Shown one piece after another: positions 1-64,000 of a stretch of 64,000 bases of DNA. The notes below the pieces were generated by a model that saw nothing but the letters and a program-made list of their open reading frames with translations, did not search any database and was not told the origin of the DNA. The position numbers were made by a program, and so were the translations under genes. Numbering within the stretch: the stretch's first letter is position 1; each line of letters opens with the position of its first letter. Source of the stretch: Pseudomonas azotoformans (GTDB lineage Bacteria; Pseudomonadota; Gammaproteobacteria; Pseudomonadales; Pseudomonadaceae); the NCBI RefSeq assembly GCF_001579805.1, contig NZ_CP014546.1, forward strand, positions 1-64,000. Direction: 5' to 3'.

Positions 1-496
1 CGCCTGCGGCCAAGAGATGGAAGATGTCGCTAGTAAAATGCCAGTAACGACGGCTCCCTTCGTCCATCGCACCATGCCCTGTCCATGCCAGCGTCGCAAG
101 CGCAATGGCGCCACATACAGTGACAATCCAAAGACTGAGTGTCGGAAAGCGCTTACTCAGAGCAACGCCGAGAACAGCCGTCAGCAACGCCACTATCCGG
201 ACCATCCAGGTCAAACCGACGTCAGTCCCCATGAGAACCATTTGAAAAATATGGTGATGTAGCTCCATGAAGCCCGACACACCACTCATAGCTTTTGCAA
301 GCAACAACATGGCTGCTAGAGACAGAGCTACACCTAAAACAGATGTACTGTAAAGAAGCGACTCAAAATTTAAAACCGCTCCCGATACTCTCTCTTTTCC
401 CCTCAGGCTATAAAGACCAAATATTGCCAGTCCAAATAACAGCATCAGATCAAAATATAGAGCAAAGCGAACAGCTATATTTATTGAGTCGCTCAT
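1..496 (-). CDS. copD: CopD, copper resistance inner-membrane protein (partial, C-terminus off window)
   Basis: The complement strand is open from an ATG at 496 to the window edge, about 165 residues. It starts [18 protein letters not shown] and shows at least four hydrophobic segments (residues about 10-28, 48-68, 94-112, 122-140). His residues lie in a periplasmic-type loop (ELHHHIFQ) and before the edge (TGHGAMD). This is the N-terminal half of the CopD/PcoD family, inner-membrane proteins that work with CopC in copper handling. The start lies 3 bp after the copC stop, so the pair is translationally linked. Only the 3' half is missing, because of the window boundary. Confidence 0.88.
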
Positions 497-499
497 GAA

Positions 500-883
500 T
501 CATTTCACTTTGAAAGAAAAATTGCCGGTGATTGGATGAGTGTCAGACGAGACGGCACGCCACTCAACTTTATAAGTACCTGTGGTCAATGGCGATGCAG
601 GCGTAATAACCATTGTCTTAGGATCTCCACCGCCTGCAACGGCTGCTTTAACGCCCATTGGGGAGTTAGGCATGCCAGGCATATCGGTCATGATCAGCTT
701 AGCACCGGAAAACTGAGTCGTTAGATTCTCAGAAAATTGCAGTTCAATTTTCGCAGGAGCAGCAACATCCGACCCTTCTGCTGGAGTAGAAGAAAGCAGC
801 TTTGGATGTGCCTGAGCAACTGCACTCAAAAGCAAACCCGCTGTCAGTGCTACAGCTACGGTGGTGGTTTTAAGGAATGACAT
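500..883 (-). CDS. copC: CopC, periplasmic copper-binding protein
   Basis: 127 residues with a Sec signal peptide ending AVAQA|HPKLLSS, which leaves the His1 copper ligand at the mature N-terminus. A Met-rich stretch (MTDMPGMPNSPMG, about residues 66-78) and the conserved SSDTHPITGNFSF near the C-terminus supply further copper ligands (Asp and His). This matches the single-domain CopC fold and normal length. It binds copper in the periplasm and partners CopD, whose gene follows after 3 bp. A good Shine-Dalgarno site (GAGG) precedes the ATG. Confidence 0.95.
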   Translation of the reverse strand: MSFLKTTTVAVALTAGLLLSAVAQAHPKLLSSTPAEGSDVAAPAKIELQFSENLTTQFSGAKLIMTDMPGMPNSPMGVKAAVAGGGDPKTMVITPASPLTTGTYKVEWRAVSSDTHPITGNFSFKVK

Positions 884-1222
884 GCAAGACTCCTCACAGC
901 AAAAGCTGTTGATTCTAGGTTTTTGATGAGTATCTAGTTATTACTTTTACGCTTATTAAAAACACTGGCGAGCTACCTAGCAAATTCCGTGTTCTACGGC
1001 GGCCTGGACAGGAATAATCACAAGAATTCCAACGTCACAGCGCAAGTACACGATGCCACACGAACGCAAACTATTCGATTACATTTCAGTCAGCTTGGAC
1101 CTGCTTTGGGACGCTGAATTTCTTGAAAAAATGGTTAAAACTGGCTTCCGTTTTGCGACGTTCACACTGTGATAACCGTTCGCAAGACCACATAGCTGCT
1201 CGGGTGTATATGGTGTCGTTGA
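884..1222. other. Intergenic region between copC and copS
   Basis: 339 bp that should carry the copC promoter on the minus strand and the end of the copRS transcript. A degenerate copper box is visible at 940-955 on the minus strand: only its right half (AAGTAAT) fits the boxes elsewhere in the window. Short ORFs here on both strands have no recognisable content. Confidence 0.5.
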
Positions 1223-2611
1223 TTAGGCATTTTCTGCACTCGCACATGGGAGCTGTATATGAAAGGCTGTTTTTCCATCTGACGACGTGCACCATATCTT
1301 GCCGCCATGCGACTCGATAATGGATCGAGTGATTGATAAGCCTAGCCCCGCATTACTTGGGTTTCCTTCTCTACGAGCGGGGTCCACTCGATAAAATCGA
1401 TCAAACAGTTTTTCAAGGTGCTCAGGAGCGATAGGTTCTCCAGGGTTTTCCACGGAGACAGAGATTGACGTCCCTTCCTGCCTTATATTGACGCTGATAC
1501 ATTTCCCTGCGGAGGTGTACCGGAGGGCATTCGAGAGCAGATTAGAGATAGCCCTGTCGAGCATAAGAACGTCACCTCGGACGCTGCCCCTCCCTGTCAC
1601 CTTAAGGTCGATGCCTTGCTCATCAGCCAACAAGCGGTAGTACTCGAGTAATTTTTCTACTAGCGCTACCAAGTCTATCGGTTTGTTTTCATGAGAAATC
1701 AGACCATTGTCAGATTTCGCTAGAAAAAGCATGTCATCAATCATCCGGCCCATACGCTTCAGGTCATCAAGATTCGAGTACAAGTTGTCTTCGTAGTCCT
1801 CAATATTCCTTTTTCTAGATAAAACCACTTCGGTGTGAGTCATCAAATTGCTGACAGGTGTTCGTAGTTCGTGAGCAATGTCCGCAGAGAAGTTTGATAA
1901 GCGAACAAATGCATCGTCAAGTCTAGATAACATTGCATTGAAAGAAAGCACCATCTGCTGAAGCTCTTTAGGAACGGCCGCTAAAGGAATCCGTTCTTTG
2001 AGCGATTTAGCAGACATTGACGCAGCGACTTGAGTAACCTGGCGAATAGGCCTTAGTCCACTGCTCGCGACCATCCAGCCCAGCGCCGCACTGACCAGCG
2101 CGCTTATAAACAACCCTATCAAAAACCAGCGTTCAAGCGTCTCAAAGAACGCCATATGTTGCGTAACGTCAAAGATCAACAGTACGGTCAGCGGTTTTTC
2201 TTGTCCCGTCACAATCGCTTGCGCCGTTATTCCCCGGAACGTTTGCTCATCATCCCGCCACTCCCAAACATTGTTGTTTGAAGTCGTACGAAAGCCTTCC
2301 GGAATATCGATTGGACCTGGATCAGCAAAAAGGGTCTTGCCCTGACCATCGAAGATCAGGGCTGTCAAATCTCGGTGAGCACCCAGCAGCGCCTCCAACT
2401 CAGGCTTAACATCACTGAACTGGTCAATGCTACTCAATCCCGTCAAAATTCTTTGGGTCGAGTGTAGCTTCTCGTTCAGCGCCTGCTGATCTAGCATTTT
2501 GAAATGATGCCGGCTAAGGCTGTTAAAACTGAGTCCAGCGACGGTGAGCACCGCCGTTACAGCTAGCATGAACATCAGGCTCATGCGGGTAGTCAGAGAC
2601 ATTCGATTCAT
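1223..2611 (-). CDS. copS: CopS, copper-responsive sensor histidine kinase
   Basis: 462 residues. TM1 lies at about 8-28, a periplasmic sensor domain at about 31-155, TM2 at about 162-182, then a HAMP linker. The phospho-acceptor box is [15 protein letters not shown] with His247. The C-terminus carries HATPase motifs (N box [10 protein letters not shown] box GLGLSI). This is the heavy-metal sensor kinase architecture of CopS/CusS/PcoS, which detects periplasmic copper and phosphorylates CopR. Its ATG overlaps the copR stop (ATGA), so the two genes are one operon transcribed away from the copper boxes. Confidence 0.93.
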
Positions 2612-3303
2612 TCCAGCCCCGTCCCAGAATCCGGCGCATCTAGCATGTAGCCCATGCCTCGGGAGGTGTGGATAAGCTTGACCTCAAAATCATCATCAAT
2701 CTTTGCTCTGAGCCGCCTTACGGCGACCTCGATGACGTTAGTATCGCTGTCGAAGTTCATGTCCCACACCTGGGAAGCGATAAGCGACTTAGGCAGCACC
2801 TCACCTCGACGACGGAGCAGCAATTCGAGTAACGCAAACTCTTTGGCCGTGAGATCTATACGTTTGCCTCCACGGACAACCCTGCGCTTGAGCAGGTCAA
2901 CCTCAAGATCAGCCAATTTCATATGAGTTTGGGAGGGGGCTGTACTCCCTCTTCGCAGCAGCGTTCTGACGCGGGCCAGCAATTCAGAAAAAGCGAAGGG
3001 TTTTATGAGGTAATCGTCTGCCCCCAGCTCAAGTCCTTTGACGCGATCCTCGACGCGGTCTCGCGCCGTGAGAAAAAGCACGGGGACATTTTTTCCGGAT
3101 GCCCGCACCTTCTGAAGTACTTCCCATCCGTCCAGCCCAGGCATCATCACATCGAGAATCAGCAGGTCATAAGCCTCGCTCAACGCGTGTTGAAGCGCCT
3201 CCTTACCATTGGTAAAGCGATCAACATTGAACCCTGCCTCAGCAAGACCTTGCTGCAAATAAATGCCTATTTTGGGTTCGTCTTCCGCAACCAGAAGTCT
3301 CAT
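2608..3303 (-). CDS. copR: CopR, OmpR-family copper response regulator
   Basis: 231 residues from the ATG at 3303. The open frame runs 63 bp further upstream, but [13 protein letters not shown] is the canonical receiver start. The receiver domain has Asp51 as phosphorylation site ([10 protein letters not shown]) and the switch Lys in LIKPFAF. A winged-helix DNA-binding domain follows (ends [26 protein letters not shown]). It should bind the CTGACA-N4-[AT]GTAAT boxes at 3367, 3939, 8269 and 8635 (plus strand) and 16069 and 16551 (minus strand) after activation by CopS. Confidence 0.93.
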
Positions 3304-3366
3304 GGGGGTGGCTCTCGAATGATTGTGATGATGAGTCTGCAAGGAAATGCTTCTGCCAACCAGCAA

Positions 3367-3382
3367 CTGACAGAAAAGTAAT
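3367..3382 (+). promoter_or_regulatory. CopR box between copR and ptrA-like gene
   Basis: CTGACAGAAAAGTAAT lies in the divergent region between copR (start 3303, minus) and the PtrA-like gene (start 3510, plus). It belongs to a family of near-identical 16-mers placed only before metal genes in this window. The known CopR/CusR-type boxes of Proteobacteria have the same TGACA-N4-TGTAAT form. It may autoregulate copRS, activate the rightward gene, or both. Confidence 0.7.
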
Positions 3383-3509
3383 ATTGGCTTCAGGTAGATG
3401 TCAGCGAGTGCTGTCTAGGGTTCGAGCATGAGTACTCCCTAGTACTCGACCGACGCCTCCGCATGAAACCTTGGGGGAGCCGGAAAACAGATTAAAAAGG
3501 AGCTTCCTC

Positions 3510-3863
3510 ATGAATCATCTAAAAATCCTTTTCTTTGTGGGTTCGATACTCATCTCAGCGTCTGCTTTGGCTGAAGGTGGCGCAGATCGGATTGCGGAGC
3601 GTATGGAAAGCCTACGCGACAAAGCAGAAGCGACCTTGGTGCAAGCTGAAAAAGCCCCAGAGGGAGAGCGCCATGTACACATGGCCGAGCATATGAAACT
3701 GCTGGGCGAGATCATGAACCAACTCCATCAGGATCACCCAAAAGCATCAATGTCGCCTCAGGAACATCTTTCCTGGATGGAAAAGCACGACGCTATGGTT
3801 GATGACGTTTTGAACCAAATGCAGCGCGAACACAAACTGATGCTTTCTGAGAACCATCAGTAA
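3510..3863 (+). CDS. PtrA-like periplasmic protein, copper-linked
   Basis: 117 residues from the ATG at 3510, preceded by AAAAAGGAG. The frame begins 39 bp earlier, but only this start gives a clean signal peptide (cut near SALA|EGGADR). The mature protein opens with EGGADRIAERMESLRDKAEATLVQAE, the signature of Pseudomonas PtrA-type proteins. A Met/His-rich helical tail follows (HVHMAEHMKLL, HQDHPKASM, MEKHDAMVDD). A copper box lies about 130 bp upstream. PtrA in P. aeruginosa is copper-induced. The Met/His tail suggests periplasmic copper binding, which is inference. Confidence 0.8.
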   Translation: MNHLKILFFVGSILISASALAEGGADRIAERMESLRDKAEATLVQAEKAPEGERHVHMAEHMKLLGEIMNQLHQDHPKASMSPQEHLSWMEKHDAMVDDVLNQMQREHKLMLSENHQ

Positions 3864-3938
3864 CCGGGTACCTCCGATGGGCTGTTTGATCCGCTCGGTT
3901 GGTACGGCGTCATATGCGCGCCGCACTACTCTTGGAAA

Positions 3939-3954
3939 CTGACAGAAATGTAGT
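3939..3954 (+). promoter_or_regulatory. CopR box upstream of the cupredoxin operon
   Basis: CTGACAGAAATGTAGT ends 72 bp before the start codon of the cupredoxin gene at 4027. It matches the box at 8635 in 15 of 16 positions. It is the likely activation site for the cupredoxin, DUF2933 and P-type ATPase genes. Confidence 0.75.
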
Positions 3955-4026
3955 GTTCACGTCAGTTAGCTGGCAGCTCTATCCTTTTAGCATAGCTAGT
4001 GTTTTCAATTTGCTCTTGAGGTCATC

Positions 4027-4563
4027 ATGAAAGCTAAGCTCGTTACCCCAGTTATTGCGGCGATCACCCTATTCTTCGGTGCGACGGCCATGGCAGACGT
4101 AGGTCATGGCAAAGAGGACATCGGCCAGCCTGGCGTCGCCTCTGCGGTGACCCGTACGGTAGATGTGGAGATGGGTGATATTTTCTTCATGCCTAAAAAC
4201 ATCGATGTGAAGCCTGGTGAGACTATTCGTTTTGTCCTTCGTAATAAGGGCGCACTGCTGCACGAATTCAATATCGGCCAAGCCGCCGCTCATGCGGCGC
4301 ACCAAAAAGAAATGGCGAGCATGTTCCAGAACGGAACGCTTACACCCACCGGGTCAGGGAAAATGACGGGCAGCATGGGTCACAGCATGGGAGGGATGAA
4401 GATGGTTGGAATGGAACACAACGACCCGAACAGCATGCTGATCGAGCCAGGAGCAACAAAGGAATTGATCTGGACCTTCAACAATACAACTGGACTTCAA
4501 TTTGCCTGCAACGTGCCAGGTCATTACCAATCTGGGATGGTCGGTCAATTTGACCTGAAGTGA
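4027..4563 (+). CDS. Periplasmic cupredoxin-like copper protein (CopI type)
   Basis: 178 residues with a signal peptide (cleavage near ATAMA|DVGHG). A cupredoxin fold is indicated by PKNIDVKPGETIRFVLRN and by the type-1 copper ligands: His in LLHEFNIG, then Cys, His and Met in FACNVPGHYQSGM. Between them is an insertion rich in Met, Gly and His (SMGHSMGGMKMVGMEH), typical of copper-resistance cupredoxins. It probably oxidises or sequesters periplasmic copper. It heads a run with the DUF2933 and ATPase genes and has a copper box upstream. Confidence 0.88.
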   Translation: MKAKLVTPVIAAITLFFGATAMADVGHGKEDIGQPGVASAVTRTVDVEMGDIFFMPKNIDVKPGETIRFVLRNKGALLHEFNIGQAAAHAAHQKEMASMFQNGTLTPTGSGKMTGSMGHSMGGMKMVGMEHNDPNSMLIEPGATKELIWTFNNTTGLQFACNVPGHYQSGMVGQFDLK

Positions 4564-4658
4564 GCCTGAACTGACCACTAAACCCGCATCTCCTCAAGAG
4601 TTGGCTACGCTCTGAGGCAGACATCAGAGCAACTCGCTCACACACTGGGGTCTAGATC

Positions 4659-4904
4659 ATGAATAACCATCAGCATCCGGCTGGAAGCATCACCACCCCA
4701 TTTTGGACGCGCAAAACAGGCGTTGTGCTGATTATGTTCATTGTGATCGGCGCCTTCTACGTGGTGCGGGAGCATTTCAGCCACGTCTATCCATACTTGC
4801 CCTATCTCATTCTGTTGATCTGTCCATTGATGCATTTTTTGGGGCATGGACATGGCGCACATGACCATGGCAATCAGGCGCAAGCCAACAAGGAAGAGAA
4901 ATAG
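4659..4904 (+). CDS. DUF2933 small membrane protein
   Basis: 81 residues with two closely spaced membrane segments (about 21-38 and 46-62) and His-rich ends ([19 protein letters not shown]). This is the usual DUF2933 layout. Such genes are regularly found just before copper P-type ATPases. Here the stop is 2 bp before the ATPase ATG, so the two are cotranslated. A role as a metal-delivery accessory of the ATPase is inference from context and the His tail. Confidence 0.8.
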
Positions 4905-4906
4905 CT

Positions 4907-7264
4907 ATGCCCAATAAACCGAGCCACCACGATCACGGTCCTACCCACGCTGCCTCGCCCCCTGACGCTGATCTACGTGACCCGGTGTGCGGCATGACGA
5001 TTACGCCTCCAAGTAAATTTGGCGAGTCTTATCAGGGACAGATTTATCAGTTTTGCAGCCAGAAATGCCAAGAAAAATTTCGGGCAGCTCCAGAGCACTA
5101 CAGTGGTATTCATCCCAGCACTGAACCCAGCATCGCGGCTACAGAACCCGCGCGCCAAGTAGCCACTGAATTTACCTGTCCGATGCACCCGGAAATAAAA
5201 CAGCCAGGGCCCGGCAATTGCCCAAAATGTGGCATGACATTAGAACCTGTCATTCCGGCGCTAGATGACGATGACAAAACCGAGCTCCGTGATTTCGCGC
5301 GCCGCTTTTGGTGGTCTCTGCCTTTAACCGTGATAGTGACCGTTCTAGCCATGGCGGGCCATTCATTACAACTCTTCCATGGTTCGGTTCAAAACTGGAT
5401 CGAGTTTGCTCTTGCGACACCGGTTACCTTATGGGCAGGGTGGCCCTTTTTTGTAAGGGGCATAGCATCTGTTAGAAATCGCAGTCCAAATATGTGGACT
5501 CTGATAGGTTTGGGTACTTCCGCAGCTTATCTTTACAGCGTCGCAGCAACCCTCTTTCCCCAAAGTTTTCCCACCACCTTCATGCAAGATGGACGCATCG
5601 GCGTTTACTTCGAAGCCGCTGCGGTCATCATCTCGCTCACCTTGCTTGGGCAGATTCTTGAGCTAAAAGCACGGTCACAAACCTCCGCAGCAATTAAGTC
5701 CCTTCTAGGCCTATCTCCCAAAACTGCACGCAAGATCAACGCCGATGGTCAGGAGGAAGACATTCCTCTTACCCATGTTCACTTGGGCGACCATTTGCGG
5801 GTCAGACCTGGTGAAAAGGTGCCAGTTGATGGCTCTGTGCTCGAGGGAGAAAGTGCGGTGGATGAGTCCATGCTCACTGGTGAGCCTGTGCCGGTAATGA
5901 AAAGACCAGGGGATAGTTTGATCGGCGCCACGCTTAATACTCACGGGAGCTTGGTGATGGAGGCGCAAAAGGTCGGCGCCGACACCATGCTGTCGCAGAT
6001 AGTGCAAATGGTCGCTCTAGCCCAACGCTCCAAAGCGCCAATGCAAAGAATGGCCGACTCGATCGCCGGCTACTTTGTGATGGGGGTTATCGCGATTGCG
6101 TTGCTGACATTCTTAGGCTGGGGACTATTCGGCCCGGAACCCAGCTGGGTCTTCGGCCTGATCAACGCTGTCGCCGTACTTATCATCGCTTGCCCCTGTG
6201 CACTTGGTCTCGCAACGCCCATGTCGATCATGGTTTCGACGGGTAAAGCCGCCAGTATGGGTGTGCTATTCAGGGACGCCAGTGCTATTGAAAACCTTTG
6301 CAAGATCGACACGCTGATTGTCGATAAAACGGGGACCCTGACAGAGGGACGGCCGGTATTTCACAGTGTGGAGGCCACACCAGATTTCAACCCACACGAT
6401 GTTCTTCAACTGGCCGCTAGCCTTGATCAAGGCAGCGAACATCCTTTGGCGCGCGCCATCGTCGACCATGCCCGAACTGAAAATATCGTGCTCACCAAGC
6501 CTGAATCGTTTGAGTCCGGGTCTGGGATTGGAGTCAGTGGCCTCGTTGATGGCAAGAAGGTACAGCTGGGCAACACAGCACTGATGGACGCTGCCGGTGT
6601 AAGCACTAAGGTCTTACAGTACCGTGCAGAGTTGTTGCGCCTTGAAGGCATCAGCATCATCTATCTAGCAGTTGACGGGGTTCTGGCAGGATTACTGGCG
6701 GTCTCAGATCCGATAAAACCGACCTCCAAAGAAGCAGTCACCAAGCTTAAAGCTGATAACGTAAAAATCATCATGGCCACCGGAGACGGGCTCACCACCG
6801 CACGTGCTGTCGCCAAGGAGATGGGTATTGAAGAGGTTCATGGAGAAGTTAAACCTCAGGACAAAGAGCGCCTGGTGGCGGACCTCCAGCGATACGGTCG
6901 AAAGGTTGCCATGGCCGGCGACGGTATCAACGACGCACCGGCCTTGGCGCGTGCAGATGTGGGCATTGCCATGGGTACAGGGACTGATGTCGCGATGAAT
7001 AGCGCGCAGCTCACGCTGGTAAAAGGCGACCTGATGGGGATTCTACGGGCACGGGCACTTTCGGTTGCGACAGTAAAAAACATGCGGCAAAACTTGGGTT
7101 TCGCCTTCCTTTACAACTCAATGGGTATTCCCTTGGCCGCAGGCCTACTCTATCCGCTGACGGGGCACCTTCTGTCGCCAATGATCGCTGCGTTAGCCAT
7201 GAGCGTCAGTTCTGCGTCTGTAGTTTTCAATGCTTTGAGACTGAGGAATACCCATATAGCTTGA
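4907..7264 (+). CDS. copF: Copper-translocating P1B-type ATPase with YHS and CPMHP domains
   Basis: 785 residues. After a His-rich start come a YHS domain ([11 protein letters not shown] to FRAAPEHY, about 24-65) and a heavy-metal-binding motif ([20 protein letters not shown], about 90-110) in place of the usual CxxC HMA domains. The membrane part carries the CPC metal-transport motif at 429-431. The catalytic loop shows the TGES-equivalent [16 protein letters not shown] (phosphorylated Asp473), SEHPLARAI and [10 protein letters not shown]. It exports Cu(I) from the cytoplasm. CopF-type ATPases have this N-terminus; the symbol is by analogy. Confidence 0.9.
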
Positions 7265-7300
7265 GCGAAACCGTTGCTCGCACCCCACAAAACATAACTC

Positions 7301-7331
7301 TTGACCTTACCGCGGTGTCAACGTTGATGCT
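7301..7331 (+). promoter_or_regulatory. MerR/CueR-type promoter for copZ
   Basis: A -35 TTGACC (7301-7306) and a -10-like GATGCT (7326-7331) are separated by an unusually long 19-bp spacer. The spacer holds an imperfect dyad (ACCTTACC-GCGGT-GTCAACGT, 7305-7325). A 19-bp spacer is the hallmark of promoters activated by MerR-family regulators such as CueR. No cueR gene is visible in the window, so control would be from elsewhere. Confidence 0.55.
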
Positions 7332-7375
7332 GTCATCGCGGTGAAAAGAGACCGCTCAGCACAAGAGGAATAACC

Positions 7376-7576
7376 ATGTTCGTCTTAAACGTATCAGGCA
7401 TTGGTTGCGGTAGCTGCGTCAGCAAAATCACTAAAGCGATTCAATCGTTGGACAGCGAGGCTAAAGTTTCCGTGGATCGCGCGGCAGGTAAGGTAAGCGT
7501 TGAAAGTAGCGAAAACCCAGAGCAAGTTCGTAAAGCTGTCGAATCACTCGGTTTCCCATCGCAAATCAGCGCTTAA
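7376..7576 (+). CDS. copZ: CopZ-like copper chaperone (HMA domain)
   Basis: 66 residues forming a single heavy-metal-associated domain. The metal loop is GIGCGSCVSKITKAI: Cys-Gly-Ser-Cys stands where classical chaperones have CxxC, so both Cys are kept. The ferredoxin-like pattern ends in VRKAVESLGFPSQIS. It would carry Cu(I) to the ATPase encoded just upstream. It has its own MerR-type promoter and a terminator right at its stop codon, so it is probably a separate transcript. Confidence 0.88.
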   Translation: MFVLNVSGIGCGSCVSKITKAIQSLDSEAKVSVDRAAGKVSVESSENPEQVRKAVESLGFPSQISA

Positions 7577-7587
7577 GGCGCTGATTT
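7563..7587 (+). terminator. Hairpin terminator at the end of copZ
   Basis: AAATCAGCGC (7563-7572), loop TTAAG, then GCGCTGATTT (7578-7587) forms a perfect 10-bp stem that overlaps the copZ stop codon and is followed by CATTGTT. The symmetrical A/T ends would let it serve converging transcripts from copZ and the flgB gene on the other strand. Confidence 0.7.
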
Positions 7588-7606
7588 CATTGTTGGGTAA
7601 ATCTTA

Positions 7607-8020
7607 CTAATCACCTCGCAGAGCTTTAAGCAACCCCTTAAATGCTCCGTTCAATCTATTAAAAGCGCTTTCAAAATGAATTTCGTTATCAGTAAACTTT
7701 GCAACTTCAAGCTGTGCATCCACAGTATTTTGATCAAGTGAAGGTTGGTAAGGCGTGCTGTAAAACAAACCATCACCTTGACCATCACTTGCTAATTCGT
7801 TTGCGGCAATATGTTTTAGGTTTGTTGTTTTCAAAGAGAACGGAGAATCCAAGCCTCGTTTTGTCTGGCTGGCGAGCACAGCAGAAAACTCCAAATCTCT
7901 AGCCTTAAAGTTAGGAGTATCAGCGTTAGCGATATTATTGCTAAGTACCTCAGCTCTTTGGCCGCGATAAACTAACGCTCTTTCTGCGGAGCCAAGCGCT
8001 TTTTCAAAATTAATGCTCAC
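7607..8020 (-). CDS. flgB: FlgB, flagellar proximal rod protein (isolated copy)
   Basis: 137 residues, the normal length of Pseudomonas FlgB. The N-terminal rod motif is complete (RGQRAEVLSNNIANADTPNF, about 19-38), as is the C-terminal helix typical of FlgB (DQNTVDAQLEVAKFTDNEIHFESAF). FlgB builds the cell-proximal flagellar rod and is normally encoded with flgC in the flg operon. Here it stands alone between copZ and a copper-boxed gene, with no flgC or other flagellar gene nearby. It is apparently intact, not a fragment, so it is probably a laterally moved extra copy. Confidence 0.9.
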   Translation of the reverse strand: MSINFEKALGSAERALVYRGQRAEVLSNNIANADTPNFKARDLEFSAVLASQTKRGLDSPFSLKTTNLKHIAANELASDGQGDGLFYSTPYQPSLDQNTVDAQLEVAKFTDNEIHFESAFNRLNGAFKGLLKALRGD

Positions 8021-8405
8021 AAGCGGCCACCTTACGTCACGCTACTATTTCCCATTTTCACCTATATCAAACACTTATGTGTTGAATGTGGTGCGTCTGA
8101 GTCGGCTTATAACTCCGGTGCAAATTCAAAAAACGTCAAGCCCTGTGAAAGTGACCGAAAGCACAGAACACCGAACGGCTAAATTTTAGGAGCTTGATTT
8201 CAGCGAATTCCGACAATGGATAGACCATACGGATTAAGTACATCGCAGCTCAAGAGAAATATCGGAACCTGACACAACTGTAATATTGGCCTAAGCTGCC
8301 TGACAGGGAATCAGTCTTATAGTCCTATTGAGCCTTAAGCTCTTCCCTGAGCATCAACAACTTTGTTGTGGATTCAGGGGCTACCATCTATCAGAGGAAA
8401 CCCAA
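8021..8405. other. Intergenic region between flgB and the second ptrA-like gene
   Basis: 385 bp between divergent genes. It contains the copper box at 8269-8284 serving the rightward gene. No coding sequence or clear terminator was seen. Confidence 0.5.
8269..8284 (+). promoter_or_regulatory. CopR box upstream of the second ptrA-like gene
   Basis: CTGACACAACTGTAAT, followed by ATTGGCC as at the 3367 site. It lies 121 bp before the start codon at 8406. Confidence 0.7.
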
Positions 8406-8612
8406 ATGAACCCTATCAAAACCTTGTTCGTCATCGCTGCTCTGACCGTATCTTCTTTTGCTATGGCTGAAGGCGGAGGTGACCGCACTTTCGAACGTAT
8501 GGAAGCGGCCAGGAGTAACTCGATGGAATCGTACCAAATAGCCCAAACGAAAAATGCCCAGCCTCCTGTCGCGGAAAGCAAAGCCAGGGCGATGGACCAC
8601 AAAAATTGCTAA
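8406..8612 (+). CDS. PtrA-like small periplasmic protein
   Basis: 68 residues from the ATG at 8406, preceded by AGAGGAAAC. The frame opens 78 bp upstream but has no ribosome site there. The signal peptide is cut near SSFAMA|EGGGDR. The mature part is EGGGDRTFERMEAARSNSME followed by SYQIAQ, the PtrA N-terminal signature. It is the closest of the four such proteins here to PtrA itself, a copper-induced Pseudomonas protein reported to antagonise the type III activator ExsA. It lies between two copper boxes and directly before copA. Confidence 0.82.
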   Translation: MNPIKTLFVIAALTVSSFAMAEGGGDRTFERMEAARSNSMESYQIAQTKNAQPPVAESKARAMDHKNC

Positions 8613-8634
8613 ATATTTGAGCTACGCTCACAAG

Positions 8635-8650
8635 CTGACAGAAATGTAAT
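8635..8650 (+). promoter_or_regulatory. CopR box upstream of copA
   Basis: CTGACAGAAATGTAAT lies 140 bp before the copA start codon at 8791. It is the best match to the consensus of the set and probably activates the copA, small Met/His-rich protein and copB operon. Confidence 0.78.
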
Positions 8651-8790
8651 CACTGTGGTGGTTTAAATGTGGCAATTTCTGAGCTCGCTTACCGTTTGAG
8701 TTCGTCTTTTGTAACGGTGAGTGAGTCTCATCCAGACAATTCATTTGTTGTTTCGCGCGGCTTCCCTTTTGACTGATTGGACATAACGGC

Positions 8791-10662
8791 ATGCACTCCA
8801 AAACCTCTAGGCGGACATTCGTGAAAGGCTTGGCCGCTGGTGGCATTCTCGGCGGCCTTGGCCTTTGGCGCACTCCTGTATGGGCGGTGACAAGTCCTGG
8901 TATGCCGAGCGTACTCTCCGGTAACGAATTTGATCTGTTTATTGGTGAAAGCCCTGTAAACATCACAGGCTCGCCTCGCACAGCTATGACCATCAACGGA
9001 TCATTGCCCGGACCGTTGCTGCGTTGGCGTGAGGGGGAGACCGTCACTCTGCGTGTAAAAAACCGTCTAGACCAAGACACATCAATCCATTGGCACGGGA
9101 TCATCTTACCCGCCAACATGGACGGTGTGCCTGGCTTGAGCTTCCATGGCATCGCACCCGATGGCATGTACGAATACAAATTCAAGCTTCATCAGAACGG
9201 AACCTACTGGTATCACAGCCACTCGGGTTTGCAGGAGCAGGCAGGCGTTTACGGTCCAATCGTCATCGATTCGAAAGAACCTGAACCGTTTCAATACGAT
9301 CGCGACTACGTGGTGATGTTGACTGACTGGACCGACGAAGATCCCAGTCGCGTTATGGCGAAGCTCAAGAAACAATCGGGCTATTACAACCATCACAAGC
9401 GCACCGTCGGAGACTTCATAGACGATGTCAGCAGCAAAGGTTGGTCTTCGACGGTAGCAGATCGAAAGATGTGGGCTGAGATGAACATGAGTCCTACTGA
9501 CCTCGGCGATGTCAGCGCGGATACCTATACCTATCTCATGAATGGCCAGGCACCCAACGGTAACTGGACTGGTATTTTCAAACCGGGTGAGAAACTCCGT
9601 CTGCGCTTTATCAACGGCTCCGCCATGAGCTATTTCGACGTCCGCATTCCTGGGTTGAAGATGACCGTGGTTGCCGCAGACGGTCAACATGTCAAGCCGG
9701 TGAGCGTCGACGAGTTTCGTATTGCGGTAGCTGAAACATATGACGTTATTGTGGAGACTGCTACTGATGAGGCTTACACCATCTTCGCTCAGTCTATGGA
9801 TCGCACAGGTTACGCCAGCGGAACACTTGCAGTGCGTGACGGCCTAAAGGCACCGATACCTGCGATTGACCCACGTCCTATAGTAACTATGGATGACATG
9901 GGGATGGGTGGTATGGCTGGTATGGACCATGGCAGCTCGGGTGGAATGAGCGGCGGCGACATGGCCGGCATGGATCACAGCAAGATGGCAGGGATGAACC
10001 AAGGTGACATGACCGGGATGACCGGCATGGACAGCGGTGACATGACTAACATGGCTGGCATGGACCACAGCAAGATGGCAGGAATGGGCAGTGGCGATAT
10101 GTCAGGGATGGCTGGCATGGGCGGTATGGGTGGAGAAATGCAGACTCATCCAGCCTCTGAAACCAACAATCCCTTGGTTGACATGCAAGCCATGAGTCCA
10201 ACGCCAAAGCTGAACGATCCTGGCATAGGCTTGCGGAACAATGGTCGTCGAGTGCTCACTTACTCCGACTTGAAAAGCACTTTCCAAGATCCTGACGGCC
10301 GCGAGCCAAATCGCACCATCGAGCTTCACCTGACCGGTCACATGGAGAAGTTTTCGTGGTCGTTCAACGGCATCAAATTCTCTGACGCCGAACCGCTGCG
10401 CCTGAAGTATGGCGAGCGTCTGCGCATCACCTTGGTGAACGACACCATGATGACCCACCCCATCCACCTTCACGGCATGTGGAGTGACCTCGAGGATGAG
10501 AACGGCAAGTTCATGGTGCGCAAGCACACGATTGATATGCCACCTGGTACCAAACGCAGCTATCGAGTCACCGCTGATGCCTTAGGCCGCTGGGCATATC
10601 ACTGCCACCTGCTTTTCCATATGGAAATGGGCATGTTCCGTGAAGTACGGGTTGATGAGTAA
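8791..10662 (+). CDS. copA: CopA, periplasmic multicopper oxidase
   Basis: 623 residues with a Tat signal (SRRTFVKGLAAGG). The copper sites are complete: HWHG (100-103), WYHSHSG (about 139-145), HPIHLHG (about 556-562) and HCHLLFHMEMGM (about 604-615). A Met-rich insert between about 367 and 455 repeats GMDHSKMAGM-type units, which bind Cu(I) in this family. It oxidises Cu(I) and sequesters copper in the periplasm. Its stop is 12 bp from the next gene, and copB follows, giving the usual copAB order. Confidence 0.96.
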   Translation: MHSKTSRRTFVKGLAAGGILGGLGLWRTPVWAVTSPGMPSVLSGNEFDLFIGESPVNITGSPRTAMTINGSLPGPLLRWREGETVTLRVKNRLDQDTSIHWHGIILPANMDGVPGLSFHGIAPDGMYEYKFKLHQNGTYWYHSHSGLQEQAGVYGPIVIDSKEPEPFQYDRDYVVMLTDWTDEDPSRVMAKLKKQSGYYNHHKRTVGDFIDDVSSKGWSSTVADRKMWAEMNMSPTDLGDVSADTYTYLMNGQAPNGNWTGIFKPGEKLRLRFINGSAMSYFDVRIPGLKMTVVAADGQHVKPVSVDEFRIAVAETYDVIVETATDEAYTIFAQSMDRTGYASGTLAVRDGLKAPIPAIDPRPIVTMDDMGMGGMAGMDHGSSGGMSGGDMAGMDHSKMAGMNQGDMTGMTGMDSGDMTNMAGMDHSKMAGMGSGDMSGMAGMGGMGGEMQTHPASETNNPLVDMQAMSPTPKLNDPGIGLRNNGRRVLTYSDLKSTFQDPDGREPNRTIELHLTGHMEKFSWSFNGIKFSDAEPLRLKYGERLRITLVNDTMMTHPIHLHGMWSDLEDENGKFMVRKHTIDMPPGTKRSYRVTADALGRWAYHCHLLFHMEMGMFREVRVDE

Positions 10663-10674
10663 AGGAGACGATCT

Positions 10675-10920
10675 GTGAGCACATACCTAAATCGTAATTC
10701 CCTCGTGGGTTGCCTCTTTGCCGCTGTCCTGCTGAGTGGACTCTCGCCCACGGTGCTGGCAAAGGAAAATGGCAGCGATCATTCAACTACTGTTCCTGCT
10801 ACAGCAACGGACAAGCCAGCAGCGGCAAACGATTCGAAGCTAGATCACGGGTCAATGGACCATAGCAAGATGAGCCATGAGTCGATGGATCATGACCAAA
10901 AAACCAAAAAGGCAGATTGA
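10675..10920 (+). CDS. Small Met/His-rich periplasmic protein between copA and copB
   Basis: 81 residues. It uses a GTG start with a strong AAAGGAGACG site 5 bp upstream. A signal peptide ([14 protein letters not shown] to VLA|KENG) is followed by a low-complexity tail with the repeat [18 protein letters not shown]. The same repeat type occurs in CopB and in the CopA insert, so it probably arose from a shared copper-binding sequence. It likely binds periplasmic copper. I know no standard gene name. Confidence 0.75.
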
Positions 10921-10924
10921 GATC

Positions 10925-11956
10925 ATGACCAGTAAGTTTTTACGCCCAACGTTGATGGCACTTGCAGTCTCCACCGGTCCTGCATTCTTTTTTATGGCTC
11001 AAGCCGCTGAAGAGATGGATCCGTCGATGGCGATGCCATCAAGTGCGGACGCAAAGCCTTCAACTGCACAAAAATCCAAACCAGCCAAAGCGAAAGATGC
11101 CGCGATGGATCACTCCAAGATGGACCACGGCTCAATGGGAGCCATGGACCATAGCAAGATGGGGGCGATGGATCACAGCAAGATGAGCATGGATAACGGG
11201 CAAATGGACGGTATGGAAAGCATGGATGGAGGGGCGACTACCACAAGCCGAACCCCGATCCCCGTACTTACCGACGCTGACCGGGCCGCCGCTTTTCCAG
11301 ACGTACCAGGCCATGGTGTGCACGATAAAAAAATTAACTCGTTCATCCTCCTGGATAAATTTGAGTACCAAGACGCTGACAACGGCAGTGCGCTGGCTTG
11401 GGATGCAAAAGGGTGGATCGGCGGTGACGTCGACCGCCTCTGGTTGCGTTCGGAAGGTGAACGTACAAATGGCGTAACCGAAAACGCTGAACTTCAGGCT
11501 CTGTGGGGACACGCCATCGGTCCATGGTGGGATGTCGTCACCGGCATTCGACAAGACTTCAAACCTGGGTCACCTCAAACCTGGGGAGCGCTCGGTATTC
11601 AGGGCATGGCCCTCTATAACTTTGAAGCTGAAGCGACTGCTTATATTGGTGAGAACGGTCAAACCGCTGCTCGATTTGAAGGCGATTACGACATCCTGTT
11701 GACCAATCGCCTGATCTTGCAGCCGACCGCCGAAGTAAACTTGTACGGGAAAAATGATCCTCAGCGCGGCATAGGATCTGGATTGGCCAACACCGAACTA
11801 GGCCTGCGGTTGCGCTACGAAATTACTCGTCAATTCGCACCCTACATTGGAGTTAGCTGGAATCGCTCATACGGTAAGACGGCTGACCTGGCCAGCGATG
11901 AAGGGGAAAAAACAAACGAGGCCCGATTTGTAGCTGGTATTCGGATGTGGTTCTAA
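10925..11956 (+). CDS. copB: CopB, outer-membrane copper resistance protein
   Basis: 343 residues from the ATG at 10925; the frame extends 48 bp into the previous gene, but [15 protein letters not shown] is the signal-peptide start. A Met/His-rich N-terminal segment (about 60-105, with MDHSKM repeats) is followed by the CopB/PcoB beta-barrel domain. That domain starts at [17 protein letters not shown] and ends GIRMWF with an aromatic C-terminal residue, as in outer-membrane barrels. It acts with CopA in periplasmic and outer-membrane copper handling. Confidence 0.94.
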
Positions 11957-11990
11957 GCGATTTGAGCACTAGCCCTACGAATTCTAATGA

Positions 11991-12010
11991 TCGGGGAGTT
12001 AGCTCCCCGA
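11991..12010 (+). terminator. Hairpin after copB
   Basis: TCGGGGAG (11991-11998), TTAG, CTCCCCGA (12003-12010): a perfect GC-rich 8-bp stem 35 bp after the copB stop. It is not followed by a clear T run, so it may be a weak terminator or an mRNA-stabilising hairpin. Confidence 0.5.
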
Positions 12011-12118
12011 CTCTAGAGTAGATCCTTCAATGCAACCTTTGCAGCGGCATGAACGCTTGAGTGGAGTTCTATTGCTTCGTAGAACATCTCGCCGTCTCCA
12101 AGGGAAAAGGAAATATTC

Positions 12119-12571
12119 ATGACAGGTAGCTTCCGACTTTCAAGTCGATCTCTGCGTATCGCAACATTCGCCGCGCTGTTCATTGGCTCAACGGCTCAAG
12201 CGGCGCAGGCCCTCACCATCGATGTGCATCGTGATGCAAACTGCGGATGTTGCAAAAAATGGATTCAGCATCTTGAGGCCAATGGCTTCACCGTCATCGA
12301 TCATGAAGAAACCAACATGAGTGCTCTCAAACAAGATCTGGGTGTCGCTCCACGACTCTCGTCTTGTCACACCGCGATGATCAACGGGAAGTTTGTTGAA
12401 GGCCACGTGCCAGCTGAGCAAATAATTGCGATGAGTAAACGCGACGACCTTCTCGGGATCGCTGCTCCTGGCATGCCACCTGGTTCTCCAGGAATGGAAG
12501 TCGACGGAGTGCATGAGGCCCTACCAGATAATCGGCCTGACCAAAGCTGGCACAGATCAGGTCATTGCTGA
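12119..12571 (+). CDS. DUF411 metal-binding protein, frameshifted near its C-terminus
   Basis: 150 residues as read. A signal peptide (to AQAAQA) is followed by the DUF411 domain: DVHRDANCGCCKKWIQHL, with its Cys cluster, then SCHTAMINGKFVEGHVPAE and GMPPGSPGME. The last 21 residues look foreign. Removing one C from the CCC at 12519-12521 restores a normal ending, AYQIIGLTKAGTDQVIAEYP, with a stop at 12585-12587. The protein is a periplasmic metal-binding protein often found in copper clusters. The indel is real decay or a sequencing error. Confidence 0.82.
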   Translation: MTGSFRLSSRSLRIATFAALFIGSTAQAAQALTIDVHRDANCGCCKKWIQHLEANGFTVIDHEETNMSALKQDLGVAPRLSSCHTAMINGKFVEGHVPAEQIIAMSKRDDLLGIAAPGMPPGSPGMEVDGVHEALPDNRPDQSWHRSGHC

Positions 12572-12587
12572 GTACCCTCAAAACTAA

Positions 12588-12906
12588 TCCCACCCCATCC
12601 CTCCCGTCACAGCATGGTCAGCGTTCATGACCATGCAGCGGGACATGCTCCTTCGATTTCATTCTCAAGCCATGGCTAAAGACGATCAACAGCCGTCGTA
12701 AAGGCATGCTTGTGCCTAATCAGATAACCCCGAACCGCAGTCCTCAATAAGAATTTGAGATGATCCCATCCTCCGCATGCTGACAAGCACTGCGCAGTTG
12801 ATCGCGATAGTGTTAAGTTCGGAGATGGCGTTGCACCCTCAGCGTACCTTCCCGAATCAGGACATCTGTCTCGGCTGAAACAGTAGAAAACGTAAATGAC
12901 GGTGGC
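12588..12906. other. Intergenic region after the DUF411 gene
   Basis: 319 bp separating convergent genes. A 9-bp inverted repeat, GCATGGTCA (12612-12620) and TGACCATGC (12628-12636), could end the rightward transcript. Nothing else is recognisable. Confidence 0.45.
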
Positions 12907-13089
12907 TTAAGAGTTCTTTTTTTGAAGGCTCTTCAGACGTAGGGTCGCGCGTTGTACAGCGGCCATTTTTTCTGGACGCTTCATTCGTTTCCATTTTCTG
13001 ATGTCTTCCTTGGTGCGACCGCAGCTAACGCACAGTTCGCTGTTCAGCTGGCAAACAGAAATACAGGGATTTTCGATGTCCTTTGCCAT
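12907..13089 (-). CDS. DUF1289 small Cys-rich protein
   Basis: 60 residues: IENPCISVCQLNSELCVSCGRT then EDIRKWKRMKRPEKMAAV. This is the DUF1289 pattern of four Cys followed by a conserved W and basic helix. It lies 43 bp after dmeF on the same strand and is probably the last gene of the dmeRF operon. Its function is unknown; a small metal site is likely. Confidence 0.82.
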   Translation of the reverse strand: MAKDIENPCISVCQLNSELCVSCGRTKEDIRKWKRMKRPEKMAAVQRATLRLKSLQKKNS

Positions 13090-13132
13090 TGTTCAATTCC
13101 TCGTCGAACTTATGCGTGCTGCGGGTTCATAG

Positions 13133-14086
13133 CTAAGCCAGAACGATCTGATCAGGTGCGTCAGCGCCCAACTTCGTGCGGTACTCAACTGTCAGATGAG
13201 TGATCTCATGAACCGTCGCAAGCCGTTCTCGTATGTTTTCTGCATTGACTGCTGGGCTGCCCAGAACACTCACAATCGCGGCGCGGGCTTGCGGCCCAAC
13301 CTGCCAGACATGAAGATCAATGATCGAAGCATCTCCCGGTCGCTCAACCAGTTCACGAATCTCTTCAGCGACATGATCATCTGTCTGGTCGAGCAATACA
13401 CCCGAAGTCACCCGCATCAACGACCAAGCCCAGCGTGCAATCACAACGGCACCCACAATCCCCATTGCAGGGTCGAGCCATACCCAACCAAGGTACCGAC
13501 CAGCAAGAAGGGCTGCGATGGCCAGAACCGAAGTCAGTGCATCTGCAATGACGTGAACGTATGCAGAGCGCAAATTATTGTCGTGACCATGCGCATGGTG
13601 AGACTCATCGTGGCCGTGGTCATGCCCATGGTGATGATCATGACCGCCAGACAGCAAAAGCGCGCTCACCACATTCACTGCTAGTCCGACAATTGCGATT
13701 AGAGTCGCTGTCCCGAATTGCACTTGAGTCGGTTGAAAGAGACGAAACAGCGACTCTCCAGCAATTCCCAAGGAAACCAGTCCCAAAATCAGAGCAGAAG
13801 CGAAGCCACCCAAGTCTCCTACCTTGCCAGTTCCAAAACTGTAGCGAGCACTTGAGGCATGTCTTTTCGCGTACGCGTAAGCAGCTGCGGCTATGCCCAG
13901 CGCTCCTGCATGCGTTGCCATGTGAAAACCATCGGCAAGCAACGCCATTGAGCCAGTGAGATAACCTGCGGTGATTTCAGCAACCATCATTACGACGGTC
14001 AGGGCCACCACCCACAAGGTTCGCTTGGCGTTTTCTTCATGTGATTTCCCAAGGAACATATGGTCGTGTGAATAGTCGGTGCTCAT
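13133..14086 (-). CDS. dmeF: DmeF-type cation diffusion facilitator (Co/Ni efflux)
   Basis: 317 residues with six predicted membrane segments. The transport-site motifs are present (ALLADGFHMATHAG in TM2; HVIADALTSVLA in TM5). A His-rich loop lies between TM4 and TM5 (GGHDHHHGHDHGHDESHHAHGHD, about 148-170). The C-terminal domain is of the CDF type. The His-rich loop and the adjacent CsoR/RcnR-family repressor are the DmeRF arrangement, which exports Co(II) and Ni(II) in other Proteobacteria. The metal is inferred from that context. Confidence 0.88.
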   Translation of the reverse strand: MSTDYSHDHMFLGKSHEENAKRTLWVVALTVVMMVAEITAGYLTGSMALLADGFHMATHAGALGIAAAAYAYAKRHASSARYSFGTGKVGDLGGFASALILGLVSLGIAGESLFRLFQPTQVQFGTATLIAIVGLAVNVVSALLLSGGHDHHHGHDHGHDESHHAHGHDNNLRSAYVHVIADALTSVLAIAALLAGRYLGWVWLDPAMGIVGAVVIARWAWSLMRVTSGVLLDQTDDHVAEEIRELVERPGDASIIDLHVWQVGPQARAAIVSVLGSPAVNAENIRERLATVHEITHLTVEYRTKLGADAPDQIVLA

Positions 14087-14097
14087 CGAGGCAGATC

Positions 14098-14373
14098 CTA
14101 TTTGGAATAGCGGCGAATGGCTTCGAGCAGCTCGTCGACACCTTTCGCTCTTTCGTCGTTGCTGAGTGTCGGATTCGCGACGTGTTCACGAGCGTGGTCT
14201 TCGATAATTTCATCCATCAGCCCATTGATAGCGCCACGGGCAGAAGCGACCAAAAGCAAGGTTTTCGAGCAGTCATCATCAGAGTCGAGTGCTCGCTCAA
14301 TCGCCTGGATTTGCCCAGCGATTCGCTTTACGCGCTTAAGAAGATCGTCTTTGCTTGATCTGACATGACCCAT
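14098..14373 (-). CDS. dmeR: DmeR, CsoR/RcnR-family metal-sensing repressor
   Basis: 91 residues. It has the all-helical CsoR/RcnR fold: KDDLLKRVKRIAGQIQAIERAL, Cys in DDDCSKTLLLVASARGAINGL, and IIEDHAREHV. The His near the N-terminus (MGHVRSS) and Cys35 fit the metal site of RcnR/DmeR-like sensors. It is encoded 11 bp upstream of dmeF and should repress the dmeRF transcript. A C7 tract just before its start codon is the likely operator. Confidence 0.87.
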   Translation of the reverse strand: MGHVRSSKDDLLKRVKRIAGQIQAIERALDSDDDCSKTLLLVASARGAINGLMDEIIEDHAREHVANPTLSNDERAKGVDELLEAIRRYSK

Positions 14374-14374
14374 A

Positions 14375-14391
14375 CCATACCCCCCCTACCT
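14375..14391 (-). promoter_or_regulatory. DmeR/RcnR-type G-tract operator overlapping the ribosome site
   Basis: On the minus strand the sequence is GGTAGGGGGGGTATGGT, ending just before the dmeR ATG. RcnR-family operators are a run of 5-7 G flanked by AT-containing half-sites. The G run lies 6-12 bases before the ATG, where the Shine-Dalgarno site should be, and no other AGGAG-like motif is visible. Operator and ribosome site therefore appear to be the same sequence. Confidence 0.6.
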
Positions 14392-14492
14392 ATATTGAGA
14401 GTATGATCACACGTTCCAATTAGCCATACAACCCCAGGGATGCTCGCCGCCGCGTTGCAAACGCCTGGATATACCAACAGTTTTTTCAATCC

Positions 14493-14519
14493 AAAAAAAG
14501 GCGCCACTAGGGCGCCTAA
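14493..14519 (-). terminator. Rho-independent terminator after oprD
   Basis: Read on the minus strand: AGGCGCC, CTAGT, GGCGCCT, then seven T. It lies about 80 bp after the oprD-like stop and is a textbook intrinsic terminator. Confidence 0.85.
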
Positions 14520-14600
14520 GCCGTCTCCAAACCAAAGGAGAAACAAAGAGACGGGGTGTATCGGGGATACCGGACAGTTAATGCCGATGGCTAATGCCCG

Positions 14601-15926
14601 TTAGAGGAGTTGCAGTGGATATTCAACAATCAGTCGGACCTCGTCCAAATCAGATTCGAAATCGGTAGCTCGTGTTGTTGCTTGGCGAACACGTAAAGAC
14701 ATGTCCTTCAGTGAGCCGGACTGGATGACGTATTTGGCCTCTATGTCTCGCTCCCAACGCTTTTGGTCCTGCAATGGGGCACCGTCCGCTCCGCGACGCA
14801 TGTACACGCTGTTCGCGTTGGAATAGTCCGCATCCCAACCCTTAGCGTAGCGGGTCATGAAGCTGAGACCGGGGATGCCGAAAGCCTGCATATCTAGATC
14901 GTAGCGCAGCTGCAAGGATTGCTCTTTCGGTGAGTTGAAATCGCTGTACTGAATGGAGTTATCCAAGAAAATCGAGTCTGATTGGCGTAGGTAGTCAAAG
15001 TCGTCGTTACCATTATTGCGCTGATACCCAACGGTCACGGTATGCGCTCCGAATTTGACCCCGGTCTTGCCGCTCCAGATGTTGTTATCGAAGCTTCCCA
15101 GAAGTTTTTTACCCTCATCAACCGCTCGGTAGTAATTAAAGCCACCGATTAGCGATACGCTGTCTGAGAGCGGATAGTTCAATGTGGTGCCTGCGTAATA
15201 CTGGTTCCACACATCCTTGAATTGGCTGGTGTAAAGACTCACACCTACGTGCTCATTGACCGTGTAATCGCCCCCTAGATAAGCGATCCACGGAGCATCT
15301 ACTGCACCGGCGTAGAAAGTCGAAAAGCCGTCACGCATGCCACTGGAATTGGGTTGGCTCATCGCATGCAGCCGACCCCCTTGAAGGGTCAGGTCTTTGA
15401 TGCTGGTATTGGTGAACGTTGCGCCACGAAAACTCTCAGGGAGGAGTCGGGAATCCCCATAGGCCACGACAGGTGTCGATGGAAATACGTCCCCTACCTT
15501 GACGACTGTATCCAGGAAGCGCACTTTTGCGGCCCCGCCTACTTTTGAGTAGGAGTCTTCAGGTTGGCCTTTGCTATTGTGCGGCAAGACATCGACTGAG
15601 CTACGGGCTCCCGAGCGACCATCACCTGAATCGAGCTTGAGGCCTTCCATTGCAAACGCATCAATGCCGAAGCCTACCGTACCTTGAGTAAAGCCCGATT
15701 CGAATCGGCCAATGATGCCATGAGCCCATTCGGCTGAGTAACCATTGCCCGTGGGGCTTGACTGGCCCTTTCGATAATCACGATTGAGATAGAGATTCCG
15801 ATTCAGAATACTAAAGGTGCTCCCCTCAATGAACCCTTCAGGTTTTTGCTCCACAGCTACTGCAACTTGCCCCATGCTCATGCCAAGGGCAATGAGAGAA
15901 AGACCATAAATGCTTTTATTGTTCAT
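14601..15926 (-). CDS. OprD-family outer-membrane porin
   Basis: 441 residues with a signal peptide (to QVAVA|VEQKP). It shows OprD features: FIEGSTFSILNRNLYLNRDYR, EWAHGIIGRFESGFTQGTVGFGIDA, KVGGAAKVRF, and a C-terminal barrel strand VRLIVEYPLQLL. OprD porins form 18-stranded channels for small carboxylates or amino acids. A copper box at 16069-16084 lies on the same strand about 143 bp upstream of its ATG, so it is probably copper-regulated along with its neighbours. The substrate cannot be deduced. Confidence 0.9.
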   Translation of the reverse strand: MNNKSIYGLSLIALGMSMGQVAVAVEQKPEGFIEGSTFSILNRNLYLNRDYRKGQSSPTGNGYSAEWAHGIIGRFESGFTQGTVGFGIDAFAMEGLKLDSGDGRSGARSSVDVLPHNSKGQPEDSYSKVGGAAKVRFLDTVVKVGDVFPSTPVVAYGDSRLLPESFRGATFTNTSIKDLTLQGGRLHAMSQPNSSGMRDGFSTFYAGAVDAPWIAYLGGDYTVNEHVGVSLYTSQFKDVWNQYYAGTTLNYPLSDSVSLIGGFNYYRAVDEGKKLLGSFDNNIWSGKTGVKFGAHTVTVGYQRNNGNDDFDYLRQSDSIFLDNSIQYSDFNSPKEQSLQLRYDLDMQAFGIPGLSFMTRYAKGWDADYSNANSVYMRRGADGAPLQDQKRWERDIEAKYVIQSGSLKDMSLRVRQATTRATDFESDLDEVRLIVEYPLQLL

Positions 15927-16068
15927 TTAACACTCCAGGCTTTAGCTTGGCAGAGTTTCTTTATGAAATATTTTTTATAATTATAAAAAGCCACCAGCAC
16001 GTGAGGATTTCTCCTACGTGCCGGCAGACATAATTTCATACAATAGATAACTCCAGCGTGACCTGAAA

Positions 16069-16084
16069 ATTACTTCTATGTCAG
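16069..16084 (-). promoter_or_regulatory. CopR box upstream of oprD
   Basis: On the minus strand: CTGACATAGAAGTAAT. It lies in the 218-bp gap between the DUF2790 gene and oprD, oriented toward oprD. Confidence 0.65.
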
Positions 16085-16144
16085 CGAACAGTAAGCAGGC
16101 TCAAAACATACCGAACAAACTGGCGCAGCTAGGGCCAACGCTAA

Positions 16145-16477
16145 CTAGCTTCCGTGAGGGCAGTTAGTACCCATAACCTTGTATTCCAGGGTGTTGAGCT
16201 TGCCCGCCGAATCTTCATAGGTCATGCGCGAAGGAGCTACGCCACAGGTTTTATTGGCTTGAGTGGTACTGATTACCTTCTGGACATCGAGGTTCATTCC
16301 ATATTCATAATGAACAACTTCAGGTGTCGTCTTTCCATTTTCTAAGGCGTACTGTTCCATCGCCTTCTGGTTCTCTTGCATCATTCGACCATAAACACGG
16401 TCACCACCTCCTTCAGCCATGGCCAAAGAAGACAAGGTCAAGATGGAAACGGCAAAAAAAGCTTTTAGTGATTTCAT
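16145..16477 (-). CDS. DUF2790 periplasmic protein with PtrA-like N-terminus
   Basis: 110 residues. A signal peptide (cut near SSLAMA|EGGGDR) is followed by the same mature start as the PtrA-like proteins, EGGGDRVYGRMMQENQKAME. The DUF2790 domain follows (YEYGMNLDVQKVISTTQ, CGVAPSRMTYEDSAGKLNTL, GTNCPHGS) with two Cys. DUF2790 genes are frequent near Pseudomonas copper loci. A copper box lies on its strand at 16551-16566. Function is unknown; periplasmic metal stress is the likely setting. Confidence 0.87.
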   Translation of the reverse strand: MKSLKAFFAVSILTLSSLAMAEGGGDRVYGRMMQENQKAMEQYALENGKTTPEVVHYEYGMNLDVQKVISTTQANKTCGVAPSRMTYEDSAGKLNTLEYKVMGTNCPHGS

Positions 16478-16795
16478 GATTTTCTCCTAGTGTTCACTTA
16501 CTTCTGACTAGAGGATAACCAGTGATGCCTTTCAGAAAGCTGCCGCGAATATTACATATGCGTAAGGTGTCCCTCAGCACTGGTGAGCTCGACTATTAGA
16601 ATTTTAACTTGTTGGCGAAGTAGGCTGAATATGTCAGATAAGCATTAAAGATCAACTCGAGTTTCTCACGAAATACCCAAGCTTTTTTTATTAAAGATAC
16701 ATCTCATCTATATTATGGACAGCTGCTTGGACTGCTCCATATGGATGAGTGGTTTGAGCGCAGTAAGATGAGACGAGGAACGTGTTACAAAAGCC
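16478..16795. other. Intergenic region between the DUF2790 gene and the two-gene module
   Basis: 318 bp. It holds the DUF2790 promoter with its copper box and the 3' side of the leftward two-gene module. AT-rich segments at 16600-16720 show no coding sequence. Confidence 0.45.
16551..16566 (-). promoter_or_regulatory. CopR box upstream of the DUF2790 gene
   Basis: On the minus strand: CTTACGCATATGTAAT followed by ATTCGC. Two positions of the left half differ from CTGACA, but the right half is perfect. It lies 73 bp upstream of the DUF2790 start. Confidence 0.6.
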
Positions 16796-18058
16796 TTATA
16801 GGCTGAGAATATTAGGGGCTACGTTGAGTACCGAAAACACCATCGCTAGGATAGCCTTTAACAGCCATAAGAAATCGTCCCAGTATTTTATCGCGGCTAG
16901 CAGCAAAGCACCGACGATTGGAAGCAGGGACAACCCCTTCAGCAACCGAAAGGTCCTGGTGAGGGTTCGGCCTTGCTTGTCGACTTGATCGATGGTGATC
17001 CTGAGCAGCCCCTGAAGTTTCGGGGGATATGTTTTTATCTTGTCCTTGAAATCATCGAAAATGACATTGAAGCTGTGCAGCAGGCGCTCCGTTTGCAGCA
17101 TTTGATTGTGGAGGATCGCAAGTAGAACCACAGAAACAACTGCCAGCCCAAGGACAAGGATAAAACCTTCGAATTTTGAGGTTGTTTTCTCCAACACGAC
17201 CAAACCCGCTAGCGATATCGGCAGGGCGAGCATCTTGCCGGCGATGTCGCCCAGCACCCCGCTAAGCTTGGTGCCATAGTCGATTTCAGCTTGGGCCACC
17301 TCGCGCCGGGCCCGCTCAAACGAGAAGCTATAGACGTAGGTTTGCAGATTCGCGCGGTATGTGGCGAGGACCTCCCGCCACTCCCGCACGATCACCAAGA
17401 ACAGATTGGGCTCGCTCTCAAACTTCTCGATGACGCTAGCCACCGCCATCCGAATCATTAATTTTCGTTCGGAGAGGTGTGCCTTATTTTCGTTTTTTCG
17501 ATTGAGTATTTCTTCCAACAAGCTCAGGTGATTGAGCTCATAGTCAAGAACCTTGATGTCAACCTGGGTAGGTAACAGAAAAGTTCTCGGAGGCTTAGCC
17601 CCATCGGGAGGCAAGGCAAAGAACAGATTAAAACCATCTTGGCTGCTGTCTTTGTCGACACCGATCGCTAGCAGTGCAAGCAGCTCGATCAGCCGGCAGA
17701 CGCGCCTGAGCGCCTTAATCGTCGGAGGCTCGATGTCATCACTATCTGCCCAACAGAGCTCAACAATGTATACGTTGCTCGGGAATTGCCCCTTGCCCAA
17801 TGAGCCATTGCGAGCGACAAACTCGCCTAAGTTCGCGTAGAACCGGCCAGACTCGTTCGATGGCAAGCGAAACTCAATATCGAGAGAGTCTGCTTCTTCA
17901 GAGCAATGCTCGAACTTGCCATAGGCTGCGGGCAGGCCATCGCACATTCGCAACGCACCGATAATGTCGGGCGTTGGCATCCCCTCATAGCGGATGACTC
18001 CGTCCTCAATGGTGGGCGCTCCAATGGCGCGGTAGAGAGCTACCACATTAGAAAACAT
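16796..18058 (-). CDS. Unknown protein with C-terminal membrane segments, partner of the NdpA-like gene
   Basis: 420 residues, not recognised. The first ~270 residues are soluble and mixed alpha/beta, with a helical section (REVAQAEIDYGTKLSGVL). The C-terminal third is membrane-anchored: LALPISLAGLVVL, then FILVLGLAVVSVVLLAIL (about 295-312), and LLPIVGALLLAAI with LLKAILAMVFSVL near the end (about 376-411). It starts 2 bp after the stop of the NdpA-like gene, so the two are strictly coupled. The pattern of a soluble sensor-like domain plus a membrane tail resembles effector proteins of bacterial defence modules, but this is only an analogy. Confidence 0.7.
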   Translation of the reverse strand: MFSNVVALYRAIGAPTIEDGVIRYEGMPTPDIIGALRMCDGLPAAYGKFEHCSEEADSLDIEFRLPSNESGRFYANLGEFVARNGSLGKGQFPSNVYIVELCWADSDDIEPPTIKALRRVCRLIELLALLAIGVDKDSSQDGFNLFFALPPDGAKPPRTFLLPTQVDIKVLDYELNHLSLLEEILNRKNENKAHLSERKLMIRMAVASVIEKFESEPNLFLVIVREWREVLATYRANLQTYVYSFSFERARREVAQAEIDYGTKLSGVLGDIAGKMLALPISLAGLVVLEKTTSKFEGFILVLGLAVVSVVLLAILHNQMLQTERLLHSFNVIFDDFKDKIKTYPPKLQGLLRITIDQVDKQGRTLTRTFRLLKGLSLLPIVGALLLAAIKYWDDFLWLLKAILAMVFSVLNVAPNILSL

Positions 18059-18060
18059 TC

Positions 18061-19194
18061 TTAGCCGACCCTGGCCAGCAGTTCTTTCTCGATCACACCA
18101 ACCAGTTCGGCAGTCAGATTGGACAGTGTCAACTTTTTCCGTCCCTCATCATAATAAACGTCTGCGGCCGGATCCTTACCTAACGCTCCACGCTCGAATT
18201 GCAACGACCAGTTAGCCGCGTCCCCCTTGATACGGGTCTTCTCTTTCAGCGATTTCGCATTGACCGTAAAGTCGTCTGGCACCTTATGTTTCTCGCTATT
18301 CAAATAGTCTTTCAGCCCAACAATTTCATCCACTAAGTCAGCGGGTACGTGTGCGACAGCGACGTGGCAGATAGCGTCCAAGCGCGCAGATTTGCCTGCG
18401 GCCAACTGCTCCTCCAGATACTTGATCACCGCCTCTTTGGCCTTGTAACCAAAGCCTTTTAACGTTTTGTTGTCGCGAAAAAACCGTGCAACGTTATCAA
18501 TGGCATTTTTGGTAGCGCGTCCGGAAGCTACTCCTTTCGCGCATCCCAGTGCAGAGATGAAATAATCGGATGCCTGACTATCACGGCCCCGGCTGATGAA
18601 GCACAGGTAGGTTGAATCCACTTCATCCTCCGCGTCATCTTCATTCTGCTCAGGCGCAGCAGCGGCCGCAGCAGCCATAGCCTTTATGGCCACGAAGCTC
18701 GCTAAATTGATCCTGGCGGCCTGCTGAACCTTGTTGAGATCGACCTCTTGAATTTCCTTGGGCACATAGTTCTCGTCCAGCTGTATACCGCCGCGTTCCT
18801 TCATGCTGGCGACCAGGAAAAAGTCGGTTGCACCTGCGGTGTACTGAGCGCAAAGGATGTGTCCACCGGTCGATAAGACTTGATTACCGGCTTGCTCCAC
18901 CAACTGGTCCATTGCCAAGTGGGTCAAGTCGATAAATCGCGCTTCATCATCTTGTACTTCTACGAACGCGGTGAAGCGCTCTGGAAACGGTCCCTGACGG
19001 TCATCATCGGCAAACTGGCCGTAGACCACGCTGTTGCCTTCTTTGCCGATGAGGCCGTGGATACCATTGACCAGAAAATGCAACGCGGGATTTTCAGTAT
19101 CGAGCGCCACATCCTTCTTGACCACCTCGGAGATAAAACTGGTCTTGGCCAGCTTCTTGAAGCTGTGAATAATGGCAGTTTTCAGCGTAATCAT
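18061..19194 (-). CDS. YejK/NdpA-like nucleoid-associated protein
   Basis: 377 residues, close to the usual YejK/NdpA length. The N-terminus (TLKTAIIHSFKK), the centre (CFISRGRDSQASDYFISALGCAKGV) and the helical C-terminal part (FTVNAKSLKEKTRIKGDAANWSLQFERGAL) fit the 37-kDa nucleoid-associated family. Chromosomal homologues stand alone. This one forms a tight pair with a downstream membrane protein and has a LexA-type box 145 bp upstream. It may bind DNA or nucleoid structures as the sensing half of a two-gene module, which is inference. Confidence 0.75.
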   Translation of the reverse strand: MITLKTAIIHSFKKLAKTSFISEVVKKDVALDTENPALHFLVNGIHGLIGKEGNSVVYGQFADDDRQGPFPERFTAFVEVQDDEARFIDLTHLAMDQLVEQAGNQVLSTGGHILCAQYTAGATDFFLVASMKERGGIQLDENYVPKEIQEVDLNKVQQAARINLASFVAIKAMAAAAAAAPEQNEDDAEDEVDSTYLCFISRGRDSQASDYFISALGCAKGVASGRATKNAIDNVARFFRDNKTLKGFGYKAKEAVIKYLEEQLAAGKSARLDAICHVAVAHVPADLVDEIVGLKDYLNSEKHKVPDDFTVNAKSLKEKTRIKGDAANWSLQFERGALGKDPAADVYYDEGRKKLTLSNLTAELVGVIEKELLARVG

Positions 19195-19338
19195 AGGTCG
19201 AATTCCGTTCCGATAGTATCAATATGGAATCACTGAAAATAGCACCTTACCCAGCAAACTTCAGGGCTTATCTCGATATCAGATATCACCGAAGGGCTCC
19301 AATACCTACCGATCAGTAAGGCTGCACGAACCCAATAA

Positions 19339-19354
19339 CTGTATATGTATACAG
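19339..19354 (-). promoter_or_regulatory. LexA (SOS) box upstream of the NdpA-like module
   Basis: CTGTATATGTATACAG, a perfect CTGT-N8-ACAG palindrome with an AT-rich centre, as in gamma-proteobacterial SOS boxes. It lies 145 bp upstream of the NdpA-like start codon, with no other gene between. The only other site of this quality noticed is before umuD at 38265. Confidence 0.65.
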
Positions 19355-19356
19355 TA

Positions 19357-19461
19357 TCATAATCTATGCCATTCATCAGCACGAGGAGCGGAGGGTTGAA
19401 GCGCGGATTGGCCGCCGCCAATAACCACGACATCAAATTTCGGATTATGACTCACCACCAT
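19357..19461 (-). pseudogene. Truncated N-terminus of an ArsO-like flavin monooxygenase
   Basis: A 34-codon ORF from the ATG at 19461, preceded by a strong AGGGGGG. It begins MVVSHNPKFDVVVIGGGQSA, the FAD-binding Rossmann motif GGGQSA seen at the start of ArsO-type monooxygenases. The similarity stops after QSAL and a stop codon follows. It is on the ars operon strand just downstream of the last arsC, where arsO is often found. It marks where the ars operon was cut and joined to the NdpA-like module. Confidence 0.6.
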
Positions 19462-19497
19462 CCCCCCCTACGTTTGCTGCGTATCGCTTACGTGGGA

Positions 19498-19926
19498 TCA
19501 GACTTTACGGCCCAGATCATCAATTTTCACAACGACCTGTCCGTCCTCTTTGACGAAACTGCCGCGCTGCTCTTGTGGAAGCAGGTCGAGGACAGCCTCA
19601 GACGGACGACACAGGCGTGCCCCCAAGGGGGTCACGACGATGGGACGATTGATCAGGATGGGATGAGCCATCATGGCGTCAATGAGCTGGTCATCGGCAA
19701 GTGACGGATCGCCCAACCCAAGCTCTTCGTACGGCGTGCCTTTGATACGGAGGAGCGCCCGCACCTCTATACCCATATCCTTGATCAACCTGATTAGCGT
19801 TGGCCGATCAGGTGGGGTTTTCAGGTACTCAATTACCGTTGGCTCTTCACCGCTGTTGCGGATCAATGCCAAGGTATTGCGGGAAGTGCCACATTCCGGG
19901 TTGTGATAAATCGTGATCTGATTCAT
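19498..19926 (-). CDS. arsC: ArsC, glutaredoxin-dependent arsenate reductase
   Basis: 142 residues from the ATG at 19926; the open frame runs 117 bp further upstream, but MNQITIYHNPECGTSRNTL is the family start. The catalytic Cys is in NPECGTSRNTLALIRNSG, and the partner Arg positions are in HPILINRPIVVTPLGARLCRPSE. This is the E. coli R773 type that uses glutaredoxin. It is the third arsenate reductase gene of this operon and follows arsH. Confidence 0.92.
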   Translation of the reverse strand: MNQITIYHNPECGTSRNTLALIRNSGEEPTVIEYLKTPPDRPTLIRLIKDMGIEVRALLRIKGTPYEELGLGDPSLADDQLIDAMMAHPILINRPIVVTPLGARLCRPSEAVLDLLPQEQRGSFVKEDGQVVVKIDDLGRKV

Positions 19927-19951
19927 ATCTGATGTCTCGCTGTTGAGAGGC

Positions 19952-20665
19952 TCAAATGGATCGCTGGTTGACGCGTTCGGATAGCTCCCCAGCGGACTCT
20001 TTACGCTCGGAGTAACGATCAACCAGGTAATCTTGGCGATCACGCAACAACAGCGTGAACTTCATCAGTTCTTCCATCACGTCGACCAGACGGTCGTAGT
20101 ACGAGGACGGCTTCATCCGGCCCGTCTCATCGAATTCGGTGAAGGCCTTAGCTACTGAGGATTGGTTTGGGATGGTGAACATGCGCATCCAACGCCCCAG
20201 TACCCGCAGCTGATTAACTACGTTGAAGGACTGCGAGCCGCCGCAGACTTGCATCACCGCAAGGGTCTTTCCTTGCGTAGGTCGTACAGCACCTATCGCC
20301 AGCGGAACCCAGTCAATCTGAGCCTTGAAAACCGCACTCATGGAGCCGTGTCGCTCAGGAGAGCACCACATCTGGCCTTCCGACCATTGCATCAGTTTGC
20401 GCAGCTCCGCGACTTTGGGGTGGGTGTCGGGTGCATCATCCGGCAGCGGAAGGCCCGACGGATCGAATATCTTTGTTTCAGCGCCAAACTGCTCCAGAAG
20501 TCGAGCGGCCTCCTGGGTCACCAACCGGCTGAAGGATCGCTCTCGTGTCGACCCATACAGAAGAAGGATTCGAGGTTTATGGAGTGAGGACGTGCGAGGC
20601 GCCAGTTGCTCCAGGGTTGGAATGTCAAGCAGCTCGGCTTGGACATTCGGCAGCGTATCTTGCAT
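19952..20665 (-). CDS. arsH: ArsH, NADPH-dependent FMN reductase / organoarsenical oxidase
   Basis: 237 residues from the ATG at 20665, which has AGGAG upstream; a longer start at 20698 lacks one. The flavodoxin-like motif [20 protein letters not shown] (FMN phosphate loop) and [39 protein letters not shown] are ArsH signatures. ArsH oxidises trivalent organoarsenicals and can act as a quinone/azo reductase. The gene lies in the ars operon between the two arsC genes. Confidence 0.94.
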
Positions 20666-20711
20666 ACAAACTCCTAGGGATGCGCCAAGTAGGCACAACT
20701 TCCATTGCTCT

Positions 20712-21182
20712 TCAAAGCGAACCGATACGGTTCAGTTCAGCTTTGAGCTGATCAGGGCTCATGGTTTTCAACGGCAGCGCAAGAAACGCGCTCACGCGTT
20801 CGCGAATTTTGGCGAGAGTGGCGTCAAACGCTTTTGTGATCTCGATCTCCGACCCAGTGGCTTCCGACGGATCGGCCAAACCCCAATGGGCCTTCAAGGC
20901 TGGCCCGAAAAAGATGGGGCACGCTTCACCCGCTGCCCGGTCACATACGGTTACCACGATGTCTGGTGGAGAGCCTTCAAAAATATCCGAAGCTTTGCTG
21001 CTCAAGCCTGCCGTGGAAATGCCCGCAGCCTCCAGCGTTTGCAATGCCCTTTGGTTCACTCGACCGCTGGGAAAGCTTCCTGAGCTGACCGCCTCCACGC
21101 CCTCTGACGCCAGGTGGTTGAAAAGTGCCTCGGAGAGGATGCTACGGCAGCTGTTGTGGGTACACATGAACAAGACTTTCAT
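20712..21182 (-). CDS. arsC: ArsC, thioredoxin-type arsenate reductase (LMW-PTP fold)
   Basis: 156 residues. The P-loop is [17 protein letters not shown] (CX5R), with [16 protein letters not shown] carrying the two redox Cys. The conserved DP is in [12 protein letters not shown]. This is the low-molecular-weight phosphatase type of arsenate reductase. It lies 17 bp after arsB. Confidence 0.92.
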
Positions 21183-21198
21183 CAGTAGATTCCTTGAT

Positions 21199-22482
21199 TC
21201 AGAAGCTGAGGCGCAATGCCAGGGCGCAGAGGGTGGCGATAAGGATGGGCAAGGTCAGCACGATCCCGGTCTTGAAGTAGTAACCCCAGCTGATCGTGAT
21301 GTCCTTTTTGGCCAGCACGTGCAGCCACAAGAGCGTGGCCAGGCTACCGATGGGAGTGATTTTCGGCCCCAGGTCGCAGCCAATGATGTTGGCGTACACC
21401 ATTGCTTGAAGAACGACGCCATCGACTTCGGCAGCATGAATGGACAAGGCACCGATCAGGACAGTGGGCATGTTGTTCATGATTGAAGACAGAAAGGCTG
21501 TGAGCAGCCCCGTACCCAAGGACGCGCCCCAGACACCGTAGCCGGCAAATACATTCAGGATCTGGGCGATGTGGTTGGTCAAACCGGCGTTCTTGAGGCC
21601 GTAGACGACCAGATACATGCCCAGGGAAAAGATCACCACCTGCCATGGCGCGCCCTTGAGCACCTTGCCGGTGTCGATGGCGTGTCCACGGGCCGCGATG
21701 ACGTAAAGAATGAATGCGCAGGCAGCCGCAATGGCACTGATCGGCACGCCCAGAGGCTCGACGACAAAGAAACCGACCAGCAGCAGAGCTAGAACCCACC
21801 AGCCTGCTATGAAAGTCGGACGATCACGTATCGCCTCTTTAGGATGATGCAACTGAGCAAGTTCGTAAGTCTTGGGCAATTCCTTGCGGAAGAACCACAT
21901 CAGCATCACCAGCGTAGCCGCAACGCTGACCAGATTCACCGGCACCATGACGGATGCGTATTCGCTGAACCCAATCTTGAAATAATCCGCAGAGACAATG
22001 TTGACCAGATTCGAAACTACCAGAGGCAAACTCGCGGTATCAGCGATAAAACCGGCCGCCATGACGAATGCGAGGGTGGCAGCGGGCGAAAAGCGCAATG
22101 CAAATAGCATTGCGATCACGATGGGCGTGAGAATCAATGCCGCACCATCATTAGCAAATAATGCTGATACCGCAGCACCCAGTAGGATGATGAAAGCAAA
22201 TAGCTTACGAGTGCTGCCTCCGCCCCAGCGTGCGACATGCAATGCTGCCCATTCGAAAAAGCCGGCTTCATCGAGCAGAAGACTGATGATAATCACCGCG
22301 ATGAACGTTGCAGTGGCATTCCAAACGATGTGCCACACCTCGGGGATATCCGCAAGAGTGACCACTCCAGTCAAGAGCGCGAGTACAGCGCCAAAGGTTG
22401 CACTCCAGCCAACACCCAGCCCTTTGGGCTGCCAGATCACCAGGACGATGGTGGCAATAAAGATCAGTACGGCAATCAACAT
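21199..22482 (-). CDS. arsB: ArsB, arsenite efflux permease
   Basis: 427 residues from the ATG at 22482, with 11-12 membrane segments; this fits the ~429-residue ArsB family and starts [21 protein letters not shown]. Typical ArsB motifs are [37 protein letters not shown] and [17 protein letters not shown]. An ORF starting at 22542 would overlap arsR and is less likely. It extrudes arsenite and antimonite. Confidence 0.94.
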
Positions 22483-22507
22483 TTCAATCACTCGATTTGG
22501 AAGCAGA

Positions 22508-22864
22508 TCAGCCACATACGAGCTGGTTGATAGGACGAGCATTCATGTCGCTTAGTCGTTTGGCTTCGGTATCTAGCCAATCCTGATTCGCATCCACGAC
22601 GTCCTTCAGAATTGCACTCACCCAACTAGGAAGGCCGGGATTCAGGCGGTAGTAAACCCACTGGCCTTGACGACGATCCATCAGCAGTCCCGCTGAACGA
22701 AGCAGCGCCAAGTGGCGAGAAATCTTGGGCTGGCTCTGGTCGAGCGCAGCGGTAAGCTCGCATACGCACAGCTCTCCTTCGCTCACGATGAGCAGTGTGA
22801 TTTTGGTTCGAGTGTCATCTGCCAAGCACTTGAATAGTGCCGTGGGATTCATAGGCTCTGTCAT
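22508..22864 (-). CDS. arsR: ArsR, arsenic-responsive repressor
   Basis: 118 residues of ArsR/SmtB winged helix. The metalloid-binding Cys pair is in [14 protein letters not shown] at the recognition helix, followed by [18 protein letters not shown]. The ATG overlaps the stop of the preceding arsC-like gene (ATGA). It represses the operon until arsenite or antimonite binds. The likely operator is before the first gene at 23309-23334. Confidence 0.94.
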
Positions 22865-23283
22865 AGATCCTCCAAGTGTTTTGTCTTGACCAAGACGAAG
22901 AGCTTAATGCGCTCATGGATGTCATGAAGTGTGTGGCGAAACGCGTCGGGATGATCGCTGGTGACCGGATCTGCGAAATCCCAAGTGATGACTTCGCCAG
23001 CGGCGGGCATCCATGCACATTCCCGTGCGGACTTGTCACACAGCGTGATGACGTAATCGAATTTTTCGTCGCGAAGCTCATCAATGGATTTGCTATGCAG
23101 TCCGGATGCATCTACGTCGACATTGGCCAGAGCAGCGACAGTACGCGGGTCGACGCTGGTTGGCTCCAAGCCCGCACTGTAAGCGGCAAAACGCGGATCT
23201 GTGTGCCGAAGCAATGCTTCTGCTAAATGGGAGCGGGCAGAGTTGGCAACGCAGATGAAAAGCACTTTGATTGGGGCAGACAT
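22861..23283 (-). CDS. arsC: ArsC-like low-molecular-weight protein tyrosine phosphatase, first gene of ars operon
   Basis: 140 residues. The P-loop is FICVANSARSHLAEALL (CX5R with Ala/Asn rather than the THNSC of the other copy), with ITLCDKSARECAWMP and WDFADPVTSDH. It belongs to the LMW-phosphatase group annotated as arsenate reductase in Pseudomonas ars operons. It is the first gene of the operon and is translationally coupled to arsR. Its redox Cys pair is spaced differently from the second arsC, so it may use a different partner. Confidence 0.87.
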   Translation of the reverse strand: MSAPIKVLFICVANSARSHLAEALLRHTDPRFAAYSAGLEPTSVDPRTVAALANVDVDASGLHSKSIDELRDEKFDYVITLCDKSARECAWMPAAGEVITWDFADPVTSDHPDAFRHTLHDIHERIKLFVLVKTKHLEDL

Positions 23284-23308
23284 GGCAATCTCGACACATA
23301 CGTTGAAT

Positions 23309-23334
23309 CGAATATATGATTTATCGCATATTCG
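23309..23334 (-). promoter_or_regulatory. Probable ArsR operator at the ars operon promoter
   Basis: CGAATAT (23309-23315) and ATATTCG (23328-23334) form a perfect 7-bp inverted repeat with a 12-bp AT-rich centre, 26 bp upstream of the first ars gene. ArsR operators are AT-rich dyads of this kind at the promoter. Confidence 0.55.
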
Positions 23335-23663
23335 GTAAAGCGTATATTTTTGCGTCGCCGGTCACCAGCGTGTAAGGGCAGCGCTCGTCAGATCGTCGGA
23401 CGACTTTTCGTCGGAAGACGAGCTGATCACAACGCAAATCAGCTGTAACCAGTACAGCAAGTTCAACAGCAGCATTGGGCCGAATTTTTCCAACACTAAG
23501 AGGTGCCAGGATTGGGCCACAAAGCTCACTTGCTGAATTCTTTTTTGGCTGTTGGGCACAACATGCTAGTGCGACAGATTTCCTGTCATCAGCCAGCGGA
23601 GGCTTGTTGACGATCTGCATCCCCCAGATTATTGTTGCGGCTAACAACGAATTTGTGACGATT
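23335..23663. other. Divergent region between the ars operon and marR
   Basis: 329 bp. Short ORFs on both strands have no recognisable content. It should contain the rightward marR promoter; no clear boxes were identified. Confidence 0.4.
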
Positions 23664-24129
23664 ATGCCGAAGCGGAAAAAAGACCAGTTGTCCCAGGATG
23701 CCGAGGATCTGTACGAGGCGTTGAATCAGCTCGTCCGTGTCTACCAGTTTCGAGATAGAGATCGGATTTGCTGCTACGACGTTTCAGTCACCCAGTGCTA
23801 CGCGGTCGAAACGCTGGTCAAGAAAGGAGCCATGCGGCTTCAGGTCTTGGCTGAAAAGATGTTTTTAGACAAAAGCACGGCAAGCCGCGTAATCGATGCG
23901 CTCGAACGCAAGGGGTATGTGTCACGCGCTGAGGATAACGAAGACCGCCGTGCCGTGAAGATCCAGGCCACGCGCCGGGCAGGGACTCTACGAAAAAATC
24001 AGGGGCGATCTCATTGCCGAAGAGATAACAATGATCGAGAACCTTTCAGCCGAAGCCAGGCAAGGAGCATTAACCTTGCTCAGGCAGATTACACGAGCTA
24101 CCGAAAAAACGCTGCGGCCTCACAAATGA
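23664..24129 (+). pseudogene. MarR-family regulator, frameshifted
   Basis: The ATG at 23664 opens MPKRKKDQLSQDAEDLYEAL and a winged helix (MRLQVLAEKMFLDKSTASRV, ALERKGYVSRAEDNEDRRAV). After RRAG the reading frame turns to unrelated sequence. Dropping one G from 23982-23984 gives GLYEKIRGDLIAEEITMIEN and a proper helical C-terminus ending at 24127-24129. MarR genes are common companions of arsenic acetyltransferases and ars operons. One base decides whether it is functional. Confidence 0.8.
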
Positions 24130-24213
24130 GCGTGGCTCAGATCCAACGCAAGCCTATTGAATCTCCATTTTTTGATTCAAATGTTGTTACTACCAACATA
24201 ATGGAACCCGATC

Positions 24214-24770
24214 ATGCGTATCCGTCCTGCTGAGCCAGTTGATGCAACCTCGATAGCCACTATTTATAACCAAGGGATTGCGGAACGAAGTTCCACGTTC
24301 GAGACCACTCCGCGTAACCCTGATGACATGCTAGAGCGACTTGAGGCTCATGATCGTTATCCCGTTCTGGTGATGCTTGATGAGCACGATAAGGTCATCG
24401 GATGGGCGAGCCTTAGTGACTACCGCAATCGCGCGTGCTATGACGGCATCGCTGACTTTTCGATTTACATGAGCCGTGAGGTGCGAGGCCAGGGGCTGGG
24501 TAAGAATCTCCTTCAGGCGCTGCTTAAAGAGCAGAAGCTCGTGGATTTTGGAAAGTCCTTTCTCGCGTGTTCACATCTAACCGCGCCAGTCTCGCCCTGT
24601 GCGAAGCTTGCGGATTCCGCCAAGTCGGGGTTTACGAGAAACATGCATGCCTTGACGGTCGTTGGATCGACTGCGCAATTGTCGAGCGACTCATTCCTAC
24701 GAATCAAATGCCGTGGCTAACACCAATGGCTGCAACCAAGACTGAATCAAATGGATTAAGCGGCTGTTAG
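24214..24770 (+). pseudogene. arsN1: ArsN1-type GNAT acetyltransferase, frameshifted
   Basis: Starts MRIRPAEPVDATSIATIYNQ, then SSTFETTPRNPDDM, GWASLSDYRNRACYDGIADF and the acetyl-CoA motif REVRGQGLGKNLLQ. After LLKE the frame is lost at about 24530. One missing base there restores EARGFWKVLSRVFTSNRASL, LCEACGFRQVGVYEKHACLD and RWIDCAIVERLI, to a stop at 24768-24770. The family acetylates arsinothricin or phosphinothricin-like compounds. Its position beside the ars operon supports the ArsN1 reading. Confidence 0.8.
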
Positions 24771-25156
24771 GGTTCTCTATCACACTTAAAATCTTGTCAG
24801 TCAGGCTACGTACAGCGAAACAATCAATCACGGCCTAACTGGTCAAGTCGAATGCAAATAGGTGGTCAAGCCTATGTAATTACGCAGCCCACTGGAGTGG
24901 ATTGCGCTAGCGACGTAATTCCCCTGCTCATGCTTGAATCGACGTTGAGATAGATACCGATGTCTGCGGACATTGAATACGCGAAATCGACGTATGCGGC
25001 ATAAATCCCGTATATGCGTAAACCGCTGCTATCGGTGCACATCCAATGCCCGATCAATACGCAATAGGCGTCGGTATTAACAATGACATCCAACGCCCAG
25101 CAATAAGCCACAGAAATCACCGGATCCAGAGCAACTGCGCCACGCCATAAAAATAT
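24771..25156. other. Intergenic region on the distal side of the Tn7-like genes
   Basis: 386 bp without a convincing gene. Two copies of ATCCAA[TC]GCCC (25041-25051 and 25088-25098) are each followed by a GCAATA[AG]-GC motif, and several CGACGTA or TATGCG words recur. They could be protein-binding sites, but they do not match the repeats beyond tnsA. An 82-codon ORF on the minus strand reflects this repeat pattern and is not supported. Confidence 0.4.
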
Positions 25157-26829
25157 CTACTGGGGCTTTGAATTGGACGCGATCATCTCCATGTATGCAT
25201 TGCCACCCATGGGAATATCATAACCTGGTGGCCCTTCCCATTGCCGCGAGACGCCGGTATTTCTAAGCATAACCTCAACCTTAATGCCGTCCTTAACCAT
25301 GCTGTCTAAATTCCACTCGAAGTGATTTATGAGAGCCTGGCAGGCCACATGAGGTACTGTTGTCAATAATCTCAAGCTGGAGTTGTTTGGCGGTAACTTA
25401 AGCCTCGCGATCTCCGACATCGTCCATATAAATCTCCGCAACCTAAAATGCCAAAGAGACTCAAATTGAAGTTCAAGTTGAGCTGACAACAACGGGAAAG
25501 ACTTACGAGTCGCACGCTGCCTACTTACTTTTCGCGGCAAAAGTGCAAGCATGTTACTGATATTTACTCGCACCTGTTTTTGGGTGATGCGGTACAAGTT
25601 CTCAACGCCCTCTATAAGAATAGTTGCGTATTTTTCGTCCTCATCGTTCACCGCCGGCTCGGCACTACTCTTCTGCATTACGTTCCCTGTAATTTTACTC
25701 AACAACCAGTCCTTATCGTTTTCGTTGAGCCAACGGGTTACTTGATAAGCACTTACCCAAAGATAGTCCATACCAATGCCTGGCTTCACTTCAAGTAGCA
25801 TTGAGATTTTTTCTCGATAAGCCTTTTTCTTATGTTCTGGCAAAGTTTTCTCTTTAAGACGGACCGTCGGGTTTGCCGAGCTAGCAAGTAGAGACTCTTC
25901 TGCCAAGCATTCTCAAACTTTTCTGCACATCCAAAAAGATGGAGAGATATTAAAAGATGCCTTGCCAACGGCATATCAATTTGACCTCTTGTTGTCGATA
26001 GCCTAATCCATTGACTTCGAATTCCAGCTGCGTATGCCAAATCAATTTTTGAAATAATTTTATCGCTGAACTTATCACGAATACTGCTAAATAATTTAGC
26101 TGTGCCAATTAGGTTCCCATGAACAAACCCTTGCTTCTTTGCTTGACGCCGATAACAAGCAGCCAAAACCGTATAATCTATCGATGGCAGATTGCGTTGC
26201 AGAATATCATTTACAAAAACTGCAAACTCGCGCTCTTCATTTGAGGCGAGTGAGCGGTTCGCAGGTTTAACAGCGTTCCACCCGCAAGCACAATCATCGG
26301 TCAACCCCGGTAACAATCGGTTTTTACGATAAAAAGGATGAGAGCAATTAGGGCAAGATTGAAGAAGTTCTTCACCATGTCGCCAGCACGCTGTAACGCC
26401 CGGTACATGATGAGCTCGGTGCCAATATGCGTAGCCACACTCTATGAGGTCGGCCTGCACACAGGCCAAGCAAATTTTAGCTCTGCTATTCCTCGTACCT
26501 TCTCTCCTAGGCACTCGAGCGACATCAGATAAAACCTTGTCAAACTCCTTAGAGGGTTCTTTTGATAATCCTATAAAAGGTTTGTAGGCTGGGAACGTAG
26601 TGTTAATCTCAAGCAACTCAGCCAAGTTGCTTTCTTTAACTCCCGGCAATCGAGAAGCAAGGTTTTCTAATTGCTTCGGTATGATAGATAGCTGAAATGG
26701 CGCAACGCCAAAAAGATCACGAAAGGTTTCTGCCTCGGTTTTGTTTCCGGACAAAAAATGGTATCTCGTAATACGAGATAATAGTGTCTCGTCTGGCATA
26801 GACATTGGGAAAAACAGAATACTGGACAT
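25157..26829 (-). pseudogene. tniQ: Second TnsD/TniQ-family target selector, frameshifted
   Basis: The N-terminal 347 codons (26829 down) carry the TniQ start FPMSMPDETLLSRITRYHFL, zinc-finger Cys/His (CLACVQADL, YAYWHRAHHVPGVTACWRH, CPNCSHPF) and end out of frame. A second frame from about 25906 continues ESLLASSANPTVRLKEKTL. It includes the TnsD C-terminal hallmark: KKAYREKISMLLEVKPGIG, then VSAYQVTRWLNENDKDWL. One missing base near 25908 would join them into about 557 residues, the size of TnsD. It would select insertion sites for TnsABC. Confidence 0.78.
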
Positions 26830-27211
26830 GAGTAGCCGACTTTCTAACGTGGGTTCTGGTAGGACGCGAGTCCTGTGGATGGTGTTCTTTTATCACATAT
26901 CACCGTGTACCCGGGTAAGGATTTTTAAAAATGAACGCCATACAGTAGCGAACAGCCAGCAATTATTTTATTAGAAAACAGCAGTTTTTACGCCAGAGTC
27001 AAAATACAATACACCACACATATAAATACTTTCACTGCACGCCTCGTCAAAATTCACACATCGAATCCACGCACAGCTCATATATATAGAGGCTTGTGCC
27101 GACGGCGTTACAGAGCAATATTCATACGCGGATCAGGGTGCATTCACTCATATTTGGAGTTTTCTGAGACACGCTGTTCGATACAGCGCTGATTGAGTGA
27201 TTGGCTTGCCG
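26830..27211. other. Intergenic region between the two tnsD-like genes
   Basis: 382 bp, AT-rich in its second half (26940-27110). It should carry the promoter of the second tnsD-like gene. No repeat, terminator or coding sequence was identified. Confidence 0.4.
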
Positions 27212-28827
27212 TCAAGTTTTAGCTTCCGCTCGGGCCCAGCTCAGGCGCCGCCGATGAAATGCATCAAGGGTTTCGCATTCGGCTGCCAGTGCAGCCGCAC
27301 AGTGCGGCAGCTTGTTGAGCTGCTTTTCAAACCTAGATAACACATGAAGCTCTCTGCCTATTTTTGTCCGTGAGATGCGGACAGGTTTACCTGGAAGCGC
27401 TCGTAACATTTCAGCGCATTGAACCACTTCGTTGGCAAGGTCGAGGTCTTTGAATCTTTCTGCCTGCTGTCCGCGCGGTCTGTGGGCTTTACCTGGCTCT
27501 TGTGTCAGCTCGGACAGCCATTGCCGATCGTTTCGATGAAGCCACACATAATCTCGACACTCATGAGCTAGGCGAGCTCTGTATTCCCCGTCAAATCGGT
27601 TCCTCCTATCAACCAGAAGTTTCGAAAGCCTCGCCTCTTTCCATAGGTCAGGTCCATTCGAAATCGCGCGTATCATTCGATAGACGCATGTAACCGAGCT
27701 CCTTGTTTCTGACGCTATGGTTTTAGCGTTAGCCCCGAGAGCGCCAGCGTCCAGATCGTTTCAGATGCCTCACTCATATACTCATTGGTGCTTGAGCGAT
27801 TGGTTGGAGATCTGTTGGCAGCTCGTCCACAGGGAGTTTCGGTATTGGCAGTTCGACTAAGCGACTCGGTAATAGGACCGTTTGGCCGCAGTATCCTTTC
27901 CATGTCGACCTTGAGCGCACAGGCCAGCAGGATGAATTTCAGTGGATGATGGGTGCCCCTCGGCTTACGTAAAAGCTTCACAATCCAGGCCGCCGGTATA
28001 TCCGCAGACGACTTGCTCAGTATCGAGTACTCCCCTGAGGAGGGGAGCCCCTCAAAGAATGCAGACATGTGTCGCGCCAAAATGCCTAAGTGCAGCCGAC
28101 CAGTATCGGAAGCCATTTTCAAGGCAATAGCGCTATCCAGAAACACCGAGCGAATCGCATCAGGACATAATGGCGGAACATCGGTCTCAAGCACCTGCAT
28201 CGAACGCTGCGCTATTTCGTGCAGAGCACTTTGTAGATTTTGAGGGATCTCTAGCGAAATGGAGTGAGACTGAACGTCCTCATCGTCCGGTAAATGCATT
28301 CTTCGAGAGTTTCTGCTCAACCAGCGGTAATCAAGGAGCCTCAACGGAGTTCCATGGTGGGGACAGATCAAAACGCCTGGAAGCTGATGCACACGGTGCC
28401 AGTACGCTGCTCCCACACAGGCCATGTCCTGTTCGACACAGTCGAAGCAAAATCGCACTCTCGAAGCAAACTGGAGTCGGCTCGCGATTAACCCCAACCT
28501 TAGCATCAACCCCTTGCCGTTTCCCGCCATCAAGATATTGGCGTCGCCCACCTGTTGCGGGGTCAAAAAAGGTTCGTAGTAGGGCAGTTGCGTATGGCGC
28601 TTTATAACAGCGGCTAGCGATAAGCCTGTATCACACGGCAGCGCCTCGACAAGCTCAGCTAGTCGACATGGAAAAGCAACGTTCTGCGAAAAGCATTTCG
28701 CGGACTGCGCTCCATCGAAAACTGCTGCGCAACTACGTACGCCACAGAGCCGGGCGTATCTTGAGAGAACGCTGTGAAGCGTCTCATCGTGGAAAACGGC
28801 CGGAAAGAAATGGAATTTGAGCCCCAT
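27212..28827 (-). pseudogene. tniQ: First TnsD/TniQ-family target selector, frameshifted
   Basis: The 28827-27715 part has the TniQ start FFPAVFHDETLHSVLSRYAR and zinc-finger residues (CFDCVEQD, YWHRVHQLPGVLICPHH). It breaks off at ASETIW. The other frame reads LDAGALGANAKTIASETRSS then VTCVYR, a helix-turn-helix, and the TnsD C-terminal motif RARLAHECRDYVWLHRNDRQ down to 27212. One missing base near 27757 would give about 538 residues, TnsD-like. The gene follows tnsC by 15 bp once tnsC is read to its restored end. Confidence 0.8.
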
Positions 28828-29026
28828 TTCGTCACCCTTAATTCACCCCTTCCGATACAACGGAGAAAACTCAAAGAGATCACTGCTTATCCAACCGGCG
28901 CTCTTCAACGCCTCAATGGAGTCTTCACTTTCACTTAGCGCCTGTGCCTCTGAGGTCTCAACCGCCACCGCCGCAGGTGACTGCGATTTGACTTGGTTAA
29001 CGGCCGCCACATTAGGTTTGGTAGCA

Positions 29027-30313
29027 TTATTGTCGCTGCGACTGATGACACTGCGCAGCAATGCCAGTCGCTCCGGGCCGAGCCACACCATCGAACGCCA
29101 TCATGTCGCTTAGTTGGTCTTCAATCGGAAGCAAATCATCGAACTGCCGCATCCGTTTCGGATCTCGGCTTCGCAGAGCGGACAAAGCTGGCTTCAATAT
29201 CTGCATCTTGGTGTTGCTCACCAACGCAATTGTCTCGGCGGTAACGCATTCCGAACCACTCTGGATCGCGTACCTTTGACTGAGCACCAAAAGCTTCACC
29301 AAAAAGTCGGTGACCCCTTGTGTATGCTCATACAGCGCATCAAACACATCCTCTGTCAGTTCGACCGGCTGCTGGTACCACTGATAGCTCCAGAGGTTTT
29401 CAACAAGCATGCGCCACTCGTCATCGTCCTTCTCAAAACGTTTAAATTCGAGTACCCCGACGCCGCAGCAACGCCTTGCGTTGCGCATGACGTCCGAAAA
29501 TAGGCTGATCATCGAATTTGTCCCGATGAACACCACGGGAATGCCGATGTTGTTCACTAGATGGAGGAAGAAATTGAGCATGTTGTCCTTGCCCCCAGTT
29601 TTTGCAAGGTGCAGGTTCTGAAGTTCGTCGATCAGCAAAGCTCCGATGAAAAATGTACTCGCAACCTGTTCCATTTGTTGCAACGAGTCATTGATGTTCC
29701 GAGCCCTATACCGCTTGTAGTAATCCTCATCACCTAAAGCTCGCCCGACCGCATAGAAAAATTGCTGACAGAAGCCTGCCAGCGAACCATCTCGGGGGCA
29801 GTCAAGCTTGAGCCAGGTGATCTGGGTATGAACGAACTGCTTTCCTTCATAACGCTCGTGGCGAATCGTTTGAGGGTAGAGACTCAAAATGGCTTCGAGT
29901 GCGGTGGACTTTCCAATGCCACTAAGGCCAACCAGACTGAACGTTTCGGCAGTGGACTTGAATCCATCGTGGTAGCGCTGTGCGCCCGAAAGTGAGTGAA
30001 GATGTCTGACAGTGTCTGGAGAGGTCGGGTTGCGTCCGACGTACCCACGTCGTACCAGCAATGAAAATACGGACTCCAGATCCATGTGGACCAACAAAGG
30101 CTGGACCACCGTTCTCAAGCGGTCGATGCAGTGAACCCGAGTCGATCGGTCGAGGGTCAGCTCTTCTGGATCAACAGGACGGGGGAAGTTCGAGATTAGT
30201 TGCATTGCCACCTCTTCTGAGAAGATCGGTGGCAGCGCTTCGATGAGTGGATTTCCCGCGTAGTCCGCTATCGCCTGCTTCGTGTAGCTTGCGAAAACTT
30301 GGGCGCCTTTCAT
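29027..30313 (-). CDS. tnsC: TnsC, AAA+ ATPase regulator of Tn7-like transposition (C-terminus out of frame)
   Basis: 428 residues in this frame. Walker A is GLSGIGKST (129-137), Walker B ALLIDELQNL, then sensor motif FIGTNSM. TnsC links target selectors to the TnsAB transposase. The frame ends in an atypical GIAAQCHQSQRQ. Another frame, 29091-28843, continues VWLGPERLALLRSVISR and ends AGWISSDLFEFSPLYRKG. Joining them by one base near 29095 gives about 510 residues, nearer the Tn7 TnsC length, and leaves 15 bp to the next gene. Its ATG overlaps the tnsB stop. Confidence 0.87.
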   Translation of the reverse strand: MKGAQVFASYTKQAIADYAGNPLIEALPPIFSEEVAMQLISNFPRPVDPEELTLDRSTRVHCIDRLRTVVQPLLVHMDLESVFSLLVRRGYVGRNPTSPDTVRHLHSLSGAQRYHDGFKSTAETFSLVGLSGIGKSTALEAILSLYPQTIRHERYEGKQFVHTQITWLKLDCPRDGSLAGFCQQFFYAVGRALGDEDYYKRYRARNINDSLQQMEQVASTFFIGALLIDELQNLHLAKTGGKDNMLNFFLHLVNNIGIPVVFIGTNSMISLFSDVMRNARRCCGVGVLEFKRFEKDDDEWRMLVENLWSYQWYQQPVELTEDVFDALYEHTQGVTDFLVKLLVLSQRYAIQSGSECVTAETIALVSNTKMQILKPALSALRSRDPKRMRQFDDLLPIEDQLSDMMAFDGVARPGATGIAAQCHQSQRQ

Positions 30314-32478
30314 GAGTTTTGTCCTGGGCGGAGGCGTTTGAGCATATCGATAACCTGAGCGCTGCGAGGGCCGGCAAAGTTTTCTGAGCGATCTTGGGAG
30401 ATCTCTGTCTTGAGCACAGGCGATTCAATCCTCACACCCTCTGGCACATGGGCGGTCTCACGCTCCTTGAGGCGCTCAACGGCGCGATTCTCACGAATAT
30501 TTCCAATCATCTCAGCTTTGGTCGCAGGCGCTGGCTCATCATTTCGCTCAGCGATCGCACCGCTGACGACTTTATTAACTTCCTCCAGCAACGAAATCCG
30601 ACTCTCCAGCTCAGCACGTTTATGAGTCGGTGGAGTCTGGCGGTAAGCTTCGAGCAGATCGAAAATCTCATCGGATCGATAACCAGCATACTTGCTATCA
30701 GACTTACGCAAATCGCAACGGATGAACTGTTTGTTGTCTCCCCGAATCCAAATATGTGCTGAGGAATTTGGGTCATACCAACACTCTATCGACCAAACCC
30801 CGCGGCTACGGGCCTTCGCAAACCAGTTGTTCTCGATCGCTACATCACAGACATAGTGCATCCCTCGGAATAGCACACCACCCTTTTGCACCGTCGCTTG
30901 CTCACGCGGAAGCAAATGGAGATAGACCATCTCGTCGGGATGATTGTTTGGTTCGACATGACCATTTTCTAATGCCCAAGTCCAGATACCTGACGGCGTC
31001 GGATCGACACCGTCGTTCATCATCTCTTGAGTGAGCCTGTCGGGCTGCCTGTTGAAGCGGTTATAGTGAAGGACACACTGGATGATAATCTTGGTGAACT
31101 CTTTAATGCTCAGCGTTGCATCGAGTCGGTAATCTCGCTCGCCACGTTCCTTCTCCCTAGCAGCTACACCACCAGGAAGCCACCTGATGCCTGTCAGGTT
31201 GTTCAGGATACCGAACCGGCTCTCAACCATCGACTTCCAGTCAGGGCGGTAAGGCGGAGCGATTCCCAGCTCGATATTCAGGCCAGTGGCAAGACCCTCA
31301 GCTGCTTTCCCCAACATCTCGCCTCGATCAGCGTAGATGTGATGTGGGAGGTGATGACAGGCCCATTCCTCTGAATCGATTGTGACCCCATTGGTAGCGC
31401 AAAACTCAACCTTCGAAGTGAAAGCGTTGAAAAGCGCTTGCCTGGCTCCGTTCCAACTCGGGCCCTCTAATCCGATATAGAGACCGACGATCATGCCGGA
31501 AAAGCTATCAATGACGACGTACACAACCGGCCGTCCAATGAGCATTCGCCTGGAGTATCCGTTCACGAGATAAATGTCCGCAATGGTGGCATCGATCTCA
31601 AACTGATGGCAGGGGCCACGAAGCCAGTCACGGACGGTTCCAGAAAGGGGGCGGCAATCTTTTAGCCACTTACGCATTCCCTTACGGCCACGTTCAGTTT
31701 CAACCTCGTCGAAATATTGCTTTCCCCAATAATCGAACTGTCTAAAGGAAGGAATTTCCGATTCGGGTAGCAAACGACCGCCTGATTCTGGATTTTTCGA
31801 CAGGTCTTTCGCGGTATAGAACCTCCTGAGCATCTCAACATAGGCGTTGGTTATCGTAGAAGTCTTATCCCCGACAAATAACGAGTAGCCGATACGGATA
31901 CAGCGCTTATCCACTGCATCGATAACCTTGGTCGGTGAAACGGCAATACCTTGATACCTTGGCTTCCTACCCGGGGGCTTTGCGGGATCATACTTGCGCT
32001 CAGGAACTCCGACGCCCGCATAGTTTTTCAAGAGCGCATTTCGAACTTGGCCGTTGATCCAGTAACGGTACAGAAGCCGATAGATGCTCTTGCGCTGTAT
32101 ACCGAGCTCAACAGCTCTAGCGCCGACCATTTGACCCATCTCACCAGGAGCGAATATCTGACCTGGATAACCTGAGTCGATCAGGGGTGCGATGATGTTC
32201 CACTTTTCATCCCTTTCCCGCTTCTTTTTCTCATCCAAGTCATCCTCTAACACTAAGAGAAACTCAGGCGTAACGACCTTGGCTAGCTTCGTATCACCTG
32301 CAATGACGGATCCGCGAAGCTCCTCCAGGCCTAAACCAATCGGTTGGCGGGGCGGATCCGTTAATTGGATCAAAACGACCGCATCGTATCGCTCATTGAG
32401 GTACAAGACCCTAACGAAGCCCGGCACGACGGAAAACTCAGTAAGCGGTTCGAAACAATCATTGACTTGGACTTTCAT
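30310..32478 (-). CDS. tnsB: TnsB, DDE transposase of a Tn7-like element
   Basis: 722 residues. An N-terminal helix-turn-helix region (GIQRKSIYRLLYRYW, about 126-140) precedes the rve-type DDE domain: Asp296 (HQFEIDATIA), Asp384 (IYADRGEML), Glu419 (KSMVESRFG). A beta-barrel and a charged C-terminal tail follow, the latter for TnsC contact. It binds the element ends and joins the 3' ends to target DNA. It overlaps tnsA by 4 bp and tnsC by 4 bp, giving the canonical tnsABC order. The gene is intact. Confidence 0.94.
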   Translation of the reverse strand: MKVQVNDCFEPLTEFSVVPGFVRVLYLNERYDAVVLIQLTDPPRQPIGLGLEELRGSVIAGDTKLAKVVTPEFLLVLEDDLDEKKKRERDEKWNIIAPLIDSGYPGQIFAPGEMGQMVGARAVELGIQRKSIYRLLYRYWINGQVRNALLKNYAGVGVPERKYDPAKPPGRKPRYQGIAVSPTKVIDAVDKRCIRIGYSLFVGDKTSTITNAYVEMLRRFYTAKDLSKNPESGGRLLPESEIPSFRQFDYWGKQYFDEVETERGRKGMRKWLKDCRPLSGTVRDWLRGPCHQFEIDATIADIYLVNGYSRRMLIGRPVVYVVIDSFSGMIVGLYIGLEGPSWNGARQALFNAFTSKVEFCATNGVTIDSEEWACHHLPHHIYADRGEMLGKAAEGLATGLNIELGIAPPYRPDWKSMVESRFGILNNLTGIRWLPGGVAAREKERGERDYRLDATLSIKEFTKIIIQCVLHYNRFNRQPDRLTQEMMNDGVDPTPSGIWTWALENGHVEPNNHPDEMVYLHLLPREQATVQKGGVLFRGMHYVCDVAIENNWFAKARSRGVWSIECWYDPNSSAHIWIRGDNKQFIRCDLRKSDSKYAGYRSDEIFDLLEAYRQTPPTHKRAELESRISLLEEVNKVVSGAIAERNDEPAPATKAEMIGNIRENRAVERLKERETAHVPEGVRIESPVLKTEISQDRSENFAGPRSAQVIDMLKRLRPGQNS

Positions 32479-33332
32479 GATAGGCCCTCCGCCGTCAGTG
32501 AAATTTTCATTGGTTTCTCAATGATTTCAAATGTTGGTAGTGGTGCAGTCATTTGAATGGGAGTACCAACCAAATCTACCTTGATCGACTTAGCCCATAT
32601 CAGGTGATGATATAAAGCCCGAGAGTCTTGATAGGAGATAAATAAACGTGCGGCAATCTTTCGCAGAGATTCAGCAGTACTCCACGGGTAGGGACGACAG
32701 CTCGCTAAGTGCCCCAGAAAATCTGTGTGTAATGATGGCTCTGCCAAGGCGCGCGGCAGTTGAGCGAACTTCCTGAGTAAGCCTAAATTTTTGATCAAAT
32801 CGGGGCTGAACATTTCTTCGGTGACAATGGCCCAATCAACGTGTTGGCCAGTCCAGAAACGCTTTTCGATCTCAAATTTTTCCAACGTCCTCCTGGCTTT
32901 TTTGCCTTCGAGGTCACTGCGGTATTTGATTGTTCTGGCTACGGATTTAAAGCTGCCATCGGGCTTTTTTATCGTTAATAAAAAATCCGTGGTCATAACG
33001 TAAGGAAGCACTGTCTTCGGATACTTCGGGTATCGCACTCCCATAGAGCTCGCGATTGCTTGAGCACTTTCTCGCGGTAGCAGTGGATACTGTTCGCGTA
33101 TATCCACAACATTTTCCGAAAATTCACATACCAAAAAATAAGCGCGTTCGAGGTCAGAAAAGAGGTGGTGGAGACGATCGATCTTCACACCTTGGATCTT
33201 GTGGGAGCGTCCTCTGGAAGGCACGTCTTGGACGCGCAGCCACGGCAGATAACTGGCACCAGCTCCGCTACCGAATCCATTCGAAATATGCCGCTGAATA
33301 TCTGTCTCAGACGAAAACCTACGACCGCGCAA
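32475..33332 (-). CDS. tnsA: TnsA, endonuclease subunit of a Tn7-like transposase
   Basis: 285 residues with a TTG start at 33332; the site GAAGGAGGTAGCA directly before it is a near-perfect Shine-Dalgarno sequence, which decides the start. Catalytic residues of the restriction-like fold are in place: Glu62 (SDLERAY), Asp116 (MTTDFLL), Lys136 (ARTIKYRSD), close to the positions known in Tn7 TnsA. It cuts the 5' strands, so the element should move by cut-and-paste. A winged C-terminal domain follows. Confidence 0.92.
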   Translation of the reverse strand: MRGRRFSSETDIQRHISNGFGSGAGASYLPWLRVQDVPSRGRSHKIQGVKIDRLHHLFSDLERAYFLVCEFSENVVDIREQYPLLPRESAQAIASSMGVRYPKYPKTVLPYVMTTDFLLTIKKPDGSFKSVARTIKYRSDLEGKKARRTLEKFEIEKRFWTGQHVDWAIVTEEMFSPDLIKNLGLLRKFAQLPRALAEPSLHTDFLGHLASCRPYPWSTAESLRKIAARLFISYQDSRALYHHLIWAKSIKVDLVGTPIQMTAPLPTFEIIEKPMKISLTAEGLS

Positions 33333-33490
33333 TGCTACCTCCTTCGTCCGCCGGGACCGCCTCTCCTCGCCCTGAAAAATAGTTATAGGAAAAAATCGCC
33401 CACCCCCTGTTCATGGTACAGCCCTCTTTAGCCTACTCCCGGAGCGTGGCGAAGCGGAGAATCTAGACCGATGGCTCAGCCAAAAAATGG

Positions 33491-33514
33491 AAACCCCCGT
33501 AAATACGGGGGTTT
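33491..33514. terminator. Perfect 11-bp hairpin upstream of tnsA
   Basis: AAACCCCCGTA (33491-33501), AA, TACGGGGGTTT (33504-33514). A symmetrical stem with A and T flanks, usable as a terminator in both directions. It lies between tnsA and the 20-bp repeats and could insulate the element end from outside transcription. Confidence 0.65.
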
Positions 33515-33521
33515 CGGCCTT

Positions 33522-33581
33522 GTGTCAATCTATGTTACGGCGTGTCAATCTTTATTGTTAAGTGTCAATCTTTATTGTTAG
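33522..33581 (-). repeat. Three 20-bp direct repeats, candidate TnsB-binding end of the Tn7-like element
   Basis: Copies start at 33522, 33542 and 33562, exactly 20 bp apart. The last two read GTGTCAATCTTTATTGTTA; the first shares GTGTCAATC and diverges. On the minus strand each contains ACAATAAAGATTGACAC, which shares ACAATAAAG with the TnsB sites of Tn7 in the orientation expected for an end whose element extends leftward through tnsABC. A terminal ACA could not be placed with confidence just beyond. Confidence 0.6.
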
Positions 33582-33635
33582 AAGCCAGCTCTTACCTGGC
33601 GTGCTTTGCTCTTTTACGGTCATGGCGATTTCCTA

Positions 33636-33851
33636 TCAATAGTCCTGCAAATCGTAAGTCCCGCCAGAACGTGCCAGTAGCTTACGAATTTGTTCCTCGG
33701 TAGCAGGCTCATCAGGGCCGACTGTCCACTCCCAATACTCGCTCAGAACCACCCAACTGTCCCCGATGACCCAAGTTATCGGCCACTTGCCGTTTGGATC
33801 AATAAGGCGATACCCAGCCTCTGTTAGTAGATCTTCAAACCCATCAGCCAT
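33636..33851 (-). CDS. Hypothetical protein, 71 residues
   Basis: Starts MADGFEDLLTEAGYRLIDP at 33851; the frame is open further up, but this ATG follows the preceding gene by 10 bp. It is rich in Trp and acidic residues (KWPITWVIGDSWVVLSEYWE). No family is recognised. It is cotranscribed with the next gene upstream. Confidence 0.55.
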   Translation of the reverse strand: MADGFEDLLTEAGYRLIDPNGKWPITWVIGDSWVVLSEYWEWTVGPDEPATEEQIRKLLARSGGTYDLQDY

Positions 33852-33861
33852 GACCGTTTTC

Positions 33862-34293
33862 CTACTTCGCCAGATCATCAAGTAGGTTTGTCTTGGCATG
33901 AATTTGAACTGAGTCTCCATCAATTCTATGCGCGCCACGTTCGAGCATGCGGCGATAGAACGACGGAACCATATCGACTAGCAGAAGGTGGTAATTGTGC
34001 TTTGCACAAGCCTCATACATAACTTTAATCACGCGCTTACCCAATCGCTCTTTCGTCATGGATTCGGGCATGAAAATGTTGGTGATATACACCTGCTTAT
34101 CATCATGCAGAAATTCTGCTCTCAGAACCTTCGTGAGGGCTTCAGAATCGGCGTTCTGCCGACACAAAACCACCAGCTCGCCACGCACATCGCCGTAGCC
34201 TGACTCAAGATCAAACTCGTGCCACGGCATGCTCTCTAATCGAGACGACAATAAATCCTTAACCGCAATGAGAACCGATTTCTCAACTTCCAT
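33862..34293 (-). CDS. Hypothetical protein with GNAT-like features
   Basis: 143 residues from the ATG at 34293. The section VYITNIFMPESMTKERLGKR then VIKVMYEACAKHNYHLLLVD and FYRRMLERGAHR has the order of a GNAT fold: a strand, a G-x-G-K/R-like loop at a helix, and a late Y/F-R helix. The acetyl-CoA motif is degenerate, so activity is unproven. It lies upstream of and close to the 71-residue ORF. Confidence 0.6.
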   Translation of the reverse strand: MEVEKSVLIAVKDLLSSRLESMPWHEFDLESGYGDVRGELVVLCRQNADSEALTKVLRAEFLHDDKQVYITNIFMPESMTKERLGKRVIKVMYEACAKHNYHLLLVDMVPSFYRRMLERGAHRIDGDSVQIHAKTNLLDDLAK

Positions 34294-34425
34294 AATTTGC
34301 TTCCTAACGTGAGGTTTCCCAGCTCGGTCCCTAGGGCCAAAAATGCCCTGCTCCTGCTGACAAGGCCCGCACGGAGGCGGGCTTTTGGATGCAGCGGCAT
34401 TTCCGTGAGTTCGCAACCTTGACCG

Positions 34426-34692
34426 TTACTTCGCGCCTGCGTCATTCAGGCGCTTCACGGCCTTCAACATGGTTTCCAGCAGTTGGCTACTGATGATGCC
34501 GCCTTCCTGGCGGGTGATCAGACCGGCATCTGACAGGGCTTGAACATAGCCATTGCCCTGGTGGTACTGATGGCTAACCTGCTCATTGGATTGGGCCGTC
34601 AGAAGCAGTTGCAAACGCTCCTCACAGCTGCGCTGTATTTGTTCATTGGGGTACTTGGCTTGTACGTCGAAAGCGGTAGCCGTGTTGGTCAT
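34426..34692 (-). CDS. Hypothetical protein, 88 residues
   Basis: MTNTATAFDVQAKYPNEQIQ, then mostly helical (EERLQLLLTAQSNEQVSHQY, SQLLETMLKAVKRLNDAG). It has a good GGAGA site. No family recognised. A GC-rich hairpin (GCCCGC 34365-34370, GCGGGC 34377-34382) lies after it. Confidence 0.55.
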   Translation of the reverse strand: MTNTATAFDVQAKYPNEQIQRSCEERLQLLLTAQSNEQVSHQYHQGNGYVQALSDAGLITRQEGGIISSQLLETMLKAVKRLNDAGAK

Positions 34693-34726
34693 TGTGTCTC
34701 TCCTAAAATTTTTCGTGTAATCCGGA

Positions 34727-35131
34727 TTAACCTGCGAATCGCTCCCATTTTTGGATTGCTGCTCTTGCCTCTACCTGGCCGACACCGCTTACCAGCGAAT
34801 CAGCAAATGCCAAGTGGGCATCCATGTAGCGGTCAAAATCTTTCTCTGGAACACCATTCGAAAGCGCGCGGCTCCACCAGGAGAACGCTACAACTAGCTT
34901 GCCAAGCTCTGGGTCGTAATGATCTTTCATTCGGTCAAGACCACCATCATTGAAAGCGACAGCCCATCCGAATGCTTTTGAAAAATCCCGAACCTTTTGA
35001 GGCTGAGAGCCCCGCGCATATTTCTTATGAATAGCTGCGTGCGTTTGGCGATCTTCATCCAAGGATGGGACGTAGAGGAGTCCACAGATGCGGCAAGTAG
35101 AAGCGGTCACGTTGTCGTTCCTTTTCTTCAT
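34727..35131 (-). CDS. Hypothetical protein with N-terminal C2H2 zinc finger
   Basis: 134 residues from the ATG at 35131 (or 35149). An N-terminal zinc site is clear: STCRICGLLYVPSLDEDRQT followed by HAAIH (C-x2-C-x13-H-x3-H). The remainder is helical and Trp-rich (FGWAVAFNDGG, VVAFSWWSRALSNG) with no recognised domain. The frame is open to 35230, but that would overlap the next gene, so a shorter start is preferred. Its function is unknown; nucleic-acid binding is possible. Confidence 0.55.
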   Translation of the reverse strand: MKKRNDNVTASTCRICGLLYVPSLDEDRQTHAAIHKKYARGSQPQKVRDFSKAFGWAVAFNDGGLDRMKDHYDPELGKLVVAFSWWSRALSNGVPEKDFDRYMDAHLAFADSLVSGVGQVEARAAIQKWERFAG

Positions 35132-35211
35132 GGGCGCGAAATTTCGCATCGCTCTATGTACTCGGCCCCACAGATGCGGGGCTTTTGACGGTGCCAGTAC
35201 AATTCCTCGAA

Positions 35212-35541
35212 CTAGCCGGGGTACGTCCATGAGGTGGTCTTGCCACGAAATGGAACCTCAAGATCAGTACCTACGATTTGAACCGGCTTTACTGGGTTGA
35301 TCGGCGGATTCCCAATGACCATGCCTGAAACCTGGCCTAGCAGTTCAAGCTTCCCATGATTCAACACGTTGCGAGACACCTGGCCATGGACGATAGCGTG
35401 GCCGCCGGCTTCGATAATTAGCCCGCCTGATAGCTGCCCACGGGCAATCAAAACCCCTCCAGCGCGCACGTAAGTGGTGCCAGTCACTTGACCAGTAGTC
35501 TCTTGGGTATCGGTAACAATCAAATCGCCTACGTGCTGCAT
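35212..35541 (-). CDS. Bactofilin-like beta-solenoid protein, hypothetical
   Basis: 109 residues built on a repeat starting GQ[VL][TS]: GQVTGTTYVRAGGVLIAR, GQLSGGLIIEAGGHAIVH, GQVSRNVLNHGKLELL, GQVSGMVIG, with a period of 16-18 residues. This is the turn pattern of a small right-handed beta-solenoid, as in bactofilins and hexapeptide proteins. No catalytic residue is evident. It could be a structural or scaffold protein. Good start context (AGGAG 7 bp upstream). Confidence 0.6.
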   Translation of the reverse strand: MQHVGDLIVTDTQETTGQVTGTTYVRAGGVLIARGQLSGGLIIEAGGHAIVHGQVSRNVLNHGKLELLGQVSGMVIGNPPINPVKPVQIVGTDLEVPFRGKTTSWTYPG

Positions 35542-35637
35542 CTTGAAACTCCTGCCTACAGGGAAAGGACTCTTCTACGTCCTCAGCCCCGGTTTCTTAG
35601 GCCGGGGCTTGGGCGTACCTGGGCGTTTTCCGTGGAC

Positions 35638-36189
35638 TTAGGGGTGTTCTTTAGCCCTGATAAAGGCTTCCAAATTTGGCATCACATTGTCGTCGAGGTG
35701 ATCCAGCATTCGTTGGCTCAGATGGTGCTCATTGGGGATAGCAATGCCCTCTTGGCTCACCCACCCCCTCAAGACGCCCAGGAATACCATGCTGACGGTG
35801 TGACCATCCTCCATGTACTGGAGCAGGAAAGCCTTTAGCCTTCCTCGCCCTTCATCGGAATGCAGGTCAAACCCGCCCGGCAGATCATGTAGGCGATGCG
35901 CGATGATGTTTCGATGCTGGAGGAAGCGATGCAACGTGTCGTCGAAGGTGGGATGCAGATCAACTCGCTCCCGCAGCGTTTTGAGCAATCGTCCCAGAGT
36001 AGCTTTCGAATATCGCTCCAGCAGGAGCTGAACCTGTTCCACAGTTTGCAGCGGCTCGCCGTGCAAAGGGAACGTAAGGCTACTGCTCAACAGGCGTTCA
36101 ACACCCTGCCCTGCGATCATCGCAAGACCCAGTGTCTTCAACACATCGTCCTGTATAGGCTTGTAGCCCGATTGCGCTTGATCTTTCAT
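35638..36189 (-). CDS. Possible HEPN-domain protein behind mazEF
   Basis: 183 residues from the ATG at 36189, which has AAGGA upstream; a TTG at 36210 would overlap mazF. It is all-helical with RFLQHRNIIAHRLHD, an R-N-x3-H motif like the RNase site of HEPN proteins. The helix before it (RLLKTLRERVDLHPTFDDTL) fits the fold. The gene follows mazF by 13 bp and may be a third member of that module. The assignment to HEPN rests on one motif. Confidence 0.55.
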   Translation of the reverse strand: MKDQAQSGYKPIQDDVLKTLGLAMIAGQGVERLLSSSLTFPLHGEPLQTVEQVQLLLERYSKATLGRLLKTLRERVDLHPTFDDTLHRFLQHRNIIAHRLHDLPGGFDLHSDEGRGRLKAFLLQYMEDGHTVSMVFLGVLRGWVSQEGIAIPNEHHLSQRMLDHLDDNVMPNLEAFIRAKEHP

Positions 36190-36202
36190 GATCGGATTTT
36201 CC

Positions 36203-36550
36203 TTACTCAATCAGCACTTGAATGCGGGCCAGTACATCGTCCATCACGACCTCGGGAACCGACTCCACGCGTTTGGCGCCTCGGGCCTCAAGGTCAACAG
36301 TGCGGATTTGATTGCACAGTACAACGCCTTGCGTCTCTGTGCCGGAACCGCTCAACGGCACGGCAAATCCGGCATAGCGGGCAAAATCGCCACCTTGGGT
36401 GATGGGCGCAATCAGGACCAATCCTGAAACGTTGAAGGCAGCAGGCGAAATGATCAGCGCCGGACGAAAATCGCCCTGCTGCTCACGGCCAGCGGTAGGG
36501 TTCAAGTTCAGGCGCACAATGTCGCCCCGGTTGAATTTGGCCCGCTTCAC
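36203..36550 (-). CDS. mazF: MazF/PemK-family mRNA interferase toxin
   Basis: 115 residues. The start RGDIVRLNLNPTAGREQQGD and PALIISPAAFN, LIAPITQGG, VVLCNQIRTVDL follow the MazF/PemK/ChpB pattern, including the conserved Arg and Thr of the active site. It cuts mRNA in a sequence-specific way. Its ATG overlaps the antitoxin stop. Confidence 0.92.
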   Translation of the reverse strand: MKRAKFNRGDIVRLNLNPTAGREQQGDFRPALIISPAAFNVSGLVLIAPITQGGDFARYAGFAVPLSGSGTETQGVVLCNQIRTVDLEARGAKRVESVPEVVMDDVLARIQVLIE

Positions 36551-36807
36551 ACTTCACGCCCGACTGCTGGCATCGAATTCCACGCGGCCAATTCGGCAGG
36601 CTCCGGCGCGCTCAATTCGCACTGAGCCATCAGGTCGGCCAACTGGTAACGCGGCTTCGCCTTCGCGGGCTTGAGAGTCATGGCTTCGGCTGCCGAGTCG
36701 ACATTGAGCAGCAGCACGTCGCCGCTGACCAGACTCATTTGCTTGAGCACGGTAGACGGCAGGCGGATGGCCGCGCTGTTGCCCCATTGCTGAATTTTGA
36801 CTTCCAT
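36547..36807 (-). CDS. mazE: MazE/PemI-family antitoxin
   Basis: 86 residues from the ATG at 36807, with GGAGG upstream. It is an AbrB/SpoVT-like DNA-binding domain: MEVKIQQWGNSAAIRLPSTV followed by LKQMSLVSGDVLLL. The C-terminal tail (QCELSAPEPAELAAW) would wrap the toxin. An open frame starting at 36876 lacks a ribosome site. It probably represses the operon through the inverted repeat at 36830-36889. Confidence 0.9.
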   Translation of the reverse strand: MEVKIQQWGNSAAIRLPSTVLKQMSLVSGDVLLLNVDSAAEAMTLKPAKAKPRYQLADLMAQCELSAPEPAELAAWNSMPAVGREV

Positions 36808-36829
36808 AAACACCTCCATAACGTGTACA

Positions 36830-36889
36830 CATTGTAGATACAAGACACACCGAACACAAGCGCTATGTATAAACATAGTATCTACAATG
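36830..36889. promoter_or_regulatory. Inverted repeat upstream of mazEF
   Basis: CATTGTAGATAC (36830-36841) and GTATCTACAATG (36878-36889) form a perfect 12-bp inverted repeat, 36 bp apart. An inner palindrome CTATGTATAAACATAG lies at 36863-36878. It overlaps the stop of the integrase remnant. Such arrays are typical operators for MazE-type autoregulation. Confidence 0.6.
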
Positions 36890-37276
36890 CCACCTCAAAA
36901 GCGCGTCGTATAGTGCCTTGATCCACTGATAGGTACGGTTTGGAATGGTCCAGCTCGGCATGCCCAAGAATCATTTGCACGGTTTCAACATCGCCGGTCG
37001 TGGCCAGCACCTTAGCCGCCAGCGAGCGCCGCCCGCTGTGTGATGACCCATGCTTTATGCCTGCTTGCCGGTAGAGCCTGCTGATGGTCTGTTACAGCGA
37101 ATCACATGCCCGGTACACCTCCGGGCCGCTCTCCAACAGACGATGTTTGAAAGCCGGGTGAGCCACAACAACATCACATCGCGCTCTGGCAGACGACCAG
37201 TAACGGATGCAACACGGATCAGGTGCTTGAATTGTCCAGGGCGAAGGGATGTTGCACGGCGGATGGGGGCAGTCAT
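36882..37276 (-). pseudogene. Tyrosine recombinase (phage-type integrase) remnant
   Basis: The C-terminal part reads QTISRLYRQAGIKHGSSHSG, RRSLAAKVLATTGDVETVQM, ILGHAELDHSKPYLSV, with the H-x2-R and H motifs of small Pseudomonas integrases. It is broken upstream by an in-frame stop (CDSL*QTIS). A separate frame carries a typical start, MTAPIRRATSLRPGQFKHLI then RVASVTGRLPERDVML. The middle, with the first catalytic Arg, appears deleted. It is a decayed integrase, a relic of an earlier element. Confidence 0.72.
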
Positions 37277-37528
37277 GGGACTTTCTGTCAGGATTGATGA
37301 CGAATCGCGAACGATCCTGAGAGAGTTGGCGGCAGGTTCTTTGCGAAGCCTACCACCAGTGCTTATGCGGTGTTCACGGAAAATGATAGAGGGCATAAAC
37401 GGATATAGGTCGAGCAAAAAGCCAAAATAGCTCTAGATATGCAGTCGCATACTGTGAGCATTCACTATCGGGCTAGACCAGAACCGCGCCAGCGGCCTGC
37501 TTTTGGCCGATAGCTGCCATTCCCAGAC
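37277..37528. other. Gap between the integrase remnant and the SRAP gene
   Basis: 252 bp. Short ORFs only; nothing recognised. Confidence 0.35.
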
Positions 37529-38164
37529 TCAGCTAATTGCCAATCTGTCTGCTGGAAATCTGCGCATAAACCACATGCTTTCGGCTGCAGAAGCACTCAG
37601 CCAATCTGCATGTAGTCCCCTTGGTAGAATTACTACCATCCGCTTCTCATCGTCCGCCCGATGATAGTTACTCATGAGCTCATGATTTTTCGCATTCACC
37701 GTCAGCATCGTATAGCTAAACACCACATCCCCAGTCGGATCGCTCCAGCACTCCCACAACCCAGCGATCCCCATCAACTCGCTATCAGCCCGCGTGATTC
37801 GCGTTGAAATGGATTTCCCTGAACGCCAGTCCGGCTCATAGATCGCCTGTGCGGGGATGATGCAATGCTGCCCCTTCCGCCATGCATTACGAAACGACGG
37901 CTTTTCCGCAACCGTTTCAGAGCGGGCGTTGTACGTCCGACGCGCAATTTTGGTGTCTTTACTCCAGCCAGGAATGAGCCCGAATGTGCCTTTCAGTATT
38001 TCCAACCTCGGCTTTACCTCATCTTGCTCTTCAGCCATATCGGCGTTGCGGACAAAACTACCCAAATACCCTGGCCAAAGATCCAGCGCCCCCTGTTCAG
38101 GCGGAACGACACCAAATGCCCTTGCGAGCTGATCCGCCGTGGCGCCTTCGTAATGACTACACAT
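37529..38164 (-). CDS. yedK: SOS-response-associated peptidase (SRAP, YedK/HMCES)
   Basis: 211 residues. Catalytic Cys2 (MCSHYEG) becomes the N-terminal nucleophile; also present are the Asn and Glu sites (TYNARSETV, CIIPAQAIYEPDW) and the His of NAKNHELMSNYHRADDEKRM. SRAP proteins form a covalent link with abasic sites in single-stranded DNA. It is divergent from umuDC, and the two could share SOS control through the LexA box at 38265. Confidence 0.93.
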   Translation of the reverse strand: MCSHYEGATADQLARAFGVVPPEQGALDLWPGYLGSFVRNADMAEEQDEVKPRLEILKGTFGLIPGWSKDTKIARRTYNARSETVAEKPSFRNAWRKGQHCIIPAQAIYEPDWRSGKSISTRITRADSELMGIAGLWECWSDPTGDVVFSYTMLTVNAKNHELMSNYHRADDEKRMVVILPRGLHADWLSASAAESMWFMRRFPADRLAIS

Positions 38165-38264
38165 GCTTGAGTTCTCCTACGCCCCTGGCCGTTGCCTAAC
38201 CACAGCCACCCATTTGTCGAAATCCCCTACAGAAAAATTGACCGCAAGCCTCCCACAAAGTTAA

Positions 38265-38280
38265 CTGTATATTCGTACAG
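38265..38280 (+). promoter_or_regulatory. LexA (SOS) box upstream of umuD
   Basis: CTGTATATTCGTACAG fits the CTGT-N8-ACAG SOS consensus. It ends 20 bp before the umuD ATG at 38301, and 100 bp from the divergent SRAP start. Confidence 0.85.
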
Positions 38281-38300
38281 CACTTGTAGAAGATAGCGCC

Positions 38301-38726
38301 ATGAGCTTTTCCATTCTAGGTCCCATCGCCGAAGGCGGCGTGATATTGCCTTTCTGCTCCTTCCAGGTCCCAGCTGGCTTCCCCTCGCCCGCAGCCGACC
38401 ACATTGAGCGGCATATCTCACTGGACGAGGTTCTGAACATCCGCGCCCCCCATGTCTACCTGATCACCATCACTGGCGACAGCATGCAGGGTGCTGGAAT
38501 CTTTGAGGGTGACATTGGGATCGTTGACCGCTCCATCGAACCGGTTCACGGGCATCTAGTCGTCGCAGCGCTGAACAATGAGCCTATCTGCAAGCGCCTG
38601 TGCAAGCGCGGCAACGAGGTCATACTGCTGTCAGAAAACCCGAAATACCCTGCGCGGTACATCCTTGAAGGCGATGAGCTGTCGATCTGGGGCGTCATCA
38701 CCAGCACAGTGCGCAGCCATGTCTAA
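38301..38726 (+). CDS. umuD: UmuD/RulA-like translesion polymerase subunit (S24 peptidase)
   Basis: 141 residues. Peptidase S24 motifs: Ser in [14 protein letters not shown] and the Lys in [13 protein letters not shown]. RecA-stimulated self-cleavage would occur in the N-terminal arm (near [10 protein letters not shown]). It is the first gene of the SOS-controlled umuDC (rulAB) operon typical of Pseudomonas plasmids and islands. Its stop overlaps the umuC start. The partner UmuC is split, so this copy probably lacks a functional polymerase. Confidence 0.92.
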
Positions 38727-39073
38727 GCAGGCCCCTGTCTACGCGCTGATCGACTGCAACAGCTTCTACGCCAGCTGCGAGCGCGTGTTCCGGCCGGACT
38801 TGGCCAAGGTGCCGATCGTGGTGTTGAGCAACAACGACGGCTGCGTCATTGCCCGCAGTTACGACGCCAAGCCCTTCATCAAAATGGGCGAGCCGTATTT
38901 CCAGATCAAGGCACAAGCTCAAGCAGCACGGCATCATTGCGTTTTCGTCGAACTACGCGCTGTACGGCGACATGAGCGAGCGCGTCATGACCTTGATCGA
39001 GGCCATGGTGCCGGCAGTCGAGGTGTATAGCATCGATAAGAATAAGTTGCATACTGTGGACGCCCAAAGTTAG
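38719..39073 (+). pseudogene. umuC: UmuC/RulB 5' fragment, interrupted by a GInt
   Basis: Starts at 38719: [20 protein letters not shown] then [20 protein letters not shown], the Y-family polymerase N-terminus. One extra G at 38910-38911 shifts the frame; the other frame goes on [20 protein letters not shown] to VEVYSID at 39037. The next codons of the motif (EAF) are replaced by foreign sequence ending in TAG at 39071-39073. The missing part resumes at 54143. The break lies inside the SIDEA motif that carries catalytic Asp/Glu. Confidence 0.9.
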
Positions 39074-39080
39074 ATGGGGC

Positions 39081-39092
39081 ACCCATGGACAT
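39081..39092. repeat. Terminal inverted repeat copy near the left GInt end
   Basis: ACCCATGGACAT at 39081-39092 is the exact reverse complement of ATGTCCATGGGT at 54114-54125. They lie about 45 and 20 bp inside the two junctions. The left copy overlaps a small palindrome ATGGG-GCA-CCCAT (39074-39086). Likely recombinase-binding sites. Confidence 0.55.
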
Positions 39093-39098
39093 TGACGC

Positions 39099-40412
39099 TT
39101 GTTTTTACAGAGATATCCCTTGGCTACCGTTGAGCACATTCACTTCAGTCCGCATGACCTTTCTGTCAAAGACCGCCTAGTTACCTACTCGTCGAATAGC
39201 TCCCGCGTAGTAATCGAAGGGCTACCACAAATATTCTGGGAGGACGGTTTGCCATGGAGAGAGGCCAATCTCTGGGCTATGGAGAGAGTCACCAATGGTG
39301 AGGCACTCCTTAAGACCGTTTCTAGCAACCTGAACGGGCTGTTGAACTACGCGAAGTTTTTGGAGAGTCGCAGGCTTCAGTGGTTTGAGTTTCCGTCTCG
39401 AAAGGCTGATCGATGTCTTGTTCAGTACCGTGGGGCGCTTATCAAGGCTCGTGATGCTGGTCATATCAGTCCTGCCACGGCTTCCGAGTACATGCGTAAC
39501 TGCATCAGTTTCTACAGGTGGGTTAGGAGGCGCGGCCTTCTAAACCCGCTATTGCCGCTGTGGAAGGACATGCGCTATTTCATCAAATTCTTTGACCAGG
39601 TGGGCTTCGAGCGAACGCTAGCTGGCACCACCACCGATCTGGGTATTCCAAACCGAAAACGCATTGGGGGCACTTTGGAAGGTGGGCTACTTCCTGTGTC
39701 TGCGGCTGATCGAGACGCCATTCTTGATTTCGCAAAACAGAACGCCTCACCCGAGCTTTATCTGATGTTGGCTCTAGGTTTCTTTACGGGTATGAGACTG
39801 GGAACGATCTGTGACCTTCGTATTGATACGTTGGAGCGTGCCTTACATGATCCGTCTGCTAAAGGTCTGCTTCTGATATCCGTAGGGCCAGGTGCGTCCC
39901 CACCCGTGCATACCAAATTTGGAGTAACTGGCCAGGTATGGATTCCCGAAGCTTTGTGTTCAGAAGTCTTGGAGTACACCAAGAGTCTTCGCAGGTTGAC
40001 TCGCGAGGCATCTGCTGCTGGCGAGCATCAAGACTTAGTGTTCTTGACACGATTCGGAAACCCTTTCGGACGTCGCAACAGTGATCAGTCTTCGGCCATA
40101 AACGTTGAGATGTCATCGCTTAGAAAATTAGGTATCGCGTCGGGCATCAAAGCGCTCAGGAAATTTCGCTTCCACCAATCCCGATGCACCTTTGGAACTG
40201 AGCTAGCTAGGCTCGCTTTAGCAAATTGCACTGATGTGGCGATAGTGATTGCGACTGTCAGCAATGCATTGCTTCACGGGCCAAATTCGGAGGCTACCAC
40301 CTTCAAATACATCAAATTTGTGCAGGCCGCACCCGCTAAGCAGGCCATTGCGAACAGCTTCATGGCTGCGTTTACAGGGATTGCTTCGATGCAGGGAGCA
40401 AACAATGAATAA
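39099..40412 (+). CDS. ginA: GinA, tyrosine recombinase 1 of the GInt trio
   Basis: 437 residues with a weak TTG start at 39099; no better start is seen, so the N-terminus is uncertain. Catalytic region: FFTGMRLGTICDLR (Arg I), KFRFHQSRCTFGTELARL (H-x2-R) and NALLHGPNSEATTFKYIKFV (H/Y with the nucleophilic Tyr). Its stop overlaps the ginB start (ATGAATAA). In GInts the first three genes are tyrosine recombinases and all four are needed for excision or integration. Confidence 0.86.
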   Translation: MFLQRYPLATVEHIHFSPHDLSVKDRLVTYSSNSSRVVIEGLPQIFWEDGLPWREANLWAMERVTNGEALLKTVSSNLNGLLNYAKFLESRRLQWFEFPSRKADRCLVQYRGALIKARDAGHISPATASEYMRNCISFYRWVRRRGLLNPLLPLWKDMRYFIKFFDQVGFERTLAGTTTDLGIPNRKRIGGTLEGGLLPVSAADRDAILDFAKQNASPELYLMLALGFFTGMRLGTICDLRIDTLERALHDPSAKGLLLISVGPGASPPVHTKFGVTGQVWIPEALCSEVLEYTKSLRRLTREASAAGEHQDLVFLTRFGNPFGRRNSDQSSAINVEMSSLRKLGIASGIKALRKFRFHQSRCTFGTELARLALANCTDVAIVIATVSNALLHGPNSEATTFKYIKFVQAAPAKQAIANSFMAAFTGIASMQGANNE

Positions 40413-42141
40413 TCTGACGTTTTCAGACCTAACGTTTCCAGTGCTTGAGTACGCGAAAAATGAGACGCCCTGGGATCTGGCACCACTTTTATACAGCGGT
40501 GGTGCTAAGGCAAAGGTGAAGACTGTACGCAGTAAAATCACATCAGGTGCTTTAGGTGATCCTTTGCTGGAGCGGGTAGAGCTTGTGAAGGAGCTCCATG
40601 ACTGTTTGACCGACGACCTTGTCGGCGGGGGGAGCCGCTTTTCGGCAAATAACAAGATTGGCGCGTTGAGGAAGTTTTTTCAGTGGGTGGATCAGTGTGA
40701 GCGTCCTTTGAGCATTGATACGGTCGCGGAGGAATACCTGGGGTGGGCTGAACATCTTCTACAGCGTCATCGCGTGGAAGGATACCTAACTGCCGGATCG
40801 TTATACGACACGGCAAGTTTAACCGCGACGATGCTCGACCGAGTTCTACGCCGAAGCTCGACGCTTCTGTACAGCACCCGAATTCGCAAGCCTAGAGGCA
40901 ACGGAAGGGCCAGTAATGGGGGCGCTAATAAGCAAAGTTTAGAAGAGAGCTTTTCATTCGGGCAGTTCATTGCCGACCTCTGTACGGCCCTTACCTATGA
41001 AGCAGTGACGGGGCCACTTCCCATCCAAGTGGAATTGCGGTCGGGTTCGACGCTACCTATCTGGTGCGGCCTGCGCGATACAGAGAAGGAAGCGTCACGA
41101 CGAATTCGACCTCAAACCAAATTCCAGATTGCGGACATCCTTCGAAACCGCGAACTTCGGAATTCTGACGTTTCAATCAACACTCGATACCCGGCGGTGA
41201 ATCTACGAATCGAAGCCGAGCTGCTTATGTTCATCGCACAAACCGGCATGAATTTATCGCAGGCGCATCAGCTTCGAATCGACCAATACCATTACATGAG
41301 TCATCTTGATGGTTACCAAGTGAGGTCTTACAAAAATCGCCGTCAGGGTGAAGTGCTGTTTGAGGTTTTCTCAAGCTACAAGCAGTGGTTCGAACGCTAC
41401 ATTGAGTGGCGAAACACGTGGTTTCCAGACGATCTAGAGGGGCTTCTTTTCCCTCTTGTCCGTCCAGGGGGACGTCTCGCTTTAGAAGCTCCTCAGTTCA
41501 CGGCTATTGCGCGCGTCTGCACCGTTTCAAATGTTCGATTCGTTCGACCTCGCAAGCTCCGGGGCGCGCGTATCAATTGGCTGTTACGTGAGTCGCAACG
41601 CCCCGAACTGGTGGCGGAAATCGCACAGCACACCGCTGAAACTTTGATTCGTGTGTACGCCGAGCCCAATCCGCAAATTGCGATGATTGAAATCACTCGA
41701 TTTCACCGGCAAGCAGATCCCGTCGTTTGCTCACCTGCTCCAGGTACTTGTGTGGCGCCGATACCAGAATCGGTCGTGGATGCTCCGACTAATGCTCCTG
41801 GTCCCGATTGTATTAACGCAGCGGGTTGCCTTTTCTGCGTCAATCATCGGGATATTGAAAGCGAGGATCACGTCTGGTCTCTGAGTAGTTTGCGAGTGCT
41901 CAAGAGCTTGGAGCTGGCTAGATACCGCCCAGCTTGCACGGATAGATCTGACGAGGCTCACCATCCAGCGATGCTTGCGGTCGAGCGTCTGAGTGCGAAG
42001 TTACGATTCTTTCAAGAAAGTAGCGAGGTGCGTCGGCTTTGGGTTGAAGAGGCACTGGCTCGCATAGCTGAGGAGGACTATCACCCAGCTTGGGACGGAT
42101 TTATTCGGCTTGCGGAAGTTACAGAGGGGCCTTCCCTATGA
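40405..42141 (+). CDS. ginB: GinB, tyrosine recombinase 2 of the GInt trio
   Basis: 578 residues from the ATG at 40405, inside the end of ginA. The recombinase core includes TGMNLSQAHQLRIDQY (degenerate first Arg motif, Asn for Arg), a later RKLRGARINWLLRES box, and HTAETLIRVYAEPN with a candidate nucleophilic Tyr. A Cys-rich stretch near the C-terminus (CINAAGCLFCVNHRDIES) may bind zinc. It is translationally coupled to both neighbours. Confidence 0.83.
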   Translation: MNNLTFSDLTFPVLEYAKNETPWDLAPLLYSGGAKAKVKTVRSKITSGALGDPLLERVELVKELHDCLTDDLVGGGSRFSANNKIGALRKFFQWVDQCERPLSIDTVAEEYLGWAEHLLQRHRVEGYLTAGSLYDTASLTATMLDRVLRRSSTLLYSTRIRKPRGNGRASNGGANKQSLEESFSFGQFIADLCTALTYEAVTGPLPIQVELRSGSTLPIWCGLRDTEKEASRRIRPQTKFQIADILRNRELRNSDVSINTRYPAVNLRIEAELLMFIAQTGMNLSQAHQLRIDQYHYMSHLDGYQVRSYKNRRQGEVLFEVFSSYKQWFERYIEWRNTWFPDDLEGLLFPLVRPGGRLALEAPQFTAIARVCTVSNVRFVRPRKLRGARINWLLRESQRPELVAEIAQHTAETLIRVYAEPNPQIAMIEITRFHRQADPVVCSPAPGTCVAPIPESVVDAPTNAPGPDCINAAGCLFCVNHRDIESEDHVWSLSSLRVLKSLELARYRPACTDRSDEAHHPAMLAVERLSAKLRFFQESSEVRRLWVEEALARIAEEDYHPAWDGFIRLAEVTEGPSL

Positions 42142-44159
42142 ATATGCTCACGACGTTAGGGCTTTCTATCGAGTCGCCTCTCGCCGTTCCTGGGGCATCG
42201 AATTACCGTCCAGAGAGCTGGCCTCCGCCACCTGATTGGCCGGTCGTAATTGATGCACAGGGCAAAGTAATAAGCCGTTGGGGCGATCCAATTTGGAGGC
42301 TTGATCCATGGGCCAAGAAGGCACTGACGCTGAATTTTGGTGATGGGCCAGTTAAAAAATCAGCGGCGCCAATTAGCTCAAAGAACGCAAATTTACTTCG
42401 AATCATCACTGGCTGGTGGCTATACGGGCCGTACGGCGCTCGTGGCTACAGATCCCTTAAAACGCGTTTCGATCAGATGCGACGGCTCTTTGTTCTTTGC
42501 GAAGAGGCAGGAATCCTTGCCAGCGAATTAAGCCACTTTCCACGCGTATGCGAACGGATCCCTGCCTTTCTTCAGACCTCGAGAAAAACCGAGTTTCTGA
42601 CGTTAATGCATGAGCTTTACGCGTCCAGAGAGGCCGTAGGGTTTACGTTGCTGGATTCAGGCTCTCTAACCCGTCTAGCTGCGCTTTTTCCCACTCACCA
42701 CACCTCTCAAACACCGTACATCCCGCCACGTATTTGGCGCTATCAAGTTACTAGGCTGCGAGAGTGCCTTGATGACTTCCTATCCCATCGAGAACAGGTT
42801 GAAGCTTGTTATCGGTTCTGTTTCGCGGCTTACGAACATAACCAGAGGGTTTCGGAGAGAACGGCGTGCGTAAACGCCCCGCCTTTTAGCGGCCATAAAA
42901 AGCAGTTATCAGGCTCTAAAACGGGGCTTCGTTTTCTCGGCGCGTTTGCAGATACCGCGAAACGCTTCGGCATCCTTGAGCTACTTGAGCGTTGGGTGGG
43001 TCGAAGTGACGACCTACAAGTAAAAGCGTTGACTAGCTATCTGAAACTGGTCAACCGCGCGGGATTAGCTTACATCCTTAACTTCAGTCTTATGCGGGTC
43101 GAAGAAGCCTGGAATCTTCGAGCCGGATGCCTTGACGTCGAGCACGACAAGAGTTTCGGCGACATTTTTTTGTTACGTGGACAGACTACAAAAACGCTGT
43201 CTGATAGCGACGCCCTGTGGGTCACATCCCCCTCTGTGGAGGTCGCCGTGAGGGCGATGGAGGTGATCTCCCTGTTCCGCTCATTACACGCGTCTCACTC
43301 AGAAGCGAATGGTCTTGCTGGGCGTTATTTGAGTGATTCTTATAACGAGCCGTGGAGCCCAGTGCGCAAAAAAGATGATCACTCACTGAGACCGAGCATT
43401 CCGCCATATTCCGATCTTTTGGGGCAGTTCGACAAGCTCTTTGATTTAGAGCGTTTGCGTATCACGCCTGAGGATTTGAAATTGGCCCGGCTAGCTACCC
43501 CTACACTGCCGGAGGAGTATCAAGTGGGCGCTGTATGGCCGTTGGCGTGGCATCAGTTGCGTAGAACTGGGGCAGTGAACATGCAAGCTTCCGGGCTCGT
43601 AAGTGATGCTTCGCTTCAGTACCAGCTCAAGCACGTCACTCGATCAATGAGCCTTTACTACGGACAAAATCACTCGCGGGTGCGTCTAGAGGAGAAGGCT
43701 CACACCCTGTACGTTCGCACAATGTACGAGACGCTTGGAAGAGAGTTACAGCAGCTTACGAGTGAGCGTTTTGTCAGTCCACATGGAGACAAACGAAAGG
43801 CCGAGATCGTTCGGCTGATTTCGCCAGAAGATGCGAAGAAGATGATTGGTTTGGCCAAGAAAGGCGCTGTGGCCTGTCGCCCGATCATTCTTGGCGTTTG
43901 TTCGAGTCGGGAACCTTGTCCGTACGGCGGAATTGACAACATTGCCCATTGCGGGGGCGGTGATTCAGTGGGTGCAAAACCTTGCCCTGATGTGCTGTAT
44001 GACTCAGAACGATTGGGCACGGTAGATGATCTTGAACATGTACTCAAAGAGCGGCTTGCGACTGCTCAGAATGGGAGTCCGCTAATGGAATCGTTGATGG
44101 CTCAACAGCGAAGCGTAGAGAGCTTCCGTCGTGTCGTAGGGAGCGCAAATGGACGTTGA
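42138..44159 (+). CDS. ginC: GinC, tyrosine recombinase 3 of the GInt trio
   Basis: 673 residues from the ATG at 42138, overlapping the ginB stop (ATGA). Recombinase motifs: SLMRVEEAWNLRAGCLDVEH (Arg I), AWHQLRRTGAVNMQASGLVS (H-x2-R) and SLQYQLKHVTRSMSLYYGQN (H and nucleophilic Tyr). The C-terminal part has a Cys cluster (CGGGDSVGAKPCPDVLYDSE). The last 11 bp overlap ginD. Confidence 0.85.
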   Translation: MNMLTTLGLSIESPLAVPGASNYRPESWPPPPDWPVVIDAQGKVISRWGDPIWRLDPWAKKALTLNFGDGPVKKSAAPISSKNANLLRIITGWWLYGPYGARGYRSLKTRFDQMRRLFVLCEEAGILASELSHFPRVCERIPAFLQTSRKTEFLTLMHELYASREAVGFTLLDSGSLTRLAALFPTHHTSQTPYIPPRIWRYQVTRLRECLDDFLSHREQVEACYRFCFAAYEHNQRVSERTACVNAPPFSGHKKQLSGSKTGLRFLGAFADTAKRFGILELLERWVGRSDDLQVKALTSYLKLVNRAGLAYILNFSLMRVEEAWNLRAGCLDVEHDKSFGDIFLLRGQTTKTLSDSDALWVTSPSVEVAVRAMEVISLFRSLHASHSEANGLAGRYLSDSYNEPWSPVRKKDDHSLRPSIPPYSDLLGQFDKLFDLERLRITPEDLKLARLATPTLPEEYQVGAVWPLAWHQLRRTGAVNMQASGLVSDASLQYQLKHVTRSMSLYYGQNHSRVRLEEKAHTLYVRTMYETLGRELQQLTSERFVSPHGDKRKAEIVRLISPEDAKKMIGLAKKGAVACRPIILGVCSSREPCPYGGIDNIAHCGGGDSVGAKPCPDVLYDSERLGTVDDLEHVLKERLATAQNGSPLMESLMAQQRSVESFRRVVGSANGR

Positions 44160-44595
44160 ACTCCCTGCTCGCCGCAGCGCGGCTGATCAATATCGTGATG
44201 CTTTTGAGCGCCTGAAACGCAATAGGCCACAGCTTCTACCAAAGGGGACACCAGTCACTCAGAACAACGTGGCCAAAGAGGCCGGGAGCGATCCGTCGGC
44301 GCTTAAGAAATCTCGTTTCCCGAGTCTCATCGCAGAGATAAAAACCTACGTGGAACAACATGCGGAGGAGCGACCTCCTTCGTTGAACAAGGTAAATCTT
44401 CTCGCCCGGCAGAAAAGCCGCGCCCTGCGTGATCGGATTGAGCAAGTTGCCCGGCAGCGCGACCAACTCGCAAGCTTATTGAGCGAAGCGGATGCGAAAA
44501 TCATTGAGCTGTATGACCGTATCGCTGAACTTGAGCGGCAGTTGCCTGCGTCCAACATAATTTCGTTGGATCCGCATGGGCCCAGAAAGCTTTGA
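44149..44595 (+). CDS. ginD: GinD, small DNA-binding/coiled-coil protein of the GInt quartet
   Basis: 148 residues. The N-terminal half has a helix-turn-helix-like region (VTQNNVAKEAGSDPSALKKS) and the C-terminal half a coiled coil (RALRDRIEQVARQRDQLASL, AKIIELYDRIAELERQL). This is the pattern of the fourth GInt gene and of Tn554 TnpC-like proteins. It overlaps ginC by 11 bp, so the four genes form one translation unit. Confidence 0.82.
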   Translation: MDVELPARRSAADQYRDAFERLKRNRPQLLPKGTPVTQNNVAKEAGSDPSALKKSRFPSLIAEIKTYVEQHAEERPPSLNKVNLLARQKSRALRDRIEQVARQRDQLASLLSEADAKIIELYDRIAELERQLPASNIISLDPHGPRKL

Positions 44596-44783
44596 GAGGA
44601 CAGCTCGTATGCAGCTAGTCGCCTGGGTGTACACGACCCGCGACTAGCCACTAAGCGAAAACCCATCAGCGCTCCTGCCTGGTGCATGGGAGGTGGGATA
44701 ATCAGCGGACTATGGCTTTTAATCGAGTTTAAAGACCAATCCGGTTAGATTATCGAAAACAACAGGATGATGGATTGGTATAA

Positions 44784-45452
44784 ATGAGCAAAGTCGACGG
44801 TACGCCAGGCTATAGAACGGAAAGCTTCAATTGCCCGCGCTGTGGTGCATTCGCCGGCATGAAATGGAGCGACTTGCTCTTGAACAGCAATGAGTACGCC
44901 TCTGTATCCTTTTCGTTCTGTTCCGCTTGCAAAGATCCCAGTATTTGGATCACTGATGAAGGTGGTGGCAGGAATGGCCTCAAGCCTGGAATGCCTATGG
45001 AAGGGCATCTAGGAAGCAGGATAAAACTGATTTTCCCTTTGGAGTGCGTCGCACCCAAGGCAGAAGATGATATGCCTGAGGGGATCAAAGCGGATTATGA
45101 AGAAGCTAGATTGGTTTTCAGCCACTCTCCTCGCGCTGCGGCTGCTCTGCTGCGATTGTGTGTGCAAAAGCTTTGTGAGGAGCTTCTAGGCAAACCAGGC
45201 AAAATCCACAATCAAATTGGTGAGCTTGTAGAGTTGGGATTGCCCAGCCGACTGTTGAAGGCGTTCGATACCATTCGTATCTTCGGAAATGAGTCGGTAC
45301 ATCCAGGAACTGTCAATCTCAATGACAGCCCAGAGGTCGCGCTAGCGCTTTTTACCCTGCTGAACATGGCGGTTCGTCACTGCATTACAGAAGAGAAGGA
45401 GCTGGAGGCAATACGTGCGTTAACTCCTGAACATAAGCGGCGGAACATCTAG
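44784..45452 (+). CDS. DUF4145-domain protein, GInt cargo
   Basis: 222 residues. It has an N-terminal zinc-ribbon (SFNCPRCGAFAGMKW, FSFCSACKDPSIW) and a C-terminal helical domain: RAAAALLRLCVQKLCEELLG, LKAFDTIRIFGNESVHPGTV. DUF4145 is HEPN-like; here RIFGNESVH supplies an R-x4-N-x3-H type motif. DUF4145 domains occur in some restriction and defence proteins, but this is a stand-alone gene. It has its own intrinsic terminator. Confidence 0.78.
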   Translation: MSKVDGTPGYRTESFNCPRCGAFAGMKWSDLLLNSNEYASVSFSFCSACKDPSIWITDEGGGRNGLKPGMPMEGHLGSRIKLIFPLECVAPKAEDDMPEGIKADYEEARLVFSHSPRAAAALLRLCVQKLCEELLGKPGKIHNQIGELVELGLPSRLLKAFDTIRIFGNESVHPGTVNLNDSPEVALALFTLLNMAVRHCITEEKELEAIRALTPEHKRRNI

Positions 45453-45514
45453 CTAGTCCATGAAGGCAATGCTTGTAGCCAGCGTCTGGTTGGTGTAAGT
45501 GCGCCGGCATTGGA

Positions 45515-45539
45515 GAAGCCCTCAGGAAGGGCTTCTTTT
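45515..45539 (+). terminator. Rho-independent terminator after the DUF4145 gene
   Basis: GAAGCCCT (45515-45522), CAGGA, AGGGCTTC (45528-45535), TTTT. A classical intrinsic terminator, 62 bp after the stop. Confidence 0.85.
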
Positions 45540-45576
45540 GGCCGATTTCTGCCTGTCGTGAAGGGCTGCATCCGAC

Positions 45577-47256
45577 CCAGGCTGTGTGAAAACGCGCTAA
45601 AGACGTCGAAAACTGAGAGTCGCGAGGGTTGCCTGTGGAATCAGTGAGCGGAAGCGCGAATTACCTTAGTCAGCTACATAGACGTTCGTAATGCCGTTTG
45701 GGCCGCGTCAGCGGCCCAAACGGCTACTAACTGGCGAGCCAAGTGGCTGGATTTACGCCCTGATCGCCTCAAGCAGTCCTACGATGCCGAAGATGCTCAT
45801 CATTCGTTTGAGGTTGTAGGCGAGTACATGAAGACTCATTTCGGTACTTACCCGCGGAAGTGTTTTGGTCAGGAAGTGGGTGGCTCCCATCCAATATTTG
45901 AGCGTTCCAAAAGGATGCTCAACAGTCTGGCGGCGAACCTTCATCTTCCCCGGGTCATGTTCCAGCCGAACCTGCATCGCGTCGATTACCGCCTCATGTT
46001 CCCAGCGCTTCACACGGCGCTCCTTACCCGTCGTACATTGTTTTTGCATTGAGCAGGACTGGCAGCCCGAGAAGTAGTAACAATGCAATAACATGCCGTC
46101 TTCCATCGACGAATGCCGCCTGGTTAGTAGCTGCCCCGCTGGGCATCGATACTCGTCCGATGCAGCAAGGTAGATGAAGTCCTGCTTACCAAATCGGCCT
46201 TCGGCTTTGCTGCCAGATGTGAGGGGTTTCGGTACGAAGGTAGTGATGCCGGCTTGCTCGCAAGCAAGGATTTCCAGACCTTTGTAATAGCCTCGGTCGG
46301 CCACCACCGTTAGCGATTCAGCCTCGATTTCTTCACGCGCTTGGTTCGCCATATTGCTCAGTTGCCCACGATCATTACCAACGTTGGTCACCTCATGGGC
46401 AACGATCAGATGGTGTTTGTCGTCGACAGCTGTTTGTACGTTGTAGCCAACCGTTCCGGTGCCTCGGCCGCTCGTGGCCATTGAGCGTGCATCTGGGTCT
46501 GTGAGGGAGATCTGCTGGTCTGGACTTTCGTGGAGCTGCGTCTCGATTTCCTTGAGTTTCTGCATCTGCTTTTTCAGTGTTTCTATCTTTTCTTTAAGCC
46601 GCTCTGCTTTGGCCTCGGCCACTTCGGGCGTTGCCCGATCCGCCGAATCCATCGCTGCCAGATATCGATCAATGCTCTGCTCGACCTGCTGCATGCGTGC
46701 CTTCACCTTGCCCTGAGTGAAGTTGCGGTCGCGATTATTGACGGCTTTGAATTTGCTGCCGTCGATGGCAATGATCGACTGAGAGAAGAGATTGAGGTTG
46801 CGGCAAAGCACCACGAACTGGCGGCATACGCTGCGAATGGCTTTGCCGTTGTCTTTGCGAAAGTCGGCAATGGTTTTGAAGTCCGGAGCCAAACGCCCCG
46901 TCAGCCACATCAACTCGACGTTACGCTCGGCCTCACGCTCAAGCCGGCGGCTGGACTGAATCCGGTTGAGGTAGCCATAGATATAGATCTTCAGCAAGAC
47001 CGCTGGGTGGTAGGCCGGACGACCAGTTGTGGCAGGATCGACGCCCTCAAAACCAAGTGCGCCCAGGTCGAGTTCATCGACGAAAACATCGACCACACGC
47101 ACTGGATTTTCTTCGGCTACGTAATCGTCCAGACACTCTGGCAGCAGTGTCACTTGCGTCCGAGCCTCACCTTCAATAAATCGCTTCATGATCGCCCCCG
47201 ATACGATCTAGACGATCAGAAGGTTAGACAATCACTGGCGTTTTCACACAGCCTGG
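45577..47256 (-). mobile_element. IS1182-family insertion sequence
   Basis: About 1.68 kb bounded by perfect 19-bp inverted repeats: CCAGGCTGTGTGAAAACGC (45577-45595) and its reverse complement at 47238-47256. It contains one transposase gene on the minus strand. No obvious target duplication was seen at the ends. It sits between the DUF4145 gene and the AraC pseudogene within the GInt cargo. Confidence 0.85.
45753..47189 (-). CDS. IS1182-family DDE transposase
   Basis: 478 residues. The N-terminal DUF772-type domain (GRPAYHPAVLLKIYIYGYLN, FKTIADFRKDNG) precedes the catalytic DDE domain: IIAIDGSKFKAVNN (first Asp), LTVVADRGYYKGLEI (second Asp) and RRQTVEHPFGTLKYWMG (Glu). A coiled-coil insert (EAKAERLKEKIETLKKQM) is usual for the IS1182 group. 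The frame is intact, so it may be active. Confidence 0.93.
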   Translation of the reverse strand: MKRFIEGEARTQVTLLPECLDDYVAEENPVRVVDVFVDELDLGALGFEGVDPATTGRPAYHPAVLLKIYIYGYLNRIQSSRRLEREAERNVELMWLTGRLAPDFKTIADFRKDNGKAIRSVCRQFVVLCRNLNLFSQSIIAIDGSKFKAVNNRDRNFTQGKVKARMQQVEQSIDRYLAAMDSADRATPEVAEAKAERLKEKIETLKKQMQKLKEIETQLHESPDQQISLTDPDARSMATSGRGTGTVGYNVQTAVDDKHHLIVAHEVTNVGNDRGQLSNMANQAREEIEAESLTVVADRGYYKGLEILACEQAGITTFVPKPLTSGSKAEGRFGKQDFIYLAASDEYRCPAGQLLTRRHSSMEDGMLLHCYYFSGCQSCSMQKQCTTGKERRVKRWEHEAVIDAMQVRLEHDPGKMKVRRQTVEHPFGTLKYWMGATHFLTKTLPRVSTEMSLHVLAYNLKRMMSIFGIVGLLEAIRA

Positions 47257-47342
47257 ACCCAAAGCGGACGGTCATCTTAGTCTGAGTTCAGCTTGAACAG
47301 GCCGGCCGTTCACCCAAACCCTCTGCCAATCTAAGTGGCTTA

Positions 47343-47909
47343 TCAACGCCCAGAAGAACAGCGGGTGAAGTGTGGGGTCATGTGACTCTGGTCATGGAAC
47401 CATGCCGCCAGAGCGGCATCCACCAGCGTGAATCGGTCAAGCACCAGTGCGCGGGACAGGTCCAGGCGGCGCAAGGTCACGAACCGATAGTGGCTAGCGC
47501 CATACAGAACCCTGAAGTCTCGGGAAAGACTCCACCTTTCGCGGCCGCTGGCATGCTCAAGCATCTCCAGCGTAATGCCCAGGTGAAAATGAGCCATAAT
47601 GAATTCCCTTGCGCGCTCGGCCGCTTGATAATCCAGACGCTTGCGCTCGTGAGGTTTACCAGCAACCGCACGCAGTGCCGTTGCCAGATCAAACAATGCG
47701 TCCTGTTCCTACAGAGCGTCGAGCGGATGATCCATTGCCTGTACAAAAGGTTCGCTGGCCTGATACAGACGTGGGTCGTTCGAGAGTCCGCCGACAATAA
47801 AGGGCAATGGTTCTCCATCTAATACCTGTTGGATCAGGTGTGTAATTGCATCGACGTGACCACCCATTTGCACTCCATTTGACCAGGCGTTTGCATCCGA
47901 CATGACCAC
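47343..47909 (-). pseudogene. AraC-family regulator with in-frame stop
   Basis: A cupin-like N-terminal piece (47909-47712, GGLSNDPRLYQASEPFVQAM) and the AraC helix-turn-helix half are in the same frame but separated by a TAG at 47709-47711. The HTH part is LGITLEMLEHASGRERWSLS, LYGASHYRFVTLRRLDLSRA, AALAAWFHDQSHMTPHF. The C-terminus also ends early (HFTRCSSGR). Located 10 bp after merB on its strand, it was probably a passenger of the mer region and now looks inactive. Confidence 0.7.
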
Positions 47910-47919
47910 GAGTAGGCAT

Positions 47920-48561
47920 TCACGATGGGGCTGGTCCGGCAGGACCTAACAATTTGCAACCGATCGCGTGCCCCAGACGAAACGCTTCCTCAACACTAAC
48001 AACAATCGCCGTCTCGCCGTGTTGCGACATCCACTTGTCGGCCACAGCGGCAGAGGCGAAAAAATGCACATGGCAGCAAAAGGAGCGGCGGATGTCGGAC
48101 GATTCATCTGGCAGCAGCAGCGATACCACTGCTTCCGCAGGCTCAATATGACTGACTTGATTCGGTGTCACGTTGAGCGACACTGGCGCTCCTGTCGCGG
48201 GGCAGCGCGAAAGCACGCGCGCCTCCTTGCCGATTATCACGGGGAACATTAGGGTGTCCAATGCACACCAGGTGTAGAGGCGTCGGCCATCGATTTCAAA
48301 GGCATGAGACGTCTTGCGCAGCGTTAAGCCATAGCCGACGATGTTCTCCTCCTCGTCGTTCTCGGTGCCGGGTATCTGGTCAAGTGCCGCCGCGACTCTT
48401 TCGGTAGACCAACCGAGCGCGGCTCCAAGCGTCTCTCGTGAAACTGGACTTCCCAAGGCAATCTGGCGAAGAAGAGCAACGAAGAGGTCCGCGAAATCAT
48501 CTGTGCTATTGGCAGAAGAGAGGCTTTCAACAATTTTGGTGATGTACAGCGTGGTTTCCAT
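47920..48561 (-). CDS. merB: MerB, organomercurial lyase
   Basis: 213 residues, the normal length. The catalytic residues correspond to Cys96/Asp99/Cys159 of R831b MerB: Cys99 and Asp102 in LYTWCALDTLMFP, Cys162 in RRSFCCHVHFF. It cleaves the C-Hg bond of organomercurials, giving Hg(II) for MerA. With merB present the mer module is broad-spectrum. It is separated from the rest by a merA 3' remnant and about 250 bp, so it may have been added by recombination. Confidence 0.95.
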   Translation of the reverse strand: METTLYITKIVESLSSANSTDDFADLFVALLRQIALGSPVSRETLGAALGWSTERVAAALDQIPGTENDEEENIVGYGLTLRKTSHAFEIDGRRLYTWCALDTLMFPVIIGKEARVLSRCPATGAPVSLNVTPNQVSHIEPAEAVVSLLLPDESSDIRRSFCCHVHFFASAAVADKWMSQHGETAIVVSVEEAFRLGHAIGCKLLGPAGPAPS

Positions 48562-48586
48562 GGTTCCTGTCCTATTTCATTGCTGT

Positions 48587-48846
<260 letters not shown>

Positions 48847-49059
48847 TTAGTCGTCGTGACGGGTACTGACCTTTGGTGTACAGGGGTGATCAGGCTCGGA
48901 TGCCGCTCTCCTATCCGCGCGAGACATGAAACGCTGATAGCACTCCAGGCCACAGAAGTGCACGACGTACTCGGTACCTTCCGGCGTAAGCGCGGCGTCA
49001 AGGGAAATTTCCTTGCAACATTCGCAGCAACTGATAGTGGGGGTGTCGTTTGCGTTCAC
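48847..49059 (-). CDS. DUF3330 Cys-rich protein
   Basis: 70 residues from a GTG at 49059: [36 protein letters not shown]. The two Cys clusters are the DUF3330 zinc/metal motif, found with Tn21/Tn501-type mer transposons. The open frame continues upstream into an EAL-domain remnant ([20 protein letters not shown], about 49060-49185) that corresponds to the Urf2 gene normally following merE. A deletion has fused that fragment to this gene. Confidence 0.75.
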
Positions 49060-49219
49060 GATGGGGTTCCTCCATCGTCCAAGAAAACCTAGTAACCCTT
49101 CCGCACCTGTGATCGAACCTGTGCGCAGATCGATCTGCGGCTGGTAGTGCAGCAGAAATTCCCAACGCTCCCAAGTCTGCCGCAACTCGGCAGTGGAGAC
49201 TGCGCAGTGTCTGAGATGG

Positions 49220-49456
49220 TCACTGCCGCACTCGAAAGGCCCGTAGTGCTGCTCTCAGGAAGAGGATGAAGACAACCGCCAGTGCGAGCGCAGCGAGGCT
49301 CCAATGTTCGCTGACGAAGGCCCCGGCCGCAGTCCCCGAAAGCAGCAATGCCAACACCGGCAAATGGCAGGGGCAAGTGAGCGCGGCGAGCACACCCCAC
49401 GTGTAGGCGCGCCAGCGGGGCATCTTGATTGATTCGGATTGGTTGGTATTACGCAT
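49220..49456 (-). CDS. merE: MerE, mercury uptake membrane protein
   Basis: 78 residues with two membrane helices. The metal-binding pair is in [20 protein letters not shown] (Cys-Pro-Cys). It transports Hg(II) and possibly methylmercury inward. Its start overlaps the merD stop by 8 bp, as in other mer operons. Confidence 0.93.
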
Positions 49457-49811
49457 GGGCGTGACCTTCGACGGCGCGATGGGTCAGCCCGGCCAACTCC
49501 GTTTTCACTGCGGCTAAAACTGCCAGCCGTGTCGCGATTTGCCCAAGCAAGCGGTCGATACACCCGATCACATCGGTACTATCGTCTGCATCGAGCGCTC
49601 GACAGAGCCGCGCCAAATCGTCGAGCCCGATACCGGACTCGAAGGCGGCACGCACGAAGCACAGCCGCGCCAGGGACCGCTCATCGAAAATGCCGTAACC
49701 GCTTTCCGTGCGCCGCGCGGGATGCAGCAAGCCGCGCAGCACATAATCGCGGACTATATGGACACTGACGCCCGCGTCCTCGGCCAATCTGGATATGGAG
49801 TAGGCATTCAT
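49449..49811 (-). CDS. merD: MerD, mer operon co-regulator
   Basis: 120 residues from MNAYSISRLAEDAGVSVHIV, an HTH of the MerR type (DYVLRGLLHPARR, LCFVRAAFESGIGLDDLARL) without the three Cys of MerR. MerD binds the mer operator and lowers expression once mercury is removed. It overlaps merE downstream and the small ORF upstream. Confidence 0.93.
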   Translation of the reverse strand: MNAYSISRLAEDAGVSVHIVRDYVLRGLLHPARRTESGYGIFDERSLARLCFVRAAFESGIGLDDLARLCRALDADDSTDVIGCIDRLLGQIATRLAVLAAVKTELAGLTHRAVEGHAHA

Positions 49812-50017
49812 CACCGACACTCCCGATCTTCACCGTAAACTGGGGCGCTCAGATATTTCCTTCCAGCCAGGCGCTCAGGTAGCCAGAGGAGCAACGGTGT
49901 AGCCCCCAGAGCCAGTAGCAGCCTGGACACGACGGCAGGCAGCCCCCAGATGCTGATCACCTGCCATGTCTTGCGTAGGCTGTCGCACCTACCGAGATCG
50001 TCTGCCATGTTGCTCAT
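49811..50017 (-). CDS. Unknown small membrane protein inside the mer operon
   Basis: 68 residues, start ATG at 50017 with GAGGGAGGTTGAAAC before it, a strong ribosome site. One membrane segment (VVSRLLLALGATPLLLWLPE) follows a basic/polar N-terminus (MSNMADDLGRCDSLRKTW). The Cys at 11 is single. It does not match MerC, MerF, MerG or MerH. It lies 20 bp after merA and overlaps merD by 1 bp, so it is a true part of the operon. Confidence 0.6.
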   Translation of the reverse strand: MSNMADDLGRCDSLRKTWQVISIWGLPAVVSRLLLALGATPLLLWLPERLAGRKYLSAPVYGEDRECR

Positions 50018-50037
50018 GTTTCAACCTCCCTCTCTCA

Positions 50038-52187
<2,150 letters not shown>

Positions 52188-52199
52188 CGGAACTCCCTC

Positions 52200-52478
52200 C
52201 TATTGCTTGACGCTGGACGGATAGCCGGCGTCCTCGGTCGCCTTGGTCAGCGCCGGGGCAGTGGTCTTGGCGTCGTCGAAGGTGACGATGGCCTCGCGTT
52301 TCTCGAAACTCACCTCAGCCTTGGTCACGCCATCGACCTTGGTCAGCGCCTTCTTCACCGTGATCGGGCAGGCGGCGCAGGTCATGCCCGGCACCGCCAG
52401 AGTGATGGTCTGCATGGCTGCCCAGACAGGCGTGACAACCAGGGTGGCAAGGGCGATGGATGCGAGCAGTTTTTTCAT
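52200..52478 (-). CDS. merP: MerP, periplasmic mercury-binding protein
   Basis: 92 residues: a signal peptide (to VWA|AMQTI) and a single HMA domain with VPGMTCAACPITVKKAL. It passes Hg(II) to MerT. The gene is 13 bp after merT. Confidence 0.95.
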   Translation of the reverse strand: MKKLLASIALATLVVTPVWAAMQTITLAVPGMTCAACPITVKKALTKVDGVTKAEVSFEKREAIVTFDDAKTTAPALTKATEDAGYPSSVKQ

Positions 52479-52491
52479 GGCGAACTCCTGA

Positions 52492-52842
52492 TCAGTAGAA
52501 CAAGGGAAGGATGTAGGGGAAGCCGAGCGCGACCAGCACCAAGGCCGCTACCAGCCAGAACAACAGCTTGTAGGTGGTGCGTACCTGAGGGATGGCGCAG
52601 GCCTCGCCCGGCTTACAAACTTGTAGTGGTCGAAAAATGCGCCGGTAGGCAAAAAACAGCGCGATCAACGCCCCGCCGATAAAGATCGGGCGGTAAGGTT
52701 CCAGCACGGTCAGGTTGCCGATCCAGGCCCCGCTGAATCCCAGGGCAATCAGAACCAACGGCCCAAGACAGCAAGCCGAGGCGAGAATCGCTGCAAGCCC
52801 TCCAGCGACAAGAGGGGCGCGCCCGTTTGATGGTTCAGACAT
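52492..52842 (-). CDS. merT: MerT, mercuric transport protein
   Basis: 116 residues from the ATG at 52842 with AAAGGAG upstream; the frame begins further up only because the operator is translatable. There are three membrane helices. Cys pairs are in LASACCLGPLVLIALG (first helix) and the cytoplasmic loop CKPGEAC. First gene of the merTPCA-orf-DE operon. Confidence 0.95.
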   Translation of the reverse strand: MSEPSNGRAPLVAGGLAAILASACCLGPLVLIALGFSGAWIGNLTVLEPYRPIFIGGALIALFFAYRRIFRPLQVCKPGEACAIPQVRTTYKLLFWLVAALVLVALGFPYILPLFY

Positions 52843-52877
52843 GCATTTCTCCTTTCGAGCATTTGAGCGATGGGTTA

Positions 52878-52908
52878 AGGTTAGTCCCGTAGTCAAGTAC
52901 GGAGTCAA
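52878..52908 (-). promoter_or_regulatory. mer operator/promoter
   Basis: On the minus strand: -35 TTGACT (52908-52903), a 19-bp spacer with the dyad CCGTACTTGACTACGG (52902-52887), and -10 TAACCT (52883-52878). The long spacer and dyad are the MerR binding site. merR is transcribed divergently from 52914. Confidence 0.9.
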
Positions 52909-52913
52909 GTACC

Positions 52914-53333
52914 ATGGATAACACTGCGGGAAGCCTGACCATCGGCGCTTTCGCCAAGGCGGCCGGGGTCAACGTGGAAACCATCCGGTTCTATCAACGC
53001 AAGGAACTGTTGCCCGAACCAGACAAGCCCTATGGCAGCATTCGCCGCTACGGCGAGGCGGATGTCTCACGGGTGAAATTCGTAAAATCCGCGCAACGGC
53101 TAGGCTTTAGCCTCGAAGAAGTGGCCGGGCTATTGAGGCTGGATGACGGCGCTCACTGCGATGAAGCGCGTGTGCTCGCCGAGCAGAAGCTCGTGGATGT
53201 GCGTGGGAAACTTGCGGATTTGAAGCGGATCGAGTCAGTTTTGGAGCAACTGGTTCACGACTGTTGTGCGAGCCACGGGACTGTTTCCTGTCCGCTGATT
53301 GTTTCACTGCATAGGAACAAAGAGCCGCGCTGA
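52914..53333 (+). CDS. merR: MerR, mercury-sensing transcription regulator
   Basis: 139 residues. HTH at the N-terminus ([23 protein letters not shown]), and the three Hg(II)-binding Cys: 82 (HCDEARVL), 117 (DCCASHG) and 126 (VSCPL). It represses without Hg(II) and activates merTPCA-DE with it. A second site of the same type at 53760 suggests that it also controls the PtrA-like gene. Confidence 0.96.
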
Positions 53334-53390
53334 CCTACGATCAGCAGTTTCGTAAGGCGCCCCTGTTGGTCGGCTAGGGCTTAAAGAAAA

Positions 53391-53409
53391 CGGCGCTCAA
53401 TGAGCGCCG
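53391..53409 (-). terminator. Terminator after the MerR-controlled ptrA-like gene
   Basis: CGGCGCTCA-T-TGAGCGCCG on the minus strand, followed by TTTTCTTT: intrinsic terminator for the leftward gene at 53533-53715. It also lies 57 bp after merR on the other strand, where the T run is missing. Confidence 0.75.
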
Positions 53410-53532
53410 CTGAATGGCCGAAGGAGCACTCGCAGAGGCCACAGATGGGTAACTGACATCTACGCTCGTGCCTTATCAGGACAAACTCACACTGAGTCTG
53501 GTCGAGCGGAACGTGCAACGGTTGCTCATGTC

Positions 53533-53715
53533 CTACCTTGCGGGTGAACAGACGGGCTGCTCCCCTTGTTGCTTAATCTTCACCACCAAGGCTGCCTCAG
53601 CCTTGTCGTGCATAGAGGCGGCCCGCTCAATCAAACGATCGCTCCCGCCCTCGGCCCATATCGTGGATGACAGCAGAGTCGAACCAACTATCAGCAGTAG
53701 TCTTAGGTATTTCAT
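53533..53715 (-). CDS. PtrA-like periplasmic protein behind a MerR-type promoter
   Basis: 60 residues from the ATG at 53715, preceded by GAGGAGG. Signal peptide (to STIWA|EGGSDR), then EGGSDRLIERAASMHDKAEA, the PtrA-type start found also at 3510, 8406 and 16145. It is shorter, ending LVVKIKQQGEQPVCSPAR with one Cys. Upstream is a second mer-type operator (53760-53775). It is located in the GInt next to merR, so it is probably mercury-inducible. Confidence 0.78.
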   Translation of the reverse strand: MKYLRLLLIVGSTLLSSTIWAEGGSDRLIERAASMHDKAEAALVVKIKQQGEQPVCSPAR

Positions 53716-53756
53716 AACAGCCTCCTCTCGGGTTTTATACCCACGAGTCGACTCTA

Positions 53757-53781
53757 TCTCCGTAGTTAAGTACGGAATCAA
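53757..53781 (-). promoter_or_regulatory. Second MerR-type operator/promoter
   Basis: On the minus strand: -35 TTGATT (53781-53776), dyad CCGTACTTAACTACGG (53775-53760) at the start of a 19-bp spacer, and -10 TAGAGT (about 53756-53751). The dyad differs from the merT one in a single base. It directs transcription of the PtrA-like gene at 53715, and there is no second merR gene. Confidence 0.78.
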
Positions 53782-54061
53782 GGAGGAAATGGAGTTGAAG
53801 AGAACCTAGATTATGGCGCTGAGAGAAGATGGTAGGGCTTAAGTGCACTTTCTGTTCCGTTGCCCCCCAACCCCCAGCGAGACGAAGCAGGATCGGAACC
53901 GAGCGCTTCTGGCGGGAAGCAGACCTGCGTTGACAGTCCACTTCTGGCGATAGCTGCCTGTTATGAATGATCCCATTAGGACAGAAGCGGTTCTGTCCAC
54001 AGTCAAAAGCAGATTTTGGTATGGACAAATCAGACTCTGAAAGCCCCTAATAGGTGCGTAT

Positions 54062-54123
54062 CCATGGACATGGTGCATTCAGCGTGAAACCAGGATTGGC
54101 GCAAGTTTCACGCATGTCCATGG
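54062..54123. repeat. Nested inverted repeat at the right end of the GInt
   Basis: Outer arms CCATGGACAT (54062-54071) and ATGTCCATGG (54114-54123); inner arms GCGTGAAAC (54082-54090) and GTTTCACGC (54105-54113). Together they form a 62-bp structure with two stems and an asymmetric left bulge of 10 bases, 20 bp inside the right junction. The outer arm matches ACCCATGGACAT near the left end. It is likely a recombinase-binding site; it also resembles a folded attC in general form. Confidence 0.6.
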
Positions 54124-54142
54124 GTTGACATCTTTCCTTTAG

Positions 54143-55108
54143 ATTGACGAGGCGTTTGCCGATCTCACGGGAATGGCAGACCTCGATGCTCTGGGCCGTC
54201 GGATTCGGAATCAGGTGCTGCGCTGTACGGGAATCCCGGTAGGTGTAGGCATAGCCCACACCAAAACATTAGCAAAGCTGGCCAACCACACTGCGAAGCG
54301 CCTTCAGGGGCAAACCGGTGGAGTGGTCGACATCTGTTCCCCAGCCAAACGTGACTGGGTACTGCGCAACACCGATGTGGCCGAGGTCTGGGGTGTTGGT
54401 CGACGAATGAAGCTGCACCTGGATGGGATGGGTATCAAATCCGCGATGGACCTGGCCAAGGCGGATCCTTCGATGCTGCGCAGCAAGTTCAGCGTAGTGA
54501 TCGAAAAAACCGCGCGGGAGTTGTCCGGCACGCCATGCCTGGAGCTAGATGAACCTGACCCGCCAAAACAAGAAATCTGCTGCAGCCGGATGTTCGGCAA
54601 GCGCCTGACCGAACTGGCGCCGATCAAGGAGGCTGTGGCCACCTACATGATGCGGGCCTCCGAAAAGCTGAGGGCACAGAAATCCCTGTGCAAAAAAGTC
54701 CGCGTGTCCATTCGCACAGGGATGTTCAACCCCGACGAGGCGAAGTACGCCAATGGGGTGGTGGTGGATCTGCCGTACCCAACGGACGACGTGCGCCTGC
54801 TTACGCGGGCCGCTGTTGAAGCAGTCGGGCAGGTTTTTCGCGCGGGGTTCAACTACAGCAAAGCCGAAGTCATGTTGCTCAACTTATGCCAATCGGGTGA
54901 GTACACGGATGATCTGTTTGCGGTCTCGCAGCCAGCCGAGGCGACCAGGGTGATGACTGTTCTTGATGAGATCAATGAGCGTTGGGGAAAGGGCACGCTG
55001 CGGTCGGCGAGCGTGCCGGATAACCCTGACTGGGCGATGCGGCGTGATTTGATGAGTCAGAGCTATACAACTCGGCTGGATCAGTTGTGGTCGGTTAGGT
55101 GTCATTAG
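54143..55108 (+). pseudogene. umuC: UmuC/RulB 3' fragment
   Basis: Continues the interrupted gene in one frame: IDEAFADLTGMADLDALGRR, then GVGIAHTKTLAKLANHTAKR, the polymerase palm and thumb, and the little-finger domain to LDQLWSVRCH. It has no start of its own; an internal ATG at 54173 opens the frame. About 322 codons. With the first half at 38719-39037 it gives a complete UmuC of about 425 residues. Confidence 0.92.
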
Positions 55109-55230
55109 GAGCGTCCGTCCAGTAATGGACAAACCACAAGGCGAAATGACATCATTGAAAACTTTATCGCGATACTTCGCTATTAGCTTGAGCGAGCTAA
55201 CGGTAATCACAACTCGTACAAAGGACAAGT

Positions 55231-55986
55231 ATGGATATTATCGACTTCGTATTTTTAGCCGTTATTAGTTTACTTATGTCTTGTATAGCAATTTTTTTTC
55301 GCGCATATCACAAAGCAAAAGGGAACAATAGAGCGCTGCTAGAAGATACTGCACGGATCGAGAAAGAAAAACAAAAAATAATTTACGAATTTGGCATCGA
55401 AAGTGAAAAAAACAAACAGAAACATGCTAGGGAGATCGAGGATCTAAAACAGCAAAATGCCGAAAAGCTTGATCAGCAAAAAAGAGCCCATGACGTAGAC
55501 ATTCAGAAGCGTAAATACAAATACGAATCTAAATGCCGAGAATACTATGCAGCAATGGACGAACTGGATGAATTTCGCGGTTTGAACATTGAAATTATTG
55601 AGAAAGAACTAGGCCCGATGATCTCAGCATGTTTCGCCAGTGATCTTGGAATATCAAATAACTTATTTGTAGATGCCAATGAAAAAGCAATAAAAATAAT
55701 TGGCGACGTCAGGGCGCAGGAAGCCAAGCTCTTTTCACAGCTAAATGGGCTCAAACTAAGTGCAACTAAAGAAATCTTAGATATCATAGAGCAGCTACGA
55801 GAAACCACTACTCAATCAAAATACTACCTCGAAGAAATTATCAGCTATGTATTCAGCCCTGAATTCCGCCACACCAAAAGTATACCGGAGAAAATCCAGA
55901 GCAAATCTGCCGGACTAAACGAGCGAACTACTCATTTAAACAAGAAGCTTCTTATCGCACTCCGAACAGACTTGGATCAGTTGTAA
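55231..55986 (+). CDS. Membrane-anchored coiled-coil protein, unknown function
   Basis: 251 residues, AT-rich, unlike the surrounding genes. A single N-terminal membrane helix (FVFLAVISLLMSCIAIFF, about 6-24) is followed by a long coiled coil (KEKQKIIYEFGIESEKNKQK, HAREIEDLKQQNAEKLDQQK; about 40-115) and a helical C-terminal domain. Such composition suggests recent transfer. It sits between umuC and the ICE transfer genes. No known family is recognised. Confidence 0.68.
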   Translation: MDIIDFVFLAVISLLMSCIAIFFRAYHKAKGNNRALLEDTARIEKEKQKIIYEFGIESEKNKQKHAREIEDLKQQNAEKLDQQKRAHDVDIQKRKYKYESKCREYYAAMDELDEFRGLNIEIIEKELGPMISACFASDLGISNNLFVDANEKAIKIIGDVRAQEAKLFSQLNGLKLSATKEILDIIEQLRETTTQSKYYLEEIISYVFSPEFRHTKSIPEKIQSKSAGLNERTTHLNKKLLIALRTDLDQL

Positions 55987-56315
55987 AAAGATATGGCAGA
56001 CGGACCCAGCAAATTCAACATCTGCCGCACAAAGCATGAAGACTACGCAGCTCCTCTTGCCCCCTCCTCCTCACCCACCTTATAGTCCGCCCGTCGCCCA
56101 CATGGCGACCGGGTTTGGCGACCCGTTGTGGAATGCAGAAGCGTTTGCTTGATTGCAGGCGTTTTTGCATGCGCATAGATGTCGTTATGGCAGCTGTGCG
56201 TGGGAGACCTTCGGGTCTGCCGGCTTCCACACCGGTTCGCCAACCTGCGTACAGTTGCCACCCAGTCGTTTGGCGACGACAGGCTGGTAAATCTCTCTCT
56301 TGTGGAGCTTTACTC
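55987..56315 (+). other. Long structured leader upstream of the DUF3077-like gene
   Basis: 329 bp without a gene. The last ~215 bp are full of pairing: AGACC-TTCG-GGTCT (56205-56218) with a UUCG tetraloop, and further GC-rich arms at 56220-56290 (GGCTTCCACACCGGTTCGCC, GTTTGGCGACGACAGGCTGG). It resembles sequences I recall before other DUF3077-type genes in Pseudomonas. A structured 5' UTR or small RNA is likely. Confidence 0.5.
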
Positions 56316-56603
56316 ATGAACGACTACATCGCACTCACCAGCGAAACTGACGGATCTCCCGCCTTATTCGTCAAGACCTCAGCCCCCTTGAACAACCTGC
56401 TCGACGCTGCCAACTATCGCATCCGTGCGGTCACGCAGGTTCTCGAAAACCTTGCAATGCGCAGCGAAATCACTACCGACTCCGTGGTCCTCAGCGACTT
56501 CGCGCAGCTGATGTGCATTCCGCTGCGCGATGGCTGCGACTTGCTGAATGTGATCGCTCAACGCCTGGATCTGGAACGGTCGAATTCCGCTGCACGGGAA
56601 TAA
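56316..56603 (+). CDS. DUF3077-like small protein
   Basis: 95 residues from the ATG at 56316, preceded by GTGGAG. LFVKTSAPLNNLLDAANYRI then VLENLAMRSEITTDSVVLSD and FAQLMCIPLRDGCDLLNVIA fit the DUF3077-type pattern of Pseudomonas: a short N-terminal strand region and two helices. Function is unknown. The structured leader upstream suggests post-transcriptional control. Confidence 0.6.
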   Translation: MNDYIALTSETDGSPALFVKTSAPLNNLLDAANYRIRAVTQVLENLAMRSEITTDSVVLSDFAQLMCIPLRDGCDLLNVIAQRLDLERSNSAARE

Positions 56604-56669
56604 CCTATTTCCTGCTGCGCGCCATAAGCCCGTTTGAGAGGGTGTCCTCGTTTCCGCGCGAGGACGCCC

Positions 56670-57344
56670 ATGAAATCATCACGCCCCACACGTACCACTG
56701 CAATTCTCAGCCTCTGCTCAGCCATTTTGGCCGCGCTGCTGCTGTATGAGCACCAGCAAATCGTCCTGCTCAGCGAGCGTTTGACGACATCCGCAAACAA
56801 CGAGTCGATCAACGAACTGCTGGTAAAGGTTCGTGAGATAGATGATCGGCTTGGCCGGATTGACGACAAGAAGCCGGTCTCCGACGAAGACTTTCGTGCC
56901 GGCCAGCAAGCCTTGTCGAACCGAATTGATGCAGCGCAGAGGGCTGCGGAGCAAGCCTCGGAAGTGGCGCAAGACATCTCCAGCACGCCCACTGCGGAAT
57001 GGTTGTCACTGAAAGCCGAAGTGGAGTCGCTCAGTGCACGCGTTCACGACCTGATCCGAGTCCAAACCAAGCAACAATCAAAGCTCAACGATGCGGCCAA
57101 CAAGGTCAGCTCCGCCCCAGCCAAACAACAAGATCCGCCATTCACCGTCGTGGGTATCGAGTACCGAGGCGGTGAACGCTTTCTCTCTGTCGGCCCACTT
57201 GATAGCACTCGATTGAGCCAGCTCTACCTCATCCAACCGGGCGACACCGTGGCGGGCACCTCCTGGCGACTCAAGGCGCTGGAGAACAACTCCGCTCGCT
57301 TCGACGTGGCCGGTACACCTCAAGTCGTCACTGTAGAGCGATAA
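56670..57344 (+). CDS. ICE transfer-module protein, PilP-like organisation
   Basis: 224 residues from the ATG at 56670. One N-terminal membrane helix (AILSLCSAILAALLLYE), a coiled-coil section (about 40-130, RIDAAQRAAEQASEVAQDIS) and a C-terminal beta domain (FTVVGIEYRGGERFLSVGPL to VVTVER). The form is like PilP/conjugative pilus assembly proteins found at this point of Pseudomonas ICEs. It is 6 bp before the next gene. Confidence 0.65.
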   Translation: MKSSRPTRTTAILSLCSAILAALLLYEHQQIVLLSERLTTSANNESINELLVKVREIDDRLGRIDDKKPVSDEDFRAGQQALSNRIDAAQRAAEQASEVAQDISSTPTAEWLSLKAEVESLSARVHDLIRVQTKQQSKLNDAANKVSSAPAKQQDPPFTVVGIEYRGGERFLSVGPLDSTRLSQLYLIQPGDTVAGTSWRLKALENNSARFDVAGTPQVVTVER

Positions 57345-57350
57345 GTCTTT

Positions 57351-58100
57351 ATGCTCGCCTCTCTCTCGTCAGTGAAAAAAACCATCCTGGCGCTCATCTT
57401 GGGCACGGCAACGCTCGTAGCTACATGGAGCGCCTTGGCGGCTGCCGATCCAGAATCCGCCACCAACACAAAGCTCAGTGATACCCACATCACTCAGACT
57501 GAGTTGGCCCGCGAATGGGGCTTAACCTCCCAAGAATGGAAGCGCTACCAAACGTTGATGAATGGCCCACGGGGCATATATTCGCCTGGCCTGGATCCCT
57601 TAACAACCCTGGGCATCGAGGCCAGAACCGCCGACGAGCGCAGGCGCTATGCAGAACTGCAGGTAAAGGCCGAACGCGAACGCGTTGATAAGGAGCTGGC
57701 CTATCAGCGCGCCTACGACCAAGCATTCGCCAGCCTCTACCCCAGCGAAAAGATCATTCAAATCACGCCCAACCCGCTGTCCCTCGCCTCACGTCCACCG
57801 CCCCAGCTGAAAGCCGCGAGCCGACTGGCGATCTTCGTACAAGACAACTGCACGCCGTGCATCGCGCGCACCAAAGAACTCCAAGCCCAGAAGCTGCCCT
57901 TCGACCTCTATTTCGTCGGTAGCCAAGGCGACGACCGAAAAATCCGCCGATGGGCGCTGGCAGCCGGTATTGAGCCGGAGCGTGTACGCGACAAGCAGAT
58001 CACGCTGAATCACGACGAAGGTCGCTGGCAAAGCACAGGCCTCGGCGGCGAGCTACCGGCCGTAGTGCGAGAGGTAAACGGACAGTGGCAACGTCAGTAG
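57351..58100 (+). CDS. TIGR03759-family ICE protein
   Basis: 249 residues with a signal-like N-terminus (to LAAADPES). ELAREWGLTSQEWKRYQTLM and GPRGIYSPGLDPLTTLGIEA are the family signature, and a thioredoxin-like part follows (LAIFVQDNCTPCIARTKELQ, CxxC). It belongs to the conserved transfer module of ICEclc/PAGI-type elements. Its stop overlaps the next start by 16 bp. Confidence 0.82.
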   Translation: MLASLSSVKKTILALILGTATLVATWSALAAADPESATNTKLSDTHITQTELAREWGLTSQEWKRYQTLMNGPRGIYSPGLDPLTTLGIEARTADERRRYAELQVKAERERVDKELAYQRAYDQAFASLYPSEKIIQITPNPLSLASRPPPQLKAASRLAIFVQDNCTPCIARTKELQAQKLPFDLYFVGSQGDDRKIRRWALAAGIEPERVRDKQITLNHDEGRWQSTGLGGELPAVVREVNGQWQRQ

Positions 58101-58642
58101 GCTGCACAGTATTGGCAGCGAGCCTTTTGCTCAGCGTAGCCTTTGCGAGCGCTAGGGAGACTCCACCACCGGCCTATCAGTTGATCGCTCTGCCTGCCGG
58201 TGTGCCTTCTGAGGTGCTGTATTCCATCGCCTTACAGGAAAGCGGTACCAGGCTTCGTGGGCAACTGGTGCCTTGGCCTTGGACATTGAATGTTGCCGGC
58301 AACGGCTACCGCTTCGCCAACCGCAGCGATGCATGCGGTGCATTGCTGCACGCGCTGCGAACTGCCGGTTCCCATCGCGTCGACGTAGGTCTAGGGCAAA
58401 CCAACCTGGGCGCAAACGGCCATCGCTACAGTTCGCCCTGTGAAGGGCTGGACCCGCACAAAAACCTTGCGGTCACGGCGCGGATCCTGGCGGAGCACAA
58501 ATCCAAAGGTGGCGACTGGATCACCGCCGCCGGCCGCTACCACCGCCCGGCCGGGGGCGAGCCCGCAGTCCGTTATCGCCGAGCATTTACCAAACATCTC
58601 AACCGTGTCATCGGCACAACCCCAATGGTGAATAACCCATGA
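58085..58642 (+). CDS. Lytic transglycosylase of the ICE transfer module
   Basis: 185 residues with a GTG start and signal peptide (to ASARETPP). The SLT-like catalytic Glu is in LYSIALQESGTRLRGQLVPW, followed by VDVGLGQTNLGANGHRY and NLAVTARILAEHKSKGGDWI then TAAGRYHRP. It opens the peptidoglycan for the conjugation channel. It overlaps both neighbours. Confidence 0.88.
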   Translation: MATSVGCTVLAASLLLSVAFASARETPPPAYQLIALPAGVPSEVLYSIALQESGTRLRGQLVPWPWTLNVAGNGYRFANRSDACGALLHALRTAGSHRVDVGLGQTNLGANGHRYSSPCEGLDPHKNLAVTARILAEHKSKGGDWITAAGRYHRPAGGEPAVRYRRAFTKHLNRVIGTTPMVNNP

Positions 58643-59142
58643 ACCGACTTTTCAATGCCGTGCTATTGCTGTGTTTGTCCGCGCCTCTCGTGACGAATGC
58701 CAGTCCGTTGATTGTGGTTGAAGACCGTGGCGGGGTGTCCGCCCTGCCCTACTACGAAGGCTTGATGCCGGAGCCTACCGAGCAATCGCCATCGCTGGCT
58801 GACATTGGCGTACGTGGCCAGGGCGCGTTTCCAGTGACCTCCGAACATCTGACACCCGGCGAAGTGCAAGGTCGTGTTATCAACGCCCCGGGCCTACAGC
58901 CGTTGTTCGTCATTGGTGATGACGACGTGTCCAGAGCCTGGCTATCGCAGCGCCGAGAACAATTACAGCAACTACACGCCCTCGGCCTGGTGGTCAACGT
59001 GGCCAACGCCGTGCGTTTTGCCGAAGTGCAACGCTGGGCGGCAGGCCTTCAGGTGGTGCCCGCGCCCTCTGATGATCTCGCGCACCGCCTTGGGATCAGG
59101 CACTACCCGCTGCTGATCACTGCCACATCGATTCAGCAGTAA
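58639..59142 (+). CDS. PFL_4695/TIGR03765-family ICE protein
   Basis: 167 residues with signal peptide (to VTNASP). LIVVEDRGGVSALPYYEGLM and QGRVINAPGLQPLFVIGDDD, HRLGIRHYPLLITATSIQQ match the conserved ICE protein of this name. It starts 4 bp inside the transglycosylase gene (ATGA). Its role in conjugation is not defined. Confidence 0.85.
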   Translation: MNRLFNAVLLLCLSAPLVTNASPLIVVEDRGGVSALPYYEGLMPEPTEQSPSLADIGVRGQGAFPVTSEHLTPGEVQGRVINAPGLQPLFVIGDDDVSRAWLSQRREQLQQLHALGLVVNVANAVRFAEVQRWAAGLQVVPAPSDDLAHRLGIRHYPLLITATSIQQ

Positions 59143-59149
59143 GCGAGCC

Positions 59150-61312
59150 ATGGCCACCTCCTATGCTATCGAGGCGCTGCTGCGACCGGCCGTTGAGCTG
59201 TACACCGTGGTGGTGTGCGCCACAGCTGCCCTTCTGTGTGTTTTTGCGCCCTGGGCGTTTGCGCTGACGCCGCTGTTCGGGGCGGTCGCAGCAACAGGGT
59301 TTCTATGCCTAGGTTTTATTCGGCTGAGGCAGGCGCTAGTGGTCCTGCGCTACCGCCGCAATATCCGGCGTCTGCCCCGCTACACCATGACCAGCACGGA
59401 TATTCCGGTCAGCAACGAACGCCTGTTCATCGGCAAGGGTTTCCGGTGGACGCAGAAACACACGCAGCGCCTGATGGACACGTACCTGCCCAAATACGCC
59501 GAATACGTCGAACCGACCTCCGTGTACAAACTCGCCCGGCGAGTAGAGGAACGGCTGGAGTACGCCCCGTTCCCCATCAAGCTACTGACGAAAGCCACGT
59601 CGTGGGACGTCGCACTCAACCCCGCCCGCCCACTTCCGCCGGTCGGTGGCCTGCCGCGCCTTCACGGAATAGAACCACACGAAGGCGACGTCAGCTTGCC
59701 GTTGGGTGAGCGGGTTGGCCATTCCCTGGTACTGGGAACTACACGGGTGGGCAAGACGCGGCTGGCCGAGCTGTTTATCACCCAGGATATTCGGCGTATG
59801 CACAAACGCGCGAATTCAGACGCGGGCCTGGACCGAGAGGTGGTGATTGTCTTCGACCCCAAAGGCGATGCCGACCTGCTGAAACGCATGTACATCGAGT
59901 GCAAACGCGCCGGACGCCTGGACGAGTTCTACGTTTTCCACCTGGGCTGGCCCGACCACTCCGCACGCTACAACGCTGTGGGGCGCTTCGGCAGGATCTC
60001 GGAGGTGGCAACACGGATTGCTGGCCAACTCTCGGGGGAAGGCAACTCCGCCGCTTTCCGCGAGTTCGCCTGGCGCTTCGTCAACATCATCGCCCGCGCC
60101 CTGGTTGCCCTCGGCCGTCGACCGGATTACGAGCAGATCCTCAGGCATGTGATCAACATTGACGCGCTGTTCGAGGAATACGCCAAAAGCTACTTCGCCG
60201 AGCACGACCCCAAAGCCTGGCAGACCATTGTTGAAATCGAAGGCAAGATCGATCGCAAGAACCTCAGTTTCGCCATGAAGGACCGCCCGCTGCGCGTGGT
60301 TGCGCTCGACATGTACCTCACGCAAAAACGTATTTCTGATCCCGTTATGGATGGCCTTCGATCAGCTGTTCGGTACGACAAAACCTACTTCGACAAGATC
60401 GTCGCCAGCCTCCTACCGCTGCTGGAGAAATTGACCACCGGCCGGATCGCGGAACTGCTATCGCCTGACTACATGGACCTTGAGGACCCACGACCAGTCT
60501 TCGACTGGATGCAGGTTATCCGCAAACGCGCGGTGGTGTATGTCGGCCTCGATGCGCTTTCCGATACGGAGGTTGCCGCGGCTGTGGGTAACTCTATGTT
60601 CAGCGACCTGGTGTCGGTGGCGGGCCACATTTACAAATTCGGCATTGATGATGGCTTGCCAGGGGCCGTCGGCGGCAAGGTAGCGATCAACGTGCACGCC
60701 GACGAGTTCAACGAGCTGATGGGCGAAGAGTTCATCCCGATGATCAACAAGGGCGGCGGCGCCGGCATGCAGGTCACTGCTTACACCCAGACCATGAGCG
60801 ACATCGAGGCGAAGATCGGTAGCCGTGCGAAGGCTGGCCAGGTCATTGGTAACTTCAACAACCTGTTCATGCTGCGCGTGCGCGAGACCGCCACTGCTGA
60901 GTTGCTGACCAATCAGTTGCCGAAGGTACAGGTGTTTACCAGCACACCGGCCAGCAGCGCCAATGATTCAATCAATGGCAAGGCGGCGTTCACCTCCAAC
61001 ACACAGGACCAGATTCAAAGCGTCAGCGTGCCGATGCTTGAGCCTGCGCATGTGGTTGGGCTGCCGAAGGGGCAGTGCTTTGCTCTGATTGAAGGGGGAA
61101 ATCTGTGGAAGATTCGTATGCCGTTGCCGGCGAATGATCCTGATGAGGTTATGCCCAAGGATCTTCAGGCGATCTCTGAAGGGATGCGTAAAGGGGCTGA
61201 TAGCGGTAGCGACTGGTGGAAGGCGCCGGGATACCAGGCTTTGAGTGAAGCGCTGCCAGATGATCTGCTGGACGATTTTCGGCAGGTGGCCGTCGGGGAA
61301 ACAAATAGCTAA
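59150..61312 (+). CDS. traD: TraD-like conjugative coupling protein (TIGR03743)
   Basis: 720 residues. Two membrane segments (about 20-65), then the ATPase domain: Walker A GTTRVGKTRLAEL (about 196-208), Walker B IVFDPKGDADLL, and later VAINVHADEFNELMGEEFIP. It is the TraD/TraG group found in ICEclc-type elements and links relaxosome DNA to the type IV secretion channel. It lies 7 bp after PFL_4695-type gene, 14 bp before the next. Confidence 0.93.
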   Translation: MATSYAIEALLRPAVELYTVVVCATAALLCVFAPWAFALTPLFGAVAATGFLCLGFIRLRQALVVLRYRRNIRRLPRYTMTSTDIPVSNERLFIGKGFRWTQKHTQRLMDTYLPKYAEYVEPTSVYKLARRVEERLEYAPFPIKLLTKATSWDVALNPARPLPPVGGLPRLHGIEPHEGDVSLPLGERVGHSLVLGTTRVGKTRLAELFITQDIRRMHKRANSDAGLDREVVIVFDPKGDADLLKRMYIECKRAGRLDEFYVFHLGWPDHSARYNAVGRFGRISEVATRIAGQLSGEGNSAAFREFAWRFVNIIARALVALGRRPDYEQILRHVINIDALFEEYAKSYFAEHDPKAWQTIVEIEGKIDRKNLSFAMKDRPLRVVALDMYLTQKRISDPVMDGLRSAVRYDKTYFDKIVASLLPLLEKLTTGRIAELLSPDYMDLEDPRPVFDWMQVIRKRAVVYVGLDALSDTEVAAAVGNSMFSDLVSVAGHIYKFGIDDGLPGAVGGKVAINVHADEFNELMGEEFIPMINKGGGAGMQVTAYTQTMSDIEAKIGSRAKAGQVIGNFNNLFMLRVRETATAELLTNQLPKVQVFTSTPASSANDSINGKAAFTSNTQDQIQSVSVPMLEPAHVVGLPKGQCFALIEGGNLWKIRMPLPANDPDEVMPKDLQAISEGMRKGADSGSDWWKAPGYQALSEALPDDLLDDFRQVAVGETNS

Positions 61313-61326
61313 GCAGGGACGAAACA

Positions 61327-62082
61327 ATGGCCAATATCGCGCAGAGAGCTGAGCAACAGCAGGAAGGTGAGAAGACCATTCTGGGGGCGCTGTTTGCAAT
61401 GCCCTTCCAGTTCATCGGCGTGATGTTCGGATCTCTGCTAGGGGCGATCATCATTGAGTGGTTCTGCATGTATGTGTTCTGGCCGGATGAGGGCTGGAAG
61501 CATGCGCAGCGGATGTTTGAGTACGAGTTGGGGTGGTTGTCCCAGGACTTGATGCAAAGCGTGATGATCAAAGAACCTGGACGTACTGCAGTGTGGCTGA
61601 CGCAAACTGTCTACGAATGGCTGGTGGTGAAGGCGGGCTTGCAGGAGAGCGTGCATGAGCTTATTGAGTATGCTCACACACCGACTCAGTACCAGGTTGG
61701 CAAATTTGATCTGCGATATGAAATGAACCGGGCGATGATGAGCGTTCAGGATTACGCATTAGCTGCACTGTACACCGCCCTGACGTTTTGTGTGCGGGTG
61801 GTAATTCTGACTCTAACGACTCCGCTGTTTGTGCTAGCGGCGTTTACGGGGTTGATAGACGGGCTGGTACAACGTGACTTGAGGAAGTTCGGGCACGGTA
61901 CAGAGTCGAGTTATTTATATCACAAAGCCCGTGAAGCCATTATTCCGTTAGCAATTACACCCTGGGCCGTGTACTTGGTTATTCCAGTCAGCCTGAACCC
62001 GCTAATAATTATGCTGCCATCTTCAGTTGCATTAGGCGTCGCAATTAGAGTTACCATATCTGCATTTAAGAAATACATCTAA
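61327..62082 (+). CDS. TIGR03747-family ICE membrane protein
   Basis: 251 residues. Four or five membrane segments (PFQFIGVMFGSLLGAIIIEW, ALAALYTALTFCVRVVILTL, FVLAAFTGLIDGLVQRDLRK, IPLAITPWAVYLVIPVSLNP). It always follows the coupling protein in ICEs of this family; the motif DGLVQRDLRKFGHGTESSYL is conserved. It is the last gene of this module in the window. Confidence 0.88.
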   Translation: MANIAQRAEQQQEGEKTILGALFAMPFQFIGVMFGSLLGAIIIEWFCMYVFWPDEGWKHAQRMFEYELGWLSQDLMQSVMIKEPGRTAVWLTQTVYEWLVVKAGLQESVHELIEYAHTPTQYQVGKFDLRYEMNRAMMSVQDYALAALYTALTFCVRVVILTLTTPLFVLAAFTGLIDGLVQRDLRKFGHGTESSYLYHKAREAIIPLAITPWAVYLVIPVSLNPLIIMLPSSVALGVAIRVTISAFKKYI

Positions 62083-62118
62083 TTACGGCTCACTCCCCCC
62101 AAAACACCACGAAAAAAG

Positions 62119-63297
62119 TTAAATATTACCATCAACCGTCAACCCCTTAGCTTCTCCTGTTCGTGCCAATGGAGATATAAGTGCGTCTGCTAAAAAACGT
62201 ACTACAGGTATTGCAACACCGTCTCCAACAACCTTTGCCGCATGAGTCTTGGCAGAAGGAAGTAAATAAGAATCCGGTAACCCCATCAATCGAGCAGTCT
62301 CCCTAGCAGTCATATGTCTGGTTTTAATTGATTTCCCTTCAATAAAAATCAACATTTGCCGAGACGACCCACCATCAGATGCTCTCAAACACCCCGCGAT
62401 ACCGTCCAATCTTATCTCGGTGAAAGATTTCATTCGGCCATCGAAAGGACGCATACGCCGAAATAGTGTTCCGACCGTAAGAGAGCCTGCGCCGGCAACA
62501 CTTTCTATTTTACTTTTATTTATGGGTGACATTGCGCCAATTAGTTTCTGAGTCTGCTCATGGGTGTGCCACGTAGGACCCTCGCCATCTAGAATATCAA
62601 AGATTGTCAACCTCATTGTTGGAGGAGTCGGAAGGCGCCACCATATGTAGTGTTTGCGCACCTCGGGAGAAAGCTTTGCTACCGCCCCAACTAAATCATC
62701 AGGATGCCAAATTTTAATCGGTCGACTTAATTGTAAATCATCAGAAACTTGTACATCACTGCGAATTGCAACTATAAAAATCCTGGGGCGACTTTGTGGG
62801 AGAAAATGAACAGCGTCAATTACAACAACTCCAAATCGATATCCGCTGCCCACAAAGCTTTCAGCAACAGTGCCAAAATCTTGTCCATTGCGGGATCTTA
62901 ATAGCCCTCTGACATTCTCTAAAACAACAATTTTGGGATGAGAACCTGCAACAAACTTTTTGTGAATAATTTCCCACCAAGCAGTAAAAACTGAAGATGC
63001 TGCACCCAGCAATCCCTCCCCCAACCCCGCAGAGCTAAAGTTTTGGCAGGGAGTACTAGCCCAAGCTAGATCTAAGTTATCAGGCACAGCATTAGGCGAA
63101 ACCTGCCGAACATCGCCGTATATTAGATCATCGCCACCCCAGTTATCCGAGTAACACTTGACTTTTATACGATCAAAATCATTAGCAAGCACACACTTCC
63201 AATCACTACCGAGTCCAGCTCTAGCCATACCCCCGCCTGCGAAAAACTCTGCCCAATATAGGCATGAATCTTGGGAAGAAAAGGTTAAGTCAGTCAA
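62119..63297 (-). CDS. dcm: C5-cytosine DNA methyltransferase
   Basis: 392 residues. Motif I EFFAGGGMARAGLG (18-30), catalytic PCQ (83-85, Cys84) in STPCQNFSSAGLGEG, ENV (127-129) in VVLENVRGLLRS, QSRPR (168-172), and the C-terminal motifs TARETARLMGLPDSYLL and GDGVAIPVVRFLADAL. It is complete. The sequence specificity cannot be read. It is AT-rich relative to the ICE genes and on the opposite strand, so it is ICE cargo. Confidence 0.93.
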   Translation of the reverse strand: MTDLTFSSQDSCLYWAEFFAGGGMARAGLGSDWKCVLANDFDRIKVKCYSDNWGGDDLIYGDVRQVSPNAVPDNLDLAWASTPCQNFSSAGLGEGLLGAASSVFTAWWEIIHKKFVAGSHPKIVVLENVRGLLRSRNGQDFGTVAESFVGSGYRFGVVVIDAVHFLPQSRPRIFIVAIRSDVQVSDDLQLSRPIKIWHPDDLVGAVAKLSPEVRKHYIWWRLPTPPTMRLTIFDILDGEGPTWHTHEQTQKLIGAMSPINKSKIESVAGAGSLTVGTLFRRMRPFDGRMKSFTEIRLDGIAGCLRASDGGSSRQMLIFIEGKSIKTRHMTARETARLMGLPDSYLLPSAKTHAAKVVGDGVAIPVVRFLADALISPLARTGEAKGLTVDGNI

Positions 63298-63307
63298 AGA
63301 TGGTACC

Positions 63308-64000
63308 TCAGTAAATTTTCGTGCCGGATTCTATCACAAATTTTGCTAAATCCACTGATGGCTGAATTAAATTTTCCACCTCCCATGCAAACATCAAACT
63401 CTCTCTTATTCTTGCAAACTCATTAAAATTGTTGGATTCATATAATTCCAAAAGCTCTGGCGTTACAAAGTGGGCATCGGCTTCAATATCAGACATCCTA
63501 CCAATTGAAAACTTTTGGTCAGACTTATCCCCAAGCAAAAAATAGAACCCAGGCCGACGCTCAAATTTAATAAACTCCTTAGGCCGAACGGGGACTAATC
63601 GCTTATCCCTTCCCTTATATAACTCAAAATTTGAAGCATCTAGCTTGGCAGCCAATGCGAGTACCCATGTCTTAATTCTGCCAGCATTTAAGTTAACTTT
63701 AATACCCTCCAAAGCCAACAAAGCCGGTGCTTGATTTAAGGACCATGAGAGGCTCCCCTCTTTTAGATAATCATACAGGTCTGTCAGCGCCCGCTGAGAG
63801 TTTCGAGCAGTAGTGCCAAAAGCATTTGTATATGCCGAAATATAAAACCAACTAACTAGCAACTGAGGCGAGCACTTCGGATCATCAAGAAAAGAGCGCG
63901 CAATTCCAAGCATTTGAAGGCGATAAGGAAAAGATGCAGGGGAATCAATATTTAAGTATTTACTGGAAAACTCAGCCAACCGCTCAATAGCTTCAAAAAT
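63308..64000 (-). CDS. Unknown protein paired with the C5 methyltransferase (partial at window edge)
   Basis: At least 230 residues; the frame stays open through the last base, so the true N-terminus is outside. It is 10 bp upstream of the methyltransferase on the same strand and probably in one operon. No nuclease motif is evident: FYISAYTNAFGTTARNSQRA, KLVP-like RLVPVRPKEFIKFERRPGFY, helical C-terminus. It may be a restriction or control partner, which is inference from the pairing only. Confidence 0.65.
   Translation of the reverse strand: MFEAIERLAEFSSKYLNIDSPASFPYRLQMLGIARSFLDDPKCSPQLLVSWFYISAYTNAFGTTARNSQRALTDLYDYLKEGSLSWSLNQAPALLALEGIKVNLNAGRIKTWVLALAAKLDASNFELYKGRDKRLVPVRPKEFIKFERRPGFYFLLGDKSDQKFSIGRMSDIEADAHFVTPELLELYESNNFNEFARIRESLMFAWEVENLIQPSVDLAKFVIESGTKIY

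Follow-up and report, generated by a model that had tools for sequence, protein, structure and literature searches.

An SE-like element with mercury-resistance cargo interrupts umuC within its S-I-D codons in Pseudomonas azotoformans

The window, i.e., the whole stretch of 64,000 nucleotides of Pseudomonas azotoformans DNA analysed here, contains an umuDC pair in which umuC is split by an element carrying four recombination genes and a cargo including mercury resistance (Table 1). With RulB of pWW0 as tblastn query, residues 8-110 matched the umuC N-part at 38734-39040, and residues 108-402 matched the C-part at 54143-55027. The match to the N-part is split over two frames, with the switch near 38,909; the other indel described for this half in the original prediction is therefore real. 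The left junction reads GTGTATAG[CATCGA]TAAGAATAAG and the right junction reads TCTTTCCTTTA[GATTGA]CGAGGCG, and together with the tblastn alignments they confirm the site-specific interruption at the SID codons. The boundary had been placed within six bases coding for Ile-Asp, which is off by one base: the 6-bp spacer flanking the element on both sides begins at the third position of Ser and takes in the whole Ile codon and GA of Asp. Because the insertion separates Ile-Asp from Glu in the conserved motif of UmuC, pol V function should be lost. A PF00817 search of the own genome did not reveal a second umuC; the other matches are reading frames of 366 aa and 515 aa, which are read as DinB and ImuB. 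Genes of a conjugative element adjoin the umuDC locus.

Table 1. Features of the interrupted umuDC locus and of the inserted element (positions of the window).
Feature	Position	Strand	Basis
umuD-like gene (S24 peptidase), first of interrupted umuDC pair	38301..38726	+	PF00717 E 5.5e-28
umuC N-terminal part, frame break at about 38,909	38719..39030	+	tblastn vs pWW0 RulB, residues 8-110, two frames
attL 6-bp spacer CATCGA, read as native copy	39031..39036	+	CATCGA in 16/27 intact relatives
SE element, 15,105 bp	39037..54141	+	end motifs common to relatives
ATGGACAT box, left end	39085..39092	+	mostly constant distance from element start in relatives
intA, tyrosine recombinase	39099..40412	+	PF00589 E 1.2e-7; 74% to SE-PaeBT2436-type IntA of L076
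tfp, tyrosine-recombinase-like, catalytic set incomplete	40405..42141	+	63% to WP_034039553.1; invariant N283 at expected Arg-I
intB, large tyrosine recombinase	42138..44159	+	66% to L076 protein; catalytic residues invariant in 10 rows
srap, auxiliary protein	44149..44595	+	74% to WP_023443007.1
DUF4145 protein, cargo	44784..45452	+	PF13643 E 2.9e-14
IS1182-family transposase, cargo	45753..47189	-	NF033551, 469.7 bits, cut-off 270
merB, cargo	47920..48561	-	NF009710, 273.6 bits, cut-off 193
merE, cargo	49220..49456	-	NF010310 over cut-off
merD, cargo	49449..49820	-	TIGR02054 over cut-off
merA ORF, cargo	50038..51954	-	NF010311 and TIGR02053 over cut-off
merC, cargo	51753..52187	-	NF010318 over cut-off
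merP, cargo	52200..52478	-	TIGR02052 over cut-off
merT, cargo	52492..52908	-	NF010314 over cut-off
merR, cargo	52914..53333	+	TIGR02051, 167.2 bits, cut-off 150.85
ATGGACAT box, inner right copy	54064..54071	+	read from sequence
ATGGACAT box, outer right copy, ATGTCCAT on +	54114..54121	-	end-distance in relatives
attR 6-bp spacer GATTGA, read as imported copy	54142..54147	+	present in 0/27 intact relatives
umuC C-terminal part, longest ORF from 54173	54148..55108	+	tblastn vs RulB; PF11799, PF13438

The family matches bear out the predicted cargo of a DUF4145 protein, an IS1182 transposase, MerB and a mer operon, the latter consisting of merR and merTPCADE. The merA family match begins at residue 81, placing the true start inside the ORF. 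A search for inverted repeats in the cargo yielded only 10 weak pairs (70-89% complementary), thus no transposon boundary is claimed for the mer block.

The recombination core intA-tfp-intB-srap shows the same gene order as an element of the SE-PaeBT2436 type in locus L076, with 74, 63, 66 and 74% protein identity, respectively, and the pair WP_034039553.1/WP_023443007.1, which identifies SE-PaeBT2436, corresponds to ORF2 and ORF4 of the L076 element. For the four proteins, NCBIfam returned no name with a meaningful score. In 10-row alignments, in which the catalytic motif positions were assigned by eye, IntA and the large IntB retain R..HxxR..H..Y (IntB columns R320, H472/R475, H499 and Y507/Y508 are invariant), whereas Tfp lacks the full set and retains R386, H409 and Y418. 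The AlphaFold model of Tfp is too poor for use (mean pLDDT 44.9).

In the original prediction the element was labelled a GInt with ginABCD, which would be excised by ordinary integrase chemistry. It is indeed site-specific, as are GInts, and shares with these a four-gene recombination operon of three recombinase-like genes and a small fourth gene, the presence of cargo and a staggered exchange, which in GInts spans 6-7 nt (PMC5385486). However, in GInts GinA and GinB are catalytic and the third protein, GinC, lacks the first catalytic Arg (PMC5385486), whereas in the window the second protein is incomplete and the third complete. Moreover, the nearest published proteins belong to an SE, the second and fourth proteins being 63% and 74% identical to Tfp and Srap, and SE and GInt proteins reportedly fall into separate clusters (PMC10214605). 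The sites named for GInts are ssb, an ABC transporter gene and a ribonucleotide reductase gene (PMC5385486). Due to the catalytic anatomy and the nearest published proteins the label was dropped as a likely mislabel, and membership in the GInts is improbable.

The assignment to the SEs is supported by the published relatives. SE-PaeBT2436/Tn6855 and variants, which carry tmexCD-toprJ, have the four genes in the order found in the window (PMC10214605, PMC8012812, PMC10229833); besides the 63-74% protein identity (to L076), the end motifs are similar, and the umuC site is common to the window, L076 and L117. In contrast, their cargo is an efflux pump in place of mer and merB, they belong to another IntA subclade, and Tn6855 itself lies outside umuC. 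Tn6852 (umuC, chrA region) is described alongside Tn6853-55 as related and located in chromosomal umuC (PMC8012812); by this description it resembles the window element, from which it differs in its chromate cargo.

For the ends of the element, 32 left and 31 right ends were located by end motifs, so that likeness near the boundary arises partly by construction; the right-end motif of L130 needed one mismatch, and the attR six-mer of L062 was entered into the tally by hand. Of 31 rows read independently of any motif at alignment coordinates, 29 begin the element with T; the two exceptions (L073 and L075) do not lie at umuC. At the right end, the adjoining host base is C in 21/31 and T in 10/31. 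With one mismatch allowed, the left box lies 48 bases inside the left boundary in 26 of 30 ends (47 in two, 19 in two) and the outer right box 20 bp inside the right boundary in 30 of 31, suggesting a putative binding site. The ends of SEs are characteristically imperfect inverted repeats accompanied by a 6-bp spacer, and a split attB is retained across attL and attR; SE circles are strand-biased, and circularization leaves no empty site behind. In the window the spacer is clear and the split attB is retained; the terminal inverted repeat is weak (8/14 matched, shuffled p 0.013-0.022 in 7 elements).

umuC is also the target of the rulB integron-like elements (ILEs) of Rhodes et al. (2014), which have a four-gene core in the same order and in part mer cargo (ILE-FH4, PAGI-5, RGP63; PMC4542609). 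IntA of the window is 23% identical to that of an ILE-type element in L039 (E 1.8e-11), Srap is 24% identical (E 2.5e-6) and the IntB catalytic region matches by profile (E 8e-5), and a remote kinship is possible; for Tfp, the two groups showed no significant similarity by profile, with the other group's IntB as control. However, the insertion point of ILE-FH1/4/5 lies 66 codons further upstream, at the GAT codon of S-N-(N/S)-D (S-N-D|G; pWW0 6490-6488, RulB residue about 42), and their left end is CTGAGGG, whereas the window element starts with TAAGAATAAG, and the ILEs form a separate clade in the IntA tree. Since insertion codon and end sequences differ, membership was rejected and is even less probable than that in the GInts. 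Elements of both types, ILE and SID-site, occur together in one umuC in L038, L039 and L070.

The left junction lies in umuC in 9/9 genus genomes and 21/21 named loci (IntA at least 70% identical), counts that rely on the end motif. By protein alignment alone, the break falls at RulB residue 110-111 in 8/9 genomes and 20/21 loci, the placement in G171 and L072 being motif-based only. The counts leave out L059 (same record as L048), stretches repeating an already counted genome (L006-L013, L041-L052), and L073 (IntA 48%) and L075 (partial, 57%), both not at umuC. In the IntA tree, a single clade (support 100/100) comprises the 23 umuC-SID rows, and the identical boundary is found with different cargo and in different hosts; E. 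coli genomes gave zero matches to the left end. This recurrence argues against an insertion point found by chance. A recombination artefact, or hitch-hiking in a larger island with a chance boundary, might be suspected from the additional frame break in umuC and the conjugative-element genes beside the locus, but given the constancy of the boundary it was rejected and retains hardly any probability.

Variable junctions among related islands, or an intact umuC with the recombination genes elsewhere at a dissimilar site, had been named beforehand as arguments against a fixed site. The junctions are constant in close relatives, and Tn6855, which lies at ATTCGA|TGA in the gene of a Tn3-family transposase, partly provides such a case. 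This location outside umuC suggests that insertion requires what looks like a DNA core. The expectation that almost all Y-family polymerase genes would offer a target is not supported; the own dinB motif S-L-D-E-A is uninterrupted, and no dinB insertion came up incidentally.

Among 22 elements with both ends on one contig, the six-mers at attL and attR are unequal in 16 and equal in six; the latter is a case which the SE model allows though does not predict; for seven cross-contig pairs the two ends were assumed to belong together. The 27 intact sites (Table 1) were drawn from 29 best-match relatives (L084 and L108 yielded none), with 242 of 398 genomes, own included, having a match. An empty copy of the window's own umuC was not found among the best matches, which reach 88% identity in the left flank and 81% in the right flank, and the nearest umuDC in 57 relatives reaches 83%. 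Megaplasmid sites empty at the SID codon (L112-L115) read [C/A]GTTGA|C, and the occupied L117 and L038 show CGTTGA at attL and CATCGA/CATTGA at attR. Likewise, Tn6855 has the native ATTCGA (L139, L140) at attL and the umuC-type CATCGA at attR. Three relatives whose empty site is known (L038, L117, L136) thereby show a native left and an imported right copy, in line with the SE model. L076 runs opposite: intact L137 and L138 read CATTGA, which is the attR and not the attL (CATCGA) of L076, with flanks of L137 and L076 (96.4 and 97.0% identical) too distant to decide on the native copy. For the window, the intact relatives suggest CATCGA as native and GATTGA as imported copy.

The window element is thus very probably an SE that inserted via a circle which brought along six bases of its former site. 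The circular copy would have recombined with the umuC core NATNGA|YGA, keeping the six host bases on the left and depositing the carried six on the right. The copy is presumably active and strand-biased, and the neighbouring conjugative element (ICE) is the likely vehicle.

The element represents a clear new example of a known, little-studied class and not a new kind. The umuC hotspot with 6-bp repeats is already described in PMC10229833 and PMC9769766, and PMC4542609 describes mer cargo in a rulB hotspot located at a different codon; the passages of PMC11064530 and PMC9345347 describing SEs mention neither umuC nor rulB. Newly added are the mer and merB cargo at the SID site, the sub-codon mapping, which provides an exact boundary for annotating such elements, the double occupancy and the members with intact umuDC. 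Three literatures, on rulB integron-like elements, tmexCD-toprJ 'IMEs' and SEs, are tied to umuC, and metal and drug resistance are carried by one element clade with one preferred landing site. The attR six-mer may be a 6-bp trace of the previous host. More speculatively, and less likely than not, umuC might have evolved as a docking station, at which two distant recombinase lineages use its two conserved Asp-codon motifs, S-N-D|G and S-I-D|E, and pile up in one gene, SID-site carriers of umuDC restore pol V and offer a fresh site, and the attR six-mer records the last home; GATTGA in the window would then name a previous host with umuC reading ..G-ATT-GA. In some SID-site members an intact umuDC adjoins srap, and some relatives at the same umuC spot carry antibiotic-resistance pumps as cargo.

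The genome of P. azotoformans that holds the window is a single contig of 6.86 Mb, of which the window comprises bases 1–64,000. From 38.3 kb onwards, the order is a umuD-like gene, the 5' part of umuC, an insert of 15.1 kb and the remainder of umuC. Protein alignment to RulB, the UmuC-like protein of plasmid pWW0, assigns residues 8–110 to the N-part and residues 108–402 to the C-part. The additional indel that the original prediction had placed in the first half of the gene was found as a frame break near 38,909, a second lesion of the N-part. The Asp and Glu of the SIDEAF motif have a catalytic role, and as the longest ORF of the right part begins at 54,173, past the SIDEAF codons, they are separated from the C-terminal product.

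The site of insertion is constant. An IntA-like protein (E-value 1e-10 or better) is encoded in 50 of 398 genomes of the genus and an IntA at least 70% identical in nine of the 398, the window's own counted; the left umuC junction is present in all nine, and in 8/9 protein alignment alone lets the umuC N-part end at residue 110. A second survey with one genome per species yielded 23 IntA loci, 21 of them at least 70% identical, and the junction was present in 21/21 of these, protein alignment agreeing in 20. Site-specific insertion at the SID codons, as originally proposed, is thereby borne out. The hosts of these loci belong to Pseudomonas, Stutzerimonas, Serratia, Rheinheimera and Snodgrassella. 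A contig labelled Streptomyces sp. IBSBF 2953 (locus L061) bears a Pseudomonas-type element of this kind and is probably contamination. In the IntA tree the 23 umuC-SID rows form a single clade (support 100/100). The remoter IntA relatives (L014–L018, 47–51% identity) interrupt a gene other than umuC. The two conserved motifs at which they sit, APADLPKDGG and AAMNPCPC, lead us to take this gene to be yifB/comM.

The 6-bp spacer at the ends takes in the third base of the Ser codon, the whole Ile codon and the GA of the Asp codon. Read at alignment coordinates, GATAAG stands at the left boundary in 29 of 31 rows; the exceptions, L073 and L075, are both located outside umuC. A separate collection, made with end motifs, comprises 32 left and 31 right ends. 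In it, the host base 3' of the right spacer is C in 21/31 and T in 10/31, whereas the element's first base is T, showing that the boundary falls within the Asp codon. This is seen directly at empty megaplasmid sites, which read GTTGAC versus GTTGAT at attL. With one mismatch permitted, a ATGGACAT box occurs within the element at 48 bp from its left boundary in 26 of the 30 left ends measured, and the complementary box at 20 bp from its right boundary in 30/31; both are putative recombinase binding sites.

Element ends, cargo and neighboring features
Feature	Location	Description
Left end	window	host, CATCGA, then TAAGAATAAGTTG
Right end	window	TCTTTCCTTTA, then GATTGA, then CGAGGCG
Cargo	window	DUF4145, IS1182 transposase, merB, merE-D-A-C-P-T (minus strand), merR (plus strand)
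Copper resistance genes, upstream	window 1–11000	sensor kinase, P-type ATPase, multicopper oxidase
ICE-type conjugation genes, downstream	window 57351–62082	
Intact cargo umuC	G401 C1:144129–145325	umuD-like sequence precedes
Intact cargo umuC	G408 C16:301886–303064	umuD-like sequence precedes
Broken umuC pieces	L036 38867–39610	just inside right end of SID-site element
Broken umuC pieces	L048 11526–11723	just inside right end of SID-site element

The original prediction had labelled the element a GInt with ginABCD. SE-PaeBT2436 was named, in the text available, via the pair WP_034039553.1 (Tfp) and WP_023443007.1 (Srap) (PMC10214605), which are encoded by genes two and four of the tmexCD2-toprJ2 element on Klebsiella plasmid pJNQH473-3 (L076), and the four core proteins of the window are 74, 63, 66, and 74% identical to the four of this element. 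With positions assigned by eye, the first and third proteins have the full set of catalytic residues and the second lacks part of it, as in SEs, whereas in GInts the third is described as the incomplete recombinase (PMC5385486, in part). Judged from sequence, the element is classed as an SE, set apart from GInts by their published description and likened to SEs through the L076 proteins; the GInt label is thus probably a mislabel.

For SEs, the model is that the target's own six bases remain at attL and six from the previous home end at attR. The attL and attR six-mers are unequal in 16 of 22 same-contig pairs and in 5/7 further cross-contig pairs, which argues against simple target duplication. 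Four copies of one megaplasmid umuC (L112–L115) are empty at the SID codon, reading [C/A]GTTGA|C. Occupied copies carry CGTTGA left and CATCGA (L117) or CATTGA (L038) right; L110, L111, and L116, covered at the right end, have GATCGA, and L036 has AGTTGA at both sides. Over 200 bp of right flank, L117, L038, L110, and L116 each match empty L115 at 100%. On the left, L038 is 100% identical to it over 197 bp, and L117 is 98.6% identical over 70 bp. Tn6855 lies in a Tn3-family transposase gene, and its attL six-mer, ATTCGA, is that of the intact loci L139 and L140. Although outside umuC, it has the umuC-type CATCGA at its right end (L136, positions 1190 and 16868). However, L076 points against the model: intact L137 and L138 have the six-mer found at its attR, not that at its attL, the L137 flanks being 96.4 and 97.0% identical. 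Among the 29 best-matching relatives of the window, 27 intact umuC sites read CATCGA (16), CATTGA (10) or TATCGA (1), and GATTGA, the window's attR six-mer, occurs in none of the 27. We infer that this copy is active, with a strand bias.

According to the accessible parts of the literature, umuC is a hotspot for int-int-hp-hp tmexCD-toprJ units (PMC8547460; PMC9134201; PMC10654056), insertion sites in it are relatively conserved (PMC9769766), 6-bp repeats occur at umuC insertions (PMC10229833), and Tn6852-54 are located in umuC (PMC8012812). The rulB ILEs enter at the GAT that encodes Asp in S-N-S-D-G (pWW0 6490-6488), and mer cargo is described at this other codon (PMC4542609, in part). Elements of two different recombinase lineages at two codons of one umuC were observed in L038, L039, and L070: in L038 and L039 an ILE-type element follows residue 42 and a SID-type one follows residue 110, and in L070 (genome G404) there is an equivalent double split, an ILE-type IntA being encoded between the fragments. 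In L061 (G405) umuC is split in like manner, as judged by the split pattern. An intact umuC, preceded by umuD-like sequence, lies 6.1–6.5 kb inside the left end, directly after srap, in 4/19 named genomes. In G401 and G408 one contig carries both this umuC and the matching right end, which places umuC inside the element; in G402 and G416 the right end is on another contig. The window's own element has no cargo umuC. In the SE clade members carrying it, umuDC might provide self-compensation and a spare landing site. No description of double occupancy of umuC or of umuDC as cargo turned up in searches of open-licence papers, at the level of listings and passages.

The best plasmid match of the mer block is P. 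mandelii JR-1 (91.8% identity over 71% of the query). Genes for TIGR03759, a PFL_4695-family protein, TraD and TIGR03747 lie 3' of umuC, and the locus thus adjoins conjugative-element DNA. With copper resistance genes upstream and ICE-type conjugation genes downstream, the region is a multi-metal conjugative one. Finally, the broken umuC pieces in L036 and L048 are perhaps left over from a umuDC that was once cargo, or from an insertion that came before.
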